From positions 1 to 38,876 of the forward strand of contig JAQURJ010000009.1 in assembly GCA_028715705.1 (NCBI GenBank): DNA of 38,876 nucleotides, read 5' to 3'. The DNA comes from Phycisphaerae bacterium. GTDB lineage: Bacteria > Planctomycetota > Phycisphaerae > Sedimentisphaerales > Anaerobacaceae. Below the pieces are notes generated by a model that was not told the DNA's origin, searched no databases, and saw only the letters and a program-made list of their open reading frames with translations. This document shows positions 1 through 38,876 of this stretch, in pieces. Numbering within the stretch: position 1 is the first letter of the stretch; each line of letters opens with the position of its first letter. The translations under genes and the position numbers were made by a program.

Positions 1-1526
1 GTCACTGTCGCGGTTTGTCCGGCGGCTATCTGGGTTCCGTTTTCAGACCAGACGAAACTTTGTATCGTTCCGTCACTGTCGAAAGACAGAGAACCATCCA
101 GCGTCACCTGCGCCGTGCCGTTAACAGCAGTGACAATCTTATCCTGACCGGCATTGGCTGTGGGCGGATTATTCTGTGAAGTATTGGGCCATATAGGACC
201 AGCCTGTGCACGGTAAGCGTCCCAGGCAACCTCGACCCAGCGTATCTGCTGACGGTTGAATGTATTGGGTGTCTCAATACCCATGTACCTATCCTGATAA
301 TCAAAGAGGGCGTTATGGTTCCATGCGCCTTTAAGACCCATGATATGGGCGGTAAGGACAATGCCTGCCCATGAATTGGCGTTACAGCAGCGTCTGTAGG
401 AACAATCCCAGATATTGCTGTCTTTTGTTGGGTCGGTGGCATGTCGGATACCCCATTCGGGCACACCAAGCATACTTGAAGGATAACGTACCAGGTCGGC
501 TTGACTTACATAGAAAGTATCGGCGTCTTCCTGGAAATAGGGGTCATTAGACAGATTCGATCCGATGTTTTTCATTCCCTGTGCATCGGGGTCAGAAGCG
601 AGGGCGTATCCGGCCAAAAGAATAGGCAACTTTCTTCCTGCGTAAATACCGCCATCCGGCATCCATGTCATGCCGGCTTTATATGAGCCATATAAATCGA
701 TGCCAAGCTGTACCATTCTTACATAAAGGGTTTCCTTGCTCTGGCTACCCCAGTCGAGATTGAGAGCGACGGCGCCTTCGCCGATGGTCGAACATATCTC
801 TCTGCCATAGCAGGGCATGTTGTCGCGCGGCATCAATCGTGTCATCTGATAACTGTAATACTGATCGAGCCATGGCCTCGCAAAATAGCCTTCTATCGTT
901 GACAGAACAGGTGTTCCGCTTACCAAAGGCAGGTCGAGCAGTATATCGTAATCCAGCGAGGCTTTATTGAATTTTACGGATTTGTCCGTTCCGCAATATG
1001 GCGGACGGAAACTTCCCGCTGGCGGAGCCGATGGCAGAACCGTTAGAATGGCTGCCGTCTGAAGCTGCGGCCACGAATCGGCCGTAGGCAGACTGATGCT
1101 GGAGATCAGTGACGAATTATTCGGTACATACAAACTTTTGCTTATCCCAACGTTTAACGCAACATTGAGGCTGGCCAGATAAGAACCTGCGGCATCCTTT
1201 GGCGCACTGTCATAACCTTGGCGAAACGAGGTTGTGCCCGGAATTGGGTTTATCATCGAGCCGTTCATAGTTCTGCCGCCTATATCCTGCGAACGGGGAC
1301 TGATATCCCTGATGGTAACCGGCCCTACAACCCAGTAATCACCGTTGGCGAACTGGCCCACTTGACAATCTTTGTCAAAGTACCAGGTGATGCCGTACTG
1401 GCTGACCTGAGTTGCCGCCTGGGCAAATGTGCCGATAATGATAGCGGCTGCTATTAATAAGATGATCTGTCTTGTTCCACATCCCATACTTCCTTGCATT
1501 CTACAGTAAGAACTCCTTTTTTTCAT
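1..1526 (-). CDS. Exported surface protein with C-terminal PKD-like domain (3' end outside window)
   Basis: The minus strand is open without a stop from position 1526 to the window edge (508 codons). The N-terminus is basic and followed by a hydrophobic stretch ending in AQA, so it reads as a signal peptide and the protein is probably exported. The middle is a 400-residue globular region with conserved-looking blocks (WMPDGGIYAGRKLPILLAG, then a Cys-rich YRRCC segment). I do not recognise a named family for it. The last visible part, beginning NPPTANAGQDK and containing SFDSDGTIQSFVW, is a typical PKD/REJ-like immunoglobulin fold of the kind found on planctomycete surface proteins. The start at 1526 is chosen because AAGGGA lies upstream at good spacing; in-frame ATGs at 1499 and 1487 are alternatives. 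It is transcribed away from the EPS/exosortase locus, and its C-terminus, where a sorting signal would sit, is not visible. Confidence 0.8.
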   Translation of the reverse strand, partial: MKKRSSYCRMQGSMGCGTRQIILLIAAAIIIGTFAQAATQVSQYGITWYFDKDCQVGQFANGDYWVVGPVTIRDISPRSQDIGGRTMNGSMINPIPGTTSFRQGYDSAPKDAAGSYLASLNVALNVGISKSLYVPNNSSLISSISLPTADSWPQLQTAAILTVLPSAPPAGSFRPPYCGTDKSVKFNKASLDYDILLDLPLVSGTPVLSTIEGYFARPWLDQYYSYQMTRLMPRDNMPCYGREICSTIGEGAVALNLDWGSQSKETLYVRMVQLGIDLYGSYKAGMTWMPDGGIYAGRKLPILLAGYALASDPDAQGMKNIGSNLSNDPYFQEDADTFYVSQADLVRYPSSMLGVPEWGIRHATDPTKDSNIWDCSYRRCCNANSWAGIVLTAHIMGLKGAWNHNALFDYQDRYMGIETPNTFNRQQIRWVEVAWDAYRAQAGPIWPNTSQNNPPTANAGQDKIVTAVNGTAQVTLDGSLSFDSDGTIQSFVWSENGTQIAAGQTATV

Positions 1527-1992
1527 CCTTAAATTCCCTTAAAAAATGAACAATTAACTCTATACAAATTTTCTAAGCTTGCTTTGTAAAGTGTACAATA
1601 CATTCGGCGATATCGAGTTTTTTGTCTTAGATGAAAACCGAACATCCATGTTCCAAGAGATGCCCTTTAATCCGTTTGGGCTTCAGGGGGGCCATCAAAA
1701 TTTATTATGATGGGTAAAATGCTTATAATAGCTATGGGAACAATGCTTATAATGTTATAGGGCCTTTCCCTGATATGTGCGATTATAATAGAACCGCCCA
1801 GATTCCCCTCGAAAAAAAATATCCTCGTCTCTGATTCGATTAGATATAAAGAACTAATACTTTTGGTGTATTCTGCCATGTTCGTAAGTGCCAAAAAAAG
1901 AAAATTTATAGGTTTATGCGGCTTTTCTTATCGGTTCACTTCCTTATGGTTAAGAAGGGTTTGTGCCTATATCAAAAACATAAACCCCCTGA

Positions 1993-2020
1993 TTTACACA
2001 TTTTAAACGTTCATTATCAT
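1993..2020 (+). promoter_or_regulatory. Sigma70-like promoter of the EPS/exosortase locus
   Basis: TTTACA (1993-1998) and TATCAT (2015-2020) are separated by 16 bases. Each hexamer matches five of six consensus positions. The expected start of transcription is near 2027, about 50 bases before the first gene. This is the only strong candidate upstream of the locus. Confidence 0.5.
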
Positions 2021-2023
2021 TGG

Positions 2024-2037
2024 GTTTAAGGTTAAAC
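2024..2037. promoter_or_regulatory. Inverted repeat at the predicted transcription start, possible operator
   Basis: GTTTAA and TTAAAC form a perfect 6-bp inverted repeat with a GG spacer, directly downstream of the predicted -10 box. The position would suit a repressor binding site. The regulator is unknown; the LuxR-type gene at the end of the locus is a candidate only by proximity. Confidence 0.3.
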
Positions 2038-2075
2038 GGCAGACTTGTAAAACTTAAATTTTGTCAGAGAGTCAG

Positions 2076-2855
2076 ATGGATTTAGCTTTTCAAAAAGCTG
2101 AGAAGGGATTTTCCAGCCCTGTTAGGGAGCGGAATCATTCTGTACTTACGGGCAAAGGATTGATTTTCTGGCTTGGTACGGCGTTGTTGGTGATAAACCT
2201 TGGTTTGCTTTATCGCAAACACGCCAGTTTCATACATGGTGTTGTAGAAAAGCCTGCTGTATTGCCTATCGCCCTAAAATTTTTGCCTCAGAAAACACAA
2301 ACTTGGAACAGCCGTGATATCGAACTTTCCGCCGAAGTACGGCAGGCAGCCGATTGCGACGACTATGTAAATCGTCTTTACGCAGATGAAGCATCCGGCG
2401 AGTATGCCAACCTTTACATAGCTTATTCGAGCAGGCCAAGGACAATGGTTGGACATCGCCCCGATACCTGTTATACGGCAAACGGCTGGATGAATTTGGG
2501 CACAAAGAAAACGGAATTTAAAACTGCAAACGGAGTGGGGGTACCATGCCTCATCCATCGGTTTAAAAAATCATTTCCGCGTGAAGATGAAATTTTGGTT
2601 TTGAATTTTTATGTTCTCAACGGTCAGATCGTCAATGAAGAAAGCGGCTTTTCGGGACTTGGGTGGCGAACCCCGAATATAAAGGGCGATCCAGCGTTTT
2701 ATGTTGCGCAGGTTCAGATAAGCGGAACGATGGAAAATTCAGTCCTGCGTTTGGCACATGACATAACGGATTCGATCATCGAAATTTTGCCTGACAAAAA
2801 TGGGCAGGTTGGTATGGCAGAATTGAATGCTTATTCGGAATCATCGAATTATTAG
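2076..2855 (+). CDS. epsI: EpsI-domain exosortase-associated protein
   Basis: This is an EpsI family protein (DUF3485), a partner found with exosortases in EPS loci. Its biochemical role is not settled; it is thought to act at the outer face of the membrane. The protein has a cytoplasmic N-terminus, one membrane helix at about residues 29-46, and an extracytoplasmic domain. The family hallmark HRPDTCYTANGW (residues 127-138) is present. In many bacteria EpsI is fused to, or adjacent to, the exosortase; here the exosortase gene is about 8.6 kb downstream, with eight genes between. The ATG at 2076 has a weak GAGAG upstream; an in-frame TTG at 2061 would add five residues. It is the first gene behind the promoter at 1993-2020. 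Confidence 0.85.
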   Translation: MDLAFQKAEKGFSSPVRERNHSVLTGKGLIFWLGTALLVINLGLLYRKHASFIHGVVEKPAVLPIALKFLPQKTQTWNSRDIELSAEVRQAADCDDYVNRLYADEASGEYANLYIAYSSRPRTMVGHRPDTCYTANGWMNLGTKKTEFKTANGVGVPCLIHRFKKSFPREDEILVLNFYVLNGQIVNEESGFSGLGWRTPNIKGDPAFYVAQVQISGTMENSVLRLAHDITDSIIEILPDKNGQVGMAELNAYSESSNY

Positions 2856-2922
2856 AGTTTGATCGTGATAATTGAAATTGAATTTTTCCCACTCGGTGCA
2901 GCCGACAGGGACAGAGTGCAAT

Positions 2923-4488
2923 ATGACGACATCGACATTGAAGAAAAGACTTTTATTGAAACCTTCGCTGAAATTAAACGCCTTCAGTAATTTGCTTGCT
3001 ATAGGTGTAAATATCGCGATAGGTTTCTTTCTTTTGCCGATAATTTTCTCTCATCTTGGCGCAACGGGTTTTGGCGCATGGATGCTTGTCTCGTCGCTGA
3101 TAGGATATTTTGGGTTACTTCGCCTTGGTGTCGGAACGGGTGTGCTGCGGTATGTTCCGATGTACAGGGGGCAAAAGGATAACGGCAAGATAGAAGAAGT
3201 GATCGGCGCCGCGATGGCATTTTATATTGTGGTTGGGGCTGTTATATTCCTGGTTTCTTATTTTTTTGCTGGAACGATAGCGGATTTTTTTAAGGGCGGC
3301 AGCGAGTTTCAATCGTTGGTGAAATTTGTGGGTCTTGCTGCGGCTATCGAATGTCCGACACTGATATATGATACGGCGATAAGGGGTTTTGAAAGATATG
3401 TTCTTGCTAATACGTTGGTGATTTTAGGAAGCGTTATTAGAGCGGCAGGTCTGATTATCTGTATGAAACTGAGTTATGGCCTTGCGGCAATGGGTGCGAC
3501 GCTGGCAATTGTGGCGACACTGTATTTGATTATAGAAGCTGTGGCATTTAGATTTTACTGCGCAGGTGTACGCGTTATTGTCACTAAGGCGGATATGGCG
3601 GTTTTGAAAATGCTGCTGGCTTACGGTTTTATAGCCATGATCGAGAGCGGAGCGGCGCTTTTGAGCTTTGAATCGCCAAAGATGATAGTGGGCAAAGTTA
3701 TGTCACTTGATACGGTCGGTTTTTTTAGTATGGCGATTATGTTGGTCGCGTACTATAAGCGTTTTGTTTTTTCCGTAACACAGGTGTTTATGCCGCGATT
3801 CAGTTTTCTATCGGGGCGCAAAGATGGAAACAGTATCCGTTCGCTGTTTTTAATCAGCAGCCGGTATGTCACTATCATCGCCGGCACTTTGGCGTTGCTT
3901 ATGTGGGTGGTCGGCCCCGCATTTTTGCGGCTGTGGTTTCATACCGACGCCGTTTCGCAGGTATCCGGTGTTTTGGCCGTTCTTACCGGTGGAATGCTGG
4001 TTTTTGTATCACATCGCATATCCATCGATCTGCTTTATGGGCTTGGGTTTGTAAAGCGAATCGCTGCCTTTGCTTTATTAGAAGGCGCACTGGTATTGCT
4101 GTTTTCGATATTTCTGGCATATCGATATGGAATGACAGGCGTAGCCATAGGCGTCGCCATTCCTTTGATACTGGTAAGAGGGGTGGTTCAGACGTTTTAT
4201 GTATGCAGGCTGATGGAAATAGGGTTTTTCAGTTATTATCTTAAATGTTTTTTGAGACCGTGGCTTATAGTCGCCCTGCTGGCGGTTGGCGGTTATATAA
4301 TCGGAATAGAGGGGTCTATTGGTAGTTGGCTGTCTCTTTTCGGTGTTAGCTTTCTGGCGCTTGCCGCCTATGGATTGCTGACCTGGTTTGTCGTCCTTAC
4401 AGCCGATGAGAAACAAAAACTCAAAACAAGGGCAGCTGAATCACTGTTATCTATAAAAACGCTCTTTTTGGCGGCGGAGAAGGCATAA
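2923..4488 (+). CDS. wzx: Polysaccharide flippase, Wzx / PST family
   Basis: A 521-residue polytopic membrane protein with about 12-14 hydrophobic helices and short loops, typical in length and hydropathy for polysaccharide transporters of the MOP superfamily. Known members flip undecaprenyl-diphosphate-linked repeat units from the cytoplasmic to the outer leaflet. The opening membrane segment (FSNLLAIGVNIAIGFFLLPI) followed by a GATGFGAW-type loop resembles that of Wzx and MATE-like flippases. An in-frame TTG at 2872 would add 17 polar residues; the ATG at 2923 is preferred because the membrane domain starts soon after it. The stop at 4488 abuts the next start. Its position beside glycosyltransferases and a Wzy-like polymerase supports a Wzx/Wzy-dependent pathway. 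The sugar specificity cannot be read from sequence. Confidence 0.85.
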   Translation: MTTSTLKKRLLLKPSLKLNAFSNLLAIGVNIAIGFFLLPIIFSHLGATGFGAWMLVSSLIGYFGLLRLGVGTGVLRYVPMYRGQKDNGKIEEVIGAAMAFYIVVGAVIFLVSYFFAGTIADFFKGGSEFQSLVKFVGLAAAIECPTLIYDTAIRGFERYVLANTLVILGSVIRAAGLIICMKLSYGLAAMGATLAIVATLYLIIEAVAFRFYCAGVRVIVTKADMAVLKMLLAYGFIAMIESGAALLSFESPKMIVGKVMSLDTVGFFSMAIMLVAYYKRFVFSVTQVFMPRFSFLSGRKDGNSIRSLFLISSRYVTIIAGTLALLMWVVGPAFLRLWFHTDAVSQVSGVLAVLTGGMLVFVSHRISIDLLYGLGFVKRIAAFALLEGALVLLFSIFLAYRYGMTGVAIGVAIPLILVRGVVQTFYVCRLMEIGFFSYYLKCFLRPWLIVALLAVGGYIIGIEGSIGSWLSLFGVSFLALAAYGLLTWFVVLTADEKQKLKTRAAESLLSIKTLFLAAEKA

Positions 4489-5319
4489 ATGACCATAGAT
4501 ATATTGATGATAACCTATAACAGGCCGCAGTATACGCGTCTTTCACTTGGTAGGCTGCTGGATAGCTGTGATGAGACGATGCGGGTATGGGTCTGGCAGA
4601 ATGGCAATGACAGCGATACAATTGATGTTGTAAATAGCTTCAGGGGACATCCGCGTTTTTTCAAATATCATCATAGCCTGGAAAACAAAAAGTTAAACAA
4701 ACCGACTAACTGGCTCTGGGATAATGCCGAGGGACAATTTTTAGGCAAGGTTGATGATGATTGCCTTGTTCTATTCGAGTGGGCACAGATATTGCGGACA
4801 GCGCATCTTGACGAGCCGCGTTTCGGCGTGATCGGCTGTTGGAATTACTTTCCGCAGGATGTTGTGCCGGAGATCGCATCAGTAAAGATCAAGACTTTCA
4901 ACAAGGGGCATCAGTTGCTTCAAAACTGCTGGATAGGCGGCAGCGGCTATCTTATGAAACGCCAATGCGTCAATCAGTTAGGATTATTGGATGATGGTCA
5001 TAATTTCAGTGCCTATTGTATAAAGCTTTGGTCTAAAGGCTGGATCAACGGTTGGTATTATCCTCTTATTTATCAGGAGCACATGGACGATCCGCGTTCG
5101 CAGCACACACAGTTGAGGACGGATGAAGACTTAAAAAATGGTATTCCATTGACGGCTAAAAATTTCAGGGTTAGCACGATCGAACAGTGGCTGGAGTTTC
5201 TAAAGAATGACGCGGTTGTACTGCAAAAAGCCTCACTTGATTCTAAAAAATATAGCGGCTGGCGGATGAAGATGAACAGGCTCGGCGTAAAATTAAAAAC
5301 CTGCGGGGGTAGATTGTGA
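4489..5319 (+). CDS. Glycosyltransferase family 2-like protein
   Basis: A 276-residue cytoplasmic GT-A-fold glycosyltransferase. The N-terminus (IDILMITYNRPQYTRLSLGRLL) is the usual beta-strand and loop that bind the nucleotide sugar, and the DXD-type metal-binding motif is the DDD at residues 89-91. A later WIGGSGYLM block resembles the acceptor-side region of the family. The ATG directly follows the stop of the flippase gene, and the 3' end overlaps the next gene by four bases (GTGA), so translation is probably coupled. The gene probably adds one sugar to the growing lipid-linked repeat unit; donor and acceptor are unknown. Confidence 0.85.
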   Translation: MTIDILMITYNRPQYTRLSLGRLLDSCDETMRVWVWQNGNDSDTIDVVNSFRGHPRFFKYHHSLENKKLNKPTNWLWDNAEGQFLGKVDDDCLVLFEWAQILRTAHLDEPRFGVIGCWNYFPQDVVPEIASVKIKTFNKGHQLLQNCWIGGSGYLMKRQCVNQLGLLDDGHNFSAYCIKLWSKGWINGWYYPLIYQEHMDDPRSQHTQLRTDEDLKNGIPLTAKNFRVSTIEQWLEFLKNDAVVLQKASLDSKKYSGWRMKMNRLGVKLKTCGGRL

Positions 5320-6683
5320 TCAAGGCAATAGTTCCGTTTAACATTTTGCTGGCAGCGACAAAAGCGGCAACAGGGGCAGCCTCCGGTGAGTCATCTATTC
5401 ATCAGGTGACATTGATATTGGGCATTCTGTTTGCTGCAATGGTTTTCATTGTACCGCGCAAATATATACTGCTGCCGTTTGTGATAGTGACATGCTTTAT
5501 CCCAGCCGATCAGCGGGTAATCAGTATGGGGCTGGATTTTACACCGCTTAGATTTCTTATACTGGCTGGAGTTGTGAGGCTGCTTTTGCTGGATAATGTG
5601 TATCCACTGAAAATAACCTCGATTGACAAGATACTGATCGTCTGGGCGATTAGCGGCGCGGTTATATTTGTTATCCAATGGGGAGATGCAGGGGCTGTGA
5701 TATATAAATGCGGAGTATTGTTCGATACGCTGGGGCTGTACTGGATATTCCGCAAGAATCTCGATAACTGGGATAGTATAAGACGTGTTATAAAGATATT
5801 TGCCGTTTGTGTGCTTTTTATGAGCGTCTTCGTCGCTTTTGAATGGACCACAGGCAATAACCTATTTAAGTACCTTGGCGCGGTGCATACTGAGGTTAGG
5901 GTGGGCAGATATCGATGTGAGGCCTCTTTTCCGCATTCGATAATGCTTGGCGTTTTCTGGGGAACGCTTGTTCCGCTTTTTGCGGGCATGGCGAAAATTG
6001 ATGACAAGGTGTTATTTGGGAGTGCTTGCGGGGCGGCAGTTTTTATTGTCGCCGCGTCCGCATCGAGCACACCGCTGATGGCCTTAGCGGTGGCTATAGC
6101 CGGATTAATGGTCTATAGGTTTCGCCGTTACACCAGGATTGCGATGTGGTCGTTTGTGGGATTGCTTGCGTGTTTGCATATGATAATGAAAGCGCCGGTC
6201 TGGCATTTGATAAGCAGGGTAAACGTGGTTGGCGGTTCGACCGGATGGCACAGGTATCATCTAATAGATAAAGCCATCGAGTATTTTAATGAGTGGGCGC
6301 TTATCGGAACGAAAAGCACTGAACACTGGGGCTGGGGGCTTGGTGACACTACGAATCAGTATATTCTCGAAGGTATCAGGGGCGGGTTCATTACTCTCAT
6401 ATTTTTCTGTATTATGCTATACCTTATATTCAAGGTATTTTTGAAGATTGCCATATACGCAACGGATGAAAAATATAGATGGCTTAGCTGGTGCTTTTTT
6501 ATTTCACTTGCCGGCCACTGTGTCGCTTTCATTGCTGTTTCGTATTTCGGCCAGATAATGATGCTTTGGTATTTGTTGTTAGCCGCAGCCGGTTCGCTTG
6601 GTCAGAATATTGTGTATTCACAGGCTCCGGTTTTTCAACCTGTAACAAACCCTCCATTCGGATTAAGGCCGCAATATGAATAA
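5316..6683 (+). CDS. O-antigen ligase / polymerase-like membrane protein (Wzy-like)
   Basis: A 455-residue protein with about 10-12 membrane helices and one larger extracytoplasmic loop after residue 300. This is the layout of the O-antigen ligase/polymerase family (Wzy_C, WaaL), which polymerises or transfers lipid-linked glycans on the outer face of the inner membrane. The large loop contains STGWHRYHLIDKAIEYF and a later GLGDTTNQYI segment, resembling the conserved loop of this family, where an Arg and a His are usually needed. It starts with GTG inside the stop of the preceding gene and overlaps the next gene by eight bases. In this locus it is the only polymerase candidate. Polymerase versus ligase activity cannot be decided from sequence. 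Confidence 0.8.
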   Translation: MIKAIVPFNILLAATKAATGAASGESSIHQVTLILGILFAAMVFIVPRKYILLPFVIVTCFIPADQRVISMGLDFTPLRFLILAGVVRLLLLDNVYPLKITSIDKILIVWAISGAVIFVIQWGDAGAVIYKCGVLFDTLGLYWIFRKNLDNWDSIRRVIKIFAVCVLFMSVFVAFEWTTGNNLFKYLGAVHTEVRVGRYRCEASFPHSIMLGVFWGTLVPLFAGMAKIDDKVLFGSACGAAVFIVAASASSTPLMALAVAIAGLMVYRFRRYTRIAMWSFVGLLACLHMIMKAPVWHLISRVNVVGGSTGWHRYHLIDKAIEYFNEWALIGTKSTEHWGWGLGDTTNQYILEGIRGGFITLIFFCIMLYLIFKVFLKIAIYATDEKYRWLSWCFFISLAGHCVAFIAVSYFGQIMMLWYLLLAAAGSLGQNIVYSQAPVFQPVTNPPFGLRPQYE

Positions 6684-7656
6684 ACCACTTATTTCTATAT
6701 TGATAGTAAATTGGAACACATGCAGGCTTACATGCGATTGCATACGGTCCGTGATTGACCAGACTCGATGTGATTATGAAATAATTGTGGTTGATAACGC
6801 CTCCGGCGATGGTTCAGCGGAGCAAATAAGATCACAATTCAAAGATGTTACACTGATTGCAAATAAAGAGAATAATGGTTTTGCCGCGGCAAACAACGAG
6901 GCAATGAAGGATGCGAAAGGTCGATACCTGTTATTGCTTAATAGTGACACTATTGTTCTTGACGGCGCAATAGATAAAACTATCCAGTTCGCCGACAAAA
7001 ATCCCGATGCCGCTGTTGTCGGCTGCAAAATGCTTAACCCTGATATGAGCCTTCAGCGCAACTGCTTTATGTTTCCTTCGCTTTTGAATATGTTTCTTAT
7101 GAGCACTTATCTATACAAGGCATTTGGTCGTAGCCGATTTTACACCAGAGAACGGATGAGCTATTGGAATTACGATACCGTTCGTCAGGTCGATGTCGTT
7201 ACAGGCTGCTTTATGCTCGTAAGAAGAGAAGCTATCGAAGCGGTGGGGGGGATGGATGAGAGCTTCTTCATGTATGCCGAAGAGACCGATTGGTGTTATC
7301 GGTTCAAACAGGCCGGCTACAAGGTTCTATATACACCGTCGGCCAGTATTATTCATTTCGGCGGCCAGAGCAGCAAAATGGTCAGTCAAATGGCTTTGCA
7401 GGTACACGCGAGCGTTTTATTTTTTATCAGAAAACATAAGGGCAGGCTGCAATATGCGATTGCCTGTCTGTTAACATCGCTGTTTTTTATTGTTCGGCTG
7501 CCGGTCTGGGGCGGGATATGGCTTTTGAAAAGAACGGACGCGGCCGCACAGAAAACCAAACTTTATGCGTATGGGGCTTTGGCAGCTTTGGCTGGAGTCG
7601 AGGCGCTATCCGTAAAGGGAGATGAATGTCACGTCGCAGAGAATACGATTCGGTAG
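6676..7656 (+). CDS. Glycosyltransferase family 2, WbbL-like, with C-terminal hydrophobic segment
   Basis: A 326-residue GT2 enzyme of the rhamnosyltransferase-like (WbbL) type. It begins SILIVNWNTCRLTCDCIRS and has VVDNASGDGS in the nucleotide-binding region, an NSD motif with Asp91 in the DXD position, and the acceptor-side pattern GGMDESFFMYAEETDWCYR, which is highly typical of this subfamily. After the catalytic domain, residues from about 254 to 280 are hydrophobic and may dock the enzyme on the membrane. It overlaps the polymerase gene by eight bases and the next gene by 31 bases. It probably extends the EPS repeat unit; the sugar is not predictable. Confidence 0.9.
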   Translation: MNKPLISILIVNWNTCRLTCDCIRSVIDQTRCDYEIIVVDNASGDGSAEQIRSQFKDVTLIANKENNGFAAANNEAMKDAKGRYLLLLNSDTIVLDGAIDKTIQFADKNPDAAVVGCKMLNPDMSLQRNCFMFPSLLNMFLMSTYLYKAFGRSRFYTRERMSYWNYDTVRQVDVVTGCFMLVRREAIEAVGGMDESFFMYAEETDWCYRFKQAGYKVLYTPSASIIHFGGQSSKMVSQMALQVHASVLFFIRKHKGRLQYAIACLLTSLFFIVRLPVWGGIWLLKRTDAAAQKTKLYAYGALAALAGVEALSVKGDECHVAENTIR

Positions 7657-8798
7657 TCTGTTTTGCTGGACAGGACTGGTGGTATCACAACCGTGCGCAT
7701 TCTGATGTGCAGATAATGCGAAACCTCAGTGAGCATATCAAAGTGTTGTTTGTCAACTCGATAGGTATGCGCATGCCGACACCGGGCAAAAGCCCCAATT
7801 TCCTGCGAAAGATAGCCCGCAAGCTGACCAGCATTTCAAAAGGTCTTGTTAGCGTATCGGGCAGCATGTGGGTTTTTTCGCCGATTATGCTGCCGCCTTC
7901 GCGAAATAATAATATTCGCAGGCTAAACGCCGACCTTATCGCATGGCAGATACGCAGGGCGCTAAAGTCTATCGGCGCAAAGAACTGGTTTTACTGGGTT
8001 ACGGTTCCGACAGCTTCGGATATCCTCGAAAAATTACCGCAGGAATTTACCATTTTCAATCGTTCTGATGTCTTCTCGAAATTTCCGGAAGCCCGTGAAG
8101 AGTATATAAGATCGCACGAACGAAAAATGCTTGATAGAAGCGATATTATTTTTTACGTCAATGAAAAATTGATGGCCGAAGATCCAGCCGAGGAAAGTAA
8201 AAAATTCATGCTTAGTCACGGCGTTGATTTTGAGTTATTCAGCCGCAGCGAAATCCATCCAGAACTCAAAAATATCAGACATCCTATTGTTGGTTATTTT
8301 GGCCAAATAGATGACTACACCATTGATACCGAGTTGCTTTTCAATGCAGCAAAGGAACTTAACGATATGTCGTTTGTGCTTGTAGGACCAACGAGTATAA
8401 ATATGAGCAAGATTAAAGCCTTGCCAAACGTTCGTTACTTTGGCCTACGTCCTTATGACCAGATACCGGCTTTCGGCGCAGGTTTTGATGTCTGCATAAT
8501 GCCATGGAAGCAGAATGAATGGATTCTGCGGTGCAATCCGATAAAGCTGAAGGAATATCTTGCTATCGGCTCGCCTATTGTGACAACGCCGTTCCCACAG
8601 ACAAGCGACTATCCCGGTCTGCTTTCTGTCGCCCGTGATATTGGGGATTTCATAAATCGCATAAGAGAGGCAGTTAGTGAGGATGATTCATTGAGGGAAC
8701 TGCGTCAGAGGGCGGTGCAAAATGATTCCTGGCGGTCAAAGTCGCAATTTGTATTTGAACTTGTACAAACAAGGGGAGTTATGCAATGTGCGGAATAG
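7626..8798 (+). CDS. Glycosyltransferase, GT-B fold (GT4/GT1-like)
   Basis: A 390-residue putative GT-B glycosyltransferase. The C-terminal half shows the usual pattern: HPIVGYFGQIDDYTIDTELL starts the second Rossmann domain, then FVLVGP, then a GFDVCIMPW strand and the NPIKLKEYLAIGSPIVTT block, which matches the donor-binding E/K region of GT4-like enzymes. The N-terminal half (VVCFAGQDWWYHNRAHSDVQIM) resembles enzymes often annotated in exopolysaccharide loci. The ATG follows an AAAGGGAG ribosome binding site that lies within the preceding coding region, and the 3' end overlaps the amidotransferase gene by 13 bases. Specific donor and acceptor are unknown. Confidence 0.85.
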   Translation: MSRRREYDSVVCFAGQDWWYHNRAHSDVQIMRNLSEHIKVLFVNSIGMRMPTPGKSPNFLRKIARKLTSISKGLVSVSGSMWVFSPIMLPPSRNNNIRRLNADLIAWQIRRALKSIGAKNWFYWVTVPTASDILEKLPQEFTIFNRSDVFSKFPEAREEYIRSHERKMLDRSDIIFYVNEKLMAEDPAEESKKFMLSHGVDFELFSRSEIHPELKNIRHPIVGYFGQIDDYTIDTELLFNAAKELNDMSFVLVGPTSINMSKIKALPNVRYFGLRPYDQIPAFGAGFDVCIMPWKQNEWILRCNPIKLKEYLAIGSPIVTTPFPQTSDYPGLLSVARDIGDFINRIREAVSEDDSLRELRQRAVQNDSWRSKSQFVFELVQTRGVMQCAE

Positions 8799-10720
8799 CC
8801 GGAATAGTTAATTTTGAACAGCCGGATGCCGGTCGGGAATTTATGCCGGCTATGCTTGAGGTCATGCGTCATCGCGGCCCAGACGGCAGCGGGATGTATT
8901 CGGATGACAATGTCGTATTCGGTCATGTTCGCCTTAGCATTATAGATCTTGCCGGAAGCAAACAGCCGCTTTGCAATGAAGACAAAAGCATCTGGGTGAC
9001 ATTTAACGGCGAGATTTACAATTATAAGCATTTGCGTGAAAACCTGCTTGCAAAGGGACACTTGTTCAGAACCAAAGGTGATACCGAAACGCTTGTTCAT
9101 CTTTATGAAGAGTACGGTGCTGATATGGTAGATCACCTGCAGGGAATGTTCGCCTTTGCCATCTGGGATACAAGGTGCAAAAAACTGCTGCTTGCTCGTG
9201 ACCGCATAGGGATAAAGCCGCTGTACTACTGTAAAAAAGAAAAATCTCTTTTGTTTGCCTCTGAACCCAAGGCGATTATCGCACACCCAAATGTCGAACC
9301 ACGATTGAACCGCCAAGTACTGTGGCATTATCTGACATACCGCACGATCCCTGCTCCGCAAACGCTTTTTGAGGGGATACAAAAATTAAAACCCGGTCAT
9401 GTCCTTACCATAACGCCGCAGGCAACAAATATCCGGCAATACTGGGACATACCGCTGCATTCAGAAAAATTAATAAATAATTTTAACCATAAAAGTGACG
9501 GCGCATTGATAGACCAGGCCGAACGGCTGCTTTTTAAATGTGTCGAGCGCAGGCTTATCAGTGATGTGCCGCTCGGAGCGTTTTTAAGCGGCGGCGTGGA
9601 TTCAAGCCTTATCGTGGCTATGATGAGTAAGCTCACTGATAGTCCCGTGCGTACTTATTCGGTTGGTTTTGATAATTTTTCTTCTTCGGAAACACCCTAT
9701 GCCGACATTGTTGCCAAAAAATTCGCGACTGATCACCACGAGCTTATTTTAGCCGAAAGCTGCTTTGCCGAACATCTCGAGGAACTGACATGGATGAGAG
9801 ACAGCCCCCTAAGCGAACCTGCCGATATACCGCTGCATCTGCTTTCAAAAATGGCAAGCAAGGATGTAAAGTTACTGCTCAGCGGTGAGGGATGCGACGA
9901 ACTTTTTGCCGGCTATCCCAAATATGCCTTTGATAGATTCGCACCGTTAGTTGGCTTTCTGCCCCAGCAAGCGGTAAGTTTTGCAATAGATAAGCTTTCG
10001 CCAGGTATGCGGCGCGTGGAAATTGCTCTTAGAAGCCTTTCAGAAACTGCCCCCGCCGATCGATGGGCACAGTGGTTTTCGCCGTTTACTCCATATGAAA
10101 AGCAGGCTCTTCTCGGAGGTATCGAAGTATCTGAAAATCCCACAGCCGAATATGTTCGCGCAAAACAGGTTTGCAGCAGCCTTGATGCGATGTTATACGC
10201 AGACTGCAAGCTTTGGCTGCCGGAGAATCTGCTCGACCGTGGCGACAGGATGACAATGGCAGCTTCGGTCGAGGGTCGCGTACCGTTTCTTGACCACGAA
10301 TTTATCGAATATGCTTTCGCTCTCCCTGTCAATGCAAAAATAAGAAAATTCGACCGCAAGTGGTTGATAAAACAGGTCGCTCTGCGTCATTTGCCAAGGG
10401 ACATCGTTTATCGAAAGAAAGTCGGCTTTGCCATTCCGCTGGCACAGTGGTTTTGCGGGCAGCTGAAAAATATGTGTTATGACAGGATATGCGGCAAAAA
10501 AAGTTTTCTTACCGATTTCTTTTCTGCTTCGCAACTTCGTACTATTCTCGATGAACACAGCTCCTTGCGAAAAGACAATTCACATAAAATATGGACGCTG
10601 CTCGGACTTTCAATTTGGGCTGATGTCGCCTGTAAGAAATCAAAAATTTCACCTCGGTCCAATTCGATAGAAGTATTAAATGGAGGAATCAATGAACGAA
10701 CAAGTAAAAGCCTTAGATAA
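8786..10720 (+). CDS. asnB: Asparagine synthase (glutamine-hydrolysing)-like amidotransferase
   Basis: A 644-residue class II glutamine amidotransferase fused to an asparagine-synthase ATP-pyrophosphatase domain. Cys2 of MCGIAGI is the N-terminal nucleophile; HRGPDGSG (residues 29-36) and FNGEIYNY (73-80) are standard glutaminase motifs. The synthetase half has the PP-loop SGGVDSS (268-274) and the later ENLLDRGDRMTMAASVEGRVP region. In exosortase/EPS loci such paralogs are common and are thought to amidate a sugar, an acid or a protein, rather than to supply asparagine. It overlaps both neighbours (13 and 29 bases). Whether this copy makes asparagine or modifies the glycan is open; context favours the second. 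Confidence 0.9.
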   Translation: MCGIAGIVNFEQPDAGREFMPAMLEVMRHRGPDGSGMYSDDNVVFGHVRLSIIDLAGSKQPLCNEDKSIWVTFNGEIYNYKHLRENLLAKGHLFRTKGDTETLVHLYEEYGADMVDHLQGMFAFAIWDTRCKKLLLARDRIGIKPLYYCKKEKSLLFASEPKAIIAHPNVEPRLNRQVLWHYLTYRTIPAPQTLFEGIQKLKPGHVLTITPQATNIRQYWDIPLHSEKLINNFNHKSDGALIDQAERLLFKCVERRLISDVPLGAFLSGGVDSSLIVAMMSKLTDSPVRTYSVGFDNFSSSETPYADIVAKKFATDHHELILAESCFAEHLEELTWMRDSPLSEPADIPLHLLSKMASKDVKLLLSGEGCDELFAGYPKYAFDRFAPLVGFLPQQAVSFAIDKLSPGMRRVEIALRSLSETAPADRWAQWFSPFTPYEKQALLGGIEVSENPTAEYVRAKQVCSSLDAMLYADCKLWLPENLLDRGDRMTMAASVEGRVPFLDHEFIEYAFALPVNAKIRKFDRKWLIKQVALRHLPRDIVYRKKVGFAIPLAQWFCGQLKNMCYDRICGKKSFLTDFFSASQLRTILDEHSSLRKDNSHKIWTLLGLSIWADVACKKSKISPRSNSIEVLNGGINERTSKSLR

Positions 10721-11483
10721 AAAACCGCCAGCCGTCAATATCCTCGGCCTTAATGTTCATGCTATCGATATGCGGCAATTGATATGTATAGCGGATAATT
10801 ATATCCAAAGCCGAACTCAACTGCTTCTCGGCGTAGTCAACGCTGCCAAACTGGTAAATATGAAAAAGGATAAAACGCTACGTCAAAGCCTTGAACAAAC
10901 CGATCTGATGTTAGCCGACGGTATGCCCATAGTATGGTTGTCCAGGCTGCTCGGTAAACCGCTGCCGGGAAGAGTGGCTGGAATAGAGATAATGTACAAT
11001 CTTATGGAGCTTGCTTCAAAGAAAGGCTACAGAGTATTTTTCCTTGGCGCCGCGGAAAATGTCGTTCAAAAAGTTGCCGAAAACGCGAGGGAAAATTATC
11101 CCGGTATGAAGATTGCGGGATACAGGAACGGCTATTTCTCTGAGGATGACCAACAGGATGTTGCCGAGCAGATAAAAAGCAGCCGCGCCGACATTCTTTT
11201 TGTCGCCATAACCTCACCTAGGAAAGAGAACTTTCTCAGTAAATACAGGCTCTTTATGGATGTTCCTATATATCACGGTGTCGGTGGAAGTTTCGACGTA
11301 TTCGCCGGAGTGACCAAACGAGCGCCTTTGTGGATGCAGCGTTACGGGCTTGAATGGTTCTATCGTTTTATGCAGGAGCCGTTGAGAATGTGGAAAAGGT
11401 ATCTTGTGACCAATACCATATTTTTGAAACTGAGCTTTCAGGCTGTTCTCGAATCAAGATACAAACGTGTGATGGACAAGTAA
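10692..11483 (+). CDS. WecG/TagA/CpsF family glycosyltransferase
   Basis: A 263-residue GT26-type enzyme. Known members transfer ManNAc, ManNAcA or glucose to an undecaprenyl-diphosphate-linked sugar, usually as the second step of glycan assembly. Visible hallmarks are the N-terminal VNAAKLVNM, the DGMP motif (residues 76-79), RVAGIEIM (about 94-101), VFFLGAAENVV, and the C-terminal GVGGSFDVFAGVTKRAP followed by GLEWFYRFMQEP. The C-terminal basic tail matches the membrane-docking appendage of the family. The ATG at 10692 is chosen over 10680 because the ribosome binding site GGAGG lies six bases before it and overlaps the earlier ATG. It overlaps the amidotransferase gene by 29 bases. Confidence 0.92.
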   Translation: MNEQVKALDKKPPAVNILGLNVHAIDMRQLICIADNYIQSRTQLLLGVVNAAKLVNMKKDKTLRQSLEQTDLMLADGMPIVWLSRLLGKPLPGRVAGIEIMYNLMELASKKGYRVFFLGAAENVVQKVAENARENYPGMKIAGYRNGYFSEDDQQDVAEQIKSSRADILFVAITSPRKENFLSKYRLFMDVPIYHGVGGSFDVFAGVTKRAPLWMQRYGLEWFYRFMQEPLRMWKRYLVTNTIFLKLSFQAVLESRYKRVMDK

Positions 11484-11488
11484 CTGGT

Positions 11489-13423
11489 ATGAAAAAAAAG
11501 CAGATAAAAATAAAAGCTATTATTCTTGCGGGCACGCGGGATTTTGGTAGATGCCCCATAGCGTCAAAAATGCCGCTGGCAATGTGGCCTCTTGTCGATA
11601 AACCGATCGTAGAAAAATTACTTACGCGCCTTACCGAAAACGGTATTGAGGATACCTATATATGCTGCAACGGCGACAGCTCCATGCTGCAAAAATCATT
11701 ATCCGAAGTTTACGGAATGAATGTCAAATTTCTTGACGAACCGTTTCCGGCAGGTACTGCCGGATGTATCCGCGATGCCGCCAACGGTGATACGGAGTCA
11801 CTTTATCTGCTTATTCACGCTACATTTCTGCCTTGCTTTGATATCGCGAAAATTATCATTCAGCACAAAAACGATGTCGCCGAATTATCTGTAGTTCTTG
11901 CGGAAAATACGGCAGAAAGTTGGCAAACGGTGATGCATGTTTGTGAGCCTACGGTGCTCGATTTTATACCGGCTGTTGGTTACTTTGATATAAAAGAAGG
12001 TCTTATCCCCGCTATGGTCAGGCATGGGCGAACCGTTAGGGCACAACGTCTGTCCGAAAAATTCATCAGTTTCCATGACCGTGATTCATATATTCGCTCG
12101 CTCGACAAATATCTGCAAACTGCCGAATTTCCACAGAGTTTCGGCGATGATTTTGTCAGGGATAACTCGGTAATAAGGGCTAAAAGTGCTTACATTGCGC
12201 CGACCGCCCGCATCTTCGGCAAGGTTGTATTACGTGACAATGTTCGTATAGAGGATGACGCTGTGCTTTTCGGTTCATGCGTTATCGGAAACAATTCCTG
12301 CGTTGGTAAAGGTTCGATAGTCACCGGTTCTATTATATGGGACAATGTCAAAATTGGGGATAATTGCTGCATCAAAAACTGCGTTATAGCCAACAAGGCC
12401 GCCATTCCGGATAACAGCGTATTTGAAAATCAAGGCATAACTTGGGCAAAACAATATTTCAGGATGTACACAGATATAAAGAAATTTGCTGTTCGTATGG
12501 AAGATCAAGGTGTACAAAAGCTGCATGAATTTTCGAGAAAACCTTTCCCTAAGCATGTAGCGATTATTTCGGCAATACTTTTGCTGGCAGCTTTTTTGTG
12601 GTCTTATTTACCCTCGATTCAGGAGTTGTCCCAGATATGGATGAAAAGCGATGAATATTCCAGCGGCCTGTTGGTTCCGTTTTTGGGGGTTTATGTTTTA
12701 TGGACACGGCGGAGTAAATTTTCAGACGCCCAAATAAAACCCTCGCTTTACGGTCTTTTTATTCTCGCATTAGCGGAAGCCATGCGACATTTCGGTCTGT
12801 TTTTTATGTACGGTTCAGCGCAGCGGCTTTCGCTTGTGGTCGCTATTTTTGGATTTGTATTGCTGTTATTCGGTACAAAAATATTTGCGAAAGTGTTTAC
12901 AATTTTGATATTTTTATTTCTGATGATACCTCCCCCCAATCGTGTGCACGCTGCGGTGACACTTCCTTTGCAGGAGCTTGCGACCCGTTCGGCGGTATTC
13001 TGTCATGAGATGCTTGGTATGCAGGTATTTCGGGAGGGAAACGTCATTCACCTTAACGGTTCTGCGGTTGCCATTGCCGAAGCCTGCAACGGTCTGAGAA
13101 TGGCGACAGCATTTCTGGTTATAGCGGCCTGGGTGACCTTGCTTGCCTCGCGGCCCTGGTGGCAGAAGGGGCTGGTGTTTTTATCCGCGTTGCCAATCGC
13201 TCTTGTCTGTAATACGATAAGGCTGGCGCTTACGGCAATAGCGTTCACACGTATTTCCGGGCCAAGATGGGAGACGCTGTTTCATGATTTTGGCGGCTAT
13301 GCGATGATGCCGCTTGCGCTTGGAATGATCTTTTTTGAGATATGGCTGTTTGACCGTTTGACAGTCGAACGCAAAGATGCCAAGCCGCAAATAATTTATA
13401 GAACCCTCAGTATGAACTCTTAG
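11489..13423 (+). CDS. Nucleotidyltransferase / left-handed beta-helix / exosortase fusion
   Basis: A 644-residue protein that joins two functions. Residues 9-220 form a sugar-nucleotidyltransferase-like domain ([12 protein letters not shown], then [12 protein letters not shown]). The usual catalytic PK signature appears as MPLA, so activity is doubtful. Residues 225-315 are left-handed beta-helix hexapeptides (for example [18 protein letters not shown]). Residues 354-640 are an exosortase with about eight membrane helices: [16 protein letters not shown] near its start, EACNGL with Cys533, NTIRL with Arg578 and LFHDFGGY with His599, the conserved Cys/Arg/His expected for catalysis. Exosortases cleave C-terminal sorting signals from secreted proteins and pass them to a surface anchor. 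The in-frame ATG at 11489, just after the preceding stop, is the likely start. The fusion is unbroken by stop or frameshift. The exosortase subtype was not determined. Confidence 0.88.
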
Positions 13424-13440
13424 TTGTTGGAGAAATGAGT

Positions 13441-15699
13441 ATGTACGATCTTGAAAAATACAATGGTAACGACGGCGGACATAATATGTTGACATTATCC
13501 GGCGCGAATAATGGTCAGTCGGATACAAAACTGATAATCCCGATGTTGCGAAGGTGGCGTATAGTGCTTTTGATATTCCTTATCTTTACCGGCATAGGGA
13601 TGCCGATAGTCTGGTTGAAAATAAAACCAGCGTATCAAACTACTGCGGCTATCAGGATCAAGCCCATCCTGCAGCGGTTGGTGTATGGTGATATGGAATC
13701 GGAGCGCGTTATGCCTATGTACACCAACTTCATGAATACTCAAGCCGACCTGATACAGAGCGATAAAATACTTCAGCGGGTTGCCGATGATCTGGTGGAA
13801 AGGGATTTGAGCTATTTTGCGGAATCCGATCTGACGGCAAAAGAGAAATTGCTCGGTAAGAAATCGGCGGACCCGGTTGTGAAGCTTCGCAATACTCTTT
13901 CGAGCGAAACACTTTCAGTTAAGCCTGAAGAGGACAGCGAGCTTATCAAAATTTCGATGACCAATTCCAATCCTTATGAAGCCGCCCAGATCGTCGACGC
14001 TTTTGTCCAGGCGTATATGGCTATAGTTGTTTCTGACGAGACCGAAGAAGGAGATCTGAAGCTCAATGTTCTTGAAAATGAAAGGAAAATGCTTGCCGAT
14101 AAGCTTCAGCGTCAGCGCAAATCCATACGGGATCTCGCCGAAGAATACGGCACCAGCGCTCTTGATTCAAGACGCAGCATCGGCCTTGAAAGAGTCGCTA
14201 CATTACAGTCTAAGCTCACAGAGTTCGAAATGCGAAGGATTGCGCTCGAGGTACAGGTGCAGATGCTGGAAAACTCGCAAAACCGCAAAATCGAAGTGGA
14301 AGATTTTGTCAAGCTCGAAAATGATTATGTCAATGCCGACCTGATGGTTCAAAATCTCAGCGCCAATATCGCGGAACTTGAACAGGCATTGATTGTCGCA
14401 CAGCAGACTCTTGCCCCGACCAACCCAGAACTTGCCCGCAAGACCCAATTGATTGAAACCCTTAAAAATCGTCTCAAAGAACGACAAGAAGAGGTGGTTG
14501 GTAATTTTGAAAAAATGGTTGCTGCGGAGATGAGTAAAAATGACAAAGTTCAGCTTGCCAACGCCAGGTTTGAACTTGATGAAGTAAAGGCGCATACCGA
14601 GCATCTGAAGAAAATACTTGCCCAGGAAGATACCGGAACAATTGCACTTGGCAGAAAGCAGCTTGCGATAGACGATCTTCAGGAGCAATTACAGCTAACA
14701 AAGGATTATTACGAAACTGTGCGGCAGCGTATTCAGGAGCTTGAAGTAGAACGCAAGCGGCCGGCTCGGATTTCGGTGGCTTATTACGCCAATACAATTC
14801 CGGAAGATGACAAACGAATGAAGTTTTCGGCGGTGGTTGTTTTCGCCGGACTTGCCTTAGGCGGGTTATTTGCCTTTATGAAGGATAAGACCGACACCAG
14901 TCTGCATACGCCGGAAGATGTTATCAAACATGTCGGCAGCAGGATAATCGGAACCACTACTCGCACTGATGGAATGCGAAAGTCGCTGTTGAGCCAGCAA
15001 GTGGCCGAAGACTATGAGACGATTTTTGCAAATCTCGGTTTATTCAACGGCGAAGAAATTCCCTGTAAGCTGACCATAACCAGTGCCGGGCCGGGAGAAG
15101 GCAAGACAACGCTTGCTATAAATCTTGCAAGCAGCATTGCAAGGTCGGGTAAAAAAGTCCTGTTGGTTGATGGCGACCTCAGAAAGCCCGATATTGCTCG
15201 CCTGCTGCGGATACAATATCCGCGTAATGGGCTGCGCGAATTGCTGCGAAGCAAGAAATTCGAGGATGTTGTTTATACCGAACCGACAAGAGGCATTGAT
15301 GTTCTGACCGCTAACCCTTGTCGTCCTTCGGATATATATGAGTTGATCGCGAAAAAAAACACTCTGAATTTTATTAACGCTGTCAGTCTCAAATATGACC
15401 ATGTTATCATCGATTCGCCCCCTGTGCTTGCTGTGCCCGATGCCCTGTTGTGGGCGAAAATGGCTGATGCTGTTATCCTGACCAGCTTTGCTGACCGTAC
15501 AGAAAGCGAAGACCTCAAAGAGACTTTTGCCAGACTGACAAGGATTAAGGTTAAGGTGATAGGGACGGTACTTAATAACGTCAGCCGCAACAATAGTTAC
15601 AATCCCTACGGCTACGGCTACGCCGCAAGCGTCAAAAGAACCAGAAAACCGACTAATGCCGTTTTGCTGCCGACACAGAAAAAGGAGCAGAGTCAGTGA
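13441..15699 (+). CDS. wzc: Polysaccharide co-polymerase with tyrosine autokinase domain (Wzc-like)
   Basis: A 752-residue Wzc-type protein that controls polymer length and export. The N-terminal Wzz domain has a first membrane helix at about residues 41-58, a long periplasmic coiled-coil region (about 190-430) and a second helix near 460-478. The cytoplasmic BY-kinase carries Walker A GPGEGKTT (550-557), Walker A' VDGD (576-579) and Walker B VIID (655-658). A short C-terminal tyrosine cluster (Tyr720, 723, 725, 727) is the expected autophosphorylation site. Wzz and kinase are in one chain, as in proteobacterial Wzc and unlike most Firmicutes. ATG 13441 is preferred because GGAG sits eight bases upstream; ATG 13435 is only two bases from it. 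No Wza-type partner is visible in the window. Confidence 0.92.
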
Positions 15700-17297
15700 T
15701 ATCAACATTTGTAAATTACAATGTGATACATAACGAATCGCAAGCGGAAACATCATTGCTGCGAAAAGTTTTCACTTCGCCGTTTTTGCGGGATATCTTC
15801 TGCCGGCTTCGGTTTATTCACAATGGTTTTCAAAACAGTAAAAAACTGTTTGCACCGAGCCAGTGGCAGTGCGGAAATTCGCCGAATATACGATCGACCA
15901 ATTATCATACCATTCTTTCTTCGGACTTGATTCACAAAGGGATCGATTGTGTAATATCAAACGCAGCTTATGTGACGGATTTTAATATCAGCCGCCTTAA
16001 CAAACTTATCAGCCAAAACGGTGCCGACATATTCTCTGTTACCGTCGATCCTGATTTGGTCGGTTACAGGGAAAAAATACTGGTGACATCACGCGGCGGC
16101 ATCGCCGGCGTCCGAAGGATGTATGGAAATTATATTGAATCTGACAGGATACCGTGTTGTTGGCCGCATCATTTTGTTATCAGAAATTCAAAATTGAACA
16201 GGATAATTCGTGAAGGCGGTCTTTGTGCCAGTTTTGGTGATTTTGTGGAACTGTCACTCCGCCTTGGGCTGATCTGGAAGAGTTTTAGAATAGGCGGCTG
16301 GGTTCTTAACCTTGAAGAGCAAAGCGATCTGATTGAATTTTTTAGTAATGCCGCCAGTTCGATGCCGCAGAATAGAAGCGATAAAAAGCAAACGCAAATT
16401 CATTCCGGCGCAAGACTCGTCGGTAAAAATATTTTAGCCGACAGTGTTAAAATTGACAAAGGTGCGGTTGTCCTTGGTCCTTCGATACTTGCTGATAATG
16501 TTACACTCTCAGCCGACTGTGCTATAAACGCTTCTATAATCGGGCCCGGGGTTTATATTGAATCTGGAACGGTTCTTGAAAACAGAATCGTATTTGAAAC
16601 GCCCCTCGACTCATCTGAACCGCATAGGCCAAAACCGACACCGTCGAGAATAATAAACAAAAGTTTTAGAACCTGGCCGCTGTTATCATACCCGCGATTA
16701 ATTAAAGGTGTAATTGATTTTCTTATCTCAGCAGCGGCGATTATTTTATTTGCGCCTGTTTTTCTTATAGTCGCCATTGCCGTCAAGCTCAATTCAAAAG
16801 GTACTGTCCTTTTCGGACACAAGCGGCAGGGCAAAGGCGGCAAAGAGTTTCGGTGCTGGAAATTTCGCACTATGATTATCGGTGCGAATGATATCCAGAA
16901 CAAACTTCGCACAAAAAACGAAGTTGATGGACCGCAATTCAAAATGGAAAACGATCCGCGAATAACAGCTGTTGGCAAATTTCTTAGAGAAACATATCTC
17001 GATGAAATACCGCAATTTATTAACATCCTGCTCGGGCAGATGAGTCTTGTAGGGCCTCGCCCATCGCCAAAAAGCGAAAACTCTCTTTGCCCGGTATGGC
17101 GCGACGCCAGACTTTCGGTACGACCGGGTATTACAGGCTTGTGGCAGGTCAAACGCACACGGCTTGCCGGAAGGGATTTCCAGGAGTGGATATACTACGA
17201 TATAAAATATGTCCAAAATATGGGTCTTTGGCTTGACATTACCATTTGTCTTCGGACTGCCGCAAAGTTGATCGCTAATTTTTTAAGGAAGATTTGA
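15696..17297 (+). CDS. Initiating sugar-1-phosphate transferase with nucleotidyltransferase/beta-helix-like N-terminus
   Basis: A 533-residue protein. The C-terminal part (about 334-533) is a bacterial sugar transferase of the WcaJ/WbaP type, which starts glycan synthesis by moving a sugar phosphate onto undecaprenyl phosphate. It has one hydrophobic re-entrant or membrane segment (335-365), the KFRTM motif, [23 protein letters not shown] in two parts, LVGPRP, and [11 protein letters not shown]. Instead of the usual four-helix or CoA-binding-like N-terminus, residues 70-220 resemble the middle of a sugar nucleotidyltransferase without its GxGxR loop, and residues 235-300 are beta-helix hexapeptides. 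The GTG start lies inside the stop of the kinase gene, with GGAG eight bases upstream. The N-terminal assignment is inference from pattern; the transferase call is firm. Confidence 0.88.
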
Positions 17298-17309
17298 GAG
17301 AGTAAACGC

Positions 17310-20300
17310 ATGGCAAAAAAATATAGTTTTAACTGGAAGCTGGCATTAGTGTTTGTTGTTGCGGTACTGATACTCGCCTTTACAGCCGTAAAACTGCGAA
17401 GCTGGCAGCGAAACCGAATGGCTTTAAGGGCCTATCAGGTTGGGCTTGTGGCTTATGAACAGGGACAGTGGATGGAAGCGGCAAGAAATTTAGGTCAATA
17501 TGTCGCTGTCAATTTGCAGGATGTGGAGGCTCTGCTTAAATATGCCGACTCGCAATTGAATATCAGACCTTTAAAACAGGACAGCGTTAAACAAGCCATA
17601 GCTTCATATCGTTCCATACTCAGGATAGACCGCCGCAATGAAGAAGCGGCAATGAAATTGATAGATCTTTATTTACAGATGAATATCGCCTCCGAAGGCC
17701 AGTTTATCGCTGAGCGATTTCTTGAACAAAAAAATTCTCCTTCCATCCGTAAACTGCTGGCTTCCTGTTTTATTCAGCGAAACGAACCTAAAAAGGCTTT
17801 TGAACACTTAAACAAGGTTGCTGCGGATGATTTCACCGATATCGCGGCGTTTGAGAATCTCGGAAAAATAATAGAACGAAATCAGGAAGATTTTCTTGTG
17901 CCGAAATCGTACTGGTTTGAACAGGCTGTTGAGAAAAATCCTGCAAATGCAATGGCTTATGTGGTTCGCGCCTCTTTCTATTTGCGTAACGGCCAAAAAG
18001 ATAAAGCTGCTGAAGATCTCATGAAAAGTGAACAACTCGATATATCCGATCCAGCGGTGCGGCTGCGGCTTGCGGTTGAATTTGCCAATGCACAAGATTT
18101 TGAGAAGGCGTACTATCATATTAACGAGGCCAGAAAAAACGACCCGCAAAATCTTTCTGTATGGCTGACATGGGCGGATATTGCGATGCATCAGGGAACA
18201 AAAGAGCAGATGGCCGGCATTGCCAAAAACGGGCTGCAAACTCTTAAACAAAACCTCGACTTTATGCCGGTCGCAGCGGAATTGTTAATTCGAGCAGATG
18301 AACTGGAACAAGCCGAACAATGCATTGTTACTCTCAAAAAATACCAGATCGATCCGCCTTATACATTGTATCTGGATGGCCTTTTAGCCGACAAGCAGCA
18401 GGATGACAATAAAGCCATACAAGCGTTTCGTCAGGCAATTGGGATGGGTGATGATTCACAAAGAACCAAACTGGCTCTGGCGGTTGTGCTTGACAGAAGC
18501 GGCGACTATGTTTCTGCGATAAAACAGCTAAGAACTCTTGTTGCTGAAAATCCACGTTTCTTCGCCGGTCATTTCGAACTTGCTCGTATATTTCTAAAAC
18601 TTCAGGATTTTCATGAAGCCGAAAAATCCGCACTATTTGCGATTGAATTGCGGCCCGATGACATCAGTGCCGAGATGATATATCTTCAGGCTAAAATAGG
18701 ACTGATGGACGGGTCTAATGAAAAGGATATCAGTCAATTAGAGGCTCTTTTGAGCGAGTTTGAAGAAAAAACCGGCGGCTCTGCGGAGGCAAAACTCCTT
18801 CGCTTCCGATTCTCCATTCGATGCGGCAAATTTGAAAATGCGCAGCAGGATATCGAACAGATACCGGCACAAGACAAAGATAATTTTCAAGTTGCTATGG
18901 CAAAAGTTGATCTGCTCCGTGCTCAGGATGAAAATGAAAAAGCCATAGAAATGCTTATCGAAATAATAAGTAAATACCCACAGGAAACTATCCCAGCCGT
19001 GACTCTTGCCGACCTGTTTGTGCAGGAAAACGATTATCAAAAGGCGTTCAGTGTCCTTAACGAAGTGATGGATCGGACAGAAAATCTGTCTGCTCGGCGT
19101 CAGCTTGCCCTTTTCATTGCGCAGATGCACTACAAGGTCGGCCAGACCGAACAATCGCTCGAATTCCTAAAGACTGTTGACACAAAATTACAAGACCAGA
19201 TACCCATAAAAATGGCTATGATTCAGTATGCTCAAAAACTCAACAGGCTCGCATTTTGCCAGCAGGTCATCGATCAGGTACGAATATTAGAAGGTGACAG
19301 CGGAAAACAGTGGAAGTATGCGCAGGCGAATTTGTGGTTGATCGGAGACGATTTTTCTGGGCATTATCCGCAAATCGTGGAAATACTTAAAGAGAATCTC
19401 GCTGCCAACCCCGAAGACCAGCTAAGCCGGGTACTTCTTGCCTCGGCTTACGAAAAGGCTGGGCAAAAGCATCTGGCTGTAAATACATATAAACAAGCCC
19501 TGCAAATCTGGCCTGAAAATATAAAAATACTCTCGATGACAGTGTCCGCTATGTATAAGATAAAGCAATACAATCAGGCCGATGAACTGCTCGACAGTTT
19601 TATCGATCAGCCGAACCTTAACCCCGAGTTTGCTAAAGTTCGGCTCCAAAGCTATCTGCGAAGAGGCAGAATAAAACAGGCTCACACCATTTTGGAGCAG
19701 CTTGTCGCTCAGGATCAAAACGATACAACCTTGCAGCTTGCCATTGCGCTGCTCAAAATGACTGAGCAGGATTATGACGGCGCTGCCGAAATGCTGAACA
19801 AACTGTGCGAGAACAGTCCAAATTTCTTGCCCGTTTTTACCGCCATAATTGAGCTTAACATTCGCCGCAAAAATTATGACAAAGCCCTTGAGGTTTGCGA
19901 CAAAATGGTAGCGGACTTCAATAACGCCTCACCTTATATCGTTCGCGGCAAAGTCTATGCAATGCTCGGCAGAGACAGTGACGCTAAAACTGATTTTATA
20001 CGTGCATCCCAGATAGAACCGTCCAATATTGAAGTTTGGATACTTAAAAGCGATTTTTATCGTTCCATCGGCGATATGGAAAATGCGGCAAGCGACATTG
20101 AAAAGGCGCTTACCATCGACCCCTCCGACGCTCTTATATGCAAACGAGCGATATCGCTGTTCCTTGCCTCCGATGATTCCGATAGAACCCGAAGGGGTAA
20201 AGTTCTTCTTGACCGTGTTCTTGAAGCTAACCCCGATGATGTCGAGCTTCAGATTTATCATGCGGCTTTATTGATAAATAATCAGAGCATCAATGACCGG

Positions 20301-21488
20301 CAGCAGGCGTCTTTGATACTTCAGAAAATTACGGAACAGCATCCCCAATATCCGCAGGGCTGGGTGCTTCTGTCTCGTATTTATCTTGAAAGAAAGGAAA
20401 AAGGCAAAGCCATGGAAGCCGTTCTCGCAGGGTTTGAGTACTCTCCCAACGACAAGATGCTTCTTGCCGCGAAGGCGCATATTGAAGCCCAGGGGTCGCC
20501 TCAAATCGCCATTCCCACCCTCAAAATGCTGAACGAATTATATCCTGATGATGCGGCTATCGGATTGAGTCTTGCCGACATTTATACTGCTGAAGGAAAT
20601 TTCGCTTTGGCGATTGACACACTTAACGAATTGAACGCTCATTGTTCGCAGCTCCAAAAAGCCAAGGTCGATGCTTCTCTGGCCGCTGCTCTATACCGAA
20701 GCGGCAAAAAACAACAGGCGCAGCAGCAATTCCAAACCCTCTACAAAGGCTCGGTTGATCTTGGCCAAGTTTTCTTGACGGAAATGGATCTATTCATCGA
20801 AGAAGGTGACTACGGTAAGGTCGATGGTTTGATCCAGCAGCGTTTAAAGACCATCCCGATGCAGAAAAGCACCCTTGTCACGGCGGCGCAAAAACTTGCT
20901 GTTACTGGTGACCCGAATGCACGGAAGATATCCGAAAGTCTCTTGCGGCTGGTGCTCGATCAGCAGCCCGACAATATACAGGCTTTAAGCAGCCTGGCCA
21001 TACTCCTGCAGATGCAGGGCAAAAATACCGAATCCGAGAACTTGTATAAACGCGTTCTCCAGTTGGAAAATGACAACCTTGTCGCGATCAATAATCTTGC
21101 CTGGCTGCTGTGTGAACAGGACGGCAAAACACACGATGCACTGCGGCTTGCCCGCAGGGGGCTTGAAATATCGCCGGATTATGCCGACCTCATAGATACC
21201 TGCGGAATTATTTATTACAAGCTTGGCGAACACGGGAAAGCCGTCGAATGTTTTACGCGGTGTCTTGAACTTTTCCCAAAGGGTAGCGCACCAGCGGCGT
21301 TGTCGCATTTTCATTTTGCGCAGGCCAGTGCCTCGCTTGGCGACACTACCGCAGCGGCAAAGAATTTACTGATAGCTCTGCAAATAAGCACAACAGCCGG
21401 AGGCCTGAGCGATTCACAGACCCAGCAGGCTGAAAACCTTTTGGCTAAATTATCGAAAGAGGATAGCCATGGCAAAATTACCCGATGA
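17310..21488 (+). CDS. Giant membrane-anchored TPR-repeat protein (PrsT-like role)
   Basis: A 1392-residue protein with one N-terminal membrane helix (about residues 10-27) and then almost nothing but tetratricopeptide repeats, visible as repeated A-Y-x-x-x-G and A-x-x-P spacings such as LASAYEKAGQKHLAVNTYKQAL. The repeats extend to the C-terminus, where FHFAQASASLGDTTAAAKNL closes the array. The orientation suggests that the repeat domain is extracytoplasmic. Large TPR proteins (PrsT) accompany the exosortase/PEP-CTERM EPS loci of proteobacteria, where they are presumed scaffolds; a homologous role is inferred from context only. The gene starts 12 bases after the initiating transferase and overlaps the LuxR-type gene by 20 bases. 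Confidence 0.85.
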   Translation: MAKKYSFNWKLALVFVVAVLILAFTAVKLRSWQRNRMALRAYQVGLVAYEQGQWMEAARNLGQYVAVNLQDVEALLKYADSQLNIRPLKQDSVKQAIASYRSILRIDRRNEEAAMKLIDLYLQMNIASEGQFIAERFLEQKNSPSIRKLLASCFIQRNEPKKAFEHLNKVAADDFTDIAAFENLGKIIERNQEDFLVPKSYWFEQAVEKNPANAMAYVVRASFYLRNGQKDKAAEDLMKSEQLDISDPAVRLRLAVEFANAQDFEKAYYHINEARKNDPQNLSVWLTWADIAMHQGTKEQMAGIAKNGLQTLKQNLDFMPVAAELLIRADELEQAEQCIVTLKKYQIDPPYTLYLDGLLADKQQDDNKAIQAFRQAIGMGDDSQRTKLALAVVLDRSGDYVSAIKQLRTLVAENPRFFAGHFELARIFLKLQDFHEAEKSALFAIELRPDDISAEMIYLQAKIGLMDGSNEKDISQLEALLSEFEEKTGGSAEAKLLRFRFSIRCGKFENAQQDIEQIPAQDKDNFQVAMAKVDLLRAQDENEKAIEMLIEIISKYPQETIPAVTLADLFVQENDYQKAFSVLNEVMDRTENLSARRQLALFIAQMHYKVGQTEQSLEFLKTVDTKLQDQIPIKMAMIQYAQKLNRLAFCQQVIDQVRILEGDSGKQWKYAQANLWLIGDDFSGHYPQIVEILKENLAANPEDQLSRVLLASAYEKAGQKHLAVNTYKQALQIWPENIKILSMTVSAMYKIKQYNQADELLDSFIDQPNLNPEFAKVRLQSYLRRGRIKQAHTILEQLVAQDQNDTTLQLAIALLKMTEQDYDGAAEMLNKLCENSPNFLPVFTAIIELNIRRKNYDKALEVCDKMVADFNNASPYIVRGKVYAMLGRDSDAKTDFIRASQIEPSNIEVWILKSDFYRSIGDMENAASDIEKALTIDPSDALICKRAISLFLASDDSDRTRRGKVLLDRVLEANPDDVELQIYHAALLINNQSINDRQQASLILQKITEQHPQYPQGWVLLSRIYLERKEKGKAMEAVLAGFEYSPNDKMLLAAKAHIEAQGSPQIAIPTLKMLNELYPDDAAIGLSLADIYTAEGNFALAIDTLNELNAHCSQLQKAKVDASLAAALYRSGKKQQAQQQFQTLYKGSVDLGQVFLTEMDLFIEEGDYGKVDGLIQQRLKTIPMQKSTLVTAAQKLAVTGDPNARKISESLLRLVLDQQPDNIQALSSLAILLQMQGKNTESENLYKRVLQLENDNLVAINNLAWLLCEQDGKTHDALRLARRGLEISPDYADLIDTCGIIYYKLGEHGKAVECFTRCLELFPKGSAPAALSHFHFAQASASLGDTTAAAKNLLIALQISTTAGGLSDSQTQQAENLLAKLSKEDSHGKITR

Positions 21489-21867
21489 AAATAATGTTGA
21501 CAGAACCGAGCCGTTATTTAGAAGACCCACCGGTATGCTGCTCGATGAAAAGCAGTGGCTCTTCCTGAAGGAACGCTATCACATGACGCCGCGCGAATTG
21601 CAGGTGGCGATTTTGGTGTGTCGCGGCTTTAATAACGACGAAATCGCCCGTGCGCTAAAAGTGCGGCAGGGAACGGTTAAAACTCACCTTCGCAATATCT
21701 ATCGGCGAGTGAGGGTCAGGAATAAAGTGACGCTTCTGCTAAAATTCGTTGAGGATGTTAACAGATTCTACATGCCGCAGGCCGAAGAAGTCCAGCGTAT
21801 CCCTATCGTCGAAACAAAGCTAAAGACCAGCGTTGTTTCAAAAGAACCGGAAAAAACCGGTACCTGA
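21469..21867 (+). CDS. LuxR-type HTH regulator without receiver domain
   Basis: A 132-residue protein whose core (about residues 38-95) is a LuxR/GerE helix-turn-helix: MTPRELQVAILVCRGFNNDEI, then a recognition helix around GTVKTHLRNIYRRVRV. There is no receiver, PAS or ligand domain; the 37-residue N-terminus and the polar C-terminal tail are too short for one. Its ATG has AGAGGA upstream, and it overlaps the end of the TPR gene, so it is expressed with the EPS locus and may regulate it. The palindrome near 2024-2037 is a possible target, which is only a guess. Activity could depend on multimerisation or partner proteins. Confidence 0.85.
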   Translation: MAKLPDENNVDRTEPLFRRPTGMLLDEKQWLFLKERYHMTPRELQVAILVCRGFNNDEIARALKVRQGTVKTHLRNIYRRVRVRNKVTLLLKFVEDVNRFYMPQAEEVQRIPIVETKLKTSVVSKEPEKTGT

Positions 21868-22202
21868 GTTACTTTGAACCACCGTTAAAGAAATCGCCAG
21901 CCTCTAAAGCTTTACGTTTTTTTAGGTATCCGTAATTTTATATTTTTTTGTTAGTCCTTTCTTACTTTCACACCCTTTTCAACTTTTCTTACCTTTTGCC
22001 CTTCCTGCCGATTAACAATACCGGTGGTCTAATGATTTTTCTTGAAAACCCGCCAATAATATAATACAACCCAGACCGTGATTCGACAGAATAGTGATGG
22101 GAATAGGAGTAGGGATAGTTAACATTTGTTACGGAATGTCTTTTTGTCATTCCCGCGAAGGCGGGAATCCAGTTTGCTAAATCAGAATTTTAGGGGATCG
22201 TA
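21868..22202. other. Intergenic region after the EPS locus
   Basis: A 335-base T-rich stretch between the LuxR-type gene and the alkyltransferase-like gene. Apart from a short palindromic repeat (22149-22168) and a weak TAAAGCTTTA palindrome followed by a T run near 21905-21925, which could end the EPS transcript, nothing coding or structured was seen. Confidence 0.5.
22149..22168. repeat. REP-like short palindromic repeat
   Basis: ATTCCCGC and GCGGGAAT form a perfect 8-bp stem around a GAAG loop. The sequence with its flanks is of the kind found as dispersed extragenic palindromes in many bacterial genomes. Only one copy lies in this window, so its repetitive nature here is inferred. It sits about 35 bases before the alkyltransferase-like gene. 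Confidence 0.6.
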
Positions 22203-22682
22203 ATGAAAAAGAAAACATCGTGGCAGGAGAAGTTAGCCGACAGCAAAGATTTGCCTCGCGTCGAAAAAATAGATGAGAAAAAGAGCAAAAGATGGGGGAT
22301 GGGTACTTTCGTCATACCTGCACCACTTGAGGTTGATGCGATAATGAAACAGGTGCCGAAGGGAAAACTCATTACGATAAACGACATCAGGCAGATTGTT
22401 GCGAAACGGCATAAGGCTACAATCGGCTGCCCGATTACGACAGGTATATTTTCATGGATTGCCGCACACGCAGCCGATGAAATGGAAAAAGAGGGCAAAA
22501 AGAATATTACTCCCTATTGGCGAACCCTGAAAACAGGCGGCATATTGAACGAAAAATACCCCGGCGGACTTGAAAATCTCAAAACCAGACTGGAATCCGA
22601 AGGCCACGCAGTAATCCAAAAAGGTCGAAGCAAAAATTTCATGGTCAAAGATTTTGAAAAGGTATTATTTGAGATTAAATGA
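22203..22682 (+). CDS. Alkyltransferase-like (MGMT family) DNA-binding protein lacking the acceptor cysteine
   Basis: A 159-residue protein whose central part follows the MGMT DNA-binding domain: VPKGKLITINDIRQIVAKR (about residues 51-69) corresponds to the IPxGkvxTYgdIA helix region, and GGLENLKTRLESEGH to the C-terminal helix. The active-site PCHR of O6-alkylguanine transferases is PYWR here (104-107), so the methyl-accepting Cys is replaced by Tyr. This is the situation of alkyltransferase-like (ATL) proteins, which bind alkylated bases and mark them for excision repair. A conserved-looking GCPITTGIFSWIAAHAADE segment is unusual for ATLs, so this may be a separate subfamily. The ATG follows AGGGGAT. 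The function is inferred. Confidence 0.75.
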   Translation: MKKKTSWQEKLADSKDLPRVEKIDEKKSKRWGMGTFVIPAPLEVDAIMKQVPKGKLITINDIRQIVAKRHKATIGCPITTGIFSWIAAHAADEMEKEGKKNITPYWRTLKTGGILNEKYPGGLENLKTRLESEGHAVIQKGRSKNFMVKDFEKVLFEIK

Positions 22683-22730
22683 AATAACCTGTGAGCAAAG
22701 AGCCAACTCTAAATTATGAGAAAAGCTAAT

Positions 22731-23192
22731 ATGAAAAAACCTTATGAAGGCCATGAGATTGCGTATAAGCGGCTTAAAAAAGAAGGCATTCTAAGCTGGA
22801 GCGGCAGCAGGAAGAACAAGAGGCATACTACGCTGCATGGCGATATAAAGGTATTTTTAAAAGACGTTCTTTCCCAGCCGTGGGCGCCAAAAAGCGGCAG
22901 GGTGATAGAGCTTGGCTGCGGCACGGGGCCGATTGACAGAAAAGGATTTTACAAGGAATGCGAAGGCTATAAATTTGTTAATAACATTATTTATGTCCCG
23001 TTCGAAGATAATAGCTACGAAAAGTTAGCGGCCTTCAACGACAAAACTTATCTTCCAACACGGTATGTCGCGGACTGGAAAGATATCCTTACTGAAATAA
23101 AACAAGCTGGTTTTGAATCGAAGCTGATAAGATACCATGCGAATAATTTTAAGGATACATTTGGCACGCTTACCGTTGGATCGGTAAAATAG
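22731..23192 (+). CDS. Internally deleted class I SAM methyltransferase (probable remnant)
   Basis: The frame encodes about 153 residues. It contains an N-terminal segment and methyltransferase motif I (VIELGCGTGPI, ending near residue 68), which is followed at once by DRKGFYKECEGYKFVNN. That second segment, through YLPTRYVADWKDILTEIKQAGF, looks like the C-terminal third of a class I methyltransferase. The part that should lie between them, with the acidic SAM-ribose loop and motifs IV and V, is missing, and family members are usually over 200 residues. I read this as an in-frame internal deletion around base 22932 that leaves a probably inactive product. The ATG at 22716 is an alternative start. 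The family match is by pattern; a short natural form is possible. Confidence 0.6.
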   Translation: MKKPYEGHEIAYKRLKKEGILSWSGSRKNKRHTTLHGDIKVFLKDVLSQPWAPKSGRVIELGCGTGPIDRKGFYKECEGYKFVNNIIYVPFEDNSYEKLAAFNDKTYLPTRYVADWKDILTEIKQAGFESKLIRYHANNFKDTFGTLTVGSVK

Positions 23193-23219
23193 AAAAATTT
23201 AATCGAATAAGGAACAACA

Positions 23220-24062
23220 GTGAATATTGACATAAAACAGCTTGTTATTGGATTAGGCCTAACAGCGGTTCTGGCGGTGGGAGCGGGTTTGTTTATCGGC
23301 TGGTTAACGGATACGCGTTGGGGTACGCGTGCCCTGTTGCATTCAAGGCCGCGGCGAAACAATATGCCGCCAGTTGTTCCGCTTGCGCTGTTTTTTATAT
23401 GGTTAGCCGGCGCCGGCTTGGGTGCCGCTTTGGTCAAAAGACTTTTCCCCAATATAACCGACCGGCAATTTGCGATAGCCGTCAACATAATCTACGTGAT
23501 ATGGGGGGTAGTTACGGTTGGGACAACAACGTTTTTTGTGAAAAGACATTTTGCGCGAGGACTGCGGGGCTTTGGAATCCGGTTCAAAACGGCAGGCAGA
23601 GATTTTGCGTGGGCAGCGGTCAACCTTGTCAGCGTCTGGCCGCTCATTTTTGCGGCTATGTATATCACTCTTTTCATTGGCAAATTGATATACGGAGCCG
23701 ATTTTCAAATGACCCAGCACGAGGAACTGAAATTATTGACCGAATACAGCAGCCCCCCCATGATAGCAGCCATAATCATAGTCGCAGTCGTTGCGGCTCC
23801 AATCGTTGAGGAACTTCTCTTCCGCGGCATGTTCCAGACGATAATACGTTCTTATACCGGCAGCGCGTGGATCGGGATATTTTTTACCGCTGCGCTGTTT
23901 TCGATGATCCATATAACCAACCCCACTCATCTGCCGGCGATATTCGTGTTGAGTCTCTGCCTCGGTTATGCCTACGAGAAAAGCGGTTCGCTTCTTCGGA
24001 GCATTTTCATTCACGCGATGTTCAACGCCACAGCCGTTATCGGGACATTGCTCGGGGCGTAG
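23220..24062 (+). CDS. CPBP-family intramembrane metalloprotease
   Basis: A 280-residue polytopic membrane protein with about seven to eight hydrophobic helices. The CPBP (CAAX protease and bacteriocin-processing) motifs are present in order: EELLFRG with Glu197, Glu198 and Arg202, FSMIHITN with His231, and IFIHAMFNA with His265 and Asn269. These form the metal-binding active site of the Rce1/CPBP family. Bacterial members process small peptides or act in immunity, but the substrate here is unknown. It starts with GTG at 23220 with AAGGA upstream. Neighbours give no clear functional link. Confidence 0.9.
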   Translation: MNIDIKQLVIGLGLTAVLAVGAGLFIGWLTDTRWGTRALLHSRPRRNNMPPVVPLALFFIWLAGAGLGAALVKRLFPNITDRQFAIAVNIIYVIWGVVTVGTTTFFVKRHFARGLRGFGIRFKTAGRDFAWAAVNLVSVWPLIFAAMYITLFIGKLIYGADFQMTQHEELKLLTEYSSPPMIAAIIIVAVVAAPIVEELLFRGMFQTIIRSYTGSAWIGIFFTAALFSMIHITNPTHLPAIFVLSLCLGYAYEKSGSLLRSIFIHAMFNATAVIGTLLGA

Positions 24063-24113
24063 AGGCTGATGAAGTTTATCCGCCTCGGCAGAACTTAGTT
24101 TGATAAAAAGACT

Positions 24114-24141
24114 TTGTGTTTAGTTGATATTCGAATATAAT
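24114..24141 (+). promoter_or_regulatory. Candidate promoter of the sensor kinase pair
   Basis: A perfect TATAAT (24136-24141) lies 16 bases after TTGTGT (24114-24119). The -35 matches only three of six positions. It is about 30 bases upstream of the small membrane protein gene, which suits a start of transcription near 24148. Confidence 0.4.
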
Positions 24142-24169
24142 TTAGATATAAGAAAAAAATGGGGTTGAT

Positions 24170-24445
24170 GTGGTACAGGCCAACGAGATATTGATGCTAA
24201 TTCTGACCGTAGCTATAAGCATAGCCGCAGGTGTCAATTACGGTTATCTGCGGCGGATTCCATGGCATTCACTGATCACGGCAAGTTTCGCTTTTTTTGC
24301 AATTTCCTACTTTTTCACAGTTGCGGAGGGTTTTTTCCTGGGCCCTATTCTAAACAGCCTGGAACATATTGGATATGCCGTTAGCACTGCTCTGTTGGCA
24401 TACTGGTGCCGGCTTGTATTTGGCAGCAAAGGAATTCGCCGATGA
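24170..24445 (+). CDS. Small three-helix membrane protein coupled to a sensor kinase
   Basis: A 91-residue protein that is almost wholly hydrophobic, with three predicted helices (about residues 5-24, 33-53 and 66-84) and short polar loops. It starts with GTG at 24170, with GGGG five bases upstream, and its stop overlaps the start of the histidine kinase by four bases (ATGA), which indicates translational coupling. Length and helix layout parallel the N-terminal membrane module of the kinase itself, including an E-H-I/L-x-G-like pattern before the last helix. It is probably a partner or duplicated sensor module. No named family is recognised. Confidence 0.7.
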   Translation: MVQANEILMLILTVAISIAAGVNYGYLRRIPWHSLITASFAFFAISYFFTVAEGFFLGPILNSLEHIGYAVSTALLAYWCRLVFGSKGIRR

Positions 24446-25890
24446 ACTGGGTAGCGTTTCTGGATATCATCGCAATGACAAGCTGCGGTTTTGCGGCTTA
24501 TTGGGTTATTCGCGGATGGAAAATTTCCGGTTTTAACATCGGCCTGCGTTTACTTATCCTTGCCCTTGCCGGCCTGGTCTTTTTGTACGCCTGTTTTTTG
24601 TTCCTCGAATGGTCGCATCTTACGCATCCGATGGAGAATACAGAAGACCTGATCGGAGCTTTTTTGCCGATGCTCTGGGCGTTTTTATTTTATGCTTTTG
24701 TCAGAAATATCTACGAAACCGACCTTTTAGAAAGCCGTGAACGTTTCCGGGCTATTACGGAAACAACCAGCGACTGGATATGGGAGACGGATGCAAAAGG
24801 TACCTTTACATATTCAAACCCAGGCGCAAAAAAACTGCTTGGCTATGATTCTGAGCAAGTGCTCGGCAAAACGCTTTTCGATTTCACGAGCAAAGACCAC
24901 CAGATAAGGTTTCGCAAGCGTTTCCAAAGAATCTCAAGTCAATCGGTTCCGCTTGTACAGGTCAGGGTACGTGCTATCCGGCGGGACGGGCATAAAGTTT
25001 ATCTTGAAATAAGTGGAATGCCGTTTTTCGACGGTTCAACGCTTATCGGATATAGAGGTATAAGCCGCGATGTTACCGAACGTAGAAATAGCGAAAAAGC
25101 TATTGAAAAACTAAATACTCAGTTCGCTGAAAAAAACGAAGAACTCGAAGCTATTCTCTACGCCGCTGCGCACGATCTTCGTGCCCCGCTGGTAAATCTC
25201 GATGGTTTCGGACACATTCTCTCCCAAAGTGCCGAGGAACTCTCCGAGAAACTCAATGCCCCCCCAATTCGACAGCAGCTTGAAAAGTCAGTTCTGGATA
25301 TACTTGACCGCACCATTCCTGAAGCCGTTGGTTTCATCAATATAAGTCTGCACAAGATCAACGATCTTATCTCCGGCTTGCTTAAAGTTTCTCGTTTGCC
25401 GTCCGAAAAATCACATCCGCAGAATATTAATATGAATAAACTTGCCTCTGCTGTTGCGGCAAGTTTTGAATATACGATTCGAGAACTTGGGGCTACAGTT
25501 GATATTCGCCCAATGCCGCCATGTTTTGCCGACCCAGGCCAGATTACTCGCGTCTTTTTAAATCTGGTCAGTAACGCCATTATGTATCGTCAGCCCGACC
25601 GCCCTTTAAAAATTACTATCCGCGGAAAGACAAACGCAAACCGCAGTGTCTATTGCGTCGAAGACAACGGTATCGGTATCGCACCGGAGCATCAATCCAA
25701 GATATTTCTGTTGTTTCACAGGCTTGAGCCTGGTAAGAAAATTGGCGAGGGCATTGGCCTGACCATCGCTAAAAGGATCCTCGCCCGTAATAATGGTCAA
25801 ATCTGGGTATCGAGCGAGCCGGACAAAGGCAGCCGATTTTATGTCTCTCTGCCCCTCTCTGACAGGTCTCTGGAAACACAGTTTGTATAA
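24442..25890 (+). CDS. PAS-domain sensor histidine kinase
   Basis: A 482-residue kinase. Residues 1-90 hold three membrane helices and form a small membrane sensor; residues 92-215 are a PAS domain (ITETTSDWIWETDAKGTFTYSN, then GYRGISRDVTERR). A short coiled coil leads to HisKA with AAHDLRAPL (phospho-acceptor His244) and an HATPase_c domain with Asn378 in the N box, DNGIGI (about 408-413) and GEGIGL (about 435-440). The dimerisation region resembles the phytochrome-like HisKA type with HDLRAPL. All catalytic motifs are intact. An in-frame ATG at 24406 would add 12 residues inside the preceding gene; the ATG at 24442 is preferred. No response regulator gene is adjacent. Confidence 0.92.
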   Translation: MNWVAFLDIIAMTSCGFAAYWVIRGWKISGFNIGLRLLILALAGLVFLYACFLFLEWSHLTHPMENTEDLIGAFLPMLWAFLFYAFVRNIYETDLLESRERFRAITETTSDWIWETDAKGTFTYSNPGAKKLLGYDSEQVLGKTLFDFTSKDHQIRFRKRFQRISSQSVPLVQVRVRAIRRDGHKVYLEISGMPFFDGSTLIGYRGISRDVTERRNSEKAIEKLNTQFAEKNEELEAILYAAAHDLRAPLVNLDGFGHILSQSAEELSEKLNAPPIRQQLEKSVLDILDRTIPEAVGFINISLHKINDLISGLLKVSRLPSEKSHPQNINMNKLASAVAASFEYTIRELGATVDIRPMPPCFADPGQITRVFLNLVSNAIMYRQPDRPLKITIRGKTNANRSVYCVEDNGIGIAPEHQSKIFLLFHRLEPGKKIGEGIGLTIAKRILARNNGQIWVSSEPDKGSRFYVSLPLSDRSLETQFV

Positions 25891-26089
25891 AAAACCACCT
25901 TGCCTCGATAAATCATCCATCCACACTTTTGCTTTTTGCCTTTTGCTTTTTCAAAATAACAATCGGTCGGTTTGAGCATTTTACCCTGCGTTAATCAGGT
26001 GTTTCCTTATTTCTTGAGGAAGGGTTTTCGTTTATCGTCTAAATCTGCGGTTTTTAACAAAAACAGTATTTTTTTGAAAGGGGTACAAA

Positions 26090-26485
26090 ATGAAACGGTA
26101 CATGGTTTATGGAATTGTGATTTTGCTGGCAGCCGGAAGCTTGTATATGGCAATTGCTGCAACTGACAGCAATATGCCTATGATGGGCAGGCGACAAATG
26201 GGCAAGGGCATGATGCCTGATATGAAGGCTGGCTGTCCAATGTGCACGATGCGGTGCGGGGCTATGATGCAAAAACAGATCGCCCCCACCGAAGACGGCG
26301 GCGTGATTGTGATGGCCTGCGGTGAGCTGATGAAGTTCGATAAAGACCTTAACCTTGCCAAGAAGATCGATATTCCTGTTGACGAAGCAAAAATGGAAGC
26401 CAAAATGAAGGCCATGATGGAAAAATGCCCCATGTGCAAAATGATGAAACAGAATATGCAAAGCACTACTAATGAGGGAATGTAA
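26090..26485 (+). CDS. Met/Cys-rich small exported protein, possible metal-binding
   Basis: A 131-residue protein with a signal peptide (basic N-terminus, hydrophobic residues 6-23, AIAA cleavage region). The mature part is remarkable: 25 of 131 residues are Met, and Cys49, Cys52, Cys56, Cys77, Cys113 and Cys116 form two CPMC motifs with flanking Met (CPMCTMRC and CPMCKMM). Methionine- and cysteine-rich clusters of this sort bind Cu(I) or other soft metals in known proteins such as copper chaperones, and the location in the periplasm would suit this. A short central region with GGVIVMACGELMKFD is more ordered. The ATG follows AAAGGGG at good spacing. No family is recognised, and metal binding is an inference. 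Confidence 0.75.
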   Translation: MKRYMVYGIVILLAAGSLYMAIAATDSNMPMMGRRQMGKGMMPDMKAGCPMCTMRCGAMMQKQIAPTEDGGVIVMACGELMKFDKDLNLAKKIDIPVDEAKMEAKMKAMMEKCPMCKMMKQNMQSTTNEGM

Positions 26486-26528
26486 ACTCGATTTGCGCAG
26501 TACGCAGGACTAAGTACGCGGTACGCAG

Positions 26529-27035
26529 TCAGTGATTCTCACTGACGGTCTTGTCTTTTTCGGCCACTTTTTGTGACATTTCGTCTCTGAATTTTTGCAG
26601 CTTTGCCGCGAGTTCCGCATCAGACAGAGCCAGCATCTGTACGGCCAAAATAGCCGCATTTCTTGCGCCGGCTTTGCCGATGGCGACTGTCGCGACAGGA
26701 ATTCCGGGCGGCATCTGGACGGTACTCAAAAGGGCATCCAGCCCACCGATGCCGGTGTCGCTGTTCATCGGTACTCCGATAATCGGAAGCGTTGTTTGTG
26801 CGGCCATGGCCCCAGCCAGGTGCGCAGCCATCCCAGCCGCGGCGATTATGACCTTTATCCCATTTCCGGCGGCGTTAGATGCGAATTCCGCTGCCGTGAC
26901 GGGGGTGCGATGTGCACTGATTACACGGACTATTGGGACTATCCCGAAATCCTTCAACTGTTCGATACAGCCTTTCATTGTCGCCAAATCGCTGTCCGAA
27001 CCCATTACCACCGCCACAGAACTTGTTTTAGCCAT
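26529..27035 (-). CDS. purE: N5-carboxyaminoimidazole ribonucleotide mutase PurE
   Basis: A 168-residue class I PurE, which moves the carboxylate of N5-CAIR to give CAIR in purine biosynthesis. The N-terminus has VVMGSDSD (active-site region), then VISAHRTP, IIAAAGMAAHL and the GVPMNSDTGIGGLDALLSTVQMP stretch with IPVATVAIGKAGARNAA. Length and motifs fit the family. It is convergent with the Met-rich gene on the left, and its 5' end faces the MEMO1-like gene across about 90 bases. No purK or other purine genes adjoin it; purM lies 3.6 kb away on the same strand. Confidence 0.95.
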   Translation of the reverse strand: MAKTSSVAVVMGSDSDLATMKGCIEQLKDFGIVPIVRVISAHRTPVTAAEFASNAAGNGIKVIIAAAGMAAHLAGAMAAQTTLPIIGVPMNSDTGIGGLDALLSTVQMPPGIPVATVAIGKAGARNAAILAVQMLALSDAELAAKLQKFRDEMSQKVAEKDKTVSENH

Positions 27036-27123
27036 TGTTTTTTCTTCCCATAAGGTTACAATTATCTCTGTCTAAGCGGTATAATAACGGATAATCAGAT
27101 AATTTCAAGTGTACAGGTGCGAA

Positions 27124-27999
27124 ATGGAAATTAGAAAACCCGTCGTTTCAGGCCAGTTCTACCCCGCAGGCGAAGCCGAATGCATCCGCCAGATAGAACA
27201 ATTCCTGCGAGAGCGGACTTTCATCGGCACCCTTCCAGACACCATTGATGCGGCCATAGTACCGCACGCTGGGTGGATGTTCAGCGGTTCGCTGGCCGCC
27301 CTCGCCTTGTCGGCTGTGAAGGAGCAAAATGAAAAAGTTGATACATTCATTATCTTTGGTGCAGCCCATAGCTCCGCTGGTGCCGCTGCCGGTGCCGTTT
27401 TCGACAAAGGCGCATGGATCACTCCCCTTGGCGAAATAGAGATAGACGAACCACTCGCAGCCGAAATAATCGACCAAACCCAGGCCGCTGCCGATATTCG
27501 CGCCCACCGCTACGAGCACAGCATCGAAGTCCAGATTCCCTTCATCCAGTATCTTTTTGAAGGCTCGAAAATTGTCCCCATAGTTACGCCGCCGGATGTT
27601 GCAGCTGTCGGCCTTGGCGCGAAGATTGCCGAAATAGTTAAATCCGGCCGCAAAAAAAACGTCTGCCTCGGTTCGACCGACCTGACCCATTACGGGCCGC
27701 GGTACGGTTTTGAACCGGCTGGCACTGGCGAAAAGGCGTTCGAGTGGGCAAAGGATGTCAACGACCGCCAATTCGTCGATTTAGCAATCAAAATGGATGC
27801 CAAAGAGCTATTGCGTTCGGCTTTGAGTAACTCCAGTGCCTGCGGACCCGGAGCAGCTGCTGCGACAACCGCTTTCGCAAAAGCAATGGGCAAAAAAAGC
27901 GGCACCCTGCTTTCGCTTACCAACAGTAGCGAGATTATGATTGAAAAGTTCAGCCAGCCCAGCGAAGACAGCGTCGGCTACGCCGCGATTGTCTTTTAG
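27124..27999 (+). CDS. AmmeMemoRadiSam system protein B (MEMO1 family)
   Basis: A 291-residue MEMO1-family protein, a homologue of the extradiol-dioxygenase-like fold. Family motifs seen are VSGQFYPA near the N-terminus, VPHAGWMFSG (His48), a FGAAHSS block, HSIEVQIPFIQYLF and STDLTHYG. In prokaryotes it is often encoded near AMMECR1 and a radical SAM protein in the AmmeMemoRadiSam set; those partners are not seen here. Eukaryotic MEMO1 binds iron or copper through conserved His/Cys residues, and this protein keeps several. The true start is probably the ATG at 27124; a GTG at 27109 is in frame. The biological role is not established. Confidence 0.92.
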   Translation: MEIRKPVVSGQFYPAGEAECIRQIEQFLRERTFIGTLPDTIDAAIVPHAGWMFSGSLAALALSAVKEQNEKVDTFIIFGAAHSSAGAAAGAVFDKGAWITPLGEIEIDEPLAAEIIDQTQAAADIRAHRYEHSIEVQIPFIQYLFEGSKIVPIVTPPDVAAVGLGAKIAEIVKSGRKKNVCLGSTDLTHYGPRYGFEPAGTGEKAFEWAKDVNDRQFVDLAIKMDAKELLRSALSNSSACGPGAAAATTAFAKAMGKKSGTLLSLTNSSEIMIEKFSQPSEDSVGYAAIVF

Positions 28000-28052
28000 C
28001 TTGCCCCTGCCTTTTTTATCTGCTCCCAATCCTTTGATGGCTGCCTTGTGTA

Positions 28053-28081
28053 TTGATAACTATTCCATTTTGCGTTATACT
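28053..28081 (+). promoter_or_regulatory. Sigma70-like promoter of the GH130 gene
   Basis: TTGATA (28053-28058) and TATACT (28076-28081) are separated by 17 bases; both match five of six consensus positions. The start of transcription would lie near 28088, shortly before the ribosome binding site of the gene starting at 28104. It sits just after the MEMO1-like stop. Confidence 0.6.
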
Positions 28082-28103
28082 GCACCGAAAATGGGGAATA
28101 AAT

Positions 28104-29147
28104 ATGACAATTTTGCGATCAAGTAAAAATCCGATCATCAGTCCGCGGGATGTCCAGCCGACCCGTAACGACTTCGAGGTCGTTTGCGCGTTTAATCCGG
28201 CTGTAACAACGTATAACGGAAAAACCGTAATACTGCTCCGCGTAGCCGAGCGACCCGTGAACAATAACAATGAACTGATACAAACGGTTATCTATAACCC
28301 AGTCTCGGATTCGGTGGAAATAAAGACTTTTTCTAAAAATGCACCCGGCGTAAATTACAGCGACTCGCGAATGGTGATTACACCAGAAGGAAATTTTCTG
28401 ACATCTCTTTCGCATCTGCGGCTTGCTGTCAGCGAGGATGGAGTAAAGTTCGATATCAGCCAAGCCCCTTGTCTTTTTCCACAAACCTTTTACGAATCCT
28501 ACGGGATAGAAGACGCCCGTATTACGCCTATCGAAAATACCTTTTACATAACCTATGTAGCCGTCTCTCCTGCCGGAGTGACAACATGCCTGGCCTCGAC
28601 ACAAGACTTCGTGACATTCACTCGTCACGGTATCATCACCTGCCCTGACAACAAGGACGTGGTACTGTTCCCTGAAAAGATAGAAGGCAGATATTTTATG
28701 CTCCATCGGCCTGTTACACCGCTCTTTGGAAAGTATGAAATGTGGCTCGGCCAGTCACCGGATTTGGCCTGCTGGGGCGGGCACAGACATCTTATGGGAG
28801 TCTCTAAGAACAATTGGGACAGCAGCCGACTTGGAGCAGGTGCACCGCCCATCAAGACTGAGCACGGATGGCTCGAAATTTATCACGGCGTCGATTCCGG
28901 CAATCGCTATTGTCTCGGAGCTGTACTGATGGATTCAAACGACCCGTCAAAAATACTCGCCCGTACAAACGACCCTATTCTCGAACCGATAGCACCCTAT
29001 GAAACAGAAGGCTTTTTCGGCAATGTTGTATTCACATGCGGCCTGACACAAAATAATGATGTGCTAAGGATTTATTACGGCGTAGCCGACACATCCGTCG
29101 CCGTCGCGGATATACCGCTGGCGGACATTTTTGCTGGTTTAAAATAG
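28104..29147 (+). CDS. Glycoside hydrolase family 130-like enzyme (mannoside phosphorylase type)
   Basis: A 347-residue five-bladed beta-propeller enzyme of the GH130 type, which includes phosphorylases that split beta-mannosides such as beta-1,4-mannooligosaccharides with phosphate. Family features are NPAVTTYNGKTVILLRVAER near the N-terminus, ESYGIEDARIT (Asp137 in the acid position), a PLFGKYEMWLGQSPDLACWG block, and APPIKTEHGWLEIYHGV. The C-terminal IYYGVADTSVAVADIPL is typical. It has no signal peptide and should act in the cytoplasm. The ATG at 28104 has GGGGA upstream and is preferred over an in-frame start 17 codons earlier, inside the promoter. Substrate specificity cannot be read from sequence. 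Confidence 0.9.
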   Translation: MTILRSSKNPIISPRDVQPTRNDFEVVCAFNPAVTTYNGKTVILLRVAERPVNNNNELIQTVIYNPVSDSVEIKTFSKNAPGVNYSDSRMVITPEGNFLTSLSHLRLAVSEDGVKFDISQAPCLFPQTFYESYGIEDARITPIENTFYITYVAVSPAGVTTCLASTQDFVTFTRHGIITCPDNKDVVLFPEKIEGRYFMLHRPVTPLFGKYEMWLGQSPDLACWGGHRHLMGVSKNNWDSSRLGAGAPPIKTEHGWLEIYHGVDSGNRYCLGAVLMDSNDPSKILARTNDPILEPIAPYETEGFFGNVVFTCGLTQNNDVLRIYYGVADTSVAVADIPLADIFAGLK

Positions 29148-29179
29148 ATAAGAAAATCAGATTTGCAATTTGGTTGAAA

Positions 29180-29851
29180 TTAATTTTTTTGTGCGAGTTT
29201 CAGGCTGTGACGGCGATTCAGTCCCGGCGAGGCAAGCCGGCTTTTTCCGGCTATGCTTCTGGTCTCTGCAAGGTGTCCGCCTTTTGCCTGCATTTTTCGG
29301 AAAGCAAAGGATGCTTCAATTTTATCTTTCCAGGTTATGGCGTCGGTAACAATGGTAACAGTCTTGCCTCTTTGCAGCAGGCCAAGAGCCGTTGCCTTTA
29401 CTGTGTCCTCGGCATTGGCGCCGATGATGATAAACTCGTTGGCAATGACTTCAGTAAAAAGCCTTTCGCTTCTCGGCTCTTCAAACGGGTCGGGACATCG
29501 TTCCTGAAGGATTATCTGGCGATAATTGCGGAGAACGTCGCAGGGCATATCCATTGAACTGTCGGGTGGGAAAACGATCCGGTCGTTTAGAAGTGTGAAT
29601 CGAAGTTTTCTGATGGCGGGAGTGCCCTCAATAGAATATCGCCCCTCGCTGGAACCATTTGAGTTAGCATATATCTGGCATGTAGAGATAACGGGGATAT
29701 TTTTCAAACGCGCCCAAGCCATCAACCTGCGGATATTGGCAAGAACTTTTTGCTGATGAGCGAAATCAGCTGGGTTTTTGAAGAAGAACCACTGGGTGCT
29801 TATATCCACCAGGATTTGTTTTCTTCTCGATCTCATAAGCTGACGTATCAT
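29180..29851 (-). CDS. Isochorismatase-like cysteine hydrolase family protein lacking the nucleophile
   Basis: A 223-residue protein with the isochorismatase fold. The first strand carries ILVDISTQ (Asp16 in the catalytic Asp position), and the last conserved block is IIIGANAEDTVKATALGLLQ with VTIVTDAI. In active cysteine hydrolases the xxCVxxTA pattern supplies the nucleophile; here it reads xxTVKATA, with Thr150 at the Cys position. The protein is therefore probably non-catalytic, or uses a different chemistry as in true isochorismatases, which lack this Cys. The C-terminal 25 residues are an added basic tail. The ATG is preceded by AGGGG, eight bases away. It is transcribed divergently from trmB and converges on the GH130 gene. 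Confidence 0.8.
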   Translation of the reverse strand: MIRQLMRSRRKQILVDISTQWFFFKNPADFAHQQKVLANIRRLMAWARLKNIPVISTCQIYANSNGSSEGRYSIEGTPAIRKLRFTLLNDRIVFPPDSSMDMPCDVLRNYRQIILQERCPDPFEEPRSERLFTEVIANEFIIIGANAEDTVKATALGLLQRGKTVTIVTDAITWKDKIEASFAFRKMQAKGGHLAETRSIAGKSRLASPGLNRRHSLKLAQKN

Positions 29852-29955
29852 TTTAGGTACCCCTTTGACCTTAATTTAAAATACGCACGGATTATCTCTA
29901 CTGTTCTATATAATCGAACTGTATAAGGTGAAGGTTAATCAAAAAAGTAAAATTC

Positions 29956-29984
29956 TTAACTTGTACAAAAATTGCGTTTATAAT
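29956..29984 (+). promoter_or_regulatory. Promoter of trmB
   Basis: TTAACT (29956-29961) and a perfect TATAAT (29979-29984) are 17 bases apart. The start of transcription would be near 29991, about 45 bases before the trmB ATG. It lies within the divergent region between trmB and the isochorismatase-like gene. Confidence 0.6.
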
Positions 29985-30034
29985 ACCGGCTTGGTTTTTG
30001 TTCAACAAATTACGTGTTTTTTTAGGTTTTTGGC

Positions 30035-30661
30035 ATGACAGCTAAGCTAAAAGAGTATCCCGAACTTACTTTGACGCCGGAAAGTATCGAGTCAGCACTT
30101 GATTTTGAGGATATTTTCGGACGTAAGGCAGCCGTCCATATCGAGATAGGCTCAGGAAAGGGAACTTTCCTGTTAAATCAGGCAAAGGCAATGCCCGAAA
30201 TGGATTTTATTGGTATCGAATGGGCGCGGAAATACTGCCGCCATGCTATCGACCGACTCGGCAGGTGGGGGATTAAAAATGTGCGAATTATTCGCACAGA
30301 AGCCGCCGATTTTTTAAGAGAACATATCAAGGATGGCTCTGTTGACTGCTTTCACATCTATTTTCCCGATCCATGGCCGAAGAAAAAGCATAATAAGCGG
30401 CGACTTGTTAATCTGGAGAATTTTGACCAACTGCTTAGATGTCTAAAACCCACTGGCATCATCAAATTCGCAACAGACCACGCCGACTACTTTGAGCAGG
30501 TAAAAAAGATAATAGCCGAAAAAACCGACCGGGTGGAAATAATTGATTTTACCCCTGCCGCTGGTACTGAAAATGGCGAAATCACCGGCACAAACTACGA
30601 GCGAAAATATATAAAAGATAAACGCGATATTCAGGCTGTTGCTGTTCGCAAAACCGCCTGA
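30035..30661 (+). CDS. trmB: tRNA (guanine-N7-)-methyltransferase TrmB
   Basis: A 208-residue SAM-dependent methyltransferase that makes m7G46 in the tRNA variable loop. Hallmarks are HIEIGSGKGTFLL (SAM-binding loop), FIGIEWARKY, CFHIYFPDPWPKKKHNKRRLV (the PDPWPKKRH catalytic block) and the C-terminal TNYERKYI motif. Length is that of normal bacterial TrmB. The ATG has a modest AGG upstream. It ends exactly where the convergent purM gene ends (30661/30662), leaving no spacer. Confidence 0.97.
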   Translation: MTAKLKEYPELTLTPESIESALDFEDIFGRKAAVHIEIGSGKGTFLLNQAKAMPEMDFIGIEWARKYCRHAIDRLGRWGIKNVRIIRTEAADFLREHIKDGSVDCFHIYFPDPWPKKKHNKRRLVNLENFDQLLRCLKPTGIIKFATDHADYFEQVKKIIAEKTDRVEIIDFTPAAGTENGEITGTNYERKYIKDKRDIQAVAVRKTA

Positions 30662-31729
30662 TTATTTCAGCACTACTTTGCCTGTTCCGGCAGTGATTTT
30701 GCCTATTTTATAGACCGTTTCGCCGTAGCGGGTCAGCTTGGCTGCGACCGAATCGGCAAAGTCAGCGGCTACAACCAGAACAAACCCGATTCCCATATTA
30801 AAGACGCGGTACATTTCCTCTTCCTCGACGGGGCCTTTTTCCTGCAGAAAATCAAAAATGGGCGGCTTATCCCAACTTTTTTTATTCAGCACTGCGTCGC
30901 AGTCTTTGGGCAGCACTCGCGGGACATTCCCGACTAATCCGCCGCCGGTGATATGCGCCATGGCGTGAACTATCTGCTTGACCTTATACTGACCGAGCAG
31001 TTTGATAACCGGTTTGACATAAATTTTCGTCGGCTCCAGCAAACAATCGCCTATAGCCATGCTGCCAAGCTCGTCAACGCAATCGGTCATTTTCAAATTC
31101 AAACTTTTAAAGCAAATGTTTCTGGCAAGGGCGAAACCGTTGCTGTGCAGGCCGCTGGACGCCAGGCCGAGAATAACATCACCCTTTTCAACATTTTGGC
31201 CGGTGATGATGCGTTTTTTTTCCACCACCCCAACCGCAAAACCAGCCATATCGAAATCACCTTTGCTGTAAGTATCGGGCATTTCGGCTGTTTCCCCGCC
31301 CAAAAGTGCGCAATCCGCCATTTTGCACCCAGCCGCTACACCTTTTACCATCTCGGCGACAACTGCTGGTTCGAGCTTGTTGAGGGCTATATAATCAAGG
31401 AAAAACATCGGCTCGGCACCCTGTACCAGCATATCGTTTACGCTCATGGCCACAAGGTCGATGCCTACGGTGTCGTATCGCTTCATCTTTGCGGCTATTT
31501 GCACCTTGCTGCCCACGCCATCGGTGCAGGCGACAAGGACGGGGTTCTTGTAATTTCTTTTGAACAGTTTCTCGTCATAGTCGAGCCGGAACAGGCCGGC
31601 AAACCCGCCGGGCATATCCATTACCCGCGGGCCAAAGGTGCTGCTCATACTGGATTGGATACGCTCGACCATTTCGTCGTTGGCATCGATATCGACACCG
31701 GATTGGGCATAACTTAGGTATTTTGTCAT
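30662..31729 (-). CDS. purM: Phosphoribosylformylglycinamidine cyclo-ligase PurM
   Basis: A 355-residue AIR synthetase that closes the imidazole ring in purine biosynthesis. Visible hallmarks are YAQSGVDIDAN at the N-terminus, CTDGVGSKVQIA, the VGIDLVAMSVNDMLVQGAEPMFFLDY region in the ATP-binding core, LLGGETAEMP, and HITGGGLVGNVPRVLP. Length and order agree with the family. It has its own promoter candidate (31787-31814), and the coding ends of purM and trmB touch tail to tail. Confidence 0.97.
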   Translation of the reverse strand: MTKYLSYAQSGVDIDANDEMVERIQSSMSSTFGPRVMDMPGGFAGLFRLDYDEKLFKRNYKNPVLVACTDGVGSKVQIAAKMKRYDTVGIDLVAMSVNDMLVQGAEPMFFLDYIALNKLEPAVVAEMVKGVAAGCKMADCALLGGETAEMPDTYSKGDFDMAGFAVGVVEKKRIITGQNVEKGDVILGLASSGLHSNGFALARNICFKSLNLKMTDCVDELGSMAIGDCLLEPTKIYVKPVIKLLGQYKVKQIVHAMAHITGGGLVGNVPRVLPKDCDAVLNKKSWDKPPIFDFLQEKGPVEEEEMYRVFNMGIGFVLVVAADFADSVAAKLTRYGETVYKIGKITAGTGKVVLK

Positions 31730-31786
31730 CGGTTATCCGTAAATATCAACCTTGTTTTTGCACAGCCAAAAACCACGTGATGAGTT

Positions 31787-31814
31787 ATTATATAACAGCA
31801 AGACCAAAATTCAA
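31787..31814 (-). promoter_or_regulatory. Promoter of purM
   Basis: On the minus strand TTGAAT (31814-31809) and a perfect TATAAT (31792-31787) are separated by 16 bases. The start of transcription would be near 31780, about 50 bases before the purM ATG. Confidence 0.5.
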
Positions 31815-31867
31815 ATTATAGTTTTTTTTCAAACTCGAGGGTGTGCGAGATTATTTTCTGGCCTCCT

Positions 31868-32074
31868 CTATGAGGCTTTTCGTTTTGCTTTCCAGTATAT
31901 TTGCCATTGATTGCTGTAATACACACTGGCTAAGGCCATTAAGGCTTGGGCATTGTCTTTGTCCCACATCATCCAGAAGCCTTTGAGTCGTGCGGTCAGG
32001 CAGCCGCAGAACGATTCGGTATGTCCCGAGCCTATATCATAGCCCATATTCAGGAAAGAAGGATAATCAGTCAT
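31868..32074 (-). pseudogene. C-terminal remnant of an ISKra4-like transposase
   Basis: A 68-residue frame with GYDIGSGHTESFCGCLTARL, then KGFWMMWDKDNAQALMALAS and YYSNQWQIYW. This matches the C-terminal pattern of ISKra4-type transposases (IGSG..E..C....RLKG..M.W...GAQA.L.L), where the Glu belongs to the DDE-type site. Only the last part remains, and the upstream transposase body and terminal inverted repeats are not visible between the EF-G-like gene and purM. I read it as a decayed insertion sequence. The family call is by pattern. Confidence 0.65.
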
Positions 32075-32126
32075 CGCTATGCGTCGTCATTGCGGGATGC
32101 TTTTTTGCTAAAGTTACTTTCTATTT

Positions 32127-34160
32127 TCAGCTTTCGGCTTCTTTTTCCTTTTGGTGTGCGGCTATGATCTGCTGCTGTACGTTTGGCGGAACGGGTTCAT
32201 AGTGGCTAAGCGTCATCGAGTAGCTACCCTGTCCTCCGGTAACGCTTTTAAGCTGGCTATTGTACTGTGTTACTTCTGAAAGAGGCACCTGCGCCTTGAT
32301 GACAATGAAGTTTCCGGCAAGCATATCCTGACCGATGACGCGACCACGTTTTGAGGCAAGATCGCCTGCGATATCACCTATGTTGTCAGCGGGGACAGTG
32401 ATTTCCATATTGACGATCGGTTCGAGCAGAGCGGGTTTGGCCTTCTGAATGGCATCGATGAACGCTCCCTTGCCGGCAGCTCTGAACGCTACTTCTTTCG
32501 AATCGACCGGATGGTACTTGCCGTCATATACCGAAACCTTTACATCCTGCATCGGATAACCAGCTACGACGCCGCTTTTCATAACGTCGTCGATGCCCTT
32601 AACGATAGGAGCTTCAAACTGTCCCGGTATCGAGCCGCCGAAAATATCCCATCCGAATTGCATTGGCGGGTCAGAATTCCGCTCGGCTGGTTCTACGCGG
32701 AGATACACCTCGCCGAACTGGCCTGCGCCGCCGGTCTGCTTTTTGTGCCGGTAGTGGCCATCAGCTTTGCCGGTAATGGTTTCGCGATATGGAATCTTTG
32801 GCTGTTTTGTGTTTACGTTCAGCTTGAACTGCTTTTCCATTTTTTCGAGTACTACCCGCAGGTGCAGGTCGCCCAGGCCGCTGATAACCAGTTCCTTTGT
32901 TTGTGCGTCATGGTGAAATTTGAAGCACGGGTCCTCGTTGGTCAGTTTTTCCAGAGCCGTACTGATTTTCTGCTCGTCTCCGCGTGAAGCAGGTTCCAGT
33001 GCCAGCGAGAACATTGGTTCTGGGAAAGCTGCCATCTGGAATTTTCCGCTTACTTTGCCGTCGTGCAGCGTGTCGCCGAGCGTAAGTTCTTCGATCTTGG
33101 CAAGGGTGATGATGTCACCGGCGACGCCGGCGTCTATCTCCTTGGTTTCATTGCCCTGACTTTTTAATATATGGCCGGGACGGATAGCTTTTTTCTCATC
33201 GTTTCGCAACAGGCTGGTATCGCTTTTAAGAGTTCCGCTGAAGATGCGGATAGTGGAAAATTTCATATTGGAACGCGGATCGAAACCCACTCTGAATACC
33301 AGACCTGCCAGCGGACCTGATGAGTCTGCTTTGGCTTCGGCCTTGTTTTCGCCTTTGGCAAGCAACGCAGGCGCGGCTTGAGCGGGCGACGGGCTGTATT
33401 TGACGATTAAGTCAAGTAATTCTGTTATGCCTACCTCGCCTCTTGCGTTGGTAAAGATTATGGGAATGATGGTTCCGGTCTTCATCGCCTTGACGAAAAC
33501 GAATGCTATCTGTTCGCTCGATATTGTCTCGCCGCCAAGATAGCTTTCCATAAGTGTATCGTCTGCTTCGATAACACTTTCGATAAGCTCGGTGTGAGCG
33601 TCTGCGACGCTGCCGATTGAAGAATCGCCGCTGTCGTTTATGATGCAGTCGATAACACTTTTGCTGTCTGCTGCCGGCAAATTTGCGCAGCGGCACTGTG
33701 AGCCGAAAGTTTCTCGAATATTTTTGAGCAGTTCCGGCAGGTCTATGTTATCGTTGTCCATCTTATTGATGACAATGATCTTGGGTTTATTTGCCTGGCT
33801 GGCAAGCTCGAAGAATTTGCGGGTGTTTGTTTCGATACCTGCCGATGCGCTAATGACTATTACTGCGGTTTCCGCAGCAGGGATGGCCCCGATGGCAGGT
33901 CCCATGAAGTCCGGATACCCGGGGGTGTCGATAAGGTTTATCAATATGCCGTTGTGGGTACAATTGGTGATAGCCGATTGAATCGAATGCAGGTGTTCTT
34001 TTTCCTCGTCGTAGTAGTCGCAGACACTCGATTTGTCGTCAACGCTTCCTAAACGGTTTACAGCGCCGGTTTTATGTAAAATCGACTCGGCAATGCTGGT
34101 CTTGCCGCAGCCGCCATGTCCCAGAAGCACGATATTGCGGATTTCACTTGTTTTAGCCAC
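32127..34160 (-). CDS. Elongation factor G-like protein (EF-G2 type)
   Basis: A 677-residue translational GTPase with the EF-G domain order. The G domain has P-loop GHGGCGKT (residues 14-21), DTPGYPDF (78-85) and NKMD (132-135). In place of the canonical switch I RGITI the protein reads EHLHSIQSAIT, a feature of the EF-G2 / EF-G-like subgroup rather than the main ribosomal EF-G. Domain IV begins near GHYRHKKQTGGAGQFGEV, and the C-terminal domain with GDLASKRGRV is present. Some EF-G-like proteins bind ribosomes without translocation activity; which role applies here is unknown. The start is a GTG with GGAGG nine bases upstream. Confidence 0.92.
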   Translation of the reverse strand: MAKTSEIRNIVLLGHGGCGKTSIAESILHKTGAVNRLGSVDDKSSVCDYYDEEKEHLHSIQSAITNCTHNGILINLIDTPGYPDFMGPAIGAIPAAETAVIVISASAGIETNTRKFFELASQANKPKIIVINKMDNDNIDLPELLKNIRETFGSQCRCANLPAADSKSVIDCIINDSGDSSIGSVADAHTELIESVIEADDTLMESYLGGETISSEQIAFVFVKAMKTGTIIPIIFTNARGEVGITELLDLIVKYSPSPAQAAPALLAKGENKAEAKADSSGPLAGLVFRVGFDPRSNMKFSTIRIFSGTLKSDTSLLRNDEKKAIRPGHILKSQGNETKEIDAGVAGDIITLAKIEELTLGDTLHDGKVSGKFQMAAFPEPMFSLALEPASRGDEQKISTALEKLTNEDPCFKFHHDAQTKELVISGLGDLHLRVVLEKMEKQFKLNVNTKQPKIPYRETITGKADGHYRHKKQTGGAGQFGEVYLRVEPAERNSDPPMQFGWDIFGGSIPGQFEAPIVKGIDDVMKSGVVAGYPMQDVKVSVYDGKYHPVDSKEVAFRAAGKGAFIDAIQKAKPALLEPIVNMEITVPADNIGDIAGDLASKRGRVIGQDMLAGNFIVIKAQVPLSEVTQYNSQLKSVTGGQGSYSMTLSHYEPVPPNVQQQIIAAHQKEKEAES

Positions 34161-34504
34161 TTTCAGATACCTCCAAGTAAAAATGTATCATTAACTTAAT
34201 TTTCAGGCTTAAAACGCATGATAATAAGCAGTTTCATCGCGAATTGGAAAGGATTTTTTAAAATTTTAGACGGCAGGCAGATTTTTTAAACAGACGAGCG
34301 GCTGGGGCTGATAGCAAAAATCAAAATTACAGAGCAAAAAGCGAAAAAGCGCGGCTCTTGGGGGTCAGTGATCAAATTTTGGAGGGAGCAGAAAACATCA
34401 AAAAATTTTGTAACATTGTGTAATTTTGAAAAAATTGACTCCAACGTCCAATAATGTTAAAATGCAGGTTTATCATAGTGGTAAATTAGCCGAAAAGACT
34501 AAAA
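34161..34504. other. Divergent intergenic region before the pilus ATPase genes
   Basis: A 344-base A/T-rich region between the EF-G-like gene (leftward) and the first GspE/PilB-like gene (rightward). A strong rightward promoter is at 34435-34463. No clear leftward promoter, RNA gene or repeat was recognised in the remainder. Confidence 0.5.
34435..34463 (+). promoter_or_regulatory. Sigma70-like promoter of the first GspE/PilB gene
   Basis: TTGACT (34435-34440) and TAAAAT (34458-34463) are 17 bases apart; both match five of six consensus positions. Transcription would start near 34470, about 35 bases before the ATG at 34505. Confidence 0.65.
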
Positions 34505-36229
34505 ATGGCAAAAGAACGTAAAAAACTCGGTGAAATTCTTTATAAGGCTGGCATTCTTCAAAAAGAACCACTAATAGCGGCTATCAAAATTGCCCAGAAA
34601 GATGGCAAAAAGCTCGGTCAGGTGCTTCTGGAAAAGAAATTGATTGACCAGCAGACGTTGACCAAGGCTATCGCCAAACAGCGAGGCTTGCGATATGTCA
34701 ACCTCGACAAACATCCAGCCGATCCCGAAGCTCGAAGAAGTATTCCTGAAGATCTCATAAAAAGACATAAGATTTTACCGCTTGGCCGCGACAACGGCCG
34801 CCTGAAGATCGCTATAAGTGACCCTGACAACATCGAATTGATGGATAATCTTCGTTTTCGGCTTAATACCGAGTTGGAGTTTTATCTGGCCAGCGAAGCC
34901 CAGATACAGGGATACCTTGAAGAGGCGGTTGAGGAGATCGAGGCCGAGGATGAACGGGACGAAATTCAGACCAGTATCGATGCCACAGCCGAAGAATTGC
35001 GGCTGGCCGGCGAAGAACTTCAAGCCGAAGTTCTGCGGGCGCAGGCCGGAGGTGAGCAGGATGAAGGCGGGGTAGTCCGGCTGGTGAACCTGATCATCGA
35101 TACGGCATACCGGATGCGGGCAAGCGATATTCATGTCGAACCTATGGCTGACAGGGTCAGAATCCGTTACAGAGTCGACGGCGTCTGTCTCGAAAAAGAT
35201 AATGTGCCTAAAAACATACAAGCTTCGATGCTGACGCGTTTTAAGATTCTTTCTGGAATGGACATTGCCGAAAAACGCCTTCCGCAGGATGGTCGTATCA
35301 AACGAAATATCGATGGACAGGATATTGATTTTCGTGTCTCTATTTTGCCGAGCAATCATGGCGAGAGCCTTGTTATGCGTATTTTGCGGCCTGACGCGGT
35401 CAATATAGGTGTTAAATCACTCGGTTTTGAGGGGGAAGACTATGAACGGTTCCAGAAGATCATTAAACGGCCTAACGGAATTTTTCTTGTAACCGGCCCG
35501 ACGGGAAGCGGAAAGACGACGACACTATACGCGGCTTTGCAGGAATTAAACAAGCCGGATAAGAAGATAATCACAGCAGAAGACCCGGTAGAATACAATT
35601 TTGCGGGAATGAACCAATGCCAGGTGAAGGATGAGATAGGGTTGACGTTTGACATAATTTTACGGTCGATGCTGCGTCAGGCGCCAAATATCATACTGGT
35701 TGGTGAAATTCGAGACGGTATTGTTGCAGATATCGCTATTCAGGCCGCTTTGACAGGGCATTTGGTTTTCAGCACGCTGCATACCAATGATGCCTTGAGC
35801 GCTATTACGCGTCTTATCGATATGGGGGTAAAGCCATTTCTTGTGGCAAGTTCCATTCAGGCGATAATGGCTCAGCGTTTGATAAGAGTTATTTGCAAGA
35901 ACTGCAAGATTGTTAACGAAAACCCAAACCCCAAATATCTTGATCTGCTGAACATTACCGCCAAGGATATTGAAAAGCATCCCATATACAAGGGAGCGGG
36001 TTGTCAGGCATGTCAGGGAACGGGATATAAAGGGCGAGTCGCTGTTTTTGAGATGGTTGAGTTGAATAATGAACTAAGAGAACTGGCGTTTTCGCGGGCT
36101 CCTACAACGGAATTGCGAAAAACTGCCAGAGCTGCCGGCATGCGGTTTTTGTCTGATGACGGAAAGATCAAGATTTTTAATGGCGTAACCACTCCTGAGG
36201 AAGTGGCGGGCGTAGCACAGGTAGAATAA
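34505..36229 (+). CDS. Type IV pilus / type II secretion assembly ATPase (GspE/PilB family)
   Basis: A 574-residue hexameric ATPase that powers pilin or pseudopilin assembly at the inner membrane. The N-terminal MshEN-type domain (about residues 1-140, starting with KLGEILYKAGIL and a second LGQVLLEKKLI repeat) can bind cyclic-di-GMP in relatives. The catalytic part has ASDIHVEP, Walker A GPTGSGKTT (331-339), the Asp-box segment ITAEDPVEY, Walker B ILVGEIRD and the His-box STLHTND. A zinc site is formed by Cys464, Cys467, Cys500 and Cys503. A charged stretch near 140-180 links the domains. It is the first gene of a set with PilT and another GspE/PilB. Confidence 0.93.
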   Translation: MAKERKKLGEILYKAGILQKEPLIAAIKIAQKDGKKLGQVLLEKKLIDQQTLTKAIAKQRGLRYVNLDKHPADPEARRSIPEDLIKRHKILPLGRDNGRLKIAISDPDNIELMDNLRFRLNTELEFYLASEAQIQGYLEEAVEEIEAEDERDEIQTSIDATAEELRLAGEELQAEVLRAQAGGEQDEGGVVRLVNLIIDTAYRMRASDIHVEPMADRVRIRYRVDGVCLEKDNVPKNIQASMLTRFKILSGMDIAEKRLPQDGRIKRNIDGQDIDFRVSILPSNHGESLVMRILRPDAVNIGVKSLGFEGEDYERFQKIIKRPNGIFLVTGPTGSGKTTTLYAALQELNKPDKKIITAEDPVEYNFAGMNQCQVKDEIGLTFDIILRSMLRQAPNIILVGEIRDGIVADIAIQAALTGHLVFSTLHTNDALSAITRLIDMGVKPFLVASSIQAIMAQRLIRVICKNCKIVNENPNPKYLDLLNITAKDIEKHPIYKGAGCQACQGTGYKGRVAVFEMVELNNELRELAFSRAPTTELRKTARAAGMRFLSDDGKIKIFNGVTTPEEVAGVAQVE

Positions 36230-36270
36230 TAAAAGTAAAAATCAAAAATAAAAATGTAAAAATGTGGAAT

Positions 36271-36292
36271 CTGCCCGAGGCAGGGCTTTTTT
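36271..36292 (+). terminator. Weak intrinsic terminator-like hairpin before pilT
   Basis: CTGCC (36271-36275) and GGCAG (36279-36283) can pair around CGA, or GCCC and GGGC around a 6-base loop, directly followed by a run of six T. The stem is short, so it may only attenuate readthrough from the GspE/PilB gene into pilT. Confidence 0.35.
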
Positions 36293-36335
36293 ATAGATGA
36301 TCTTATTTTTGGCATAATTGATTAGGATATAGCAA

Positions 36336-37475
36336 ATGGCAACAGTAAATATGGATAGGCTACTTCATGCATGTGTCACACAAGATGCATCTGATATTCA
36401 CCTTACCGTCGGCAGGCAGCCGGTTTTCAGAATTCACGGCAGTCTTCGTTCGCTTGAGACGAAGGTACTTGAGCCAGACGATACGGTTGCATTGATGAAG
36501 AGTATCACTCCTGAGCGCAACCAGCAGGAGCTTGCGGAAACGGGAACTACCGACTTTGGTTTCGCTTTTGGTGATATGGCTCGATTCCGTGTGTCCGTTT
36601 TCCGGCAGAAGGGCAATATGACAGTGGTTTTACGTCTTATTCCCACAAAGATTATGGGGCTTGATGAAATCGGGCTGCCAAAAATATGCGCGGCGCTGTG
36701 CAGGCGTCCTCGCGGCATGTTTCTTGTAACCGGTCCGACCGGAAGTGGTAAAACAACTACGCTGGCTGCGATGGTAAACTATATCAATGAGAACCTTGAC
36801 AGGCACATCGTTACTATCGAAGAGCCTATTGAATACTACCATAATCACAAAAAATCGATCATAAACCAGCGTGAAGTCGGTTTGGATGTGCCGAGTTTTT
36901 CCGAAGCACTGCGGCGTGTACTTCGTCAGGACCCGGACGTGATCCTGGTCGGTGAATTGCGAGATTTGGAAACGATCGAAGCGGCGGTCAGAGCCGCTGA
37001 AACCGGCCACTTAGTGTTCAGCACCCTCCATACGACCAGTGCTTCAGGTACGATAACCCGTATTATTGACGTTTTTCCGCCCAACCAGCAGGAGCAGATA
37101 CGTACGCAGTTGAGCACGAATTTGATAGCGGTGCTTGCCCAAGCGCTTTGTCCTCTTGCTACCGGAAAAGGGCGGGTGGCGGCTTATGAGTTTATGGTGG
37201 TGACCCCAGCTATATCCAACCTTATCCGCGAAAATAAGGCATATCGTATCGATTCGAGCATCCAGACAGGCAAAAAATTGGGTATGCAGCTTCTCGATGA
37301 TCACTTGTGGCAGCTTTATGATGTTGGCAAGATAACTGCCGAAGAAATGCTTGATAAGGCACGTCAACCCGGTGCGCTTCAGGATAAGGCTAAAGCAAAA
37401 GCAGCAGGAAGTTTCAGGGGCAGGGGAAAAGGCGGCGAAGGTGATGAGCTTGGCGGGGCGGTATTGAAAACTTAG
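36336..37475 (+). CDS. pilT: Pilus retraction ATPase PilT
   Basis: A 379-residue PilT-type ATPase that drives pilus disassembly. The N-terminal PAS-like domain contains DASDIHLTVGRQPVFRIHG; the ATPase has Walker A GPTGSGKTT (from residue 133), TIEEPIEYYH, Walker B ILVGELRD, HLVFSTLHTTSA, and the C-terminal AISNLIREN segment equivalent to the PilT AIRNLIRE motif, which distinguishes it from PilB/GspE. The tail after residue 345 is a Lys/Gly-rich extension. The ATG has AGGA eight bases upstream. Retraction function is known for the family and inferred here. Confidence 0.95.
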   Translation: MATVNMDRLLHACVTQDASDIHLTVGRQPVFRIHGSLRSLETKVLEPDDTVALMKSITPERNQQELAETGTTDFGFAFGDMARFRVSVFRQKGNMTVVLRLIPTKIMGLDEIGLPKICAALCRRPRGMFLVTGPTGSGKTTTLAAMVNYINENLDRHIVTIEEPIEYYHNHKKSIINQREVGLDVPSFSEALRRVLRQDPDVILVGELRDLETIEAAVRAAETGHLVFSTLHTTSASGTITRIIDVFPPNQQEQIRTQLSTNLIAVLAQALCPLATGKGRVAAYEFMVVTPAISNLIRENKAYRIDSSIQTGKKLGMQLLDDHLWQLYDVGKITAEEMLDKARQPGALQDKAKAKAAGSFRGRGKGGEGDELGGAVLKT

Positions 37476-37608
37476 GTGAAGTTTAGTGGTGGCAATATTC
37501 CCAAAAAATATCACCCATCTTACCTTTTGTTTCTTTTTTTCAACTAACCACCTTAAATATATAGAGTTAACTTGGATGAATAACTAAATGTCCTATCTGT
37601 ATTTTCTT

Positions 37609-37637
37609 TTGCAAAAAGAAGTTAGTGAAGATATAAT
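37609..37637 (+). promoter_or_regulatory. Promoter of the second GspE/PilB gene
   Basis: TTGCAA (37609-37614) and a perfect TATAAT (37632-37637) are separated by 17 bases. Transcription would start near 37644, about 30 bases before the gene. This suggests that the gene is not only read from the pilT transcript. Confidence 0.55.
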
Positions 37638-37675
37638 TAAATTAGAAATGGAATAAAGGTTTGGAGAATAAATTT

Positions 37676-38876
37676 ATGCAACTCCCACCTATAGAGCAGT
37701 TAAGAGGGCGAACACTGGGCAGAGTCCTGATCAAGATGGGGCTTTTGACTCGGGACAAAATTCACGAATGCCTTGAAGTCCAGAAACGAAAGGACGGAAA
37801 AGTTAAAATAGGGCAAGTTTTGCTCGAGCGGGGCATTATAGATGAAAAGCAACTTCAGATCGCTCTTGCTGCACAGCGGGGTCTGGAGTACGTTGATATT
37901 AACGCAATAAACATCACGCCGGAGGTAATTGATAAAGTTTCAGGCCAGATGGCCAAATCCTATCGGGTGCTTCCCATTGAATTTAACGCGGCTCAGAACG
38001 AATTGACTGTCGCTATTGACAAGACGGATAATTTTCGCGCAACCGATGACCTCAGTACGCTTACAGGATACAAAGTTTTAGCAAAAATAGCGGAAACAGA
38101 TGCTCTCGAGGCGGCACTGGAACGGTACTATAAGGATGAACAAGAGAAGGAGGGTATAGGCCAGCTTATTGACGAAATTCAAGACGATGGTTTTCTCGCT
38201 GAATACGACGGCAGAAACCAGAGTATCGACCTTGATGAATTAAAGGAATTATCTGAGTCGAACCCCGTCAGAAAACTGCTTAACCTTGTGTTGATGCAGG
38301 CAATTCGCGATAAAGCCTCCGATATTCATTTTGAACCCTTCGAGAACGAATACAAGATGCGTTATCGCATTGACGGCGTGCTTTATGAGATGATCCCTCC
38401 ACCCAAGCATATTGCTGCGGCTTTGAGTTCTCGAATCAAAGTTATGGCCGATCTTGATATCGCTGAACGCCGACTTCCGCAGGACGGACGAATTTCGCTG
38501 ATGGTCGAAGGCAACGAAATCGACCTGCGTGTTAGTATTTTGCCAACCATGTTCGGCGAGAGCGTAGTACTGCGTGTCCTTGACCGCAGTCAGGTAAGTC
38601 TTGACCTTGAAAAGATAGGGTTGCGGCAGGACGATCTGACGTCTGTGCGGCAGCTTATTCACAAGCCCAACGGTATTATTATTGTAACCGGTCCAACTGG
38701 TTGCGGTAAAACGACAACTCTCTACTCGGCTTTGGCTGAACTCGATGATATCGAAACCAAGATAATCACCACCGAAGACCCGATAGAGTATGACATTGAT
38801 GGAATTGTACAGGTTCAAATGAAGCCTGCTATCGGACTTACCTTTGCGAAATGTTTGCGGTCTATTCTGCGTCAGG
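37676..38876 (+). CDS. Second GspE/PilB-family ATPase (3' end outside window)
   Basis: The frame is open from the ATG at 37676 to the window edge (400 codons). The N-terminal MshEN-like domain has two repeats (LGRVLIKMGLLTRDKI and IGQVLLERGIIDEKQL), as in the first copy. The ATPase part has ASDIHFEP, RRLPQDGRIS, and Walker A GPTGCGKTT, in which Cys replaces the usual Ser, then ITTEDPIEYD and LRSILRQ at the edge; the Walker B and zinc region are missing because of the truncation. It is related to the gene at 34505 but clearly diverged, so it may serve another secretion or pilus machine. GGAG lies nine bases upstream of the start. Confidence 0.93.
   Translation, partial: MQLPPIEQLRGRTLGRVLIKMGLLTRDKIHECLEVQKRKDGKVKIGQVLLERGIIDEKQLQIALAAQRGLEYVDINAINITPEVIDKVSGQMAKSYRVLPIEFNAAQNELTVAIDKTDNFRATDDLSTLTGYKVLAKIAETDALEAALERYYKDEQEKEGIGQLIDEIQDDGFLAEYDGRNQSIDLDELKELSESNPVRKLLNLVLMQAIRDKASDIHFEPFENEYKMRYRIDGVLYEMIPPPKHIAAALSSRIKVMADLDIAERRLPQDGRISLMVEGNEIDLRVSILPTMFGESVVLRVLDRSQVSLDLEKIGLRQDDLTSVRQLIHKPNGIIIVTGPTGCGKTTTLYSALAELDDIETKIITTEDPIEYDIDGIVQVQMKPAIGLTFAKCLRSILRQ

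Follow-up and report, generated by a model that had tools for sequence, protein, structure and literature searches.

Gene content of the polysaccharide locus

The window analyzed in our study, that is, the whole stretch of 38,876 nucleotides of contig JAQURJ010000009.1 from a Phycisphaerae bacterium (assembly GCA_028715705.1), contains a forward-strand run of polysaccharide and exosortase-associated genes in which two gene fusions are embedded (Table 1). Upstream of the first fusion, the polysaccharide genes are separated by at most 16 nt or overlap one another. The second fusion lies two genes downstream of the first, and its product is predicted to be the initiating phosphoglycosyltransferase of polysaccharide synthesis.

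Table 1. Coordinates of the features identified in and around the two fused genes.
Feature	Positions	Strand	Basis
EpsI-like exosortase-associated protein (under cut-off), separate gene opening the run	2061-2855	+	
Polysaccharide genes: flippase-like, glycosyltransferases, amidotransferase, WecG/TagA-type	2872-11483	+	
Asparagine-synthase-type amidotransferase	8786-10720	+	within polysaccharide run
WecG/TagA-type glycosyltransferase	10680-11483	+	within polysaccharide run
Fused gene: pseudo-pyrophosphorylase, left-handed beta-helix (LbH) and exosortase, 644 aa	11489-13423	+	ORF, Pfam, relatives
Domain with pyrophosphorylase fold, about residues 8-210; other residues in place of the PK Lys, the GTR Arg and the first metal Asp	11510-12118	+	
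LbH, hexapeptide repeats, about residues 222-317	12152-12439	+	
Long helix and linker ahead of the membrane domain, about residues 322-364	12452-12580	+	model
Exosortase membrane domain, residues 366-621, with Cys533, Arg578 and His599	12584-13351	+	
Gene separating the two fusions: Wzz/Wzc-type chain-length protein, tyrosine-autokinase-like at its C-terminus	13435-15699	+	
Second fusion: degenerate pyrophosphorylase-fold N-terminus, LbH and Bac_transf phosphoglycosyltransferase, 533 aa	15696-17297	+	Pfam, hhalign, AF2
TPR protein (PrsT-like, 1392 aa) and LuxR/GerE-type regulator closing the run	17310-21867	+	

The TPR protein (17310-21488, 1392 aa) is PrsT-like, as in exosortase loci, and exceeds the 899-position PrsT model. 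Further downstream, a 158-aa open reading frame (22716-23192) with the methyltransferase-like stretch ELGCGTGPIDRKGFY has no NCBIfam match and is possibly a truncated gene, and just past the polysaccharide run lies a CPBP-family membrane protease (23220-24062) that weakly resembles sorting proteases of the myxosortase type. A GH130-type mannooligosaccharide phosphorylase (28053-29147) is encoded fairly near the polysaccharide locus, and any connection with a polymer that contains mannose would be speculative.

Domains and conserved residues of the fused protein

The initial annotation described one uninterrupted frame that joins a nucleotidyltransferase-like domain, a beta-helix and an exosortase, and our analysis bears this out: the frame 11489-13423 is open over its 644 codons, and the Pfam domains NTP_transferase (residues 9-135; E 4.6e-7, 30.1 bits against a cut-off of 21.2), LbH_EIF2B and Hexapep (residues 229-316; E 6.9e-15 and 3.1e-8) and Exosortase_EpsH (residues 366-621; E 4.8e-53) follow one another in this order. 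Residues 9-315 also match the NCBIfam mannose-1-phosphate guanylyltransferase model, far under its cut-off. If two genes had been joined, a start codon preceded by a ribosome-binding site would be expected inside the frame near 12540; in the inspected region of the frame, the ATGs at 12464 and 12497 lack a convincing, well-spaced Shine-Dalgarno sequence, and we consider the fusion genuine. The N-terminus is probably cytoplasmic because a signal peptide is not apparent and basic residues precede the first membrane helix.

The C-terminal part exceeds the general exosortase thresholds, with 180.6 bits for PF09721 (cut-off 25.7) and 138.1 for TIGR02602 (cut-off 105.55). Its nearest typed NCBIfam models are XrtD (159.5 against 400), XrtW (146.6 against 425) and XrtA (127.2 against 208), and the protein stays under every typed exosortase cut-off listed. 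The proposed active-site residues were correctly located by the initial annotation, and they are retained among the fused relatives (C533 in 77/77, R578 in 77/77 and H599 in 76/76). These features point to an exosortase, a membrane enzyme presumed to direct proteins to the cell surface. The fused protein resembles the EpsH exosortases (PF09721/TIGR02602) in its full-length domain match, in the conservation of Cys, Arg and His, and in its exopolysaccharide locus with EpsI-like, Wzz/Wzc and PrsT-like genes, and it differs from them by the added N-terminal pseudo-pyrophosphorylase domain and LbH.

It had been noted that MPLA replaces the PK signature, which is correct (residues 28-31), and the loss of catalytic residues proved to be family-wide and to go beyond this motif. 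In the alignment to solved pyrophosphorylases, the GTR Arg corresponds to G20, the PK Lys to L30 and the first metal Asp to T112; each of the three is lost in 76 of the 77 fused proteins, so that the domain has the pyrophosphorylase fold of a sugar nucleotidyltransferase but not its catalytic Arg, Lys and metal Asp. The second metal position is S194 in the fused protein and mostly Asn across its fused relatives; since this position is also Asn in GlmU, residual metal binding is possible by analogy. Eight residues (W33, G89, G92, H126, D167, K169, E170 and Y201) are invariant or have a single miss among the 77 proteins, and the GTAG region is nearly invariant. Catalytic residues that are lost while other residues of the domain are strictly kept indicate that it is a conserved, catalytically dead pseudoenzyme with a non-catalytic job under selection, and not the outcome of simple decay.

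The retained parts include the D167-I-K-E170 region and the strip E84-x-x-P87-x-G-T-A-G92, which aligns with the strip responsible for base recognition in canonical enzymes, while the residues that handle phosphate and metal are lost. In place of the usual glycine-rich loop motif the protein has RDFGRC, and in the alignment to VTC1 it lacks the stretch where the EKP motif would normally be found; because of these two changes, the contacts that canonical enzymes make to phosphate and sugar may be lost.

Significant profile and structure matches were obtained to VTC1, GMPPB, GMPPA and the gamma and epsilon subunits of eIF2B. The AF2 model of the fused protein (27 sequences, mean pLDDT 79, pTM 0.50) matches CugP (8x7s) and GMPPA/GMPPB (7d72-7d74) with E values of 1e-16 to 1e-19; due to its pTM of 0.50, the relative placement of the domains in this model is unreliable. 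The GDP-mannose pyrophosphorylases (VTC1, GMPPB and CugP tlr0611) share with the fused protein the N-terminal fold, the LbH and the GTAG region, whereas the fused protein has lost their catalytic Arg, Lys and first metal Asp and is joined to a membrane enzyme. GMPPA and eIF2B gamma/epsilon are closer in that they also combine a degenerate pyrophosphorylase fold with an LbH and are non-catalytic, but they are soluble regulatory or exchange-factor subunits. By analogy, the closest known mode of action for the module would be that of the non-catalytic GMPPA, which binds GDP-mannose and acts as an inhibitor of its partner GMPPB (PMC11228364).

Distribution of the module and its probable partner

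The single-frame fusion is present in 57 of the 119 genomes of the order (118 related genomes and the source genome), and the relatives encoded by the other 56, of which several are single-contig assemblies, are about 34-49% identical to the 644-aa protein. A phylum-wide sample yielded the same architecture again in a family that belongs to another class (genomes G149, G192 and G210; loci L146, L147 and L149). An alignment-based scan of a public genome collection identified 187 stretches that encode relatives, in contrast to a single-sequence scan of the same collection, which returned zero matches. The best 80 of these 187 relatives are nearly all from planctomycete metagenome-assembled genomes (MAGs) labelled Sedimentisphaerales, Phycisphaerales, Phycisphaerae or Planctomycetota, with one labelled Pelotomaculum and one labelled Kuenenia. 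It is important to consider that an assembly error or a frameshift could have joined two genes, and the source MAG consists of 186 contigs with 6.6% contamination; signs supporting such an artefact were not found in our analysis, and the frame recurs in 56 further genomes of the order, several of which are single-contig, a result that excludes chance or sequencing error and leaves this explanation a negligible probability.

The fused form is accompanied by split and lone forms. In other Phycisphaerae families (L153, L154, L155, L159 and L160), the exosortase has a gene of its own, immediately preceded by the gene of a diverged module, and in L154, L155 and L160 a plausible exosortase start overlaps the module stop by 4 nt, the usual mark of translational coupling. 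Within the order, L033, L034 and L045 have the module and the exosortase as separate adjacent genes, and most of these genomes are nested among the fused ones in trees with modest support values, which suggests secondary splitting of the fusion. The separate module gene of L045 (7516-8880, minus strand) has about 100 additional residues inserted within the pyrophosphorylase-fold domain. Three further genomes (L035, L036 and L037) have the module without an exosortase in the same operon slot, and these module-only loci retain the phosphoglycosyltransferase partner.

This partner has a module of its own. The N-terminus of the transferase aligns with the exosortase module by hhalign at 99.3% (E 2e-20), with the LbH contributing part of the match. 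The transferase module is very diverged, and a recognisable N-terminal half is absent; the AF2 model is good in its N-terminal part, which matches the same pyrophosphorylase structures, and poor elsewhere (mean pLDDT 66). In the genomes G194 and G317, a fuller NTP domain and LbH are fused straight to the Bac_transf enzyme. N-terminal extensions are known in general from monotopic phosphoglycosyltransferases with extra domains, such as the Bi-PGT and Lg-PGT types (PMC10942596); the predicted enzyme at 15696-17297 is likewise a monotopic phosphoglycosyltransferase with an N-terminal extension, which here is pyrophosphorylase-like with an LbH and homologous to the exosortase module.

Among the 72 module genes followed by 4.5 kb or more of available sequence, 71 have the transferase gene downstream on the same strand; some loci in this set appear twice under two names, so that there are fewer independent cases. 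At the median, the two genes lie 2.4 kb apart, which leaves space for about one Wzz/Wzc gene. In L082, the fusion is present and the transferase partner is absent within 8 kb downstream. In L047 (the same locus as L129, genome G104), a clear exosortase lacks the module, a TPR gene comes directly after Wzc, and the partner is absent too. Since the module-only loci keep the partner and L047/L129 lacks both together, the module appears to track the phosphoglycosyltransferase more closely than the exosortase, with few genomes behind the last step. The initial annotation viewed the module as an addition to the exosortase; the fusion itself stands, but a primary role as exosortase accessory does not agree with the absence of the exosortase from L035-L037 or with the 71 loci that have the partner. 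Polysaccharide initiation is the more likely main partner, because the module occurs without an exosortase and a homologous transferase module is found in those same 71 loci.

Possible roles of the module and of the exosortase

To our knowledge, no physical link between exosortase sorting and glycan synthesis is known. A cytoplasmic module common to an exosortase and a predicted initiating transferase is a concrete candidate for such a link, and the natural variants (fused, split, module only and exosortase only) make it testable. Our proposal, which we hold with evenly balanced confidence, is that the module acts as a cytoplasmic regulator or scaffold and that a putative exosortase-transferase membrane complex couples sorting to polysaccharide initiation. 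The exosortase of an exopolysaccharide locus would bear on its cytoplasmic side a dead GDP-mannose-pyrophosphorylase-like domain with an LbH; the two modules would meet via their LbH or pyrophosphorylase-like faces, like the catalytic and non-catalytic subunits in GMPPA/GMPPB; through this pairing, a single membrane complex would hold or regulate both the exosortase and the initiating transferase, and surface-protein sorting would thereby be coupled, in place or time, to the onset of polysaccharide synthesis. We infer the association of the two modules by analogy, and because both proteins carry a dead enzyme of the same type, sorting and the start of the polysaccharide are probably coupled at the membrane. 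The control of an initiating phosphoglycosyltransferase via protein contact has a precedent in EpsW-EpsZ (PMC12802240). It counts against coupling that the genes of a polysaccharide operon can stay together without physical contact; however, mere co-retention is insufficient, since it leaves the same fold on both membrane proteins unexplained. If the proposal is true, it would provide a prokaryotic case resembling GMPPA and eIF2B, with dead pyrophosphorylases as regulators.

Other readings assign the module a different task. The retention of the base-recognition strip and of D167-I-K-E170, while phosphate and metal residues are lost, together with the precedent of GMPPA acting on GMPPB (PMC11228364), would fit an allosteric sensor in which a nucleotide sugar bound by the dead domain turns the exosortase or the transferase on or off with precursor supply; we regard this as possible but doubtful, given the RDFGRC loop and the missing EKP-motif region, and the conserved residues could be structural or part of an interface. 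A somewhat less probable idea is a nucleotide-sugar-gated exosortase that would read the precursor pool and sort only during the polysaccharide start, within the transferase complex; if this were true, the sorted protein would perhaps be joined to, or released with, the polymer.

The fusion may also be neutral, if coupled neighbors were joined by loss of a stop and the module serves the polysaccharide and does nothing for the exosortase. Such a history would be in line with the families that keep the genes separate, some with the 4-nt overlap, with the persistence of the module in L035-L037 and with the apparent secondary splitting in L033, L034 and L045. We nevertheless think it rather unlikely, because the single-chain form dominates the order across dozens of genera and occurs in another class, and a pair already adjacent before the fusion itself suggests functional linkage. 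If the domain were still an active nucleotidyltransferase that used unusual catalytic residues to provide a sugar nucleotide at the membrane, this would account for the strictly conserved residues and for the mostly Asn, GlmU-like second metal position; with the PK Lys, the GTR Arg and the first metal Asp each lost almost throughout, and with three further NTP_transferase proteins in the source genome that score much higher in Pfam, such activity is very improbable. An acetyltransferase role of the LbH was considered as well, and specific evidence in its favor was not found.

Exosortase genes have long been known among exopolysaccharide genes, and the exosortase fusions described in 2006 are those with EpsI and CAAX-protease-like domains (PMC1569441). 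The initial claim that no exosortase with such an N-terminus had been described is consistent with the literature searched, in which no such family surfaced. Publications pairing an exosortase with a nucleotidyltransferase were not found, which is weak evidence because most subscription papers were outside the search, and our search for a phosphoglycosyl transferase with PglD or a nucleotidyltransferase likewise found none. The fused gene represents a conserved planctomycete exosortase architecture with a probable regulatory pseudoenzyme, for which we found no previous description.

With regard to the substrates, the source genome has a second exosortase without the module (G000:C122, 30% identity) and, alongside it, 10 PEP-CTERM matches at E <= 0.1. 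Our study compared the number of PEP-CTERM matches per genome, with a median of 18 in the 57 genomes with the fusion and 24 in 51 without it (P = 0.075). Because the counts are no higher with the fusion, we rejected a role as general PEP-CTERM processor, and control of PEP-CTERM sorting in general by the fused exosortase is unlikely; the enzyme may serve one or a few proteins tied to the local polysaccharide. One genome with the fused exosortase (G007) has zero PEP-CTERM matches at E <= 0.01. Another group of module-less exosortases, about 40% identical to the fused one, was identified in G017, G023, G030, G037, G044, G051 and G059; these genomes have just 3-5 PEP-CTERM matches, and this group may use a different sorting signal.
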